Shown here: piece after piece, positions 1 through 64,000 of the stretch
Position numbering within the stretch: the stretch's first letter is position 1
How the letters are laid out: every line of letters begins with the position of its first letter
Assembly: GCA_015179025.1 (NCBI GenBank)
Contig: WHUX01000172.1
Coordinates: forward strand, 48,840 to 112,839
Length of the DNA: 64,000 nucleotides
Source of the DNA: Terfezia claveryi
Taxonomy: Eukaryota > Ascomycota > Pezizomycetes > Pezizales > Pezizaceae
Direction of reading: 5' to 3'
Program-made: the position numbers and the translations under genes
Notes under the pieces: generated by a model
The model's database searches: none
Seen by the model: the letters and a program-made list of their open reading frames with translations, nothing else
What the model was told of the DNA's origin: nothing

Positions 1-510
1 CTAGAACAGGAAGACGCTTCCTGTTTAGGAACTCTGTAGTCTAATATATATTGATTAGGCAGCCCGAACTATAATGCATCGCAGTTAGGCTGTCATACAT
101 GAGCTGAACTTGAATACAACGAATAACAATATATGAATAATGAACATAAGAAGTTAATGGATATCTATAGAAGAGAGTACATGTATGAGAACGCATTCAG
201 AGGTCACATGCTTCCTTACACCAATACCTGTCCATTCCGGACACATTATTTACATCTATATGGTTGATCAGGCCATATCAGTTAGCAGCCATAATTAGGT
301 ATTGTGATATCCCCTGTTGAGAGTAGGTCTCTTACCTGAGCCCTAACAAGAATAATATGAATTTGTTTCGAGAAATATATGCTCTTATATAGCTGGATTG
401 CCTATTCCAGACCAGCCTGGTCAGACTGGTCTTTTTTTTAAATTTTTTTTAAATACTTAGTACTCCTATGCAGCCCTGTTAAGGGGGCTATAAGGAGCCA
501 CACGGAAATG
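1..510. other. No gene recognised
   Basis: AT-rich sequence with no convincing reading frame. Near position 400 there is a short GACCAGCCTGGTCAGACTGGTC stretch that anticipates the tandem array that follows, then T/A runs at 431-462. I see no RNA gene and no promoter that can be assigned. Confidence 0.4.
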
Positions 511-630
511 TCAGACTGGTCGGACTGGTCGGACTGAATGGACTGAATAGACTGGTCAGACTAAATGGACTAGTCGGACTGCGGACTGGTCGGACTGGTC
601 AGACTGGGCGGACTGGTCGGACTGCAGTCC
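511..630. repeat. GGACTGGTC tandem array
   Basis: About a dozen degenerate copies of a 9-10 bp unit, GGACTGGTC or GGACTGAAT, lie head to tail. The array ends in GGACTGCAGTCC, a 12-bp perfect palindrome. It is non-coding. Confidence 0.75.
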
Positions 631-1277
631 ACGAGATAGCCCGATGGGGCCGGTCCAGGCTGTTTCAGACCAGCATGGACCTCGGCCCTCAGTCCAGGCC
701 CCCGGTGGCCTGCAGGCTGACCTGGCCGGTTGGTGACACTGGTGTCAGCAATCTTAGAATTATCGCTGATAGTGTTCCACTACAGGAGCTCTGAAGAAAG
801 AGTTCGATTGGTACAAGAATAAATTGTCTCTCCTTAGTATTGAGGTTCTCTTACAGCTCTACTGCTCTATCTAAGTTTACGTGGTCTCCTTCCTCTAACC
901 ACTAATGCACGGAGGGTATTTTCTTAGAATCTTTGGAAGAAATCTGAACATCTACAATCTTCTTCAGCATTTTAGGCTGGGCTTCATCAGGATAGATATT
1001 TCTGTGCCGCAACGCCCCCTGCAGGCGCCCTGACGGACCACCTTGTACCTCTCCTGCCCTCTGCGTTAGGTCGCCCCGACGCCACTTCTGGCGCATCAGG
1101 ATATATATTTCTGTGCCGCAACGCCCGCTCCCGGCACCCTGACGGACTATCTTCTACCTGACCCGCCTTGTGCGTCAGGTCGCCCCGACGCCACAACACC
1201 ATCACCAGGCGCCCTGACGATTGCCCTCTTCTAGCTGCGCACCCTAGGAACCCTAGCCCTTGTGTCGCTCGGGCGCC
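631..1277. repeat. GACGC-rich flank with a 110-bp tandem duplication
   Basis: A unit of about 110 bp is present twice, at roughly 984-1093 and 1094-1200. Each copy starts with CATCAGGATA(G/T)ATATTTCT and ends near GTCGCCCCGACGCCAC. Motifs of the type GCGTCAGG/GACGCC recur near the ends of the two other foldback elements (29500-29660 and 38160-38290), so this may be the outer flank of FB1. Open frames here on both strands look like GC-rich artefacts. No gene is called. Confidence 0.5.
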
Positions 1278-1740
1278 ATGTCTTCCGAGGTACCGCCCTG
1301 GCGCCTTGTGTTCCGAGGTGCCACCGTGGTGCGTGTGTACATCCATGCCCTGGCACAACTACCTGATAGGTGGACCACTGTGTGCACTCGGAGCATGGAG
1401 GTAATAGCAGCTATACATTGCAAGAACTATGTACGTTTGAATTTCTATATACATAGCTAAGCTATAGATGCACTTCGAACGAACCATTCTCTCATGCATC
1501 CCACTTGAACTCATCCTGCGCATATGCCTCCAAAAATCCTAGCGGTTCCCTGATCTGAGCCGTCTGCAAAGTCGTTATCGCCGTGCTTTGATCTAATAAT
1601 ATCTATATAGCTATTAACAACAGAACGCTGATATCGCGAGACTGCACATACCTAGAGCTACCCAATTGCTGGCTGATGTAGTCATCCACTGCCATGAGCA
1701 ATGCCTATTACTAGAGCAATTAGCTATGCGTTCCCATAAA

Positions 1741-2440
1741 GTCCGTGGATTGGCTGGCGAGTTCACGTACCTAGGTATGTCTACGCATATAGATGGGGAA
1801 TATCTCGGGAGTGCACTTGCGGAGTCCTAAGAGCAATTAGCTATGCCTTCACATACAGTCTGCTGGTTTTCTGGCGAGTTCACGTACCTGGCTATGCCTG
1901 TGTCTGCGCATATAGATTGGGGATATATCGGAACTGCACTGGCGGAGTCCTAAGAGCAATTAGCTATACATTCACATAGAGTCCGCTGGTTTTCTGGCCA
2001 GTTCACGTACCTAACTATGCCTGTGTCTGCGCATATAGATTGGGGATATATCGGAACTGCACTGGCGGAGTCCTAAGAGCAATTAGCTAGAGTCCGCTGG
2101 TTTTCTGGCGAGTTCACGTACCTAGCTATGCCTGTGTCTGCGCATATAGATTGGGGATATATCGGAACTGCACTGGCGGAGTCCTAAGAGCAATTAGCTA
2201 TACATTCACATAGAGTCCGCTGGTTTTCTGGCGAGTTCACGTACCTAGCTATGCCTGTGTCTGCGCATATAGATTGGGGATATATCGGAACTGCACTGGC
2301 GGAGTCCTAAGAGCAATTAGCTATACATTCACATAGAGTCCGCTGGTTTTCTGGCGAGTTCACGTACCTAGCTAGCTATGTCTCCGCATATAGATGGGGG
2401 ATATCTCGAGAGTGCACTGGGGGAGCCCTAACCTCAGCTT
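1741..2440. repeat. ~123-bp minisatellite, left arm of FB1
   Basis: Units beginning GAGCAATTAGCTA occur at about 1831, 1953, 2077, 2188 and 2311, giving a period of 122-124 bp with one 110-bp unit. Each unit contains GTCCGCTGGTTTTCTGGC, TTCACGTACCT and a TATCGGAACTGCACTGGCGG segment. The flanking units at both ends are diverged. Confidence 0.85.
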
Positions 2441-2702
2441 GACCTGCCGCCGACTGGCTGGTTGAGTTACCTGTGCAAAGAGGGGGCGCACGTGCTCTCG
2501 TGTTATGTTTGTTCACGCATGCCTGGAAATATGTCTCGGTTGACGCGGCCGACAAATATGTGTGATTGGCGGGAAGGCAGATTGGCGCACGCTGGTGTGA
2601 CAGATCAGCACATGCATGTTTCAGGCCACATATGCCCGCCAGCCGTGAGATTACCGAAGTGGGTAATAGGTATGGAAGAGGAGCCCTCATGGCAGGCTTG
2701 TA

Positions 2703-4520
2703 AATATGGACTTGTTTATGCGAGAAACTCATGCTTTGAGACTTATATATATATATATGCGAGAAACTCATGCTTTTCGAGGCTTATATATAGATATGCG
2801 AGAAACTCATGCTTTTCGAGGCTTATATATATATATGCGGGAAACTCGTGCTTTGAGACTTATATATATACTCATGCTTTTCGAGGCTTCCAGATATATA
2901 TGCGAGAAACTCATGCTTTGAGACTTATATATATATATATGCGAGAAACTCATGCTTTTCGAGGCTTATATATAGATATGCGAGAAACTCATGCTTTGAG
3001 ACTTATATATATATATATGCGAGAAACTCATGCTTTTCGAGGCTTATATATAGATATGCGAGAAACTCATGCTTTTCGAGGCTTATATATATATATGCGG
3101 GAAACTCGTGCTTTGGAGATATATATATATATATATGCGAGAAACTCGTGCTTTGAGACTTATATATATACTCATGCTTTTCGAGGCTTATATATATATA
3201 TGCGAGAAACTCATGCTTTTCGAGGCTTATATATAGATATGCGAGAAACTCATGCTTTTCGAGGCTTATATATATATATGCGAGAAACTCATGCTTTTCG
3301 AGGCTTATATATAGATATGCGAGAAACTCATGCTTTTCGAGGCTTATATATATATATGCGGGAAACTCGTGCTTTGGAGATATATATATATATATATGCG
3401 TGCTTTGAGACTTATATATATACTCATGCTTTTCGAGGCTTCCAGATATATATGCGAGAAACTCATGCTTTGAGACTTATATATATATATATGCGAGAAA
3501 CTCATGCTTTTCGAGGCTTATATATATATATGCGAGAAACTCATGCTTTTCGAGGCTTATATATATATATGCGAGAAACTCATGCTTTGAGACTTATATA
3601 TATATATATGCGAGAAACCCATCGTTAGTTTCATCTGGAAGCCTCGAAAAGCATGAGTATATATATAAGTCTCAAAGCACGAGTTTCTCGCATATATATA
3701 TATATATCTCCAAAGCACAAGTTTCCCGCATATATACTAATAAGCCTCAAGAGCACGAGTTTCTCGCATATATATATATATATCTCCAAAGCACGAGTTT
3801 CCCGCATATATACTAATAAGCCTCAAAAGCATGAGTTTCTCGCATATATATCTAGAAACCTCGAAAAGCATGAGTATATATATATCTCCAAAGCACGAGT
3901 TTCCCGCATATATATATATAAGCCTCGAAAAGCATGAGTTTCTCGCATATCTATATATAAGCCTCGAAAAGCATGAGTTTCTCGCATATATATATATATA
4001 AGCCTCAAAGCATGAGTTTCTAACATATATATCTAGAAACCTCGAAAAGCATGAGTTTCTGGCATATATATATATAAGTCACAAAAGCACGAGTTTCTCG
4101 CATATATATCTGGAAGCCTCGAAAAGCATGAGTATATATATAAGTCTCAAAGCACGAGTTTCTCGCATATATATATATATATATCTCCAAAGCACGAGTT
4201 TCCCGCATATATTATATAAGCCTCGAAAAGCATGAGTTTCTCGCATATCTATATATAAGCCTCGAAAAGCATGAGTTTCTCGCATATATATATATAAGCC
4301 TCGAAAAGCATGAGTATATATATAAGTCTCAAAGCACGAGTTTCTCGCATATATATATATATATATCTCCAAAGCACGAGTTTCCCGCATATATATATAT
4401 AAGCCTCGAAAAGCATGAGTTTCTCGCATATCTATATATAAGCCTCGAAAAGCATGAGTTTCTCGCATATATATATATATAAGTCTCAAAGCATGAGTTT
4501 CTCGCATAAACAAGTCCATA
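2703..4520. repeat. AT-rich 39-40 bp satellite at the axis of FB1
   Basis: Units of the form GCGAGAAACTCATGCTTT(TCG)AG-(A/G)-CTT followed by (TA)n run on the plus strand to about 3640, then as the reverse complement from 3640 to 4520. Because the units are in frame without stops, they create long open frames on both strands with a repeating MRETHAF...YIY pattern. I regard these as artefacts. The same satellite occurs in the cores of FB2 (37010-37400) and FB3 (30900-31080). Confidence 0.9.
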
Positions 4521-4849
4521 TTTACAAGCCTGCCATGAGGGCTCCTCTTCCATACCTATTACCCACTTCGGTAATCTCACGGCTGGCGGGCATATGTGGC
4601 CTGAAACATGCATGTGCTGATCTGTCACACCAGCGTGCGCCAATCTGCCTTCCCGCCAATCACACATATTTGTCGGCCGCGTCAACCGAGACATATTTCC
4701 AGGCATGCGTGAACGAACATAACACGAGAGCACGTGCGCCCCCTCTTTGCACAGGTAACTCAACCAGCCAGTCGGCGGCAGGTCAAGCTGAGGTTAGGAC
4801 TCCCCCAGTGCACTCTCGAGATATCCCCCATCTATATGCGGAGACATAG

Positions 4850-5970
4850 CTAGCTAGGTACGTGAACTCGCCAGAAAACCAGCGGACTCTATGTGAATGT
4901 ATAGCTAATTGCTCTTAGGACTCCGCCAGTGCAGTTCCGATATATCCCCAATCTATATGCGCAGACACAGGCATAGCCAGGTACGTGAACTGGCCAGAAA
5001 ACCAGCGGACTCTAGCTAATTGCTCTTAGGACTCCGCCAGTGCAGTTCCGATATATCCCTAATCTATATGCGCAGACACAGGCATAGCCAGGTACGTGAA
5101 CTGGCCAGAAAACCAGCGGACTCTATGTGAATGTATAGCTAATTGCTCTTAGGACTCCGCCAGTGCAGTTCCAATATATCCCCAATCTATATGCGCAGAC
5201 ACAGGCATAGCCAGGTACGTGAACTCGCCAGAAAACCAGCGGACTCAATGTGAATGTATAGCTAATTGCTCTTAGGACTCCGCCAGTGCAGTTCCGATAT
5301 ATCCCCAATCTATATGCGCAGACACAGGCATAGCCAGGTACGTGAACTGGCCAGAAAACCAGCGGACTCTATGTGAATGTATAGCTTATTGCTCTTAGGA
5401 CTCCGCCAGTGCAGTTCCGATATATCCCTAATCTATATGCGCAGACACAGGCATAGCCAGGTAAGTGAACTGGCCAGAAAACCAGCGGACTCTATGTGAA
5501 TGTATAGCTAATTGCTCTTAGGACTCCGCCAGTGCAGTTCCAATATATCCCCAATCTATATGCGCAGACACAGGCATAGCCAGGTACGTGAACTCGCCAG
5601 AAAACTAGCGGACTCTATGTGAATGTATAGCTAATTGCTCTTAGGACTCCGCCAGTGCAGTTCCGATATATCCCCAATCTATATGCGCAGACACAGGCAT
5701 AGCTAGGTACGTGAACTCGCCAGAAAACCAGCGGACTCTAGCTAATTGCTCTTAGGACTCCGCCAGTGCAGTTCCGATATATCCCCAATCTATATGCGCA
5801 GACACAGGCATAGCCAGGTACGTGAACTCGCCAGAAAACCAGCGGACTGTATGTGAAGGCATAGCTAATTGCTCTTAGGACTCCGCAAGTGCACTCCCGA
5901 GATATTCCCCATCTATATGCGTAGACATACCTAGGTACGTGAACTCGCCAGCAAATCCACGGACTTTATG
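4850..5970. repeat. ~123-bp minisatellite, right arm of FB1
   Basis: This is the reverse complement of the 1741-2440 array, with about nine units instead of six. Units alternate between GAACTGGCC and GAACTCGCC variants, which suggests that blocks of two or three units were duplicated after the palindrome formed. Confidence 0.85.
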
Positions 5971-8660
5971 GGAACGCATAGCTAATTGCTCTAGTAATAG
6001 GCATTGCTCATGGCAGTGGATGACTACATCAGCCAGCAATTGGGTAGCTCTAGGTATGTGCAGTCTCGCGATATCAGCGTTCTGTTGTTAATAGCTATAT
6101 AGATATTATTAGATCAAAGCACGGCGATAACGACTTTGCAGACGGCTCAGATCAGGGAACCGCTAGGATTTTTGGAGGCATATGCGCAGGATGAGTTCAA
6201 GTGGGATGCATGAGGGAATGGTTCGTTGGAAGTGCATCTATAGCTCAGCTATGTATATAGAAATTCAAATGTACATAGTTCTTGCAATGTATAGCTGCTA
6301 TCACCTCCATGCTCTGAGTGCACACAGTGGTTTGCCTATCAGGTAGTTGTGCCAGGGCGTCGATGTTAAAGACACGCATCACGGCGGCACCTCAGAAAAC
6401 ACGGCGCCAGGGCGGTACCTCCCAAGACATAGTATCAGAGCTCGTTCCTGATGATTGTGCAGGAACGTCAGGGTCAGGAGGAGGACCATGTGGTGCCAGC
6501 GTCAGCAGGCAGCCTGTGAAGAGCCGGCGTCGGGGAGACAGAGAAACAGCGGAGCGCGCCGGTAACTGGCAGTTTGTCATTAGTGGCACCGAAGGCGTCA
6601 GATGCCATAAAGGCAAACTATATTCCTTTGTGATGTTTAGTGGCCATATTGAAGGGTCTTTCTAGTGGTGTTTTGAATTAGTTGAGGGATGGATATAGGT
6701 GCATTTGAATTACTCCTGAGTGTTATTTGTTGGAATATTCAACACATGTATAGGATATTCTATATGGACATCATTCAACCCTATCTAAAAAATAATATCT
6801 TTTTACATACTACTGTACTTCCTATATATTTACTTCTCTTCTTCCTGAAAAGGTCACGTAGGTAGAGTCTTGAGCAAATAGTTCAGGTCAGGCACTCTAT
6901 TCAATCTGGCCCTCTATTTCAAAGCTTTTAAAACTTGTAGCTTTTGTGGCATGAATATACCAGAATATCATATCAGGACAGCTATAAACAACAGTTCTAA
7001 AATGGAAATTGAAAATATACCAATAATTTTCGAAGTAAGATTACTATTTACTCATGTTGTTATTATCTTGTCACATATCCCAGCCACAGTAAGAGTGCAT
7101 CAGCTTGCTGCTACACAATAGAGCAGCCATTCTAGCTTAGAGAAGTGACAAACTTAGATCAGGGTTTATAGCATAAATGATATTATGCCTATCTACAATA
7201 TAGCTAGCTGCATACATAATAGGAGTAATGACTATTTTTTAAAAAAAAGAGGAAAATAGTTACATAAGATCTGAAATACTCTAAGTATTACTTTTATTAT
7301 TAACTAATATTAAGTGATCGATAGTGCACTTACATTACAAGACTTTACATTAAACCATCCAAAACAAACTATGCAAAAATTCTTGTTTTGGGGCTTTTTG
7401 AGATTTCTAAAAGAAGTGTGGAAGATTCTGCTATAGCCTCAGAGTCACTTCGAAAAGGGGCAAGCTCCATATCAAACCATTGGAGCCGATAAAGGCTATA
7501 CAAACTGCATTGTCTGTCATCAGATGACTTTAATCACAATCTGTAGTCCCAAACTTCCAAATCAATGGCCTATATAATTCATACAAGCTGCACAATACTC
7601 ACATATGTAGCAATGCAAAATACACTGAAAGTAGATAGACTATTTGATATGTTCAAGAAGGGTTTCGTGCTGAATGTGTTGTACTAAAGAGAAATTTACA
7701 ATAGGTTTTCTTCTACAGACGTGATGTGATGCAGCTTGTTCTTTGCGTGAAAGACAAGGAAGTGTGCATTAGAAAATCCCAGGCAATCACGTCGCGTACT
7801 ACCTCAGAGAGCTCTACTACATTGGCCATTCGTTTTCCAAGCCTTGTGAAAAATAATGATATTCCTTTTCTTTTCACGGTCATGGGATTTTTTAGTGGAA
7901 AACCTCAGGATACAAGAAGGGATAGCCTTGAACTACGTGCTAAAATATCCAAATCCTCACACCCCTATCTTAGGAGTAGTTGTTAGCACTGTTGTGTCTG
8001 ACCTTTGCCCTACTATTTCATGGCATTTGCCCCGAAATTAGCGAATATTTGTTGATCTACAAAAGGACGGATACTGTTCCTAAGGATTATGGAAAGCTCC
8101 CTTATATCTCTAACCTCATAGTAATTCCAGACCTCCAGAATTTTCGCACACATTCGCTCAAGAATTCCATATGGGAGCGGCATTGTGTGTCTCTTGTCTG
8201 AAGTGCTGTTAATATGCTGCCAGATATAGACCCGCTCAACTTCGGAAAGGGTTATCATGCTTCAGAAAGGCTTGAAGTTGGCTGTTGAGTGGGTCAATAT
8301 CAACGAAGGAGTAATGCATGGTATAATGTACAAGGTTTCTCATACGATTCCTCATCAAAAAATCTTTGACAATCGCATCACCTCTCTAGGGTAGGGGCAA
8401 CAATGTTGTTGGATTTTTGTTCTAGTCCATGTTACATTCTTCTTCACACACATCTAAGTATAGCCCTTTCTATCTTGTTTCTTGTTTGCTGAGCTCTATT
8501 GGCCTACCAGGCCTATGAGCATTTCCAATATTGCCCCATTTGTTACCCGATCCAGCAAGCTCTTAATGGCTGACCAAGGGCGGCCAGAAATCACGGAAAT
8601 CATGGTGATTGTATATTGTAGATGGAAGAGAACGAGGATAATACTCCACTACAGTCATCT

Positions 8661-8674
8661 CACGTCACGTGGTA
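8661..8674. promoter_or_regulatory. CACGTCACGTGGTA motif, distal copy
   Basis: A 14-bp sequence containing the E-box core CACGTG. It is identical to the copy at 9157-9170. Factors of the bHLH type bind CACGTG in fungi. Function here is inferred only from the exact repetition upstream of a gene. Confidence 0.35.
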
Positions 8675-9156
8675 GAAGGCATGGTATGGGCTTTCCGATC
8701 TACCCACGGATTGTAGTCAGGGTTCCTGGCATCACTGTACCCAGGAACTATTCGGATCAATTTAGTAAGCCACCAACGCCCTTCTCGGCCGTGTGGAGTT
8801 AGATACAATACCCCGGCGAAAGTATTCGTGAAACCCCCTGCAAAAATATATGGGAGGGGTCGCAAATACTTTCGCCAGGGTACCTACTTCGGCAGCATTA
8901 AGATACGGCAATACCCAAAGCACAGCAAGAGAACTCTCTGAACTCTCTGTAGCTACTAAATACGATACGAGCAAGCCGACTACGTGGCACATAATAACGT
9001 CGTATCCTCGATAAGAATCTCCCGAGTGCCAGCTTTGAAGTCCAGGTGACAGTCGGTTAGTTGCATGAAAGGCGGGGAGGCACAGAGAGCTCCCTCTATT
9101 ACATATTCTCCCCTTGTATTCTGTCGCTAACCGTGTTCCACTCCAGATTTTCCCCA

Positions 9157-9170
9157 CACGTCACGTGGTA
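9157..9170. promoter_or_regulatory. CACGTCACGTGGTA motif, proximal copy
   Basis: Exact second copy of the 14-bp E-box-containing motif, about 370 bp upstream of the beta-glucosidase start codon and 496 bp from the first copy. Confidence 0.4.
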
Positions 9171-9542
9171 TACCCCTGTGATGCTCCAGCCAGGGATTTC
9201 GTTTCTCCAGGACGAACCTTGTCTATGAGCAGCCAATTGGAAGAGCTCCGGTGTTATCACGGGAAAGGCACTACATAGGGATAAGATATTATTGCATTGG
9301 CAACGGCTATCGTGAATATGAATCCCCTAACCGAGCTATGTACGTGCTTTGACGGCCGAGACCAACGCAGTAAGACATGTATGGTTTAATTCGGAGATTA
9401 ACTCAGGTCGGGCCCCGATCTGGATTAAGGAGAAGCACGAGATTCGAGCGACCGTCATGTTAAATTTAAATTTTTGCTTTCACGTTCCTGGAACTGCGTT
9501 CTCCATCTCTACCGGTATCCCTCGTTTAAACGGAGTCGTCAG

Positions 9543-12536
9543 ATGCAGTACCCCAATAATTATTTCAAGGTCCTCGCGGTCATTCTCACGCTCAACGCAT
9601 CGTTTGGTTTAGCAAAGGATCAGGACCCGAGTCAAACTAAGCCGACGGATAATACCCCAACCGACAATGTTCCAATCACAGCTTGGAGTCCTCCACATTA
9701 CCCGAGTCGTAAGTGTCTTTCCAGAACTCAACAATACAATTTCCAATTATTCTCGTGATGGGATGAGTTGAGAAAGTGAGATACATTCCCAATGGATGCT
9801 AACTTTAAGTTGCTAACTCACAGCAAAGGGTGGTTCTGTTCTGTCCTGGGCAGGGGCCTATGACAAGGCCTACGACCTCGTATCACAAATGACTCTCGTT
9901 GAAAAAGGTATCTCACCGTATATACGGAGTACAACCTGCACGCATCCCAAACTCAAAATACTAATATGAACCAAAATAGTGAACATTACCAGCGGTCTTG
10001 GTTGGGCTATGGGGCTCTGCGTTGGTAATACTGGTCCTGTTGATCGACTCGGATTCCCATCACTTTGTCTTCAAGATGGTCCCCTGGGGTTGAGGTTTGC
10101 GGACAAAGCTACAGCTTTCCCTGCAGGGATCACCGCCGGCAGTGAGTATATCTCAAGCAATTTCGCAAGGCATTTTTTGCCGAACACCGAGTAACATTTG
10201 CTAATATACAATTTTTCCGAATAAACAGTGACCTGGAATAGGGGCCTCTTGTACCAACGTGGTGCTGCTCACGGAAAGGAGGCGCGCGGAAAAGGCATCC
10301 ACGTCCTTCTCGGACCCGCCTTTGGCGCCCTAGGCCGAATGCCAGCCGCTGGTCGTAATTGGGAAGGGTTTTCCGTGGATCCATACCTCATGGGGATAGC
10401 ATCGGCCGAAACCATCAAGGGTATCCAGAGCTATGGAGTTTCTGCAACGGCAAAGCACTTTATTGCCAATGAGCAAGAACACTTCCGTCAAGGCGTGGAT
10501 GCAATTTCCAGTAATGTCGATGACCGCACAATGCACGAAATGTATCTTTGGCCATTTGCAGACTCTGTCCATGCCGGAGTGGGGGCGGTTATGTGCTCGT
10601 ACAACAAGGTCAACAACAGTGCTGCTTGTGAGAATTCTAAACTCATGAATGGCCTGTTGAAGGATGAATTGGGGTTTCAAGGCTTTGTGATGAGCGATTG
10701 GTTGGCGCAAATGAGTGGTGTCGCTTCTGCACTCTCAGGAATGGACATGACCATGCCTGGTGTGTTTTCACGTTATCCCCTTTATTACTTCTTTTCGGAA
10801 AAATCCTAATGTGGCACAGGTGACGGATATTTGTGGGACGATCGTAATCCATATTGGGGCCCCCAACTTACACGCTCGATTATCAATGGCTCACTCCCAT
10901 ATGATCGTCTGGATGACATGACAACTCGTATTGTCGCTACTTGGTATCATTTTGGACAAGACCAGGACTTCCCAGAAGTCAATTTTAGCTCTTGGACCAA
11001 GAACAGCACTGGAAGGATCTACGAGGGATCAGGGAATCCACCATATGGAGAGGTCAATAAGCATGTCAACGTTATGGAGGACAACCATCTTCTTGCTCGA
11101 CAGGTTGCAACTGAGGGTACCGTCTTGCTTAAGAACGACGGCGGCTTCTTGCCTCTCAAGAAGAAGGCGCAGAAGATTGGTATCTACGGAGAGGATGCGG
11201 GACCAGGCGATGGACCAAACGCTTGCGCTGATCGTGGGTGCAACCAGGGAACGTAAGTTTGAATAACCGCCGTTTACTCATATATCGTCAAATTCTAACA
11301 ATTTCACTTAGGCTGGCAGTCGGTTGGGGTTCAGGCACTTCTGATTTCGAATACCTCGTCACCCCGCTTGAAGCCATCCAGAAGCAAGCCGCCCAGGACG
11401 GATCCAAGATCTCCGCCATTCTGAACAACACCTTACTCGCTGAAGTTGAAGCCGATTCCTCTAAGCAAGACGTCTGCATCGTCTTCATCAACTCCGACTC
11501 CGGAGAAGGATACATCACATGGGACAACAACGCTGGTGACCGAAACGACCTCTATGCCCAAAAGGGAGGCGATGGCCTTGTCCTTGCTGCTGCCAAGCGA
11601 TGCCGCAACACCGTTGTAGTCGTACACTCCGTTGGTCCTATCATCATGGAGAAGTGGATTAACCACCGCAACGTCCGCTCCGTAGTCTGGGCGAACCTTC
11701 CCGGCCAAGAATCTGGAAACGCCCTCGTCGACATCCTCTACGGCGACGCTAACCCTAGCGGGAAGCTCGCCTATACTATCGGCCGCTGCCTCGAGGACTA
11801 CGGACCAACCGCCGGGGTCATGTACACTGCTAACGCCGAGGTTCCCCAGCAGGACTTCACCGAGGGAATCTACCTCGACTACCGACACTTTGACAAGGAA
11901 TCCATCCGTCCCCGATTCGAATTTGGTTACGGAATGTCATACACTAAATACTCGTACTCCAACATCCGAGTCTATCAAACCGGTAAACGAACCCCCCTCC
12001 CTGCGCCCCGCCCCCACGCTCCCGTCTCCCCACCAACCTACAATTCCACTATTCCCAAGCCAGATGAAGCTCTCTACCCTCCTGGCTTCCAGAAGATCAA
12101 CCGCATGATCTACCCATACCTCGACTCTGCAAACATCACCTACGGCAAGTACCCCTACCCCGAAGGCTATGACGCCCCCGTCACCCCATCCCAAGCCGGA
12201 GGCGGACAAGGAGGAAATCCCGCTCTCTGGAATGAGCTATACATGGTCACGGTTGAGATTCGCAATACTGGACATGTTGCGGGTGCGGAAGTTGCACAGC
12301 TATATGTCTCTTATCCGAGCGAGAAGAAGGTTGATTTCCCTGTGAGGCAGTTGAGGGGGTTCGAGAAGGTGTGGCTTGAGGCGGGACAGAAGAAGACATT
12401 GACATTTTATCTCCGGAGGAGGGACCTGAGCTATTGGGATGTGGTGAGGCAGAATTGGGTTATTCCGGACTCGACGATTAGAGTTAGTGTGGGCGCTAGT
12501 AGCAGGAAGTTATATGAACATGCCAGTTTGCCATAG
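9543..12536 (+). CDS. Secreted beta-glucosidase, glycoside hydrolase family 3
   Basis: Predicted to hydrolyse terminal beta-D-glucosyl residues of cellobiose and related oligosaccharides outside the cell. I read six exons: 9543-9708, 9824-9907, 9980-10141, 10229-10759, 10820-11252 and 11312-12536. Together they give 2,601 nt, an 866-residue protein, close to the usual length of fungal GH3 enzymes. All introns are GT..AG; the first has a GCTAAC branch site. The ATG at 9543 was chosen because it places a signal peptide (hydrophobic VLAVILTLNASFGLA, cut near residue 24) at the N-terminus. Visible motifs: SLCLQDGPLGLR (substrate loop), GRNWEGF near residue 180, KHFIANEQEHFR near 212, GFVMSDW with the nucleophile Asp at about 294, and SDSGEGYI with the likely acid/base Glu at about 524. 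A fibronectin III-like domain fills about residues 766-858. No stop or frameshift is seen, so the gene looks functional. Its neighbours are repeats. Confidence 0.95.
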
Positions 12537-13109
12537 ACTGCCGGCTTAGAGAAGGAGATGCAGAGTTGTGACATGTATAGATTATATTTAATTGTAGAAA
12601 GGGTGGTATGTACGAGTTATTATGAGTGGATAATTACCAATTACCGTATATTCAAATTACTTAGGCTTAGTCCGAAGACGCTGGAGATATTCCCATTTTA
12701 TCCGACAGCACTCCTCGGTAAACATGGGCAAATTATAGCCTCGTACCCAGGTTAATATATTTGTAGCGTTCGTGACCTCGCAAACTCCCCCCATAGACAA
12801 CAGCTGGTTGTTGATTATCGGGGAGTTGAATAAAATGTTTGTTTACTAATAAAGTAGAGGCTAGTATACAGGTGACAACGCCAAAAGAACTAAATATTAT
12901 TGTCTATTGTTGTGCTAGTGTGATAGCCAAATTCTGACTAGTAGAAAGTAGAGTTGAATCGGGCCAAAACACAACTTGAGTCAAGTTGAGGGTAATTATA
13001 ATATTTATCCGTTAAATAATTTGAAGACCTTGTTCTAAGCTTAATGCAGCCAGAATATAATAATAACAGCATTGTTGTTGAGAATTTTGGGCTGTACACT
13101 TCCCAACTA
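12537..13109. other. 3' flank of the beta-glucosidase
   Basis: AT-rich non-coding sequence with TATATTTAATTG-type stretches shortly after the stop that could serve in 3' end formation. No further gene is seen before repeat B1. Confidence 0.45.
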
Positions 13110-14169
13110 CCATTCGCAACCTAGTAGTGATCAGCCACTAACTTATGACCATCTCTGCAACCCCCCAGCAGCAACACCTCCAGCTACATCTCATAATATA
13201 TTATGACTCTGCTGATTCTGGCTATATTCACAACTATGGAAGCAAATACACTCTACAACATGGTTACCCTCACATCCTACTATATTTAACTCAATACCCC
13301 CATACCACCTCCTCCAGCATGACCGTTGTCATACCCGACCCCTCCCTCCGAACTCCCCCCAATAGGGCAAGTATCATGCGGGTGAACTCATGACCATGAG
13401 AGGGCCCTTTACCTAACATCTATATTTATGATTAAACAGCTTCTAGGGCAGCAAGCAACAATATATGCAAACAGTTAGCTATCATTACAAGCCACTCACT
13501 ACTCCAAAAATGAGCTATTTTCAGAATTAGGTATATTTCCATGATTTATGCTATTATAACCCCTATATACCTCAATCCACTGCAATACTCTCTTTCCAAG
13601 CATTCTCAGCCCCCGCCGGAGGGTCTCCAGTAGCTCTGGAAGCTCTAATACCCCCCCTTCAAGGATCTTCACCCTCCATTAATACCCCTACTTCTACTCC
13701 CTCTATTGGCCTTATATTGTATAGATAGCCCACAACCGCAGGATGGCCTTTACCTATATCTATGGTAAATTAGTGCTGGAGGTGGGGCGTACTGGTTTGG
13801 TTGGCATGGAGCGTGTAAAATTACAAATTGTAGGATCTCAACTCAGCACACTAAGTAAGTTCTAAGAGCTCTTATTCAATCAGCCAAATCTACCCCATCT
13901 ATACCCTCCTCAATCCCTTGAGTTCAACACTTCTCTAGAGCATTCTCAGTGGCCCCAGAGAGGTTGCTAATCACTCTGGAGCTACAATACCCCCCTATTT
14001 TGGGCTCCAGGTAGTTACATTACCCATGGCAGTATGCTGGCCTTTCTCGAGGCATTTTAAACCCTTTACACCCTTTATAGCCTGAGCTACCAGATCAGCC
14101 TAAGCATTACCGATATGTACCAGAGCAGGTGTTGAGAGCATGCTAGGTTGGGCACTAGGTTGGACGCTA
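13110..14169. mobile_element. B1 long-TIR element, left part
   Basis: The element begins CCATTCGCAACCTAGTAG and its other end, at 24485, is the reverse complement. Both ends are flanked by TA (13108-13109 and 24486-24487), as expected for Tc1/mariner-type integration. The terminal inverted repeats are long: 13110-13655 pairs with about 23943-24485. The interior after 13660 shows no intact frame. Gypsy-1 is inserted after position 14169. The second family member at 58771-58780 preserves the uninterrupted site GACGCTATGTT. Confidence 0.75.
14164..14169. repeat. Target-site duplication of gypsy-1, left
   Basis: ACGCTA, repeated at 23694-23699. The empty site in the related repeat near 58770 has a single ACGCTA, which confirms the duplication. 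Six bases is one more than the usual five for Ty3/gypsy. Confidence 0.85.
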
Positions 14170-14296
14170 TGGAGGGAATGGTTATTTTTTTTGGTTTTTT
14201 TTTGGTTTTTTATTTAATCTTTTATTTAGTTATTTTTTTTTTTTTTTTGGGTTATTTTTTTTGAGATTTATTTATTTTTGATTTATTCAAACATTT

Positions 14297-14328
14297 TGAG
14301 AGTCGAACAGGATTTGGTATGACTTTCA
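14297..14328 (+). repeat. 32-nt hairpin, gypsy-1 5' LTR copy 1
   Basis: TGAGAGTC, GA, AC, loop AGGATTTG, GT, AT, GACTTTCA. The right arm has one C-to-T change relative to the 3' LTR copy at 22981, which weakens the stem. Confidence 0.8.
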
Positions 14329-14501
14329 GATTACCACACGACTCGATTACCTTTGATTTAGTTTAGCGGAGAATTGATTTAGGGGATATATCAGGCTATA
14401 TTGTTAGACTCCTGAAGACCCTAAACAATGCAAATGAAGTCATTGGCAAAAGCGAAAATCGGTTGAGATTACCCTGCAAGCAAAAAGTTTTCAAATGATT
14501 A

Positions 14502-14533
14502 TGAGAGTCGAACAGTTTTTGGTATGACTCTCG
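14502..14533 (+). repeat. 32-nt hairpin, gypsy-1 5' LTR copy 2
   Basis: TGAGAGTC, GA, AC, loop AGTTTTTG, GT, AT, GACTCTCG. Same frame as the first copy with a different loop; the last pair is T-G. Confidence 0.8.
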
Positions 14534-15524
14534 AATTGATGATAAAAAGTTGCTATTTTTATCGAAAGGTGAAAGAATTAGTTCTTGTTGACTGAAGTTA
14601 AAACTGTTGAAGTGTCGGGATGATGTTGGATATCGGTAATGGATGTCACAAGAATGATCGATTAAATAACACGAAGGAACAGGGTAACGCGTGTGATAAG
14701 GGCCTAAGTAAGGGAGCAGATTAGTTTACATGTGAGAGTTTTTGAAGATAAAAGAGGTGGAAAATTGCGGTGATAAAGATAGGTATGCAGACATAGATAT
14801 GTATACAGCAGCACAGCAGTTAGCAGTTTATCAGCAGAGATCGTGTATTGTTCTCCGTGCGTGTTTAGGCCGTGCGTTGAGGACAGTATCACATGAATTG
14901 AACGGAATCACCTTCTACTATTACTCTCCTTATTTTCGTTGTCTATAGTGGCTCTCACCAACCGGTCACAAAGTGCATGTTCCTCTGTTAGGAGAGAAGT
15001 GCCTCTATATTTTTGGTCCCTTCGACCGGAGAGTTCGGACAACGATTTGGAAAATGGTGGAAGGTATAATGAAATCGGCAAAGCATCAGAATGAAGGCGA
15101 TATAATAACACGAATAGAGATACGGATATCACTGTTACTTTTATCTAGCTTCGGATATACTTTTTATGATGAACTATGGAGTATGTGTACCTGGACGTTA
15201 AAGGGTATGCCATGGGATATCATATTTTGGATGACGATTGGTTTTCAGTCTGCTCAGGTATATAATAACCTGAGTTCACCTTGGATAAAATCATCAACAG
15301 CAGCATTCGTGGGTACAGCCATTCGAACGGTAGCTTCTACGCTATCGAATACGCAAAGACCTTTGACGGATAAGGACTTATCACAGAATCAAAGAACATT
15401 TCGACAATTGTTATTTGATCTCGGGTTCAAGTTCTTTTTATTTTTGTTCGAGGAACAACTTCGGGGAAACCCACACAATGCAACACAAAATACATCACAC
15501 AATTCGGCAGAAAGATATACGACA

Positions 15525-16648
15525 ATGGCATCTGGATCAGGTTCTGGATCGGGATCTGGTTTAGGAGATACAGAATCAGGAGGAAAAAACCAGACTATAA
15601 AGGCAAACCGTAGACCTTATACCTTCTTACCCTTGCCCGGACAAATTGGGGCACCTCTGTTCGACGGTACCAATGTCTCGAGATTTGTGGAAAACTGGGA
15701 AAACTTGACTGCAAGATGGACGGATGAGGAAAGGATTATTCGACTAGTTTCTTACTGTGAACCTGTAGTTGGGAAGTATCTTAAAACCTATGCAACATAT
15801 GAAACCCCGAATTGGAAGGATTTTCGAACCGCAATGCTCAAGGATTTCAAGGAAAGTGACATAGAAATGCAAAAGTATACTCGGAAGTACTTGCACAAGC
15901 TGATTGTGAACTTGAAAAAGAAGACGGAACCAAGTGCGGGGATTATCGAGCGTTTATTATGGAATTTAGTGACAAATCTGAGGTTCTGGTCAAGGAAGAA
16001 AGATTGGCAAAGATTAGCAGAATTCGGTTATTCTTGACGGCTTTCCCAGTTAAAGCAGGAGATCAAATTCTGAAGAAGAATGACATGCTCTTAAGTGAAC
16101 CGGACTCATGCAGGGAACGATGGCATGATGTTAAGGAAGCAGCAATTGCGTGGTTGGATAGTCGTGGATCCCAGATGAGAAAGCTACTTCGAGAAGAAGC
16201 CGAAGATCCAGCGGACGAGGATGATGATACTCCAGCAATGAAGATCTTGAAAAAGGAGAATAATGCAAAGAAGGAAAAGGAAAAAGTCCCGAAAAAACAA
16301 AAGATTCCTGACCCAATGGACGAAATCATTCAACAACTAAAGGACTTGAAAATACAGAATACCGAGCTTAAGAAAATGGTGGGCACTGGTACGACACTGC
16401 CTCAGCAGCTTTTCAACCCAAATCAATACGGTCGTAGAAGCTATCCACAGAATAACTCGCTTTTCGATAGACCTAGAGGATGCTACTGGTGTGGAGGGCA
16501 GCATAGAAGAGAAGAATGCAGAAGTCTCAAGAAGGCCATTGAACGAGGAGAAGTGCATTTCAAGGGATATACGTTGTTCCTGGGGGATTCAGAAACGTCA
16601 ATGAATACCCGAGTACCATTTCCAACACAGGACGAAATGGGCAAGTGA
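15525..16648 (+). pseudogene. gypsy-1 gag (capsid and nucleocapsid), frame broken
   Basis: Gag packages the element RNA into a cytoplasmic particle. The ATG at 15525 opens a frame with a Gly-Ser run followed by a capsid-like segment (LFDGTNVSRFVENWENL). This frame stops at 16037. The continuation is in another frame from about 15959 to 16648, with a Lys/Glu-rich coiled-coil-like stretch and one zinc knuckle, CYWCGGQHRREEC (16491-16529). The knuckle spacing is CX2CX3HX4C, one residue shorter than the usual CX2CX4HX4C. The frame change in the overlap 15959-16037 may be decay or a programmed shift; I cannot tell which. Confidence 0.8.
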
Positions 16649-17760
16649 CTGAATGGCAAAAAGAATGGGTTGAAAAGGCCATGAAGATAAAGGAGTCGAA
16701 AATGGAGGAAATAAGTTCGACTTCAAGTGTCATTACTTTGGATTTTCCTGCGAAAAAAACGATTGCTGCAGATTGCAGTGAAACGATGATGATGCACGAC
16801 CAACCTGTGATCGTCAAGAAAGTAAAACTCGAGTCTGAAACCATGAGCCAGGGCATTCTTAAGAAAGATGTTCGTGAAAAGATGAAGTTCTGGAAGCCTA
16901 AAGAAGTCCAGAAACCCGAGCCAACCAAGGAAGAACTGTCAATGGAAGATGAGATCATGCAGGATATTGAAGAACTACAAGATCTGCGGTCTCAGCCTGA
17001 GGAACCTACAAAAAAGACAAAGAAGAAGACTCAGGAAGAAGAAGAGTTAAAGATAGTGCCAAATTGGGTAAAAATGCGTGAGAACGTGGATTTGGACAAG
17101 CTCGCACATAAGTTGATGAGTGGAGAAGGTCTAAATACGGAGGAAATTTTAGCGACTGCGGGAACTGAACTTGTACAAAGGTGCACTGGGATCAAGCGTG
17201 TGCCGAAGATCAATGAAATTCAGCAAAGACTCGAACAAAACATACACGCAGTTGTGAACAGAGTTTTTAGGCAAGAAGCAGATCGGGAACTGTATGCAGC
17301 AGCATGTCCTACATGCATAGCTGTCCTAAATGACAAAGATCGAGAAGCACTCGAGATGCTTATTGATGGAGGTTCTGAACTCAATATTGTGCGCGAAGAT
17401 ATTGTCCGAGAATACAATATTCCCATGGATGTTAAGGTCAATTGGTCGGTAGGAGGAGCGACAGGATATAGTACGCGAGTACTAGGAGTTTGTCATAAGG
17501 TCACAGTCACGATAGGAGGAGTTGTTACCTCTGGAAGATTCTTTGTGATGGAAGATATGACACGTGAAGTAATCTTGGGTAGACCTTGGGTAAGGTCAGT
17601 GAGAATGAAGGAAGATAATCGAGATGATGGTAATTGCTACATTACGGTTACAGGAACAAATGGAGACGAAGTAATGTTCTGCGCAGTTCCGGCAAATCAT
17701 GGGAGGAACCGGGATGAAGCAAAGATCAGGTATATTGTGGGAAAAGAGGACAATCAATGA
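16645..17760 (+). CDS. gypsy-1 protease region
   Basis: An open frame of about 370 codons that overlaps the end of gag by a few bases. The C-terminal third carries the retroviral-type aspartic protease signature LIDGGSELNIV (about 17357-17390), with DGG in place of the usual D(S/T)G, and the flap-side segment EVILGRPWV. The upstream part is charged and has no known domain. The frame ends in ATGA, where its stop overlaps the ATG of the next frame at 17757. Confidence 0.75.
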   Translation: MTEWQKEWVEKAMKIKESKMEEISSTSSVITLDFPAKKTIAADCSETMMMHDQPVIVKKVKLESETMSQGILKKDVREKMKFWKPKEVQKPEPTKEELSMEDEIMQDIEELQDLRSQPEEPTKKTKKKTQEEEELKIVPNWVKMRENVDLDKLAHKLMSGEGLNTEEILATAGTELVQRCTGIKRVPKINEIQQRLEQNIHAVVNRVFRQEADRELYAAACPTCIAVLNDKDREALEMLIDGGSELNIVREDIVREYNIPMDVKVNWSVGGATGYSTRVLGVCHKVTVTIGGVVTSGRFFVMEDMTREVILGRPWVRSVRMKEDNRDDGNCYITVTGTNGDEVMFCAVPANHGRNRDEAKIRYIVGKEDNQ

Positions 17761-18844
17761 ACTTCCCGGAGCTCATTGATTGGAGGATAATACCGGGACA
17801 GAATAATGATAATACTAATATGGATACGGATGATTTTTGTTTTCAGGATTCTGTTTTGTCGAAAAAAGAAATACAGACGTTATATAAGAAGAAAGCGGAT
17901 AAAGTACGACCGGTTAATGCGCCGCATGAAGATGGAGCGAAGCCAGCGGGAGACAAAGATTGGAGGGAAAAAAGAATTGCTTCCGAAAAAGCGCTTTTTG
18001 AGAGTCGAACAAAAAACGGTATGACTCTCAGATCGGATATAGACCAATCCCTTTACGAACTCGGATGGCTAGTACCGAAATTTTCAGATATTCCTAGGGG
18101 ATCGAGATTAACACCGGAACGAGTACAAAATCTACATATAGGAGAAAGCATTACGTCTCAAGAAAAACAGATACTGATAGAGGTATTATATAATCGGGAA
18201 GCAGCTATTGCTTATGATTTCTCACAAAAAGGGGTATTTCGGGAAGAAGTTGAACCGCCACATAAAATACTGACTATTCCACATATACCGTGGCAAGCAC
18301 CAAGTTTTCATATACCTAAAGCATTGATTCCTGAAGTTACGAAAATTTGCGAGGACAGAATTAAGTGTGGAACGCTAGAATACAGTTTTGGGCCATACAG
18401 AAATCCATGGTTCCTGGTCAAGAAGAAAAATGGGAAATATCGGTTAATTAACGCGGCTATACATCTCAATGCGGTTACTATTAAGATGCGTCTCTTCCCC
18501 CGAATGTCGATGTGTTCAGTGAAGAATTTGCGGGATATCCATTGGTATCTTTAATGGATTTATTTTCCGAGTACGATCAATGTGCCTTGGCGCCTGAATC
18601 TAGAGATATGACTGTATTTATTACTCCTGTTCGGTTTACTTCGTATGACGACCTTACCACAAGGATATACGAATGGTGTTCAAGTGTTTGATCAGTTATT
18701 AAGAAAGCACTTCGAGCTGAGATTGCAAGACGATTAGCTGCACCTTTTATTGATGACGTTGCTTCAAAAGCTAGCTCAAGAAGTTGGTATCTTCTGGAAG
18801 ACGGAACATTCGAAGAAGTTTTACCCGGTGTTAGGCGTTATGTT
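17757..18844 (+). pseudogene. gypsy-1 reverse transcriptase, N-terminal part with frameshifts
   Basis: The first frame (17757-18554) ends in RT fingers motifs (PYRNPWFLVKKKNGKYRLIN). RT then continues in other frames: NVDVFSEEFAGYPLVSLMDL near 18505-18560, MTTLPQGYTNG near 18645, and the catalytic FIDDV box near 18750. At least three indels separate these blocks, so no single functional RT can be read. A copy of the 32-nt hairpin lies within the first frame at 17999-18030. Confidence 0.85.
17999..18030 (+). repeat. 32-nt hairpin inside gypsy-1 pol
   Basis: TGAGAGTC, GA, AC, loop AAAAAACG, GT, AT, GACTCTCA. It sits in coding sequence (ESRTKNGMTLRS) and has the same stem and internal loop as the LTR copies but another loop. 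Confidence 0.8.
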
Positions 18845-21079
18845 ATGGAAGCAATCTATTCGGTGGATCAAACATTAGCAGACCTTGAAAGAGTAGGGGC
18901 TACAATTTCCGGAGAAAAAAGCGAATTTCTTAAGGATGGTCTCAAAATTGTGGCTTTTATCTGTGGATCAAATGGCAGAACGCCTGACGAGGAAAAAGTC
19001 AGGAAGATAATTGATTGGCCACCCTGCCGAAATGTTACTGAAGTCAAGGCTTTCATGGGAACTTGTGTGTATTACCGGATTTGGATCGAAAAGTTTACTT
19101 GGATTGCGGAACCATTATATAAGTTAACAAGAGGTAATGTGGAGTTTAATTGGGGAGAAGAACAACAAAAGGCAATGGCAATTCTGAAGGAAAAGTTGAC
19201 GAATCCGCCTGCGCTTAAACCGATAGATTATGAACCTGGACAAGGGAAGATCATATTATCGGTGGATTCTTCATTAATTGGGTGGGGCGCAATATTACAA
19301 CAAGCTGAACCGCAGGACGAAAAGAGAAGGCATCCTGCGAGGTACGAAAACGGTGTATGGAAAGGAGCTGAGAAAGGCTATGATTCTGGAAAATTGGAAT
19401 GTCGAGGACTATTGAAGGCATTGAAGAAGACAAGAAATTACTTGTATGGAGTAAGATTTCTGGTCGAGATTGATGCAAAGACTTTAGTGCATCAATTAAA
19501 CCAGCCAGCTTCTGATTTACCAGGATCAGTAGTTACGAGATGGTTAGCGTGGATTCGATTATTCGATTTCGAGGTCAAGCATGTCTCCGGAGTTAAACAT
19601 GGTGGACCTGACGGATTATCTAGAAGAGAAAGAGGAGTTGATTCACCGGAAGAACTCTCACCCGATGAGTTTGATGACATTCTAGACGCAGATCTAGACC
19701 TCATTAGTGCAAAATTGGAGCCAGAGACCCATGGATTACGGGAATGCATATTGTCAGCTCAAATATCAGCGACAGATGCGGAATGGTTTGGCAACATTAT
19801 AGATTACCTTACCACGATGCAAAGACCAGGTGGTATAGCGGATAAAGATTTTCGAAAAATCCGGTATCAAGCAACTAGATATATGATTCGGGACGGGAAT
19901 CTATACAAACGGATGAAAGGAAATATGCCACCCGCAAGAGTTATTTGGGAAGATACAGAAAAAAGGCGAATATTGCAAGAACTACACGATGAAAGTGGAC
20001 ATCGCGGAAGGAATGGTACTTACCAGAAAATCAAGCTACGTTATTGGTGGAGAAATCTATACGATGATGTAAGAGAATATGTCCGTACATGCGATGGATG
20101 TCAACGACGTAAACCTAACCAGTTTGACGAGGAACTACACCCAACACTGTATAGTGCCATGTGGAGAAAAGTCGGACTAGACATAATTCATATGCCGAAA
20201 GATGCAGGTTGTGGTTACATCGTGGCAATGCGGGATGATTTTACTGGATGGATTGAAGCTAAACCTATTCGAAGTGCAAACGCTAAGACTGTTGCGGCAT
20301 TCGTGCTAGATTGGATTACCCGATTTGGAGTACCAGCGCGCATTGTATGCGACAATGGATCGGAAAATAAAGGAGAAGTACAAGAAATATTGAAGCAATA
20401 CAACATTGTCAATATCGCGATTGCTGCGTACCACCCTCAATCGAACGCTTTAGTGGAAAGAGGACATCAACAAATCATAGATGCGCTTGCGAAATTGGGG
20501 AAGAACTGGACTAAAAATTTGCCGTTTGTTCTTTGGGCTGATCGAATTACAACGCGAGTTTCTACGGGATATCCGCCATTTACACTGGTGTTTGGACAAG
20601 ATTGTGTACTTCCAATTGAATTGACAGCTATATCATGGGCAATGGTTGATTGGAATCGTATTTCTACAAGAGATCAACTGCTTGCCACCCGAGCAAAACA
20701 ACTGGAAAGAAAGAAAGAACGTTTAGAGATTGCAGCGGATCGGTTAGCGAAGAATCGACAAGCAAACAAAACATTCTTTGATCGGAATAGAAGACAAAGG
20801 AAGGAAGATCTAGATATCGGAGATTTGGTTCTTCTCTATAACAGCGTCCTAACTAAGCAATGGTCAAGAAAGCTAGAAAACCGTTGGCTTGGCCCGTACC
20901 GGATAAGAGATCTACGCAGGGATCGGGGAACTTACCTATTGGAGGAATTGGACGGCACTCCCATGAAACTACCGTATCCGGGAGAAAGATTGAAGAGGTT
21001 TTACCCAAGAACAGGGGTAGATTGTGAAGAATATGGCGAAGTACAGGATGAAACAAACGAAATGGATCTCGACCAATAG
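18845..21079 (+). CDS. gypsy-1 RT C-terminus, RNase H and integrase
   Basis: An uninterrupted frame of 744 codons. In order: the end of RT with the connection (FMGTCVYYRIWIEKF), RNase H (ILSVDSSLIGWGAILQQ, then GKLECRGLL), integrase HHCC zinc finger (HDESGH ... CDGC, about residues 381-421), and the integrase core with Asp near 444 (GLDIIHM), Asp near 502 (VCDNGSE) and Glu near 537 (LVERGHQ). The last two are 34 residues apart, near the canonical 35. The C-terminal GPY-type segment follows. Because RT upstream is frameshifted, this protein would not be made as part of a full Pol unless ribosomes shift. Confidence 0.88.
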   Translation: MEAIYSVDQTLADLERVGATISGEKSEFLKDGLKIVAFICGSNGRTPDEEKVRKIIDWPPCRNVTEVKAFMGTCVYYRIWIEKFTWIAEPLYKLTRGNVEFNWGEEQQKAMAILKEKLTNPPALKPIDYEPGQGKIILSVDSSLIGWGAILQQAEPQDEKRRHPARYENGVWKGAEKGYDSGKLECRGLLKALKKTRNYLYGVRFLVEIDAKTLVHQLNQPASDLPGSVVTRWLAWIRLFDFEVKHVSGVKHGGPDGLSRRERGVDSPEELSPDEFDDILDADLDLISAKLEPETHGLRECILSAQISATDAEWFGNIIDYLTTMQRPGGIADKDFRKIRYQATRYMIRDGNLYKRMKGNMPPARVIWEDTEKRRILQELHDESGHRGRNGTYQKIKLRYWWRNLYDDVREYVRTCDGCQRRKPNQFDEELHPTLYSAMWRKVGLDIIHMPKDAGCGYIVAMRDDFTGWIEAKPIRSANAKTVAAFVLDWITRFGVPARIVCDNGSENKGEVQEILKQYNIVNIAIAAYHPQSNALVERGHQQIIDALAKLGKNWTKNLPFVLWADRITTRVSTGYPPFTLVFGQDCVLPIELTAISWAMVDWNRISTRDQLLATRAKQLERKKERLEIAADRLAKNRQANKTFFDRNRRQRKEDLDIGDLVLLYNSVLTKQWSRKLENRWLGPYRIRDLRRDRGTYLLEELDGTPMKLPYPGERLKRFYPRTGVDCEEYGEVQDETNEMDLDQ

Positions 21080-21152
21080 GAAATAGTGCAAAAATTTTCA
21101 ATTCGAAATTTGGTCATGAGGGAACTACAGAATGGCCTGGAGTTTACTACCA

Positions 21153-21168
21153 TTAAGAAGGGGGGACG
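21153..21168 (+). other. First polypurine-tract copy, upstream of the extra ORF
   Basis: TTAAGAAGGGGGGACG, identical over 16 bases to the tract next to the 3' LTR at 22836-22851. It lies 74 bases after the integrase stop and 122 bases before the extra ORF. Confidence 0.85.
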
Positions 21169-21179
21169 AATAACCCATT

Positions 21180-21290
21180 CTCCTCTTTTTCGAACTTCAT
21201 ACCATACACACACAGCATTTTCACTTACATTTCCCGAATACACCTCTACTTTCACATATCTTTATATCTTCTCTTTTACTTCTATACACA
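21180..21290 (+). promoter_or_regulatory. Pyrimidine-rich leader of the extra ORF
   Basis: CT-rich sequence with TTTATATCTTCTC about 30 bases before the ATG and the start context TACACAATGTC. This resembles a fungal promoter and 5' leader, and suggests that the downstream ORF has its own transcript. No experimental support. Confidence 0.45.
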
Positions 21291-22808
21291 ATGTCAGCAT
21301 CTATAATCCTGGCTCGACCCAAGACGGTTGCAGAGGGTGAGCTACAGACGAAGTTCCAAGAAATGATGAGTTGCGAGGCAACCGTCAACACCCAATTCGA
21401 AGGAGCAGTAAAGTCCATTGTCGGCGGAAAAAATCAATGGAAATTTCTCAAAGGTATAGCAAGATTGACCAGACAATGCGGTGAGAAAGTTGGTGCCTTG
21501 GCCGCAGCACAATCCACCCTAATCGAACAAGCAACCGAAGCAGAACTACAAGCATGGGGAGTCTCTAGAGAAGACGCACGGGACGATCTAAGAATGGACG
21601 AACTCAATAAGTTCGGCGAAGTGTACAATGCATCAGTTAAGAGAAGACAGAATTACAATCTGTCTACTGAAAAATTCTGGGGTCCAAATTGGATGCCATT
21701 GCTCCAGGATATACAACCCCCTTGGCCATCAATTGAATTTGCCAGACAATGTTCACTCGCAGCGGAAGAATTGTCATTTCATAGAGGAATGGATCTAGTG
21801 CGCGACATTTTACCGCGGTTCGTCATAGAAATTGAAGACCGAAAATCAACCCCCCGCACACAGAAAGATAAGTGGCTCATGGTAGAGGATATTAGATGGG
21901 TATTGCAGGATCGAGACCTACCTCCAATTCTCCCGAACGATCAGAAGAAATATCATACTGCGTATGTAGCTATGATGACATCGATAGCAGAAAAACAAGG
22001 GACAACAAATGCCAGAGATCTTATCCAGAACGCCGAAGCTGAACAACGCCAATCCCGTATAGATGAACTTCCACAATCCGAAGATACAGTAGTGCCAACT
22101 GCAGGTAGTTCGGTGGCTACTGTGCGCCGAAGCGAGCGAATACGAACAGCTAGTGTTACTGCAGCTCAGTCTACTACAAAGAAGGGAGTACGGTCAAAGC
22201 AAGGAGGGGAGCTAGCGAAGAGAAAAAGGGCGAAGTCCCCAGAGGAGGTAACACCGGCATATACCAGAGTACGATTTGAACAGGCAGAGGTTGAAGATTG
22301 TGACCCGGAATACATCAAACTACTAGATCAGGAGGATATCGAGGATCTCGACGATGACACAAAGACCGATATCGAAGTAGTGGAAAAGATCCGAGAACTT
22401 CTGCTATCAGTAGCCACTAATGAAGCTGATGAGGATCAACAAATACCGACAACTAGGATAGCAAGACGACTACGGATGCTAATGTCGGGGATCAAAATGA
22501 AGGTCGTGTCAATTGAAAATGATGACCCCATTCCTCCCAGGAAAACTCGAAAAGACAAGGGGATTCCACGTCCAAAAATGAGAAAACAGGACCCACCACA
22601 AACACAACCTGTTATAGCAGCATCTCCTAGTGTACAGCTGCCGTCAAAACAACCAACTCCACCAAGTCGCCAAGATACTGAATCGCCAATCGACAAGATC
22701 AGAGAAGCTCGTAGGAATACCGGAATCTACACCTCCGATGAATATGAAGATAAGGAAGAAGGTGAAGGGGATGATGATGAAGAGGAGTGGCAGGACCAAG
22801 ATGATTGA
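21291..22808 (+). CDS. gypsy-1 accessory ORF of unknown function (505 aa)
   Basis: An intact frame of 505 codons between integrase and the 3' LTR, the position of env in retroviruses. I do not recognise the family. The N-terminal 240 residues look helical and globular (FWGPNWMPLLQDIQPPWPS). Next come basic patches resembling nuclear localisation signals (RRSERIR near 279, KRKRAKSP near 310), an acidic stretch near 340-365, a Pro/Gln-rich linker near 420-460, and an extremely acidic tail. No signal peptide or membrane segment is seen, so it is not an envelope protein. The gene is bracketed by two identical copies of the polypurine tract and has its own leader. It is open throughout while the RT of the same element is broken. 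Confidence 0.85.
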   Translation: MSASIILARPKTVAEGELQTKFQEMMSCEATVNTQFEGAVKSIVGGKNQWKFLKGIARLTRQCGEKVGALAAAQSTLIEQATEAELQAWGVSREDARDDLRMDELNKFGEVYNASVKRRQNYNLSTEKFWGPNWMPLLQDIQPPWPSIEFARQCSLAAEELSFHRGMDLVRDILPRFVIEIEDRKSTPRTQKDKWLMVEDIRWVLQDRDLPPILPNDQKKYHTAYVAMMTSIAEKQGTTNARDLIQNAEAEQRQSRIDELPQSEDTVVPTAGSSVATVRRSERIRTASVTAAQSTTKKGVRSKQGGELAKRKRAKSPEEVTPAYTRVRFEQAEVEDCDPEYIKLLDQEDIEDLDDDTKTDIEVVEKIRELLLSVATNEADEDQQIPTTRIARRLRMLMSGIKMKVVSIENDDPIPPRKTRKDKGIPRPKMRKQDPPQTQPVIAASPSVQLPSKQPTPPSRQDTESPIDKIREARRNTGIYTSDEYEDKEEGEGDDDEEEWQDQDD

Positions 22809-22835
22809 CGGGCTGTGTTGACGAGGACGCCAACT

Positions 22836-22851
22836 TTAAGAAGGGGGGACG
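22836..22851 (+). other. gypsy-1 polypurine tract at the 3' LTR
   Basis: TTAAGAAGGGGGGACG followed by GATA and the LTR start TGGAGGG. This is the expected primer for plus-strand synthesis. Confidence 0.9.
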
Positions 22852-22980
22852 GATATGGAGGGAATGGTTATTTTTTTTGGTTTTTTTTTGGTTTTTTATT
22901 TAATCTTTTATTTAGTTATTTTTTTTTTTTTTGGGTTATTTTTTTTGAGATTTATTTATTTTTGATTTATTCAAACATTT

Positions 22981-23012
22981 TGAGAGTCGAACAGGATTTG
23001 GTATGACTCTCA
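22981..23012 (+). repeat. 32-nt hairpin, gypsy-1 3' LTR copy 1
   Basis: TGAGAGTC, GA, AC, loop AGGATTTG, GT, AT, GACTCTCA with a perfect eight-pair outer stem. Confidence 0.85.
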
Positions 23013-23185
23013 GATTACCACACGACTCGATTACCTTTGATTTAGTTTAGCGGAGAATTGATTTAGGGGATATATCAGGCTATATTGTTAGACTCCTGAA
23101 GACCCTAAACAACGCAAATGAAGTCATTGGCAAAAGCGAAAATCGGTTGAGATTACCCTGCAAGCAAAAAGTTTTCAAATGATTA

Positions 23186-23217
23186 TGAGAGTCGAACAGT
23201 TTTTGGTATGACTCTCG
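23186..23217 (+). repeat. 32-nt hairpin, gypsy-1 3' LTR copy 2
   Basis: TGAGAGTC, GA, AC, loop AGTTTTTG, GT, AT, GACTCTCG, identical to the 5' LTR counterpart. Confidence 0.85.
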
Positions 23218-23693
23218 GATTGATGATAAAAAGTTGCTATTTTTATCGAAAGGTGAAAGAATTAGTTCTTGTCGACTGAAGTTAAAACTGTTGAAGTGTC
23301 GGGATGATGTTGGATATCGGTAATGGATGTCACAAGAATGATCGATTAAATAACACGAAGGAACAGGGTAACGCGTGTGATAAGGGCCTAAGTAAGGGAG
23401 CAGATTAGTTTACATGTGAGAGTTTTTGAAGATAAAAGAGGTGGAAAATTGCAGTGATAAAGATAGGCATGCAGACATAGATACGTGTACAGCAGCACAG
23501 CAGTTAGCAGTTTATCAGCAGAGATTGTGTATTGTTCTCCGTGCGTGTTTAGGCCATGCGTTGAGGACAGTATCACATGAATTGAACGGAATCACCTTCT
23601 ACTATTACTCTCCTTATTTTCGTTGTCTATAGTGGCTCTCACCAACCGGTCACAAAGTGCATGTTCCTCCGTTAGGAGAGAAGTGCCTCTATA

Positions 23694-24485
23694 ACGCTAT
23701 GTTGGTAGTCTGGTTACTACATTGGTAGACACTAGGTTGGATACTAAGTATAGCACTAGAATGGCACGAGACTAGACAAAGCACTAGGTTAGGTGTTGAG
23801 GAATTTAGAGCAGCTAAGTCGATACTGAGTTGGACTCGTGAGTGTGGGGTTGCTGTTGGTTGTTGTGAGGGGGTTGAAATAGCTCCAGAGGAGGGTGACA
23901 AAACCTCCTAGATGGAAGCAACTTATAAAGCCCAAAGGGAAGGTATTAGAACTCTCAGAGCTATTGGAGACCTTTCAGCGGTGGCTGAGAATGCTTGGGA
24001 AGAGAGTATTATAGCGGATTGAGGTATATGGGGGTTATAATAGTATAAATCATGGAAATATACCTAATTCTGAAAATAGCTCATTTTTGGAGTGGTGAGC
24101 GGCTTGTAATGATAGCTGACTATTTGCATATATTGTTGCTTGCTGCCCTAGAAGCTGTTTAATTATGAATATAGATGTTAGGTAAAGGGCCTTCTTATGG
24201 TGATGAGTTCACCTGCATGATACTTGCCCTATTGGGGGGGGGTTTAGGGGGGGGGGTCGGGTATGACAAGGGTCATGCTGGGGGAGGTGGTATGGAGGTA
24301 TTGAGTTGAATATGGCGGGATGTGAGAGTAACCATGTTGTAGAGCGTATTTGCTTCTATAGTGGTGAATATAGCCGGAATCAGCAGAGTCATAATATATT
24401 ACGAGATGTGGCTGGGGGTGTTGCTGCCAGGGGGTTGCAGGGATGGTCATAAGACAGTGGCTGATCACTACTAGGTTGCGAATGG
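23694..24485. mobile_element. B1 long-TIR element, right part
   Basis: Starts with the second TSD copy ACGCTA and continues as B1. The segment 23943-24485 is the inverted partner of 13110-13655. It includes a G-run (24233-24255), where the arms differ in length. It ends GGTTGCGAATGG followed by TA. Confidence 0.75.
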
Positions 24486-25280
24486 TACCCCCAGTCCCCA
24501 AAGGTGAAAGATTATGTAAATATGCTCTGAAAGAGGCCTGTACTTGCTAAACTACTTGAATTCTTTACTTACTTTAGTACTTACATACATGTAAATTACA
24601 AAAATGATATATCATAGTCTAGTGTGTCATGTCTGTATCATAACATGGCAGAACGCCATCCGCATTAAAGGTAAGAAAGTAGCTGACCACATCTACTAGA
24701 GATGAATAAGAGTATTAGGAAACCGCTTGCATGATATTGAACCTGGGTGCAGGAGTTTCACACTCAGTAGTATATGTTGAAATGGAAAATATGGTCCTTT
24801 CCCTCACGCTATATGGAAACTCGCATGAATCATGTTCAGAATTTTCTTTGATCCAGATGAATATATTTCCACTACCCCTCATCGGGTAAAGATCTTCCGC
24901 CGATACAGCCTGGGTTTCTTTCTCCATCTCGAATATCACTCATCTATGTAATGTAGGGGATATATATCTATATACGTAAGGTGCTGTAGCATAGACAATT
25001 AACATACTAAATAATTACGACTCTAGAGAAGCGAAAGAGCAGGTGGATCTGATCACCATCGTGCATGCAAGAATTGCTTTACACAAGAAGAGAGTTAAAG
25101 TCAATTTTCAACGATGATTGCTAATAATAATGAAGACATGAGGTAGTGAAGGGGAATAGCCTTGATAAATAACATGATGTCCTACAGGTAGGCTTCCAAC
25201 TGATGCATAACAAGGAAAAACAAAGCAGACATTACCCTACATTATCGGCCTCACCACACCAGGAAACTCGCACATCCCCC
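24486..25280. other. Unassigned interval
   Basis: No gene recognised. A minus-strand frame at 24715-24939 has no family motif. AT-rich with several TATA-like stretches around 24955-24985. Confidence 0.4.
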
Positions 25281-25281
25281 T

Positions 25282-25784
25282 TCAGTTAGCCGTGTCGGCG
25301 TCATTCTTATTGAGGTCTCTCAACCGGCTGGAATTACGCAATGTTTGATATGCACTGAGCATGAAATGGTCGGCAATATTGTCGTCTTGGAGAATCTCTA
25401 CTGCTCGTATACGCTGTAGTTCCGCAAACTCGGTTGACCCAAGGCGGGATTGAACTTCCGCTCGCAACTCCACGCGGTAGGACGATTTCACATTTGTAGG
25501 GACAAGGTTCCAACGCTTCGTTTGGAGCACAGGAGTGCTAGTGGTTGCGATGATACCTCGTGCAACCTCCTGCCTGGATTAGTACAACATTTGATCCCCA
25601 CATAATCTAGGCACCCACCAAAATTTGGTTGTAGGAGTCGAGTTCTATCCCCATTGTCTCCGCAAGCACAGCCCGGGGGACCTTTTTTCCACTTGAGGCT
25701 TTGGGTTTGGTCCAGGGCATATCTGCTGCTGAATACTCCGCTTTTGAAATTATCGAGCTCAGTGTGCGCGCGGGGCCCGGTCAA
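25282..25784 (-). CDS. Possible spliced or fragmentary gene, function unknown
   Basis: Two overlapping minus-strand frames (25488-25784 and 25282-25530). The downstream one has ordinary-looking charged sequence (RVELRAEVQSRLGSTEFAELQ). The upstream one has a Cys-rich patch (GCACGDNGDRTR). They could be two exons, but I cannot place a convincing intron and recognise no domain. Treat as hypothetical. Confidence 0.25.
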
Positions 25785-25789
25785 TAATA

Positions 25790-26785
25790 TTTCCTATGTA
25801 CTTATGTAAATATATCTCCACTTTCTGCAACAACGTTTTACCTAGATACCTTCCTATTGGCTAAGAACGGTCAACCAACCAGAATGCGCTGTGATATTAA
25901 AATTAACTGATATTGTATGCACTGATGCATTCATTTCAGGAGTTCGAAGTAAGCCAATTAGGTTTACATTTGATCGTGTTGGTTGTATTGGTTGTATTAA
26001 AAGGAAGGCTTGGCGTATGTACCTATCCGGGATGACGTCACCCAAAATACATTCAGCCGCATATTTTCCTCCGGGATTGCCGAGCGCCGTAGATTTACAC
26101 ATGTACATGATTGATACAATTTATTTCCTACACGCTACACATATTTCTAATGTTTAACCACCCCTCTCATTAGATAAGAGGGTAACCACTCGATTTGCAT
26201 TGCTTTGTGGGTTGAAGCGGTATTGCGTGGTGGAATTTGGCAATAGTTTGGAAGAGACTGGAGGTGATGCAGAGCAATGTGACACTTCTTGCCTAGGGAG
26301 GCGTGGTATCATTAGGACCGCAGTTGATAATCTCTTGGTATGAGTTAAGAATGTATCACAGGTATATCATTATCACGTTGGTATGTATTAGAGAGACACA
26401 TGACAATACCACCAACTTACCCAATCTGGGCATTTGGCAGTTTGGGTAGTTGGGACTTCACTAGCGGATCCGTAAGGTTAAAACCTTCGGATCTACCACT
26501 TCTTCTCTACAATAAACGAATAACAAGGTCATGCTCAAGACCTTCTAAACCCGAACGCCGTTTTGCCTACCTCACACGCCTTTTAACTCTCTTCTGTCAT
26601 CAATGAACTTTCCAAAAAGCAACCCTATCCACCTCCCATCACTGCCGTCCCTCCCGGTTAGCACCCCATCCATGCCTGGTGTGCAACCTAAAACTCTCCA
26701 CCTGCGGTGTCTCGCGGCCTGGTTAGCGACGTCATCGGTCAACCTAGCGAAGAGACGTGGGACGCAGTTGTACTGGCATGGCATA
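25790..26785. other. Unassigned interval left of a MITE
   Basis: Contains weak open frames on both strands (25854-26157). A GC-richer stretch at 26600-26785 may be an exon remnant, because the reading SEETWDAVVLAWH near the MITE insertion looks protein-like. No family recognised. Confidence 0.3.
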
Positions 26786-27219
26786 CAGTGGTGTCTCGAT
26801 ATAAGCAACCCCTGATATAAGAAACCTCTCGATATAAGAAACTATACTCCGGTCCCGCCGGAATTTGTATGGGAAAATAAGAAACCCTCGTTACTAGCAG
26901 GTTTCTTATATCGCGAGTGCAACCAGACTATGATTAGCCCGCATTGTGCGAGCCAGACTAAGCACGCATCATGCGAGTTGTTTCTTAACGAGTTTACACC
27001 ACAATACAGCATCCAAGGTGTTATTCTCCCTACATCAGCTCTAGCAAAATAGATTTTCTGTCTGAAGCGTTATAATGCCACCGAAGGTTCCCATTCGCCT
27101 TTTATACCCCACTCAGACATTTCCTAATTTTTTTTGTATGTATTTTGATATAAGAAACCTCGCGTAATAAGAAACTCGCTGCCAATCCCGATGGGGTTGC
27201 TTATATCAAGACACCACTG
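26786..27219. mobile_element. pogo/Tc1-mariner type MITE
   Basis: 434 bp with 27-bp terminal inverted repeats starting CAGTGGTGTCTCGATATAAG, one mismatch between ends, flanked by TA at 26784-26785 and 27220-27221. GATATAAGAAAC and its complement occur several times inside, as expected for subterminal binding sites. There is no coding capacity. Confidence 0.88.
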
Positions 27220-27999
27220 TACCTTGTTACGGCAGCACAACATGGATTGGCGCTGAAGGCCGTATCTGCAGCCCAGCAAGTCAACATTGTGGAAGAGACA
27301 CCCGTGCGAAAAATTGCCAAGTATCTCCTCACGGAGAGTAGGAGGGTGGCGGACCGGTTATAGACACCGGCTGCTGATGGCTCGGTCCCTGTCCTAGCTG
27401 GAAGTAGTTTCCACAGATGGGCCCCTTTCCACAAAGGTGATCGCAAACCTTGCAGTTCCCGTACCGAGTAAGCCATAACAAGCCCTGTATGTCACCATAG
27501 CAAGCGCGCTACTCTTCAAAGCAGCCAAGTCGCGCATCCCTACTACTCCATCTCAGCCCGCAAACTGTTGACTTCGCGCCGGTTGACCTTCCCTTTGCCA
27601 CACCTGCGCAGGTTGACCCAAATACGGGCCTGGGGTCCTAGTGCTGGGATCTCCGGAGGTCGAGACATTTGATGTCAACGGCCTGAGGTGGTTTGCTGGC
27701 TTGAAAGGAGTTTTCCAGCTGGGGCAAGGAAACCCCGGAATGCGAGGCTTTGAGGCGAGTTATAAAAATTGCGCCTACAACTTGGGCAGAGTTGTAAAGT
27801 ACTGGAGGGAGTGTGGTGAACGAGAGGAGCAGGATGTGGTAGAGCAGTTGGCTGCCAGAATTCTTGCTACGCCTGGGCACGAGCCGGCCTGAGTCGAGCC
27901 TCCCTCAACTCCACATTGAAGCAGGAAGCGCCGTGCATTACCATCCGTAAAACCAAAAGTATAAGTAGGTAGAGGACAGTTAGTGGGTGTTGACAGCAA
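27220..27999. other. Interval with a possible gene remnant
   Basis: Right of the MITE an open stretch reads AAQHGLALKAVSAAQQVNIV on the plus strand until a stop at about 27361. A second frame at 27641-27892 (83 codons, VETFDVNGLRWFAGLKGVFQ) ends in TGA. Neither is recognised. They may be pieces of one host or transposon gene cut by the MITE. Confidence 0.3.
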
Positions 28000-29117
28000 T
28001 TTTTTTTTTTTTTTTTTTGTTTGAAGTCTATACGTCTGTGGAGCCTAAGACTATGAGACGGACCCGATCCCGCATCTTAGAAGACTCGGTACGCCCACGG
28101 AACTATTGAAAGGTTACTGAGCGAGTGGTATCGCTGGGTATTGAATAGAGGATGCAGCGGTGGACTCTTAGTGCAGTAAAGCAGGGTAATGCGAGTGTGT
28201 GATGTTCGGTCAAGAGTAGACAGTCTTATTGAGTCTATCTAGAGAAGCTTATGGATGCATGAGTGTCCTGAGAGCTCGTATATGTAGATACGAGATCAGG
28301 GTAAGAACAATCTAAGCTGAACAGCCTAGTAACAGCAATACCGTGAGTCGCAAGCATTATGCCTGATGCGTAAGAAACATGCGAAAGCACATGTGGATAT
28401 TGATATATAGACTAGTAAGCGAAGACAGTGAATACATGTGAACAAGCGAGCATGAACATACATGTGAAGAGAAGAAATAACGCAGAGATCCGTTAGCAGG
28501 GTAACAAGCGCTCGCATTAGGTATCAGACAATACATAGCGGAGAGACTTGACTGTATGCGTAGAAAAATGGTCATTTCAACAGGGACAACGGGCCTGGCG
28601 CGCGTGGGCCTCAGTCTGGGGCTCCGCGACACTTGAGTTTATTTTATCCTCTGCGCTCTCCTTTACACTTTTTGACGTACTTTGTTCTGGCGCGGGTTTC
28701 AGTCAGGCCTCTCACGGTCACCCGCCATCTGGGCCGCTAATGACAGCATGGGGGCTCCGCGCCACTCAATTTCTACTCTATATTGGTTCTATATTTTCCG
28801 CGCGCCGGACCTGACAGAATAACTTGCCTCGTCCTGAATCCATCCGGGTTTCCAGATGGCTCCTCGTGGTCCCCTTACTGGGACCGTATAGGAGTAATGT
28901 GTATTTATTTGGGACAACGGGCTACATAATCGTCCTGCCTTCCGAGCCTAAGAAGTAACAGAAAGAACCCTTTCCTCCTCTGCCACGCCCACTGACCGGC
29001 CAGCATCCCCGTCATAAATATACCTCCGCCTCCACGCCCCTACCGGCCCTCCCCTTACATGAAACAAAGGAAATTCGTAAAAGCCCTCCGCATCCGCACT
29101 CCTCCACATACACAAGA
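28000..29117 (-). other. Possible 3' UTR and poly(A) tail of a minus-strand LINE
   Basis: A run of 19 T at 28000-28018 would be the poly(A) tail of a retroposon on the minus strand. It lies about 1.1 kb beyond the end of the LINE reading frame at 29118, long but possible for a 3' UTR. GGGACAACGGGC occurs at about 28578 and again at 28911, so a further small insertion may interrupt this interval. No gene is seen. Confidence 0.4.
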
Positions 29118-29452
29118 TCAAGGTTGAAGAAGAACCAGATCTATTGTGAGTTCTTCCCCCGTCTTTGATCTATTATAACCACCTCCTCCGGTCTCCCAAC
29201 TTCCCCACCTCCTGCCGATTTCTTCCCCGCGTAGACACACCAAGGCTACGTGCTTGACTGTCTCCACACATCGGCCACATGTTCTGCACATTGGGTCAAC
29301 AGGATCATCCAACTTGTTCCACCAGAATTGTGGATTGCCCTTGCCGGTCCTACAGTAGACATAGTTGACCCGTGCTTTCCGCTCCCACCTAACAATCCTA
29401 CCACCTCCTGCCCCCACCACTCTTCTTTCTGCCTCTTCTTTTTCTTCTCCAC
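29118..29452 (-). pseudogene. C-terminal fragment of a non-LTR retrotransposon ORF2 (Tad1-like)
   Basis: The minus-strand frame contains a CCHC-type tail, CRTCGRCVETVKHVALVC, preceded by a Trp-rich segment (NPQFWWNKL). This pattern is typical of the C-terminus of fungal LINE reverse transcriptases, after RNase H. Upstream RT is missing and replaced by FB3 from 29476, so the copy is 5'-truncated. Assignment to the Tad1 group is by pattern only. Confidence 0.65.
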
Positions 29453-29475
29453 TTCTGCTTAAGAGTGATCATCTT

Positions 29476-31135
29476 CAGCAAGAAAAGATTGGCGTCATGA
29501 CGCACCACCACGCGAGCTTGCGTCCTGTGCGTCCCATGCGTCAGGACGCCAGGCTGGACCTCAACACAATCCCGACATCATTTGGGCAACAAAAACCGTC
29601 TGGACGCCAGGCTGGATCCCAACACAATCCCGACGCCATCTGGGCAACAAAGACCGTCAAAACACTGTTTGATATAAGCTCAACGTCTGGATATAAGAGT
29701 TTGTTCTCTTCGCATCATCAACTCCATTTCCGTTGTTAACGCTATAGGTTCCATGTCTGGCGTTGCTGAACCGTGGCCCCAAATCGTTCTCACCTACTAT
29801 TCATAGCCGCTTATAGCGTGCTACTGCTGCGTTCTAACACCAGCCAGCTACGTACTGTACTCGCGATTACAATTTTTGAATATGCATGCAACGGAAATAT
29901 TAATTGTGTTCGCCAATTGTTACAAACACAGAAGTATTGAGAAATAGATAAATACACGGAACATGGGTGCGCCAACACTCGCTCTAATACTCACTGTAAT
30001 ATGCCTTTTTAACCACCCCTTCCACATCAAAGGGAGACGGCAGACATTGAACAAGGGGAGATTTCCGGAAAAATTACCTCAAGCCCTTCAAACGATGAAG
30101 TACATGCTTGTGTTGTTAACAACTGATCACCTTCACCTCTGATGATGAATGGAATGGAGAGGAGGATACTGAGTTTACTGCTACCATAGAAATCTGGAAC
30201 GTTTCCTATGCAATAGGTATTTCAGAATTAGTTTCTTATCTACGGGTTCTTATCTATGGAGTTTTTAGAATATGGGGCCTTATGGTTCAGGCTATATAGA
30301 CCATCTTGTACTAAATATCGATGCGCTGATGTGGAATTCAGTGAAGTTCGGAATAATCATCGTTATAATATTTTTTGTCTACATCTTGTTGCATGATTTA
30401 TCCTATAAGTAAGACAAATCCCAGCTATTTCTTACTTATAGGATCCAGGTAAGGTGCAAAACAGTACCTTCTTAAGCGCAGGTACTTATTTATACGCAGA
30501 TTGCTAAGTATAACTACTGGTGTTTTCGTTTCAGGTGTTTGCAAAGACTTCTACTCTAATTGTTACTGCCGATAATTTAAGAATAATCTGAAATTCTCGA
30601 TTTATTGGCATACGAAAGAGTTAACAGATCATGACTGTATTAACCTCTCAGCTCTACCTGAACCAACTTGGAATATTAGATGGAGGTCTAATCGACTGGG
30701 AAATACATGAATCTATTGCAGTCGCTGGGATAGCTCCAGCTAGGTATACCGTTATCAATACTTTTTTTGGAGGGGTAAATCAGTACTCGTAACCCTTTAT
30801 CAATACAAGTGTATTATACACCAAATTGAGTAATCATTAAAATTGCCCGTGAGCGGCACAGTGGGTATGCCGCCCGCGGGCGGCCCCGAACATATACTTA
30901 TATATATTTTCAAGGAATTCATGCTACATGCGAGAAACTTATGCTTTCGAGGCTTACTGTATATATTTATATGCAAGAAACACATGCACTGGAGGCTTAT
31001 ATGCGAGAAACTCATGTGCTCAAGGCTAATATTTATATGTTGCATGGAATTCATGCATGCGTGGCTTATATGTGTATATGTTCTGGTCCGTTGCGGAATT
31101 GCAGGGCCGTTCCGGAATAGCATATATGTACAATG
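29476..31135. mobile_element. FB3: one-armed copy of the foldback family
   Basis: Begins CAGCAAGAAAAGATTGGCGTCATGACGC. This resembles the inverted end of FB2 (CAGTAAAAAGAAATATGCATC, minus strand at about 38299). It continues with the GCGTC/GGACGCC module and with GTTAACGCTATAGGTTCCATGTCTGGCGTTGCTGAACC, which matches the FB2 arms. The AT satellite with GCGAGAAACT(T/C)ATG is at 30900-31080. The mirrored right arm is absent. The right boundary is approximate. 30000-30840 is AT-rich and non-coding. Confidence 0.65.
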
Positions 31136-31204
31136 TATGATGGCAAATTGACTGGAATCTGAGTCTTTTATATTTTATATATAACAAAGGCTCAAACCTC
31201 ACTA

Positions 31205-31438
31205 CCATTTGCAACCTAGTAGTGATCAGCCACTGTCTTATAACCATCCTTGTAACCCCCCAGCAGCAACACCTTCAGCCACATCTCATAATATATTATA
31301 ACTCTGCTGATTCCGGCTATATTCACAACTATGGAAGCAAATATGCTCAACAACATAGTTACCCTCACATCCCGCCATATTCAACTCAATACCCCCATAC
31401 CACCTCCCCCAGCATGACCATTATCATACTCGACCTTT
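31205..31438. mobile_element. B2 long-TIR element, left part
   Basis: CCATTTGCAACCTAGTAGTGATCAGCC, matching the B1 end and preceded by TA. It is interrupted by gypsy-2A. The five bases CCTTT at 31434-31438 are the left TSD of that insertion; the right copy is CCTCT. Confidence 0.75.
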
Positions 31439-31952
31439 TATCATAACCGTCCTTTCCTAGCTGGGTTTGAGAGTCAGACAGGATTCCGTCCGACTCTCAT
31501 TATTGTTGATTGATATCGTTGTTATCTCTGTTCTCGAGATAAGGGGTTTCAGGAATCTTATTCTTTCCGGTGGCCTTGGCTAGGAAGGAAGCCTGTATAT
31601 ATAGCTTGCTCTCTCCGCCCTCTCGTTAGATCCCCATCCAATGTCTTGTATATCTAATACAGGGCCTTCCTTCTCTCCACGTTAGTGAATCTCCCTTATG
31701 TATCTCCTTGTCTCGTCTTGACTCTGCAGCCCTGCTGCCCACCCCACGAACCTCCTGTCTTTGCCTTGCCTTGCCTTGTCTCTGCAGCCCTGCTACCTCC
31801 TACTACTCCTGTGTACCTCTCTTGTCCTCGCCCTCGCCCCCATCCTAGCCTTTCCCCAAATCACATACATAGCACTCCTAGATGTGCGATTTCCCCATGC
31901 TACTGCCCCGGCATACCTCTTGGTCGCCTTGTCCCTCAGAGCCCTTATTACA
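31439..31952 (+). repeat. gypsy-2A 5' LTR
   Basis: Starts TATCATAACCG, corresponding to TGTCACAACCG in the 3' LTR (two CpG/CpA-type transitions), and ends CCTTATTACA. A TATA box (TGTATATATAGC) lies near 31592. The 32-nt hairpin is 29 bases from the start. The next bases, CTACGTTGGATC, are conserved in copy B and probably hold the primer-binding site. Confidence 0.9.
31468..31499 (+). repeat. 32-nt hairpin, gypsy-2A 5' LTR
   Basis: TGAGAGTC, AG, AC, loop AGGATTCC, GT, CC, GACTCTCA. It matches the gypsy-1 hairpin at 26 of 32 positions, including the first six loop bases, although the LTRs are otherwise unrelated. Confidence 0.85.
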
Positions 31953-33231
31953 CTACGTTGGATCACTCTGATCAACCAGTACGCTCAATAGCTACTCAAG
32001 ACTCCACTCTCACTGCCAGGTTTCGAGCCTGGCAAGCCCTGCCTATTCCTATGAACCAGGCCAACTTCGGCAGTTATCGCTAGACCATTATCAACATATA
32101 CCTTGCTGCGGATGCCTTAGGCCAATGGCTGGAATCAGACATACATAAAGGCCAACAAAAATAGACCAAGACCAATGATGAGGTCACGATACTCACCGAC
32201 GACCTCCTCTCATGCCATGCCAACCTCGCCTCCTACCAAAGCAACCTTGTGACTGCCCAGAATGACTTAATCAATAAAAGAAGAACTATCCAGACTCTGA
32301 ATAGGGCCCTGGATATGATTAGAAGCCAAGTAGCACCCCAAGCACCCCAGGCACCCAAGACCCAGGATCTCCTCACCCCACTGAAGTTTAATGGCGACAG
32401 AACTTACCTAAAAGCCTAGAAAAATTCCATCAAGATCAAAGTGAATGGGGATGCTGCAAAGTTCCCTACCATTCAGCACTGATTAGCCTATGTATATGGA
32501 CTACTGGAGGGCATAGCTTTGGACTAGGTCCAACCCTATGTGCTCGATAACCACTTCAACCTCCCTGACATTGCTGCTTTATTTACAATCTTCAACCGCA
32601 CTTTTGGAGACCCATATCCCGTAGGTATGGCAACTCGTACTCTCCGAGAACTAAAACAAAGAGGACATGACCTCTCAGCGTATGTGGCTGAATTCTCAAG
32701 ATTGGTAGCAGAGGTGGAATGGAACAATTGGGTGAAGCAGGAACAATTTGAAGAAGGCCTCAATATTGAGCTCAAAAAGGCCTTCCTGCAATCTCCAGAT
32801 GTTAAAACTCTCAACAAATACATTGATCAGGCATCCAAAATAGAGCAAAAGATGGCTAGGTTGAGAGTCCAGGCCAGCGCCCCCAGTACCTATCGCCCTC
32901 CTGTTAAAACCCAGCACCTCTAGCAATAAACTCAACTCCAGAACTCTAGCCCTCAGACCCAAGCTACACCTAATAAGCTAGCCCACCCATCTCTGGTGGC
33001 GGGCGGCACTACCCCCATGGATTTATTATTAGGAAGGCCCTGCCTAACACAAGAAGAGAGGGAACATCGCCATAACAATGGATTGTATATTGCCTGTAGG
33101 AAAGGGGATCACTTTATTGCGGCTTACTCCCTTCGAAACAATCGCTCCCTCGCCATCCACACTATCTCCGATTCCCCAGTGCTCAGGATTGAGGAGCTTG
33201 ACGAGTTAGGACAAGCCCTGTCCCTTGCCTA
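31953..33231 (+). pseudogene. gypsy-2A gag remnant
   Basis: Open segments separated by stops. The capsid part is at 32540-32923 (FNRTFGDPYPVGMATRTLRE, RGHDLSAYVAEFSRL), similar to gag of Ty3/gypsy elements. The nucleocapsid zinc knuckle near 33080-33135 reads YIACRKGDHFIAAY: the first and last Cys of the CX2CX4HX4C knuckle are changed to Tyr. Copy B keeps those two Cys but has lost the second. Confidence 0.8.
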
Positions 33232-33273
33232 GTTACTGACACTAGTAAGAGACCTGCCCCAGGCCATCTATCT

Positions 33274-35418
<2,145 letters not shown>

Positions 35419-35524
35419 GTGTTAACTTGGAGATTAGGAGATCTCCCTGAGGGGGGGGATGAAATGCTAAAATACCAAAATCAGGTTGTATTGAAGCCCA
35501 AAAACCTTGATCTGGCAGCCAATG

Positions 35525-35645
35525 TCCTTGCTGATGCTGAGGCTGATGTGGAAGCTGAGGCTGAGGTTGATGTAGAAGCTGGAGCTGAGGTTGATGTGGA
35601 AGCTGAGACTGAGGTTGATACGGAAGCCGAGGCCACTATAGAAGC
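35525..35645 (+). repeat. In-frame minisatellite in the RNase H-integrase linker
   Basis: Roughly 24-36 bp units encoding [12 protein letters not shown] repeats. The same linker in copy B has only a short NVEAEAAMEAD run, and in copy C AEAEAD. The linker therefore varies in length by repeat number without loss of frame. Confidence 0.75.
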
Positions 35646-35909
35646 CGACCTCCGACAACTGGTGAGACGGGCATACTAGGATGACCTCCTGGCCAAGGAA
35701 ATTATCGCCGCAGTGGATTCTGGCCAGCGCTGCCACCCTAAGATCTCCCTAGCTGGGTGTACCGTCTAGGAAGGCCTCCTCTACTACCTCGAATGGCTGT
35801 ATGTGCCGGAAGGAGAGCTGCGCCTTCGATTGATCAATGAACACCATGACAGCCTGGTTGCAGGTCACCCTGGAGTGGCCAAAACATTAGAGCTTCTGGC
35901 CAGGGAGTA
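35646..35909 (+). pseudogene. gypsy-2A integrase zinc finger, first half
   Basis: Integrase N-terminal domain with HHDSLVAGHPGVAKTLELL, ending at REYT where FB2 is inserted. It resumes at 38307. Two in-frame stops precede the His pair. Confidence 0.85.
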
Positions 35910-36406
35910 CACAACAGCAAAAAATATATTCACGTCATGTGTTTTCCTATGTGTCTGATGCATAGGATGCATGGGACAGGAACTTACAATTAGGATGCCA
36001 AACGCTTGGTGCGCCAGCGTCGGGATACAACACTTGTGCGCACCAGCATTGGGATGCAATACTCGTACGTACCAGTGCCCAGGATGCAACACAAGTGTGC
36101 TCCCATGCCTGGGACACAACAAAAGCATGATATCACGTCTTGGACGCAACATGAAACAGGCTGCTCCTCCTCAATGCTATAAGTTCCATGTCTAGCATTG
36201 CTGAACCAGGGCTCCAAATCGCTCTCTTCTACAATGCACACCCACTCACCGCTTGTATCTATGACACTCTAACATCAGCCAGCTACGTACCACTATTGCA
36301 GCTATTGAATATGCATGGAGCAGAAATATCTATTGTATTCGCTAAAATTATTTACACAGAACTATTGAGCAATAGATATATATATAGAACATGCACTCAC
36401 TGCTTC

Positions 36407-36715
36407 AATCACTTTAACACTCACTCTAATACTCACTCTAATACTCGCTCTAATACTTGCTCTAATACTCGCCCTAATACTCGCTCTAATACTTGTTCTA
36501 ACACTCACTCTAATACTCGCTCTAACACTCGCTCTAATACTCGCTCCAATACTCGCTCTAATACTCGCTCTAATACTCACTCTAATACTCACTCCGATAA
36601 TACTTGATCCAATACTCACTCTAATACTCGCTCTAATACTCGCTCCAATACTCGCTCTAATACTGACTTTAATACTCGCCGTAATACTCGCTCCAATAGT
36701 CACTCTAATACTAGC
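36407..36715. repeat. CTCTAATACTCG 12-bp tandem array, FB2 left arm
   Basis: About 25 units of a 12-bp repeat. The inverted counterpart at 37690-37830 has about half as many units. Confidence 0.9.
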
Positions 36716-37009
36716 TGTAATGTGCTGGGATAGAGAGTGAAGGGAAAATGCATAGGAAAGGGAGGTATATATACAGGAAAACGATAGTTGCCAAGGCCGA
36801 CTGCTAAGGCCGACAATTTGGACTTTCTGAGGACAATGAGATAAGTGATAATAAGAGAAGTAGCATAACAGTGATCAATGGCGCTCAGCCCCCTTTCACC
36901 TGCGGGTGCCATACTATTCAATGCCTAGCTTGGAAATATTCATATTGGGCAATCGTAGTCATAGTATTGCGATATGTATGAAGTTCACGCTTTGTTATAT
37001 GTTTCGTAA

Positions 37010-37400
37010 GAATTCATGCATTCATGGGCTTATATATATATATACACGAGAAACTCATGCTTTTGGAGACTTATATATATATATGCAAGAAACTCATACT
37101 TTTGTAGACATATTTGCCCACGACTGTATGGATTTCTTATATATATGTATATATATGTCTCCAAAAGCACGAGTTTCTCGCACATATATATATATATATG
37201 CACGCGAATGCATGGATTTCTCGCATATATATATATATGTTCTCAAAAGCATGAGTTTCTCGCACATATATATATAAGTCTCCAAAAGCACGAGTTTCTC
37301 GTACATATATATATATATATGTACGCGAATGCATAGATTTCTTGCATATATATATATATGTCCCCAAAAGCACGAGTTTCTCGCACATATATATAAGTTC
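37010..37400. repeat. AT satellite at the axis of FB2
   Basis: (TA)n separated by GCGAGAAACTCATGCTTTTGGAGA-type units, inverted at about 37130. It is clearly related to the FB1 satellite, with period 38-45 bp. Confidence 0.88.
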
Positions 37401-37689
37401 CTATGAAACATATCACAAAGCGTGAACTCCGTACATATCTCTATACAACGACTATGATTTCCCAATATGACTATTTCCAGGCCAGGTATTGAATAGTACG
37501 GCACCTACGTGCAAAAGGGGGCTGAGCGCCATTAATTACTGTCATGCCACTTCTCTTGTTATCACTTATCTCATTGTCTTCGGAAAGTCTAAATTGTTAG
37601 CCTTACCAGTCAGCCTTGACAACTATGGTTTTCCTATATCTCTACCTCCCTTCCCCACACATTTTCCCTTCGCTGTCTATCTCAGCACA

Positions 37690-37830
37690 TTATGGCTAGC
37701 ATTAGAGTGACTATTGGAGCGAGTATTATGGCAAGTATTATAGTGAATATTAGAGCGAGTATTGGAGAGAGTATTAGAGTGAGTATTGGAGTAAGTATTA
37801 GAGGGAGTGTTAGAGCGATTGGAGCAGCGA
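37690..37830. repeat. CGAGTATTAGAG 12-bp tandem array, FB2 right arm
   Basis: The inverted counterpart of 36407-36715, shorter and more diverged. Confidence 0.85.
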
Positions 37831-38306
37831 TTACATGCTCTATATATAAATCTATTAATCAATACTTCTGTATATATAATTATTAGCGAATACAATGGAT
37901 ATTTCCGCTGTGTGTATATTCAATAGCTGCAATAGTAGCTACGTACCTGGCCAATGTTAGAGCGTCGTAGATGCAAGGTGGTAGTGGGTGTGCATTATAG
38001 AAGAGAGTAATTTGGGGCCCTGGTTCAGCAATGCTAGATGTGGAACCTATAGCGTTAACAACCTCAATTGAGTTGAGGATGCGATGGTAATGAGCTCTGA
38101 CATCCAGATATTAAGCTTATGTCAACCACCATCCTGATGGCTTTTAGGGCCCCAATAGCATCAGGACGTAGCTCGGGGCCCTAGTTGCGTCCGGATTAAA
38201 ATGCAATACTCTGGGGCATCTGGACGCATAGGACGCACAGGACGCAAAATCACATCCGAACGCTTGGTGGTGCATCCTGATGCATATTTCTTTTTACTGA
38301 TGCACA

Positions 38307-38439
38307 TAGATTGACCAACGGAAGGATGTGGAGCAGTACATATAGAACTACCACGTTTACAAACATGCTAAGCCTGTTTACCACGCCCCGTATGGGACCT
38401 TAAAACCTCTGGATATCCCTAATCGGCCGTGGCTGCACC
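38307..38439 (+). pseudogene. gypsy-2A integrase zinc finger, second half
   Basis: Continues the integrase after FB2. The Cys pair of the HHCC finger (NCHVCKRAK in copies B and C) reads NYHVYKHAK here: two Cys-to-Tyr changes and one Arg-to-His, all by G-to-A. The hAT element is inserted after GCTGCACC at 38432-38439. Confidence 0.88.
38432..38439. repeat. 8-bp target-site duplication of the hAT element, left
   Basis: GCTGCACC, repeated as GCTGCACT at 56178-56185. The uninterrupted chromovirus sequence (copy C, minus strand) has GCTGCACCTGAC. Confidence 0.88.
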
Positions 38440-38454
38440 TAGTATGCGCATCGG
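38440..38454 (+). repeat. hAT terminal inverted repeat, left
   Basis: TAGTATGCGCATCGG. hAT ends typically begin with (C/T)AGNG or similar, and this has TAGTA. Confidence 0.75.
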
Positions 38455-38658
38455 CTCAAGTCGAGGCGAGTTCTACTACTATTTTTCCTACTCGGTACCG
38501 ACTCGCACTGACGCCCATTCTTCCGAAGCCAACTTGCCACCAACTTGGTGACTACTCGGTGATCGACCGAGTCCTCGCCAAGAATTAGTCACCCATGTTT
38601 TACCTCAGTCTTGGTTTCGTGTTTTCTCCATTATCTGTCATGGATTGCTCCTTCTGTC

Positions 38659-38952
38659 ATGGATCCGTCCTCCTGTCATAGATCCGTCCTCCTGTCTCGG
38701 ATCCATCCTTCTGTTACGGATTGCCCCGCCTGTCATGGATTCCTCCTCCTATCACGGACTTGAACTTTTCCTTCCCGCTCAATCCTTACCGCCATTTCTC
38801 AACTATGTTCTACTAGTGGCTAACCTTCCGTCCATTCCCCCATTGTTCTCCTATATAATCTTACCCTGCCTTGCGTGCTAATGTAAATTATATTCGTTGA
38901 TACCTCATCAATTTCTACACACTCTGATTCTCATAAAACGAATCGCTTTAAT
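38659..38952 (+). repeat. Subterminal direct repeat, left copy
   Basis: About 290 bp shared with 55597-55926 in the same orientation. It opens with tandem GGATCCGTCCTCCTGTCAC-type 19-mers and continues through GCTCAATCCTTACC, TCTACTAGTGGCTAACC and CATAAAACGAATC. It contains a TATA-like TATATAATC. Two direct copies near opposite ends of a DNA transposon are unusual. Confidence 0.8.
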
Positions 38953-39399
38953 TCTGCAAACATAGAAACCTAAACTAACTGACAAATTCCCAATACTCAT
39001 GTCTAAACAAATCTCAATATCCCAAGATTGAGGTAAAGTAATTCTCCAATTCCGCTTATACCGCACTCTCATACAAAACCGGCCCTCCCACATACCATCA
39101 AAAAGAAAGCAAACTGAATCAAAAAGTAACTCCCAACAGAAATAGATAAAGAAATATTACCTATGAAATCCTCAAAACTCTAGCTGTCCCATATAACAAC
39201 TAAAATAGCAAACTTAAATGAAGAAAGTACTCCCAACATAGAAAAGAAATTTTCCCTAGAACCTGCACTAATACTTACCTACCAGTATACCCCACATGCC
39301 ATCAACACCTCTACCCACTCATACTTTATAGTTCCTACGCTGTATAGGTCGCAGTTTCTTCTGAAACCTGCTTGCCATCGACGGCGTCAGAGTCACGGA

Positions 39400-42303
39400 C
39401 TATAATAAACGGCGCTTCCGGATGCTTCGATGCCAAGTTGAAGGAGATGGTGTTGCTGCTTGCCCGCACAATAGACTTCGATGGAACGAGTTAGACATGC
39501 CTGAGGTAGAATCTTCCGTGAAACTATGCGATGGGTTGGCATTCTCAGACGCTAAATCTGCCAGGTCATTTAGGAGATACTCGTCCATTATCCGGCTCCC
39601 AGCTACTTCTATGTCACAATCTGTATCTGAATCCGTGTCCATCTGTCCCTGAAAGGTATCTAGGGACTGTGCTACCATGTGGCGGAGGAAGTCTGCATCA
39701 TAGCTGAGGGCTTGTTTCTCCAGCATTACCTTACCTTCATCTAAATCAGCTATGCCTTCTTCTACATGTGCTGGTCTAATTTGTGCCTCTGGGGTTCCAT
39801 ATTTCGCGTGTACAACATCCTACGATTTGGTCAACATCAGCGCAGTTATCATCTAGTGACCCATTCTATTGTGTTGATATGGCAAAATATCTCGAGTACT
39901 GCTGAATATTCACTCTACTAGGACAGATGTGAGTGGAATGCTCAATATGTCCCTCACCATTCGTACCAGCGTGGGATATTCATTAGCATGCACCTTCCAC
40001 CAGGATAGAGGGCATTTCTCATTCAGTGTTGTTATCGGATTTACCAAGTATCTCTTGATTTCTGGTACATCCTCCGATTAGCTTGTAGTACGCTCTTGTA
40101 GTCGATGCGTTATATAGGATTGTTCTCCATCATCCACTTGTATGTTATGAACCTGGGCTTCCAGTGTGTACTTGGCGTAATTATGTTCAAAATAATCTTC
40201 GAACTGAACCCTAAGAAGGGAATTTGGTAAGAATTATGTTTTTCTGTATATCATGGATAGTCTCCTGTCATGGAAAATAGTGTCACGGAAAATGGTGTTA
40301 TGGAAAATGGTGTCACAGAAAACACATGGGCCAAAATAGTCATGTGCTGATGGAATTCATACGTACTTGTAATACTCCGTGTATGAAATATAGTCCCCGT
40401 TCTACTGTATACCACTTGGATCTTGGACATTGAGATTTCCCCAGTCATTATACAAACATAATTTCTTAGACGGATCAAGGATGGTTGCAAGGTTGTAGAT
40501 AAGAGATTGTTTTTCGGTCCTAGAATAATACTTCTTGAAGATCTGCTGACATGCTTTTGTCGTGGAGAGAAACCCTGGAGCCTAGGTAGGATTAGCTAGA
40601 AGTTTGCGTATACATTTCCGCTGTTTTTCTATGTGGTCAAAGATGTCATTGTAGATAAAGAACGCATTCTGTATGGTTGTATGCTTCCCTGTAGAGATAG
40701 CATAAGTGTAATCCGATAAAGGTTTCAGGAAAATAGTAGCCTCCTGAACTTGGTTCCACTCTCCTTGACTCAACCATAACTCTGAGTACTTGCTCTCTGT
40801 CATAGATAGAGTGATCCATTGCTCAATGTAGCACTAGAGCCTCAATGCTCGAGTAAGCATTTCAAAGGTTGAGTTCCAGTGAGTTTTGATGTCCTGAATG
40901 AGCCCCATGGGTGCACGGGAATCAGTTTGGAGTTCCTTGAATTGTGTCAGGCATTGTGGGCTGGCTACTATAGCCTTACAGAGCTCTCGAAACTAGACAA
41001 ATGTTAGCAATAGGATTCCGTGACACGTATTAGCCTTTTATAACATGTCTGCCATTCCGTGACATCTTTATTGAGTAGCTTAGAAGATGACTTACTTTGC
41101 AAACAGATCCTGCGAATGTACCTGGAGCATAAATCTGCAGTGCTCTGATTGAAGACTCAATAGCAGAGGTGGACGAGACAGTATCATCATTATCTGGGTT
41201 CGACCTGAGTTCTTTCATAAACTGGTTGCTTACTAGCACAATCACATATGCGAGGCAGGGAAGTCGGTATTGCTGGGGGTCCCATTTAGCACTGAATACA
41301 TTGACTTGTAAATGCTTAGCCAATGCTGCATTGACACTTGCGTTGTCCGAAATGATGGCCAAGACTCGGTTCGAAATGCCATATTCCCGAATTAAATTCC
41401 CTAGCTGATTACCCAAGTGCATAGCATTATGAGCTTCCCCACCTAGGTACTGGAATCCAATCGTATGTTAGCACAGCTGCCAAACCTGGTCTATATAATG
41501 GAGTGTTGTGCCCATGAATGCTAACTTGTTTGGAGAAATCCAACAGTCTATAGCGAGGTGGAGGAATGTATCTTCTGGAAGGCTTTTTTGAAGCTTCTGT
41601 TAAACTTCAGTGGTATAGTGATGTATGCTCCAGCGAAGTGTTGTCGTACAGGAGATATTAATCTCAGATTTAAGAAATTTCAGGAGATGCTGGAACTGCA
41701 GATGTTCGATAGTTCGGAAAGGTAAGTTTACACCAATTACAGTTTTTATGAGTTCATGTTTGAAGCGATCATCACTAAATTGCAATTCGGGGGATTGTGC
41801 AACTGCAGGTGTTGTCTACTTATAATGTGAGCCTATACCCAATTATTGCAGGTAGGTACGAATTATATAATTACCTTCCCAAACAGGGTTGAAATGTCCT
41901 AATTCTTTCACCCACTAGCAGAGCGGCACCTGTCTGAGCTGAGATGAGTTCTCATATGTGTCGTACCCATATTAAAGGCACTAGGGTGTTGCAAGGTACC
42001 CTTGCAAGCTAAGCAAAATATGAATAGCTCACTGCTGTGAATCTTAGCTCCTTGTCCGAATTGGGCCCAGTGTGCTGCTGTTTGGAGCTTAGAATCCTAT
42101 CAGGGTAGGTTAATATTATTACTTTTTAGATCTTTAGCCAGATTGTCATGGAGCTTGCCTGCCCACATGGTCGTTTCCCACCATGCATCAAATGGTACAG
42201 ATTGTTTGGCTTCCCACTGGAAAGCTGTCCCACCTAATATTCTGGTGAGAGTGGAAACCATTGGGCTCGATTGACATATGGGCACACTTGGAGATAGAGA
42301 CAT
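39400..42303 (-). pseudogene. hAT-family transposase, decayed
   Basis: Cut-and-paste transposase of the element. Read 5' to 3' on the minus strand: a short N-terminal block (42303-42100), a BED-like finger with CLAC ... HMRTH (about 42025-41945), a block at 41785-41600, the RNase H-like core with AIISDNASVNAALAKHL and RLPCLAYVI (41422-41030), a helical block with FLKPLSDYTYAIS and QNAFFIYNDIFDHIE (40803-40582), and the C-terminal dimerisation domain with LSWWKVHANEYPTLVRMVRD, then IFSSTRDILPYQ (about 40065-39880). A Ser/Asp-rich extension of about 150 residues reaches 39400. Stops occur, for example VE-stop-IF where VERIF is expected (CGA to TGA). Some gaps may be introns. Probably inactive. 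Confidence 0.85.
40257..40325. repeat. TGTCACGGA cluster within the transposase region
   Basis: Four units spaced about 16 bp apart: TGTCATGGA, TGTCACGGA, TGTTATGGA, TGTCACAGA. The variants differ by transitions. Confidence 0.7.
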
Positions 42304-42429
42304 GTTTGAGTATGGGGCTAGTAGTGCAAGTTCGTCTGGCTATTGTGTTCCTGGGAGTTGGCGATAATAGATTTGGAAGGGCAGTAGGGAAGAGAGGCCT
42401 ATTTATTCACATTCTGAGAGCATTTGGAG

Positions 42430-42505
42430 TATGTTATGGATAACGTGTGCTTGTTACGGATAACGTGTGCTTGTTACGGATAACGTGTGCTTGTCACGGA
42501 TTCTA
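42430..42505. repeat. TGTCACGGA-type cluster between transposase and the next gene
   Basis: Three copies of a 21-bp unit, GTTACGGATAACGTGTGCTT, then TGTCACGGATTC. It lies between the transposase start and the end of the 42600-44880 gene. Confidence 0.75.
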
Positions 42506-42614
42506 TGGGAGACATTCACAAGGTACCTGCAGCGCTTTCCTTAATAACCCTAACCTATCTATACATAAAATATGTTTGTTAATCATGCCGTAGCATATCA
42601 ACAGCGCACCAAAC

Positions 42615-44880
42615 CTAATTCCAATCCAAGCGCACGATCGTCCATTCATTCCAAAATGGATCCACAATATCATCGTGGACATCATCTGAGTCCTCTGAGC
42701 TGTATGGTGAGAGCTCACTTCTAGGCTCAAAGTATCCATCTGGCTCTAATATATTGTCGGGGATATTGGTCAAATCTAGTTGGAGTATGCTGGATCTCAA
42801 TGGCCAATCAAGGCTGTCTGTGAGTTGCAAAATCTCGAGAGGTCTAGACATAATTAGCCTGCCGCGCTATCTATGTGCAAGGATTAGTAAAATACCTTCT
42901 TGAAGGCCGAAGCCAGACCTCTTGCCTACAATATAATACTGTTATCCTAGGTGGGGGATGCCATTGTACCGGTATATAGATAGGATGCCAAATGATTCTG
43001 CTGTCAGGGATCCGGTAGGTCTGGGAGAGTATCTACAATAGGTATGTTAGTACTCTAATGTTTTAACGCAACAATTAACTTACCGATGAGTATCGACAAT
43101 CTTCACATAAACCCCATGCCTCTCCCTCACCAGTCAGGTAATGGTAGAAAAGGGTAATCTACAACAAATCATACATAGTATAGTCATTTAGGTAAAAGGG
43201 ATCTCAAGTTGTCTCTAGACTCCTATGGATACCCAAGGGGAGCAGTAAATCATACTGATCAATCCAAATCCTCTCTAGAAGCTCCATGGCTACCACTCGG
43301 GATACAATCTTGTTGGGGTCAAATCGGTCCATAACCAACTATCTAGATAGGTGTGTCATCATTTCTGTTCCATGTAGACTAAGGAACCGTCGTAGCCCAG
43401 CAATGTCTCTCCACTGCTCCCGGAACTCTTCGAAACCGAGTTCATCTTCTGGATTGTAGTATACTGCCATATTTGTGTAGTAGTCTAGTTGGCACAATAC
43501 CCATTGTGAAGCTCATATGGTCAGTGAGAATTACAACCCTGATGAACTATATATAAGCAAAACTCCAGATGACAGTTCTGGAAAGAATCCCTAAATGGCA
43601 ATGTCCTCTTTTAGTAGGTTCTCTAGTTACATCTGATTCTGCCTTAGAATTAGTGGACAAAAGTAGACTACCGTACTCCGCAGGTAATACTAATTGTATA
43701 CGAAGGACCTGGCTTGCATTAGTCGTGGGAAAGACCTGCGTGACCCACCTGGGATACGGCAAAAGATCTATGACAACACATCCGTGACAAGACATCCGTG
43801 ACAAAATAAGCTATCCGTAACAACATAAAATATCTGTAACAAGAAAAAATATCTATGACCACATAAGTTTAGCACAAGCTACCCCACCCAAATGGAACTA
43901 CCATCCTAATCCACTCCAGCCTGGTATCGAACTGCCACCTTCGTCCATAATAGTACTGTATCTATGAAAGCGATGGGTTGATAGCATAATCTACAGTAAT
44001 TGACCGGTCAATAGGATAGACTGGTTATTGTCAACCTATGTAGTTGAGGTCAAGGCGTGCACTGATACACTTTGTTGTATACTATAAGAGTTAGTTTAGC
44101 TAGTAGAAGGTAGACTGGGTGAAGTGTTCTATCTGTCTCATATGATAACGGTCTATGCATCTTCTCAAAAGCATTATTAATCCTGATATAGTCTAGTCGT
44201 TCACATTCCATTGACCCATCAATTACTCTACTAGCAATAATGTCATTTATCATTTGCAGAGGTATAGGTAGTCTACTTGTATGAGCCTCCTTGTGAGGTA
44301 CAATGGGTCAAGGGGTCCAGGTCAAGCTAAGCCAGTTCCGAAACAGGTAACACATACTTAGGGATGTTTCAGGGAGTAACCAGAGATATTTTGGGGCAGT
44401 AGCTTGGGCCAGGGTCTGCTGGGGCCAGATAAATTCCGCATGTCCCTACCTCCTACCACTCGATTAACTTCCATCCTCCATTATTTGCATCTCCCTAGCC
44501 TTTTGTCATTCCATATCAAGCCACCTCCTATCCTTTATTACTATACCACAAGAGAGTATGCCAGGTAATTCGACTATCAGGCAAAGAGGTGAAATTCCAG
44601 GGTTAAGGTATAACTTCCATACTTTTTTACTTGCCCCATATGATATTGTGTACATGTCCCATGTTATTTGAGTAAGTGCGATAGCCATGTGGGCTTGTCC
44701 CATTTTGCGTGGTTCTACTGAACAGGTGACGATAATCATTATTTTCCTGTTACCTTGAGCAGGTCATGTTTGAAGCGCGTGGAAAATACACGTGCTACAA
44801 GGTCATGTGGTTCCTCCTGCTAGAAACTGATCTACGGTGAGGAACAGGAAAAGGACGTATAGCGGTATTGTATGGTAACT
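42615..44880 (-). pseudogene. Unidentified hAT cargo gene 1 (minus strand), decayed
   Basis: A protein-like reading runs through much of the minus strand here with scattered stops. Blocks, 5' to 3': EPHDLVARVFSTRFKHDLLK (about 44815-44758), a probable small intron, then KMGQAHMAIALTQITWDMYT (about 44700), QMINDIIASRVIDGSMECER (44253), VLPAEYGSLLLSTNSKAESD (about 43690), ELGFEEFREQWRDIAGLRRF (about 43440) with DPNKIVSRVVAMELLERIWI, and an acidic C-terminal block at 42851-42615 (SPYSSEDSDDVHDDIVDPFW). Several stops are explained by C-to-T or G-to-A. I do not recognise a family. Whether it is a transposon accessory protein or a captured host gene is open. Confidence 0.5.
43779..43860. repeat. 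TCCGTGACA cluster
   Basis: Copies ATCCGTGACAAGAC, ATCCGTGACAAAAT, ATCCGTAACAACAT, ATCTGTAACAAGAA and ATCTATGACCACAT, about 17-20 bp apart, in the opposite orientation to the 40257 cluster. They lie inside or beside cargo gene 1, possibly in an intron. Confidence 0.7.
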
Positions 44881-44988
44881 CACACTTGATTTGACACGGT
44901 ATTACCGGCTTGCAGCTAATTCCTTTTCACCCAAACTTCTAGTGGTTATCAAACCCGATACCGAGTGCGAAATCAGTTACGTTGTCTA

Positions 44989-45522
44989 ATGGTAGAGGTG
45001 CCAGCCACCCCTAGTGAAGCCGAAACTGAAGGAGATAATGAGAGGGGGGTTTTGCAGGAACTAGTGGTGGAGATGCAGGAGGACAATCCTAAGCCAGGAG
45101 TTGAAAACAAAGAGAATGAGAACCCTCTCTTTGTTAGTCCAAGTTCCAGGCAATCCCCATACTCGCCATTTGAACATTCCCAACCTGAACAACCTTCCCT
45201 GTCATTTGACCCCCCCCTGTTATTAACTCAAGAAGGGCAAGGTGGTCTCAAGAGCGGTCATCCCGGCGATGCCATGTTTGTAAACAAAAGCGATGGCAAA
45301 GGCAGCAGGAAGCAGGAGTCATGGAGGAGGTCGCTGTGGGGGGAAGTCTTACTATTGACATTGGGCCAGGCTCTTCTGATTTTTATTTTGGCCCGATATC
45401 ATTCCATGTTAACCAAAATTAAACCACCAATATATTCATGCGTAGACTTGACTGCAGGTAAAATTCACAATGATGGGTACACGCATCGTGGTGATGCTAG
45501 TCACGTGCCCGTGTTCGGTTAA
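44989..45522 (+). CDS. hAT cargo ORF 2: small predicted membrane protein
   Basis: Frame open upstream to 44965; the first ATG is at 44989, giving 177 residues. An acidic, Pro/Ser-rich N-terminal region contains ENKENENPLF. One predicted transmembrane helix (GEVLLLTLGQALLIFILARY) lies about 50 residues before the C-terminus. No family recognised. It is transcribed away from cargo gene 1, so the region 44880-44990 could be a shared promoter. No stops interrupt the frame, unlike its neighbours. Confidence 0.45.
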   Translation: MVEVPATPSEAETEGDNERGVLQELVVEMQEDNPKPGVENKENENPLFVSPSSRQSPYSPFEHSQPEQPSLSFDPPLLLTQEGQGGLKSGHPGDAMFVNKSDGKGSRKQESWRRSLWGEVLLLTLGQALLIFILARYHSMLTKIKPPIYSCVDLTAGKIHNDGYTHRGDASHVPVFG

Positions 45523-45972
45523 TAGCATTCAGGTTTGCTTGTAAACAAAGAATGAATTCCTTTATTTGCATGAACAGAGGTTTTTGGTAGTCATCTTCCA
45601 TTTATCTGTAAATTCCAAGGAATCGTCAGCGCTTTAATGGTGATTTCTATCTATATAATCTATAGTGAAGATAACGAAGGGGTATGTGTTCCAAAGCCAT
45701 GTCACAGATGCTGTCACAGAGGATGTCACAGAGGCTGTGACGGAGGTCGTGTCCAGAAATTTGAAGTTGAATGATAGTTAGCTTATTCACTGACTATCAT
45801 TTATCTCAATCACTGACATTCCCGTCTAAATAACTAGCAGAACCAAGACATATGTTTTGCAAAATCGTGTCATGGAGGTTGTCATAGAGGTGTCACGGAG
45901 GTCATGTCAAGGGAACGAGGTTGAGCCCAAAGTGGAAAAACTACTGACGAAGTTTGTGTTTAAGTATTCACA
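45523..45972. repeat. Intergenic spacer with TGTCACGGA-type clusters
   Basis: Two clusters, at 45695-45755 and 45868-45922, with units ATGTCACAGATGC, CTGTCACAGAGG, ATGTCACAGAGG, TGTGACGGAGG, GTCATGGAGG and TGTCACGGAGG. No gene is seen between the two flanking ORFs. Confidence 0.7.
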
Positions 45973-46389
45973 ATGCCAAACCGTCCTGAGAAGAAAAAGA
46001 CAACTGGTAAAGTGCCAACTAGCCCGGCACTAGAACCTCCAATGCAGAAAAAAAGAAAGACAACCCTAGGAGTGCCAGCCAGCCCGGTTGCAAAGACACC
46101 GACAACTCGCACAGAGCATGTTCCCAAAAAAAGGAAGACAAGAGCAGAATTAGCTCAGCCAATTGAGGATGTTCCAAGAAGAAGGACAAGAGCCGAACTA
46201 GCCCTCATTCCACCCCCAGTTGAGAATGTTCCAACAAGAAGCATGCCAAGAGTGGAACTTGCCGAGGATGTTCTAAAGAATCTTTATGCCAAATACGCTG
46301 ACTTCCCATAAGGCTCTCGAGAGTTTAATCCAGACACAGAATTTAGTGGGGGGAGGAAGGCATGGGGCACCTCCACTAATCTCTATATA
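45973..46389 (+). pseudogene. hAT cargo gene 3, 5' part: basic nuclear-type protein
   Basis: An ATG opens 112 codons with repeated basic motifs (PMQKKRKTTLGVP, HVPKKRKTRAELA, DVPRRRTRAELA) that resemble nuclear localisation signals. A TAA at 46309, probably from CAA, interrupts it. The same frame continues to 46389, where gypsy-2B is inserted. Joining position 46384 to 52581 restores one reading frame across the insertion, so the 52581-53670 region is the 3' part. Confidence 0.6.
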
Positions 46390-46900
46390 TAAGACGTGGG
46401 CTCTGGGGACAAGGCGACCAAGAGGTACGCCGGGGAGAAGGCAGGGACTAGGGCAAGACACACATAGGAACACTACGTGTGTGACTAGGGGAAGGCTGGG
46501 ACGGGGAGGCAAGGGCAAGAGGCAAGAGGGGTAGAGGGCAAGGGGCACGAGACACGCGGAGGCAGTTGCCGTGTGTATCGGAGGGGGGCAGCTGTACTGC
46601 AGAGTTATTCACGGGACAAGGCAAGACGAGGGGGTGTACAAGGGAGGTATACCTTCACGGAGAGGCAAGGTCCTGTATTCGGTATACAAGACATTGGATA
46701 GGGATCCAACGACAGTACGAGAGATAGGGGCTATATATATTCATGATTCCAGGCCAAGGCAAAGAAAGGAATAAGCTTCCCGAGATCCCTATCTCAGGAG
46801 CCAAACAGGATAGCAATAACCTATCACCTGCGCCGCAGGTGATAAGCTATCACCTGAGTCGCAGGTGATGACAAGGACAACTAAGCATGCAGTTGTAATA
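46390..46900 (-). repeat. gypsy-2B 3' LTR
   Basis: Aligned to the 52070-52580 LTR by its ends: TAAGACGTGGGCTC here and TGTGATGTGGGCTC there, and TATTACAACTGC against TGTCACAACTGC on the minus strand. The complement of the polypurine tract (CTATCCCCCCTTTAG) follows at 46901. Confidence 0.88.
46822..46870. repeat. Two TATCACCTG palindromes in the gypsy-2B 3' LTR
   Basis: 46822-46844 is a perfect 23-bp palindrome: arm TATCACCTGCG, centre C, arm CGCAGGTGATA. 46848-46870 is a close variant. They occupy the place in the LTR where copy A has the GAGAGTC hairpin. Confidence 0.85.
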
Positions 46901-47027
46901 CTATCCCCCCTTTAGGGTAGAGCTCCAGTGATAAGGAGGCTTAGGGCATGACAACCGGCAAAATCAATACAAGAAACAACAACAAGTGCAAGAACGAGAA
47001 CCCTAACTCCAAACAACAACAAAGACC

Positions 47028-47050
47028 TATCACCTGCATCGCAGGCGATA
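47028..47050. repeat. Internal TATCACCTG palindrome of gypsy-2B
   Basis: TATCACCTGCA, T, CGCAGGCGATA, flanked by CAA-rich sequence, about 130 bases inside the 3' LTR. Copy C has the GAGAGTC hairpin at the matching place (61241). Confidence 0.8.
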
Positions 47051-47099
47051 ACGGAGACAACAACAATAAGAACAAGGACAAGAACCCCAACTTAAACAT

Positions 47100-48720
47100 G
47101 GGGAGATCACTCAACTGGATGGGGCTTCCTCAGGTATTGCTGATGGAACAGGGAGACAAATCCTGTGCATTCTCCAAGTCCTCAGCGAGTTGCCAAGTAG
47201 TCTCCTCATCCCCTAACCATTTAACCTTGTATTGCAGATGACCATACCTCTTCCTTGAGTCCAATACCTCTTCGACCTCCCACTCCTCTTCACCCTAGAT
47301 CACTACAGGAGGGGAAGAGAGGTATTTCTGCCCTGGGAGGGGTCATCCGCAGCGGGCTAGATCTCGGAGACATGAACAACCGAGTGCCGTTTGATATCTT
47401 TGGGAAACCTCAATCGATAGGCATGAGTTCCCACAGCTGCCAATACCTCAAAGGGTCCCAGGAATTTATGATCCAGCTTGCGGGAGGGGTGTTCTGTTCG
47501 GAAGTGCCGGGTGGAAAGCCATACTTTGTCTCCTGGCTGATATTTAGGGGCTGGCAACCGTGATCCATTAGCATACTCAGCTTGCCGGGCTTGTGCATAT
47601 CCCAGCTCAGCTTTCTGGGTATGCTAGAGTTCAGCGATTCCAACCACGAACTCCTTAGATGGGGGGTGGGCTTTTTGCAGGGGCGCCAGGACATCCACGA
47701 ACCGGGAGTGCCAACCATAATTAGGCAGGAAAGGGGAGGTTTTGGAGGATTCCGAGAACTGGTTGTTCATAGCAAATTCGCAGGTTGCCAGCAACGAAAC
47801 CCAGTTATCCTGCTGGTAATTGACAAAGACCCGCAGATATTGCTTCATAATGGCATTCATCCTCTCCGATTGGCCGTCCGTCTGGAGGTGATATGCCATT
47901 GATAGATGTGCTTTGATCCCCAGAAGTTCCCAGAAGGCTTGCCAGAATTCTGAGGTAAACTGAGGGCCATGGTCAGATACGATCGATTCAGGGAGGCCAT
48001 GGTATCGGAATATATTATTGAGGTAAAGATTAGCTAACTCTGGGGTAGAGCAGGTATCCCGGCAAGGTATAGCATACCTCATTTTCATCAACCGATCCAC
48101 TACTATCAAGATGGCATTGAACCTCAAATCTTCTGGCAACCCTATTACGAAGTCTATAGTCAGGTGCAGCCACAGCCGATCAGGGATATCCAGAGGTTTC
48201 AGGGTCCCATACGGGGCGTGGCGGACAGGCTTAGCACGTTTGCAAACGTGGCAGTTCCGTATGTACCGCTCCATATCCTTCCGTTGGTCGATCTATATGT
48301 ACTCCCTAGCCAGAAGCTCTAACGTTTTGGCCACTCCAAGGTGACCTGCAACCAGGCTGTCATGGTGTTCCTTGATTAATCAAAGGCGCAGCTCTCCTTC
48401 CGGCACATACAGCCATTCGAGGTAGTAGAAGAGGCCTTCCTGGACAGTACACTCAGCTAGGGAGATCTTGAGGTGGCGGCGCTGGCCAGAATCCACTGCA
48501 GCGATAATTCCCTTAGTCAGGGGGTCATCCTCATATACCCGTCTCACCAGTTGTCGGAGGTCGGCTTCCATGGCAGCCTCGGCTTCCACATTAGCCTCAG
48601 CATCAGTAAGGACATTGGCCGCCAGATCAAGGTTTTCGGGCTTCAATACCACCTGATTTTGATATTTTAGCCTTTCATCCCTCTCCTTAGGGAGATCTCC
48701 TAATCTTCAGGTTAGCATAT
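47100..48720 (-). pseudogene. gypsy-2B integrase with chromodomain remnant
   Basis: Integrase core frame at 47624-48274: YIRNCHVCKRAKPVRHAPYG, HLTIDFVIGLP, SIVSDHGPQFTSEFW, NAIMKQYLRVFVNYQ. The C-terminal part is at 47357-47557 (HKFLGPFEVLAAVGTHAYRL). Chromodomain sequence lies further on, about 47280-47120, and is interrupted. The linker and zinc finger His pair lie at 48652-48290. Confidence 0.85.
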
Positions 48721-48796
48721 CTGGCTTGCCACCAGCTTTCCCAGGATGGTACTTGATCTTAAAGTTGAACCGAGAGAGAAATTCTGACCACCTGGC

Positions 48797-49465
48797 CTAC
48801 CGTCGGTTGAGCAGCTTGGTGGTGGTAAAGTACTCAAGGTTTTTATGGTCGGAAAGTACTTCGATAATTCCCTTGACTGACTCCAGGTGTGGCCTCCATT
48901 CCTCGAATGCTTGTACAATGGCCATCAGCTCCTTGTCATAGATCTCGTAGTTGCACTCAGCTGGGGAATGCTTCTTTGAGAAATAGGCTACTGGGTGGAG
49001 GACTCCATCAACATACTGGAATAGGATTCTGGCGGAGACATAGTCAGAGGCGTCCGTTTCCATGATGCACTCGCTATCGGGGTCAAAATAGGCCAGGATT
49101 AGGGCTGAGCAGAAGGCTTCCTTGAGGTTTTGGAAGGCGGATTGGGCTTCTGGATTCTAGTGGAAGGCCCTTTTTGTCAAGTATGAGCCAGCTTCTACCT
49201 TCGTTTTCATCAAGGCCGTCAGAGGTGCTGCGATTCTTGAGTATACCAGGATAAATTAGTGGTAGAAGTTGGCAAATCCTAGGAAGGCTTGCACATCCTT
49301 CAAATTGGCTGGGGTTTCCCACTCTTAGATTGCAGCAACTTTGGCGGGGTCTACCCTAATACCTTCTGTAGTTATGATCAAGCCCAGGTACTTCACTTCT
49401 TGGACGTGGAATTCGCATTTTTCAGGCTTAAGGTACAGCCCAGCCTGCTTCAGCTTCTCCAAGAC
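48797..49465 (-). pseudogene. gypsy-2B RNase H and RT palm/thumb
   Basis: RNase H at 48797-49063 ([35 protein letters not shown]). RT connection at 49083-49465 in broken frames. At 48800-48815 a stop replaces one codon of the LLNRRQARW stretch. Confidence 0.82.
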
Positions 49466-50863
49466 TTACCTGATATGGATTTTGTGCTCTGCCAGAGTAT
49501 TTGAATAGATCAAGATATCGTCAATGTAAGCTATGCAGAACACATCCAGGAAGTCTCGTAGAGTGTCATTAATAAAGTGTTGGAAAGAGGCCGGGGTATT
49601 GGTTAAGCCGAAGGGCATGATGTTGTACTCGAAGTAGCTATAACGTGTATGGAAGGCAGTTTTCCACTCCTCCCCCTCAGCGATCCGTACCAGGTTGTAC
49701 GCTCCTCTCAAGTCCAATTTGGTGAACCATTTTGCCTTGGAAAGCCTGGCTAATGTCTCTTGGATTAGAGGTAGGGGGTACCTGTTTTTGACCATTATCT
49801 CGTTCAGGCTATGATAATCAACACACAACCAAAGAGAGCTATCCAATTTCTTCATGAACAGTACAGGAGCACCAGCTGGGGAAGAGCTGTGCCGAATGAA
49901 GCTTTTATTCAAGTTCTCCTCCAGGTACTTCTTCAGGGCCTCCAATTCCACTCGGGACATTCCGTAAAGGGGCCCATAGGGGGGGGTCTTACCCTCTACT
50001 AGCAGAATTGTGTGGTCATATGGTCGGTGGAATGCTAGCTTCTCCGCAGCTTTTTCCGAGAACAGATCAATGAACTTGTGATATTTATCCAGGACCATGG
50101 CCTTCCACTCCTCCTTAGGCCACATCTTATTGATTTCCAGGTTTACCTCATGTATAGACAGGGCATGAGCCTTCAGCTTGTGCCTCCTGGTGAGGTAAGC
50201 GAAAGCCCCTGCCCTGATAAAGCTAACGTTGAGGGACTTTGGGGTCACCAGGGGGATAGAGGGGACAGGGGAAATAGGGGGAACAGGGGAAACAGGGGGA
50301 ACAGGGGGAACAGGGGTAAACGAGGAGTGGGCAGCATTGATGTACACGGGCTGGTATACCACTTGGGCTGGGTGGATTATCGGGGGTGGTAATGCGCATA
50401 GCCTCGTGATGGTGATTTTTGGACCTCCACAGTTTTTTCTGCAATAATAGCTGTTGAATTGCAAGGTGTATGAGCCGAAGCTGACTGACACATTATGCAT
50501 TCTGAGCCAGAAGATCCCAAGCACAATTGGATATTTTAGTTTGGTCACAAATATTGGGAGGTCCTCCGAATGGACTCCAATGGCACTGAGCAGACACGCG
50601 AGGTCAATAATAGCCCCAGAAGAGATGGGGCAGCCATCAATGACGTCGAGAAGGCGGGGGGTCTTTAACTTTGAGATTGGTATGGAATTTTTACTAACGA
50701 AGGCCTGATCAATGAATGCAATTCCCGAAGCACCACAATCAATGAGAGCTGATGTTACCACTGTTTTACCATTGAATTTAATAGTTATTGGTACTATAAA
50801 ATGCTCGCTAAACAAGCGAGATTCATCAACAGACATAAGTGCAGGCAAAGAAAATGCAGACAA
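49466..50863 (-). CDS. gypsy-2B protease and reverse transcriptase
   Basis: A 465-codon open frame. The protease motif is ALIDCGASGIAFIDQAF near residue 40, followed by a Pro/Val linker (SPVPPISPVPSIPLVTP). RT blocks are [40 protein letters not shown] and AYIDDILIYSN, so the catalytic Asp pair is intact. This is the best preserved PR-RT of the family within the window. The upstream gag and downstream RNase H are broken, so it is not a working element. Confidence 0.88.
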   Translation of the reverse strand: MSAFSLPALMSVDESRLFSEHFIVPITIKFNGKTVVTSALIDCGASGIAFIDQAFVSKNSIPISKLKTPRLLDVIDGCPISSGAIIDLACLLSAIGVHSEDLPIFVTKLKYPIVLGIFWLRMHNVSVSFGSYTLQFNSYYCRKNCGGPKITITRLCALPPPIIHPAQVVYQPVYINAAHSSFTPVPPVPPVSPVPPISPVPSIPLVTPKSLNVSFIRAGAFAYLTRRHKLKAHALSIHEVNLEINKMWPKEEWKAMVLDKYHKFIDLFSEKAAEKLAFHRPYDHTILLVEGKTPPYGPLYGMSRVELEALKKYLEENLNKSFIRHSSSPAGAPVLFMKKLDSSLWLCVDYHSLNEIMVKNRYPLPLIQETLARLSKAKWFTKLDLRGAYNLVRIAEGEEWKTAFHTRYSYFEYNIMPFGLTNTPASFQHFINDTLRDFLDVFCIAYIDDILIYSNTLAEHKIHIR

Positions 50864-50904
50864 AGATAAATAGCCCTATGCAGGTCCCTTGCTAGTGTCA
50901 GTAA

Positions 50905-52069
50905 CTAGGCAAGAGACAGGGCTTTTCCTAACTCATCAACCTCCTTGATCCTGGATTCGGAGATGGCGTGTGCGGCCATCGAGCAGTTTTTGCGGAGGGG
51001 ACATGCCGCGATAAAATGGTCCCCTTTTCCATATGCTATGCATAGCCCGTTCATCCGGCGGCGATCTCTCTCCTTCTGGGTTAACTGTAGCCTACCTGCG
51101 GATAGGTCCATGGGGGCAGCCTCACCCACTACCAAGGAGTGGTACACAGGCTTGTTGACTGGTGTGAGTTGTTGTTGTTAGGTGCGTGCTGTCAGGAATG
51201 GTGTACGGGGAGTCGAGGTTGGGAGTGTTTTTTGGAGGGCTCTGAGTGCCGCTGTCTAATGTTCCACTCAGCTAGCTTGTTCAATAAGTTCCTCCAGAGT
51301 TTTGGTCGGTAGACAGTAAACCAGAGCCTTTTTCAGCTCGAAGGTAAGCCCGTCTTTGAACTAATCGAGCTTGGCTTTGTCATTCCAATTGAGCTCTGCT
51401 GCTAGCCTGGAGAACCCAGCGACATAGGCTGACAGTTCATTGTGTTTTTGCTTGAGGTCTCGCAGGGCTCTGCTAGCAGTTCCTTTAGGGTCAGGGTCCC
51501 CGAAGGCTCAGTCCAGGATTGCCATTAGTGCCGGGATATCTACCAGATCAATTCCCGTTGCCTTGATGAAGGGCTATACCTGGTCCATAGCTTTACCCTC
51601 TAGTAGACCATAGACGTATGAGAGCTGGTGGTGAACCGTGGGGAACTTTGCCGAGTCCCCAGAGAGTTTTATTTGCACAGAGTTTTTCTATGCTTGTAAT
51701 CGGCCCCGGTCCCCATTAAACTTGGGTGTGGTTGGTAGGTCTTGTGTTTTCGGGTTCTTTGGACCATTGGCCAGGTCTAAAGCGTGAGTCAATCTCCAAA
51801 TGGTTATCCTGTCCTCTGCTGCATCTTCTCGGAGGAGGGTTATTTCATCTTCGACTTCTCAGATTCGCCTTTCGGCTTTCTGGAGGTCCGCTCCTTGTTG
51901 TTCACCAATGGTATAAGTATCTGTGAAGATCTCGATTACAGTTCATCGATATGTTGATAGTTCTACTGGGTCTGATAGGATAGGAGTCGCCCTCCAGGCT
52001 GCGAATCTATCGGTAGGTAGTATAATGTTCGCGGACATCATACCGGTTGGTCTGAAAGATCCAACGTAG
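50905..52069 (-). pseudogene. gypsy-2B gag remnant
   Basis: Nucleocapsid part at 50905-51147 with LCIAYGKGDHFIAACPLR, where the second Cys of the knuckle has become Tyr. Capsid sequence lies at 51270-51700 in broken frames. Confidence 0.78.
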
Positions 52070-52580
52070 TGTGATGTGGGCTCTAGGGACAAGGTGACCA
52101 AGAGGTATGCTAGGGAGAAGGCAGGGGCTAGGGCAAGACACATGTAGGAACGCTACATGTGTGACTAGGGGAAGGCTGGGACAGGGGGGCAAGGGCAAGA
52201 GGCAAGAGGGGCAGAGAGCAAGGGGCAGGAGACACGCGGAGGCAGTTGCCACGTGTGTCGGAGGGGGGCAGCTGTGCTGCAGAGTTATTCATAGGACAAG
52301 GTAAGACGAGGGGGTGTACAAGGGAGGTATACCTTCACGGAGAGGCAAGGTCCTATATTTGGTATACAAGACATTGGATGGGGATCCAACAACAGTATGA
52401 AGGACAGGGGCTACATATATACATGATTCCGGGCCAAGGCAATGAAAGGAATAAGCTTCCCGAGATCCCTATCTTAGAAGTCAAGCAGGATAGCAATAAC
52501 CTATCACCTGCGTCACAGGTGATAAGCCATTACCTGTGTCGCAGGTGATGACAAGGACAACTAAGCACGCAGTTGTGACA
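52070..52580 (-). repeat. gypsy-2B 5' LTR
   Basis: On the minus strand it starts TGTCACAACTGC. Two TATCACCTG palindromes lie at 52502-52524 and 52528-52550. A stem-loop ACACATGTAGG...CTACATGTGT is at about 52137-52161. Confidence 0.88.
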
Positions 52581-53670
52581 ATACGAAAAAAATTCGAGAA
52601 ACATACAAGAAACTACTTGGACCCCCGCTATCGTGGGAGTGAGCTAAGGACTGGAAAAGGCAAAAGGTAAATGGGGTGCTCAAAGCAGGGATTAAGGAGG
52701 CCGAACACGCCACTACTACTGGAAGGGCAATAGGCACCTGAAGGGCCTCGTTAACTGATATGGAATAAGGCAACTTTGAACAACTGGTTCAAAGGACTTG
52801 CGACCTAATGTTTATCTGCAAAAAGGCATATATTTTGTACCAGTGGCATCAGCTATCCAACGAGCAGAAGCGAGTCTATTTAGAATTACAGGAGCAAGAA
52901 GAGCTCCCCGAATTCAAAATTCCCAATGCTAAGTTGGAAGCAATAGGGGTAAAGCCAGTACAGCAATTCGCAGTAGTCATTAGCATTGTACCAATCAACT
53001 ACTAAGCCTATGCCCAATTTGATGAGCCAACCGAATGTGACATAGTGTCTGGGCATGGGACTAGTGATACAGGGCCCAACACACCACTAGCAATTGATAG
53101 CAGGATGCAGACTATATAAGAGGAGTTGGCTGAGGGGGGTGCCGACGATTGCTTAAGTAATGAGGATATTGGGATGGATATTGAAGAGGTAGATGTTTTC
53201 TCGTGCTTGATCTAAATCTGAGAACTTTACTCACAAGTAGATAGGACTATGATGACAAATCCAACAAGCAAGATAATAACGAAGATATAGGACTATGGGG
53301 CCGATGGGTAGCTTCAGAGGGTTCTTCAGAAGAAGAAGCTCAATCAACTGAATCTGACTCCAGCAAACAGGGAAAGGCATTGTCAGTACCTAGCGGAGAT
53401 AGGCCTGCTGAATTGCTTTCAAGCGACACCGAAGATGGGGACTATAGGGATTCCACCAAGGAGAACGATTGCAAAGTCAATGAATGAGTATATCAGCGGA
53501 TTTTACATCAAGGTACTGCAATGATAACAAGCGACAACAATAAAGATGACAAAGGCGAGAAGCAAGTCGCAGGCGATGATGGGGGGAAAGATGAGCCAGC
53601 AGATGAGAATGAGGGTGGGTATGATGATGAAGGTGACAATTACAGTGAGGATGGGGAAGAAGCAAACTAG
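52581..53670 (+). pseudogene. hAT cargo gene 3, 3' part
   Basis: The frame continues from 46384 across the gypsy-2B insertion: RETYKKLLGPPLSWE, DWKRQKVNGVLKAGIKEAEH, then at 52808-53005 AYILYQWHQLSNEQKRVYLE. The pattern W-x2-LS-xx-xK-x2-Y resembles the C-terminal half of an HMG box, but the N-terminal half is not evident. Acidic segments follow near 53254-53487 (EGSSEEEAQSTESDSSKQGK) and 53521-53670 (DDEGDNYSEDGEEAN), perhaps as further exons. Stops near 52741, 52762, 53003 and 53117 mark decay; most fit C-to-T changes. Confidence 0.5.
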
Positions 53671-54349
53671 GGAGGAGAATGGGAACTAATTTGAATTTCT
53701 TTTTAGTGTCACAGATGGAAAACATGTCACAGATGGAAAACTTATCACAGATGGAAATCATATCATGGATGGAGAACTTGTCACGGATGCTGTGAATGGT
53801 CGTTCGTTAATAATTTTCTGAGGTTTAATTGTATCTACTACTTTTGTATTTGATTGTGTATTTTATTGTATCTTTGCTTGTATGTTTGTTGGATGACTAC
53901 AGCCTAAAGCAAGGGGTATTTCGTTTTGGTGTTATTTTTGGATGTCTACGGTGTATGTAAGAGATATTTTCTTTGTGCATTTTTTTGATGTCAACTGAGT
54001 ACGCTAGGGGGTATTTGTTTTAGAATTATGTATATCTCTATAGGGTATTTTCCTTGTATGTTTTTTTTGATATAAACAGGCTAATGTGGCGTAATACTAA
54101 GGTAACGTTTTTTTGTAACTCCCTTTGTTATGAGTGAGCTAACAGATAAGGATACAAATAAACAATGAATTATACTTTGTTATAGAGCTCAATGCTTGAG
54201 ATCAGTCTATTTTTCGTCCACTTCGTGCCCTCAGGAACATATATATACAAGCAAACTTACTATCCAAAACCTCAGATCCTTCGATTTGCAACCTTCAGTC
54301 AGTGTGGATATTACACTTACTCTTTTGTACCCCTGAATACACAGATATA
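53671..54349. other. Spacer before the histone-like gene
   Basis: Holds a TGTCACAGA cluster (53703-53793; units TGTCACAGATGGAAAAC, TATCACAGATGGAAATC, TGTCACGGATGC) and T-rich sequence. A TATA-like ACATATATATACAA is at 54238-54251, about 105 bases before the histone-like ATG. No other gene is seen. Confidence 0.6.
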
Positions 54350-55210
54350 ATGGCTGGAACAAAACAACGAGCTAGGAATGTCAAGACGATAGTACCCCCT
54401 ACGAGAGTACCTACAGTGGTCCCAAAAAAGAGAGGGGTACTCCCCAAAAAGAAAAGGGTACTCCCTAAAAAGAAAAGAGTAGTCCCACGAAAGAGAAGGG
54501 TAGATCGGCGTAACAACTCCCCCCAGTTCAATTTGAACTTGGAATGCTAAGTTTGTTGTCAGTGGCAATTATTAGACAAATTCGGAGACAACAGGCCAGC
54601 AGTCAATTAATCATTCCAAAGACTGTGTTCCGACGGTTATGTCGAGAGATCATACAGGATGTTAACACTCAATACAACAGTTATCCTACGATACTCTGTG
54701 GGCGGACAAATGTGGAGAGAATTGGCATCATAGCAACAAATGCCCTCTAAGAGGCTACGGAGGCATACCTCCATAAATTTTTGACAAGTAATAAAGCATA
54801 TATCGTAAGAAGGTCAGGGTGAGACTAACCAGGTGTATGAAATAGCAATCAACCTGTATGCAATACAGAGTGGAGACCGAAAACCATCACGCCAAATAAT
54901 TCTATGGAGGAATGTAGTATTGTGGCATCAGGTGGAAGCCAATCGGCTATGTGGGGGTAATGTGACCTACTGCCCTACACCCCAAGCACTACTAGTACTA
55001 CCATCACCCTCATTATCCACCTCATCATCCTCCTCATTATCCTCCTCATCATCACCGTCATTACTATCATTACCCTCATCATCATTATCATCAGAATCAT
55101 CGTCTTCACTATCACCATCAGTTTCACCGTCGACTAGATCACGGGCATCAGTTGGTGCCCCGCCATCTCCTGCAACTCCTCCTTCGCCAGCATTAGTTGG
55201 TACCCCATGA
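54350..55210 (+). pseudogene. Histone H3-like gene (divergent, possibly CenH3-type) inside the hAT element
   Basis: I read three exons: 54350-54509, 54563-54787, and from 54846. The introns are 53 and 58 bp, GT..AG; the second has GACTAAC 18 bases before its end. The N-terminus is MAGTKQRAR, close to the H3 start MARTKQTAR, followed by a basic tail with PKKKRV repeats. The Lys at position 4 of H3 keeps its context; the position-9 Lys is Asn. The fold region reads IRQIRRQQASSQLIIPK, then VFRRLCREIIQDV (alpha-N, alpha-1), a loop about 14 residues longer than in H3, then ALQEATEAYLHKFLT and INLYAIQ (alpha-2), then RQIILWRN (alpha-3). The Q of ALQEA is now TAA (54748). The frame stays open to 55210 as a Ser-rich extension, which may not be real. 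Length to the end of alpha-3 is about 150 residues. No other histone is seen nearby. Confidence 0.72.
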
Positions 55211-55341
55211 TCTCCTACAACACCTCCTTCACCAGTACCACTTACACCTTCAGCATGACCTACACTGCTGGCATTGCCTACATTGTCATTGCGTTCTGAC
55301 GATGTATGGGGAATGGAAGGAAGAGGCCAGGAGTAGGGCAT
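54967..55341 (-). other. Minus-strand acidic frame opposite the Ser-rich extension
   Basis: A 124-codon frame rich in Asp, Glu and Gly (DGDSEDDDSDDNDDEGNDSN). It arises from TCATCA-type simple sequence at 55010-55130 and mirrors the Ser-rich plus-strand frame. At most one of the two is real, and I cannot decide which. Confidence 0.3.
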
Positions 55342-55596
55342 TTGACTTTTTCTATAGGGTTCTTTTTTTGGGTTGTGTTATGTATTTGGGAGATAAATAT
55401 CTTATGATCAGCTCCGTTTTTTTTTTTTTTTTTTTTTTTTAGGTTATATAAAGTTGTGATGGTAGGAAATAGAATGTTAGGAGAGCTCATAATCTGGGTG
55501 AAACATAATTTGCCAGAATAGACAATTCTGTAACAACTTGAGGCAATTCCGTGACGACTATGGGACAGTGAGAAATGGCAACGATTCCATAACTAC
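55342..55596. other. Non-coding spacer with a long T run
   Basis: Contains 24 consecutive T at 55417-55440 and the motif copies TTCTGTAACAAC and TTCCGTGACGAC near 55525-55560. Confidence 0.6.
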
Positions 55597-55926
55597 AGAT
55601 CCGTCCTCCTGTTATGGATCCGTCCTCCTGTCACGGATCCATCCTCCTGTCACAGATCCGTCCTCCTGCCACGGATCCATCCTCCTGTCACAGATTGCCC
55701 CACCTGTCATGGATTTCTCCTTCTATTACTGACTTGAACTTTTCCTTCCTGCTCAATCCTTACCACCATTTCTCAACTGCGTTCTACTAGTGGCTAACCT
55801 TCCGTCCATTCCCCCGTCGTTCTCCTGTGTAATCTTACCCTGCCTTGCGTGCTAATGTGAATTACATTCATTGATACCTCATCAATTTCTGCACACTTTG
55901 ATTCTCATAAAACGAATCTTTTTAAT
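55597..55926 (+). repeat. Subterminal direct repeat, right copy
   Basis: Matches 38659-38952 in the same orientation, with more 19-bp GGATCCGTCCTCCTGTCAC units at its start. Confidence 0.8.
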
Positions 55927-56162
55927 CCAAGCAATCCGTAGTATGTTCAGTTAAATTTAAACCGAATTATATGAGAAACTGGTCCTCCAGTCGAGCAATA
56001 TATGTCAGTAGATGACACTAAGGCTTGGCGAGTAGTCGACGGCTACTTGGCACTGCCCCGAGTAATTCAGAGCAACATATAGCCGACTGGCCGAGTTGGA
56101 GGCTTGGGCAAAACTCGGCCGTCGGCGTGAGTCTTGGTGAGGCAGCACAGGGAAAAATCGCC

Positions 56163-56177
56163 TCGGTGTGTACACTA
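56163..56177 (-). repeat. hAT terminal inverted repeat, right
   Basis: TCGGTGTGTACACTA, the complement of TAGTGTACACACCGA. It is followed directly by the TSD copy GCTGCACT and by resumed integrase sequence. Confidence 0.78.
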
Positions 56178-57240
56178 GCTGCACTTGACTATGGACTTCG
56201 TAACAGGGTTGCCGGAAGATTCAGGGTTTAATACCATCTTAATAGTGGTGGATCAGTTGATGAAAATGAGGCATATTATACCTTGCTGGGATACCTGCTC
56301 TGCCCCAGAGTTAGCCAATCTCTACCTCAATAATATATTCTGATACCATGGCCTCCCTGAATCGATTGTATCTGACCGTAGCCCCCAGTTTACCTCAGAA
56401 TTCTGGCAAGCCTTCTGTGAACTTTTGGGAATCAAAGCACGTCTGTCCACAGCATATCACCTCCAGACGGATGGCCAATCAGAGAGGATGAATGCTATTA
56501 TGAAGCAATATCTGCGGGCCTTTGTCAATTACCAGCAGGATAACTGGGTTTCGTTGCTGGCCACCTACAAATTTGCTGCAAACAACTAGTTCTCGGAATT
56601 CTCCAAAACCTCGCCTTTCCTGGCTAACTACGGTTGGCACCCCCGGTTCATGGATGCCCTGGTGCCTCTGCGAAAAGCCAAAAAAGATGCCCCGGCCAAG
56701 GAGTTCGCGGTTGGAATCACTGAACTCCACCATACCCTGAAAGCTGAGCTGGGATATACACAAGCCAGGCAAGCTGAGTATGCCAATGGATCACAGCTGC
56801 CAGCCCCCAGACACCAGCCAGGAGACAGGGTGTGGCTCTCCAGCTAGCACTTCCGAACAGAACGCCCCTCCCACAAGCTGGATCATAAGTTCCTGGGCCC
56901 CTTTGAGTTATTGGCAGCTGTGGGAACTCACGCCTATCGATTGAGGTTTCCCAAAGACATCAAACGGCACCCAGTTGTTTATCTCTCCAAGATTGAGCCC
57001 ACTGTAGATGACCCTCTCCCAGGACAGAAACACCCCCCACCCTCTTTAGTGGTTATCGAAGGTGAGCAGGAATGGGAGGTGGAGGAGGTACTAGACTTGC
57101 GGAAGAGATATAGGCTTTTGTAGTATAAGGTTAAATGGTTGGGGGATAAAGAGTCAACCTGGCAACCTGCCGAAGATCTGGAAAATACACAGGACTTGGT
57201 TGCCCTGTTCCACCAACATTACCCCCGGAAGCCCCACCCT
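56178..57240 (+). pseudogene. gypsy-2A integrase core and chromodomain
   Basis: The integrase resumes at LHLTMDFV-equivalent sequence: FNTILIVVDQLMKMRHIIPC-like block, ESIVSDRSPQFTSEFW, ERMNAIMKQYLRAFVNYQ. The C-terminal part is at 56650-57123 (RLRFPKDIKRHPVVYLSKIE). The chromodomain reads WEVEEVLDLRKRYRLL, stop, YKVKWLGDKESTWQPAEDLE. Such a domain directs chromovirus integration to modified chromatin. Stops at 56341, 56587, 56845 and 57121 interrupt the frame. Confidence 0.88.
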
Positions 57241-57424
57241 GCCCCAAGATGTTCTTATCATCCTGAAATTGGTTATTAGGGTTGTTATTGTCGTAGTTAT
57301 TATTGGTACGTACTCCTGGCATTGGAGACGTGTTATGGGTTATTAGTTACTTGTCCGCCTTGTTTGTTTGTTTGTTTTTGCCTTGTCTTTTTGCCTTACT
57401 TTTCATCGATGGGGCTCCGAGCCT

Positions 57425-57437
57425 AAAGGGGGGATAG
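57425..57437 (+). other. gypsy-2A polypurine tract
   Basis: AAAGGGGGGATAG immediately before the LTR start TGTCACAACC. The complement is present next to the 3' LTRs of copies B and C. Confidence 0.88.
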
Positions 57438-57951
57438 TGTCACAACCGTCCTTTCATACCCAGGTTTGAGAGTCAGACGGGATTCCGTCCGACTCTCGTT
57501 ATTGTTGATTGATATTATTGTTATCTCTGTTTCCGAGATAAGGGGTCTTGGGAACCTTATTCCTTCTAGTGGCATTGGCCAGGAAGGAAGCCTGTATATA
57601 TAGCTTGCTCTCTCTGCCCTCTCGTTGGATCCCCATCCAATGTCTTATATATCCAATATAGGGCTTTGCTTCTCTCTCCGTTGGTGAATCTCCCTTATGC
57701 ACCTCCTTGTCTCACCTCGACTCTGCAGCCCTGCTGCCCACCCCGCGAACCTCCTGTCCTTGCCTTGCCTTGCCTGGCCTCTGCAGCCCTGCTGCCTCCT
57801 ACTACTCCTGTGTGCCTTTTTTGCCCTCACTCTTGCCCCTGTCCTAGCCTTTCCCCAGATCATACACCTAGCGCTCCTACATGTGCGATTCCCCCTTGCC
57901 ACTGCCCCGGCGTACCTCTTGGTCGCCTTGTCCCCCAGAGCCCTCGTTACA
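57438..57951 (+). repeat. gypsy-2A 3' LTR
   Basis: TGTCACAACCG ... CCTCGTTACA, with canonical TG..CA ends. TATA-like CTGTATATATAGC near 57592. Confidence 0.92.
57467..57498 (+). repeat. 32-nt hairpin, gypsy-2A 3' LTR
   Basis: TGAGAGTC, AG, AC, loop GGGATTCC, GT, CC, GACTCTCG. One loop change and one closing-pair change from the 5' LTR copy. Confidence 0.85.
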
Positions 57952-59484
57952 CCTCTCTCCTCGAACCCCCCCTAATAGGATGAGTATCATATGGGTAAAC
58001 TCATGACTACGAGAGGGCCCTTTACCTAACATCTATATTCATAATTAAACAGCTTTTAGAGCAGCAAGCAACAATATATACAAATAGTCAGCTATTATTA
58101 CAAGCTGCTCACTGCTCCAAAAATGAATTATTTTCAGAATTTGGTATATTTCTATGATTTATGCTATTATAACCCCCATATACCTCAATTCGCTACAATA
58201 CTCTCTTCCCAAGTATTTTTAGCCCCTGCCGAAAAGTCTCCAATAGCTCTGGGAGCTCTAATACTCCCCCTTCAAGAATCTTCACCCTCCATTAATACCC
58301 CTACCTCTACTCTCTCTGTTGGCCTTATATTGTACGAATAGGCCCAAAAGCGCGAGGAGACCTTTACCTATATCCATAGTAAATTAGTGCTCAAGGTGGA
58401 GCGTACTAGTTTAGTTAGTATGGAGCATGCAAAATTACAAATTGCAGGATCTCAACTCAGCATAGTGAGTAAGTTCCAAGAGCTCTTATTCAATCAACCA
58501 AATCTACCCCATCTATGCCCTCCTCAATCCCCCAAGTTCAAGACTTCTCTAAAGCATCCTCAGCAGCCCTGAAGAGGTTGCTAATTGCTCTAAAGCTACA
58601 ATACCCCTCCATTTTGGGCTCCAGGTAGTCGCATTAGCTATGGTAGTATGGTGGCCTTTCTCGAGGCATTTTAAACCCTTTACACCCTCTATAGCTACCA
58701 GATCAGCCCAAGCATTACCAATATGTACCAGAGCAGGTGTTGAGAGCATGCTAGGTTAGGCACTAGGTTAGACGCTATGTTAGTAGTCTGGTTACTATAT
58801 TGGTAGACACTAGGTTAGATGCTAAGTATAGCACTAGAACAGCACGAGACTAGACAAAGCGCTAGGTTAGGTGTTGAGGAATTTAGAGTAGCTAAGTCAA
58901 CGCTGAGTTGGACTCGTGAGTGTGAGGTTGCTGTTGGTTGCTGTGAGGGGGTTGAAATGGCCCCAAAGGAGAGTAACAAAACCTCCTAGATGGAAGCAAC
59001 CCATGAAGCCCAAAGGGAAGGTATTAGAACTCTCAAAGCTATTGGAGAACTTTTGGCGGTGGCTGAGAATGCCTGGGAAGAGAGTATTACAGCGGATTGA
59101 GGTATATGGGGATTATAATAGCATAAATCATAGAAATATACTTAATTCTGAAAATAGCTCATTTTTGGAGTAGTGAACAGCTTATAATGATAGCTGACTG
59201 TTTGCATATATTGTTGCTTGCTGCTCTAAAAGCTGTTTAATCATAAATATAGATGTTAGGTAAAGGGCCTTCTCATGGTAATAAGTTCACCTACATAATA
59301 CTCGCCCTATTGGGGGGTGTTTGGGGAGGGGGGTTCAGGTATAACAAAGATCATGCTGGGGGAGTTGGTATGGGGGTATTGAGTTGAATATGACAGGATG
59401 TGAGAGTAACCATGTTGTAGAGTATATTTGCTTCTATAGTGGTGAATATAGCCGGAATCAGCAGAGTTATAATATACGAGATGT
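57952..59484. mobile_element. B2 long-TIR element, right part
   Basis: Continues B2 after the TSD CCTCT. It retains the empty gypsy-1 target (AGACGCTATGTTAG at 58770-58783) and the inverted arm to about 59484, where it stops at CGAGATGT instead of running to the expected GGTTGCGAATGG end. No intact gene; frames at 58387-58572 and 58916-59173 also occur in B1 and are degenerate. Confidence 0.75.
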
Positions 59485-59587
59485 TGTCGCTCGCTACGCT
59501 CGTGTGACATCTAGGGGCAGGTGGTAATTCATATTCCAACATGTAACTCAATTGTAAGAAACTATATAGAAGCTATTGAATGTTAAG
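59485..59587 (-). other. Possible 3' terminus of a Helitron-like element
   Basis: The B2 sequence is cut at ATGT and followed by TGTCGCTCGCTACGCTCG with AGATGT/ACATCT inverted bases around it. On the minus strand this lies just downstream of the helicase stop, where a Helitron 3' hairpin would be. The canonical CTRR end is not evident. Confidence 0.4.
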
Positions 59588-60537
59588 CTAAGAGATTAAT
59601 AATTCGGAATATACAATATTGCTTGTAGTAATAGGAGAGATAGAACTTTGTAGTATGGCAAGATTAGTTACATTAGTAACTCGTAACATAGCAACATAAA
59701 ACTGACCATGTGTAAATGCAGAAGTACGTAAATCTAATCCAACAATACCTAATGTTTGCCCTTGCGCCTTGTTAACCGTCATAGTAAAATAGAGCTTAAT
59801 AGAAAACTGCTTTCGACTTAAAATAAATGGAAGCTCACCCTCTGTAGTGGCTAATAAGATGCGGGGAATTAGTTTTCTTTTGCTATGAAAATCTTCACCT
59901 AGAATTTGAACCTCAATACATCGATATCTAAGTCGAGTAACAATCATGCATGTTCTATTACAAAGACCTTCTGTAGGGTAAAGATTTCGTAACAACATAA
60001 CTGGACATCCAACTTTTAGAGTAAGCTGAGATGGAGTTAATCCACTACAGTTTAAACTTTGTAAATATTCCGCAGGATATTGAGCAAAATTAGGATTTTC
60101 TTCATTTGCATCAGAAGTATTGATTGCATGAAAAGTTTGACTTTGACCCGGTAGTTTGTCTAAGATGGAAGTGTTGAATTGATTGACTGTATCGTTATGA
60201 AATGCTAAAATGCATCGATTAGTAAAAGCTGTTAGATCAGATACAGCAGTAGATAAGACATTAGAAGGATATACAAAATTAATAAGATCTTCTGGTTGGG
60301 TATAAGCTTGAATATAAGATGGTAAAGAAATAGTACCAGTAAGTGTAGAATCATATGAAATATCTTTTAGCCAAGATACAAAAGAAATATTATCAGTACC
60401 AGACTGAACTCGCATATTTAAAGTAAGATGTAAAATATGAAAATTTGACCAAAGAAAAGAACTTTGTAAAGATGCATAAATGGTTGAGGCACGATTACCA
60501 CGAAGTACAATAGGAGCTATTTGTGCAAAATCACCAC
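59588..60537 (-). pseudogene. Helitron-type Pif1 helicase, C-terminal part
   Basis: An open minus-strand frame cut at its 5' side by gypsy-2C at the GDFAQI (helicase motif II/III) codons. Later motifs are visible: GCPVMLLRNLYPTEGLCN, LYFTMTVNKAQGQTLGIVGL and HGQFYVAMLRVTN. This arrangement belongs to Pif1-like helicases at the C-terminus of Helitron RepHel proteins. The upstream part should lie beyond the right window edge. The sequence has no stop within about 316 codons, so it was recently active or is under weak decay. Confidence 0.85.
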
Positions 60538-60705
60538 TGTAATGAGGGCTCTGGGGGACAAGGCGACCAAGGGGTACGCCGGGGAAGTGGCAAGGGGTAA
60601 TCGCACACGTAGGAGCGCTACGTGTGTGATCGGGGGAAAGGCTAGGGTAAGACACACGTAGGAACGCTACGTGTATGACCAGGGGAAGACTGAGACGGGG
60701 GCAAG

Positions 60706-60770
60706 GGCAAGAGGCAAGAGGCAAGAGGCAAGAGGCAAGAGGCAAGAGGCAAGAGGCAAGAGGCAAGAGA
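60706..60770. repeat. (GGCAAGA)n microsatellite in the gypsy-2C LTR
   Basis: About nine head-to-tail 7-bp units. Copies A and B have only one or two. It causes an apparent open frame encoding PLASCLL repeats on the minus strand. Confidence 0.9.
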
Positions 60771-61041
60771 CATGAGACACGCGGAGGCAGTTGCCGCGTG
60801 TGTCAAGGGAGGCAGCTGTACTGCAGAGTTGTTTGTTCGAGACAAGGATGTGCACAAGGGAGGTGCACAAGCGCTGGGGGGAAGCAAGGTCCTGTATTGG
60901 GTATACAAGACGTTGGATGGGGATCCAACGAGAGGGCGGAGGGACGAAGATATATATACATGATTCCAGGCCAAGGCCGTGGAAGGAATAAGCTTCCCGA
61001 GATTCCTATCTCGGAAGCTAAGATAACAATCACCCATCGAC

Positions 61042-61069
61042 GACACCCAAACAAGCCTGTTCGAGTGTC
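61042..61069. repeat. LTR hairpin of gypsy-2C
   Basis: On the minus strand: GACACTCGAAC, loop AGGCTT, GTTTGGGTGTC, paired throughout if two G-T wobbles are allowed. It sits about 30 bases from the LTR start, the place of the GAGAGTC hairpin in copy A. TCGAACAGG is shared with the gypsy-1 hairpin. Confidence 0.75.
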
Positions 61070-61240
61070 AAATCAAGACTAAGAACACGGTTGTGACACT
61101 ATCCCCCCTTTAGGCTGGAGCTCCAGCGACTAGGAGGCCTGGGCACGATAACCGGCAAAGTCAACACAGGAAACAACAACAAAGGCACGACAAGGATTCC
61201 AACTCCAAACAACAAGAAGAACGAGAATAGCGAGAAGAAC

Positions 61241-61272
61241 GAGAGTCGGACGGGCCCCACCGTATGACTCTC
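61241..61272. repeat. GAGAGTC hairpin in the 3' non-coding region of gypsy-2C
   Basis: On the minus strand: TGAGAGTC (the T pairs with 61273), AT, AC, a ten-base loop containing GGGGCCC, GT, CC, GACTCTC. Same stem and 2x2 internal loop design as the other copies, with a larger loop. Confidence 0.8.
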
Positions 61273-61285
61273 AAAAGACACAACA

Positions 61286-61620
61286 TCATTCCATTGGGCG
61301 AGGCTTCCTTGGGTATTGCTGGTGGAATAGGGCGACCAAATCCTGCGCATTCTCCAAGTCCTCTGCGGGTTGCCAGGTAGCCTCCTCATCCCCTAACCAC
61401 TTGACCTTATACTGAACTCGTCCATAGCGTTTCCTTGAGTCCAGTACCTCCTCAACCTCCCACTCCTCTTCACCTGCGATCACCACTGGAGGAGGTGGGG
61501 GGTGCTTTTGCCCGGGAAGGGGATCGTCGGCGGCTGGCTCAATTTCCGATATGTGTACAACCGGGTGGCGTTTGATGTCCTTGGGGAACCTCAATCGATA
61601 GGCATGAGTGCCCACAGCAG
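61286..61620 (-). CDS. gypsy-2C chromodomain region
   Basis: A 113-codon open frame: AYRLRFPKDIKRHPVVHISE, then a linker and an uninterrupted chromodomain (EVEEVLDSRKRYGRVQYKVK, then WLGDEEATWQPAEDLE), ending PRKPRPME-stop. It is probably continuous with the integrase frame upstream. Confidence 0.88.
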
Positions 61621-62630
61621 CCAACACCTCAAAGGGTCCCAGGAATTTATGATCCAGCTTGCGGGAGGGTCGTTCTGTTCAGAAGTGCCGGCTGGAAAGC
61701 CACACCTTGTCTCCTGGCTGATATCTGGGTGCTGGCAACCGTGATCCATTGGCATACTCAGCTTGCCGGGCTTGCGCATATCCCAGCTCGGCTTTCAGGG
61801 TACAGTGGAGTTCAGCGATTCCAACCGCGAACTCCTTAGCTAGGGGGTTGGCTTTTTGCAGGGGCGCCAGGGCATCCACAAACTGGGGGTGCCAACCGTA
61901 ATTAGCCAGGAAAGGGGAGGTTTGGAGGATTCCGAGAACTGGTTGTTCGCGGCGAATTCGCAGGTGGCCAGCAACGAAACCCAGTTATCCTGCTGGTAAT
62001 TGACAAAGGCCCGCAGATATTGCTCCATAATGGCGTTCATCCTCTCCGATTGGCCGTCCGTCTGGGGGTGATATGCCGTTGACAGGCGTACTTTGATCCC
62101 CAGAAGTTCGCAGAAGGCTTGCCAGAATTCTGAGGTGAACTGAGGGCCACGGTCGGATACGATCGACTCAGGAAGGCCATGGTATCGGAATACATTGTTG
62201 AGGTAGAGATTGGCTAACTCTGGGGCGGAGCAGGTGTCCCGGCAAGGTATAACATGCCTCATTTTCGTCAACTGATCTACCACCATCAAGATGGCATTGA
62301 ACCCCGAATCTTCTGGCAACCCTGTCACGAAGTCCATAGTCAGGTGCAGCCACGGCCGATCAGGGATATCCAGAGGTTTCAGGGTCCCATACGGGGCATG
62401 GCGGACAGGCTTAGCACGCTTGCAAACGTGGCAGTTCCGTACGTACCGCTCCACGTCCTTCCGTTGGTCAATCCATGTGTATTCCCTGGCCAGAAGCTCT
62501 AACGTTTTGGCCACTCCAGGGTGACCTGCAACCAGGCTGTCATGGTGTTCCTTGATCAATCGAAGGCCCAGCTCTCCTTCCGGCACATACAGCCGTTCGA
62601 GGTGGTAGAGGAGGCCTTCCTGGACGGTAC
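61600..62630 (-). CDS. gypsy-2C integrase
   Basis: Open at 61840-62586 with all core elements: HHDSLVAGHPGVAKT and CHVCKRAK (HHCC finger), HLTMDFVTGLPED with the first Asp, SIVSDRGPQFTSEFW with the second, and HPQTDGQSERMNAI with Glu. It continues in a nearby frame to 61591 through QPGDKVWLSSRHF. A small indel near 61920 (a missing base in the AKPPLS/KTSPFL area) separates the two frames. Confidence 0.88.
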
Positions 62631-64000
62631 ACTCGGCTAGGGAGATCTTGGGGTGGCGGCGCTGGCCAGAATCCCTGCGGTAATAATTTCCTTGGCCAGG
62701 GGGTCGTCCTCATATGCCTGTCTCACTAGTTGTCGGAGGTCAGCCTCAGCTTCCGCAAGGGTATTGGCGCCAGGTCGAGATTTTCAGGTTTCAGTACCAC
62801 CTGATTCTGGTACTTCAGCCTTTCATCCCCCCCTTTAGGGAGATCTCCTGATCTCCTGGTCAGTGCATCCGGCTTACCCCAGCTTTTCCAGGCCGATACT
62901 TGATCTTGAAGTTGAATCGAGATAAGAACTCCGACCACCTAGCCTGCCGTCGGTTCAGCAGCTTAGTGGTGGTGAAGTACTCAAGATTCTTATGATCGGA
63001 TAGCACCTCGATGATCCCCTTGGCTGACTCCAGGTGAGGCCTCCATTCCTCAAAGCTCGGACAATGGCCATTAATTCCTTATCATAGATCTCGTAATTAC
63101 ACTCCGCCGGGGAGTGCTTTTTGGAGAAATAGGCCACTGGGTGGAGGACTCCATTGACATACTGGGACAGGATTCCGGCGGAGACATAGTCGGAGGCATC
63201 TGTTTCCACGATACACTCGCTATCGGGATCAAAGTGAGCTAGTATGGGAGCTGAGCAGAAGGCTTCCTTGAGGTTCTGGAAGGCGGATTGGGCTTCTGGA
63301 CTCCAGTGGAATCGCCGGTCCTTTTTGGTCAGGGCTGTGAGGGGGGCCACGATCTTGGAATATCCTAGAATGAACCGTCGGTAAAGTTGGCGAATCCCAG
63401 GAAGGCCTGGACATCCTTGAGATTTGCTGGGATTTCCCATTCCTGAACGGCGGTGACCTTAGCAGGGTCCATTCTAATACCTTCCGTGGTGATGATCAAC
63501 CCTAGATACTTAACCTCCTGCACATGGAACTCGCATTTCTCGGGCTTGAGGTACAACCCAGCTTGCTCCAGCTTCTCCAATACCTGCCGGACATGGAGTT
63601 TGTGTTCCGCTAGGGAGTCCGAGTATATGAGGATTCGTCCAGGTAAGCTGTGCAGAACACATGGAGGAAGTCCCGCAAGGTGTCATTGATAAAGTGCTGG
63701 AAGGAGGCTGGGGCATTGGTTTAGGCCAAAGGGCATCACATTATACTCAAAATGGCCATATCGTGTTCGGAAAGCAGTTTTTCCACTCCTCCCCCTCGGC
63801 GATCCGTACCAGGTTGTAAGCCCCTCTCAAATCAGTTTGGTGAACCATTTGGCCTTGGAGAGCCTGGCTAATGTCTCCTGAATTAGGGGTAGGGGGTACT
63901 GTTTTTGACCGTTATCTCGTTTAGGCCCGGTAATCGACGCACAACCGGAGAGAGCCGTCCGATTTCTTCACGAAAAGCACTGGGGCACCCGCTGGTGAGG
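62631..64000 (-). pseudogene. gypsy-2C RNase H and RT (partial)
   Basis: RNase H at 62955-63440 ([35 protein letters not shown]), RT thumb at 63365-63580 (KCEFHVQEVKYLGLIITTEG). The palm box near 63640 has lost a base, so the expected YLDDILIYS is out of frame. The rest of RT runs off the window end. Several single-base deletions distinguish this copy from A and B, where substitutions dominate. Confidence 0.85.

Follow-up and report, generated by a model that had tools for sequence, protein, structure and literature searches.

The window analyzed here, a 64,000-nucleotide stretch of the Terfezia claveryi genome (contig WHUX01000172.1, positions 48,840 to 112,839), contains a histone H3-like gene, hereafter H3L, carried inside a hAT transposon. 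Comparison of its copies indicates that H3L very probably resides, under selection, in an old hAT lineage of desert truffles that carries several genes. As an explanation of the whole, we favor, with a probability of roughly 0.55, a resident H3L that would give the element a chromatin resistant to silencing marks, with the product of the companion gene ORF2 acting as a putative chaperone. The features of the locus are collected in Table 1; subfamilies of the element are named F1 to F5 for convenience.

Table 1. Features of the H3L gene, its carrier element and the nested insertion, in window coordinates.
Feature	Position	Strand	Basis or remark
Target-site duplication, left, gctgcacc	38432-38439	.	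Within gypsy integrase sequence; read directly
hAT element, left part, inverted repeat TAGTATGCGCATCGG at left end	38440-46387	.	93% identical to the C355:1412-12971 element, positions 1-8006
hAT transposase gene, decayed	39322-42339	-	tblastn of C355 copy; window copy with stops
Transposase pieces	39322-39954 (dimerisation domain); 40360-40989; 41036-41815 (DUF659-like region); 41866-42096; 42012-42339	-	
ORF3, conserved gene (pieces 42582-42866 and 43078-43530)	42582-43530	-	Comparison with other subfamilies
ORF1, weakly conserved gene, VEVPATPSEA motif	44920-45419	+	37% identical in F4
ORF2, first piece, broken off by gypsy element	46159-46380	+	
Nested gypsy LTR retrotransposon inside hAT ORF2, boundaries approximate	46388-52580	-	Gap in element match, direct repeat, pol ORFs
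ORF2, second piece, acidic C-terminal part (52580-53212 and 53245-53667)	52580-53667	+	Homologues in Terfezia boudieri
hAT element, right part; end GTACACTA, complement of TAGTGTAC	52581-56177	.	92% identical to C355 element 8004-11560
H3L exon 1, basic tail	54350-54509	+	Read from sequence
H3L intron 1, 53 bp, GTAACA..TGTCAG	54510-54562	+	Position shared with F2 (62 bp) and F4 (69 bp)
H3L exon 2: alpha-N, alpha-1, long loop 1, alpha-2	54563-54787	+	Read from sequence
Premature stop codon TAA in window H3L copy	54748-54750	+	Read from sequence
H3L intron 2, 58 bp, GTAATA..AAATAG	54788-54845	+	Position shared with F2 (64 bp) and F4 (77 bp)
H3L exon 3: loop 2, alpha-3, then Ser-rich tail, reading frame uncertain	54846-55210	+	Sequence
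Target-site duplication, right, gctgcact	56178-56185	.	Read directly

The gene structure given in the preliminary description, made from the letters of the window, largely held on re-reading. H3L starts with MAGTKQRAR, its two short introns restore the frame on both sides, and the alpha-N, alpha-1, alpha-2 and alpha-3 blocks of H3 are all present in the described order, with loop 1 between helices 1 and 2 longer by about 14 residues; the tail of the window copy lacks the lysine at position 9, as had been claimed. The block described as ALQEATEAYL had to be corrected, since the window reads AL*EATEAYL, the asterisk being the in-frame TAA that interrupts the gene. The window copy is dead, a decayed relic. 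Other copies, e.g., L011 and L012, carry CAA at the site of this stop, and the C-terminal tail of H3L varies among copies.

Judged by sequence comparison, H3L is a histone H3-like gene beyond chance similarity. The Pfam check that the preliminary description had proposed for the spliced translation gave matches to the Histone family (PF00125) above the curated cut-off for spliced copies from three subfamilies: the F1 single copy L012 on contig C253 (E 3.5e-11), the F2 copy C32, entered with one stop written as X (E 2e-9), and the F4 copy C773 (E 1.7e-11). Spliced H3L matched a histone H3 chain in the PDB at 1e-10, and the best PDB matches listed were H3 chains. A search of NCBIfam, a collection made for prokaryotes, returned no match. 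The structure model of exon 2 places the helices in the right order at a pLDDT of only 62.8; Foldseek with this weak model found nothing significant, its best match (E 4.7) being a nucleosome entry. Membership of H3L in nucleosomes is likely from its fold. An Rfam search of the whole window at gathering thresholds found nothing.

The carrier of H3L is a DNA transposon of the hAT superfamily. The element ends read TAGTATGCGCATCGG and the complement of TAGTGTACACACC, and left ends and complementary right ends share TAGTRTGCGC-like inverted repeats; short terminal inverted repeats starting with TAGTG or similar are typical of hAT elements. The target-site duplication of the window copy spans 8 bp with one C/T difference. 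Among the 11 copies with both ends read, the duplication was exact in five (C25, C179, C149, C11 and C56), showed one C/T difference in three (the window copy on C82, C165 and C21) and did not match in three (C171, C355 and C23). The hAT dimerisation domain (PF05699, Dimer_Tnp_hAT) was detected above cut-off in transposase pieces from C355 (E 2.6e-9) and from F4 on C21 (E 8.6e-21), while the DUF659 and hAT-like RNase-H matches of the transposase fell below it. The terminal inverted repeats, the 8-bp target duplications and the dimerisation domain together therefore identify the element as a hAT transposon.

The placement of the gene between hAT inverted repeats, as originally described, stands with its inverted repeats and 8-bp duplication, while the element itself extends much further left, from 38440 to 56177, because a minus-strand gypsy element sits inside it. 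An uninterrupted copy on contig C355 measures 11,560 bp and aligns to both hAT parts in the window; the 6.2 kb between these halves are the gypsy element with its LTR-like repeats, among them a 300-nt direct repeat at 46393/52073. The insertions are nested twice, the hAT element lying within a gypsy integrase gene (38360-38439 / 56186-57450) and the second gypsy within the hAT ORF2.

Several further observations concern the ends and surroundings of the element. About 300 bp near its left end (38681-38954) are directly repeated near the right end (55616-55926), with 92–93% identity in the C355 comparison. The first ~513 bases of the left end are present alone at C155, C98, C172, C93, C8, C20 and C30, perhaps representing a related or shortened element family. 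Over about 9.9 kb, another contig (L010, C701:171500-181400) is 97% identical to the window; the match takes in the hAT right end, the flank on that side and some of the nested gypsy, which suggests that the segment is duplicated or that a haplotype was assembled separately. On the minus strand at 59588-60802, the window also holds a 404-residue ORF, the end of which resembles a helicase of the PIF1 type and may derive from a Helitron.

A search of the host genome with H3L exon 2 returned 106 rows, among which 28 extend over the full length (1-77) and lack a stop. With fragments within 2 kb merged and the host H3 match on C153 left out, these reduce to about 99 loci spread over many contigs; the exon-2 query missed the F5 gene of C27, which is counted outside the 99. 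ORF2 was located 1–4 kb upstream on the same strand at 59 or more of the 99 loci, and in any other arrangement within 4 kb at two. The transposase was found 5–16 kb upstream on the other strand at no fewer than 38 loci, and both genes were in place at 33 at least; all these counts are lower bounds, given contig ends, insertions and the omission of some fragment rows and of the weakest matches. The question posed by the preliminary description, whether homologues also lie in hAT elements, can be answered positively for the window, C21 and six other copies, where terminal inverted repeats and 8-bp duplications enclose H3L.

The full F4 element on C21 is 12,574 bp long, with terminal inverted repeats and the duplication aggacttc/aggacttt, and shares with F1 the order of five genes: transposase, ORF3, ORF1, ORF2 and H3L. 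The second ORF3 piece is 52–81% identical in stretches of F4, and both pieces have 37–38% matches in F5. Compared with F1, F5 (C27) retains transposase pieces at 39–52% identity (42% for the piece with the DUF659 region) and ORF2 at 33%; its H3L is much changed and still matches Pfam Histone at E 5e-6. An acidic ORF follows ORF2 in F5, and an ORF3-like gene at 2946-3537 (+) of this locus (L066) lies on the opposite strand relative to F1 and F4. The ORF2 protein combines a basic N-terminal part with an acidic tail. A protein search with it retrieved 25 proteins, five of them from Terfezia boudieri, with up to 92% identity over 57%; no Pfam family was matched above cut-off, nothing better than E 2.8 was found among PDB sequences, and the structure model is poor (pLDDT 51). 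Comparison of the subfamilies thus shows H3L to be co-inherited with the transposase and its companion ORF2.

Codon comparison also shows purifying selection on H3L between subfamilies. Between F1 and F2, dN/dS was 0.139 for the fold (NG86, 107 codons) and 0.191 for the whole protein, values which, like all dN/dS given here, were obtained by NG86 on partly decayed copies. Exon-2 differences between the two subfamilies number 13, 7 and 33 at the first, second and third codon positions, respectively. Between F1 and F4, pN was 0.285 against a saturated pS of 0.81 for H3L, and ORF2 behaved alike (pN 0.289, pS 0.802). The companion genes gave dN/dS values of 0.07–0.24 (transposase exons), 0.13 (ORF3) and 0.42 (ORF1), and F1–F3, with a badly decayed F3 copy, gave 0.41. 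The introns are not clearly more diverged than the exon between F1 and F2 (46/53 and 43/58 identical positions versus 172/225 in exon 2); the argument for selection is therefore drawn from codon positions alone. Position and phase of both introns coincide among F1, F2 and F4, and the introns of the host H3 gene on C153, as read from its sequence, lie elsewhere.

Most copies are in decay. In F1, a stop codon precedes the end of the fold in 17 of the 20 copies, the remaining three being L011, L012 and L013, the last of which has no intron 1 donor; all six F2 copies carry stops. In a comparison of 19 F1 copies over about 1.7 kb each, from which L027 was dropped as its contig ends early, 1099 of the 1352 differences from the majority were C-to-T or G-to-A. 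Per-site rates were highest at CpG (353/2061), followed by CpA (463/4325), CpC (139/3864) and CpT (64/3464). The transition pattern of F1 looks like RIP or methyl-cytosine decay, and decay of this type fits the change of CAA to the TAA stop in the window copy.

The H3L tail may bear on a function in chromatin. It begins with MARTKQ, including lysine 4, in five of six F2 copies, one of six F3 copies and the F4 copies C773 and C712, with MVRTKQ in the F4 copy C21, and with MAGTKQ in most F1 copies. Canonical H3 has ARKS at lysines 9 and 27. No ARK was found in the first 80 residues of 33 rows from F1 to F3; ARKS was absent both from these rows, read from tail to fold, and from the F4 readings. 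F4 does have a lysine at position 9 by count, although ARKS does not surround it; lysine 9 is thus not missing everywhere, and the argument for resistance to silencing is weakened. The fold has a long loop 1, and loop 2 is longer in F1, F2 and F4.

From these features we hypothesize that H3L, paired with host H4, is incorporated into nucleosomes; that it forms nucleosomes at all is probable. The ORF2 protein, by virtue of its acidic tail, would help H3L into nucleosomes in the manner of a histone chaperone. Chromatin built with H3L would then be open to methylation at lysine 4 and closed to the silencing marks of lysines 9 and 27, and copies of the element might thereby stay transcribed and accessible. 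That the benefit to the element is an escape from silencing marks is the more tentative part of this proposal, and we hold it with less than even confidence.

Several other readings have to be weighed against this one, beginning with the relation of H3L to the histones of its host. Over the fold, H3L from three subfamilies is identical to host H3 at 39/98, 41/99 and 34/97 positions and to host CENP-A at 37/97, 41/98 and 38/96, i.e., about 35–42% identical to both alike. Host CENP-A was assigned in this analysis, its best PDB match being the centromeric cnp1 (E 4.4e-45), ahead of H3 chains. In the tree, from which P0003 was dropped as too short, H3L folds and their environmental homologues form a clade of their own with a support of 0.997. 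The initial hint at a centromeric H3 is not borne out by these results, and centromeric H3 identity was rejected on the distances and the tree. A centromeric H3 carried by the transposon to direct or recruit centromeres could draw on the longer loop 1 of host CENP-A, a long loop 1 being known in CenH3; we nevertheless consider it very improbable, as H3L is equally far from host H3 and CENP-A, falls into a separate clade, keeps an H3-like start of the tail and occupies about 99 loci spread over many contigs. In a search of the host genome, a single strong H3 gene of canonical type was seen (L044, C153:8200-9500); its tail has before GVKKPHR an unusual stretch (IKQQFQQAAHKVARKVAHTSNSG in one frame), which is unlike the canonical H3 tail.

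A simple recent capture of host H3 was likewise discarded in view of selection, intron positions and fold identity. The broader possibility that the hAT element accidentally captured a host H3 transcript and amplified it as a transduplicated passenger, functionless for the element, is the published interpretation of similar elements in Pyrenophora and Pseudocercospora and would suit the broken state of most F1 copies. It appears improbable in Terfezia given the purifying selection between subfamilies, the identity to host H3 of only 34/97 to 41/99 over the fold, two introns where the host gene has none, and a linkage to transposase and ORF2 that still holds in F5. Hardly credible is a host H3 variant family that merely lies near hAT elements: 40 of the 99 loci have no ORF2 1–4 kb upstream by the criteria used, part of which may be due to contig ends, truncation and nested insertions, but the enclosure of H3L by inverted repeats and target duplications contradicts this reading for the copies tested. 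More weight, although still on the unlikely side, is due to a selected gene with another job, structural or inhibitory, e.g., as part of the transposition complex or as a poison of host nucleosomes, with the chromatin of the element left unmarked. With its long loop 1, changed loop 2 and lengthened C-terminus, H3L could interfere with a canonical nucleosome, and selection and co-inheritance fit such a role equally well; the MARTKQ start seen in F2, F3 and F4 would, however, be unneeded for a purely structural role, even though F1 mostly has MAGTKQ. We therefore retain as the best explanation a resident H3L that would shape the chromatin of its own element.

If the transposon keeps H3L under selection, it would plainly exemplify a mobile element that acts on the chromatin of its host through a nucleosome component of its own. 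H3 transduplication, so far a curiosity, would become a testable question, namely whether selfish elements build their own chromatin against silencing, and the copies with uninterrupted exons together with the conserved companion protein offer concrete test objects. Compared with earlier work, three things are new: the taxon, evidence that a multi-gene hAT lineage carries H3L as its own gene and under selection, and a conserved companion protein with an acidic tail; no publication on hAT elements with H3 cargo in Pezizomycetes was found among the best-ranked literature matches.

Among known histones, CenH3/CENP-A resembles H3L in its H3 fold, longer loop 1 and divergent tail; it differs in that H3L is no nearer to host CENP-A than to host H3 and has a tail that starts like that of H3. 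Among known transposons, fungal hAT elements with such cargo have been described, contrary to what the preliminary description had supposed. Manning et al. 2013 (PMC3538342) report a hAT element of Pyrenophora tritici-repentis with a transposase, a central ORF and H3L, present in many copies and with ESTs for H3L, which the authors interpret as transduplication. As described there, this element is about 5.6 kb long with nearly identical copies, whereas the Terfezia elements measure 11.6 and 12.6 kb. According to Dhillon et al. 2019 (PMC6710886), the Pyrenophora H3L groups closest to true H3, whereas the Terfezia H3L forms its own clade.

Dhillon et al. 2019 (PMC6710886) document hAT-borne H3-like sequences in six Mycosphaerellaceae genomes, likewise called transduplication. 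The hAT of Pseudocercospora fijiensis and its relatives, about 9.5 kb long, shares with that of Terfezia the DUF659 and 8-bp target duplications, and its H3-like copies, in the hundreds there, also decay by transitions. One form in P. fijiensis has a 16-residue insertion, and its H3-like proteins cluster apart from host H3, as in Terfezia. The capture in Pseudocercospora is reported in that text as intron-less with all copies inactivated, whereas Terfezia has introns, uninterrupted coding exons and visible selection. In contrast to the published transduplication reading, we argue from the sequence comparisons that H3L, in Terfezia at least, is an inherited and selected part of the element. A wider speculation, which we regard as rather unlikely, is that there is an old Pezizomycotina hAT lineage with a private H3 variant and an acidic chaperone, ORF2, forming nucleosomes unable to bear lysine-9 and lysine-27 marks, of which the 'captures' of Dothideomycetes would be decayed members.
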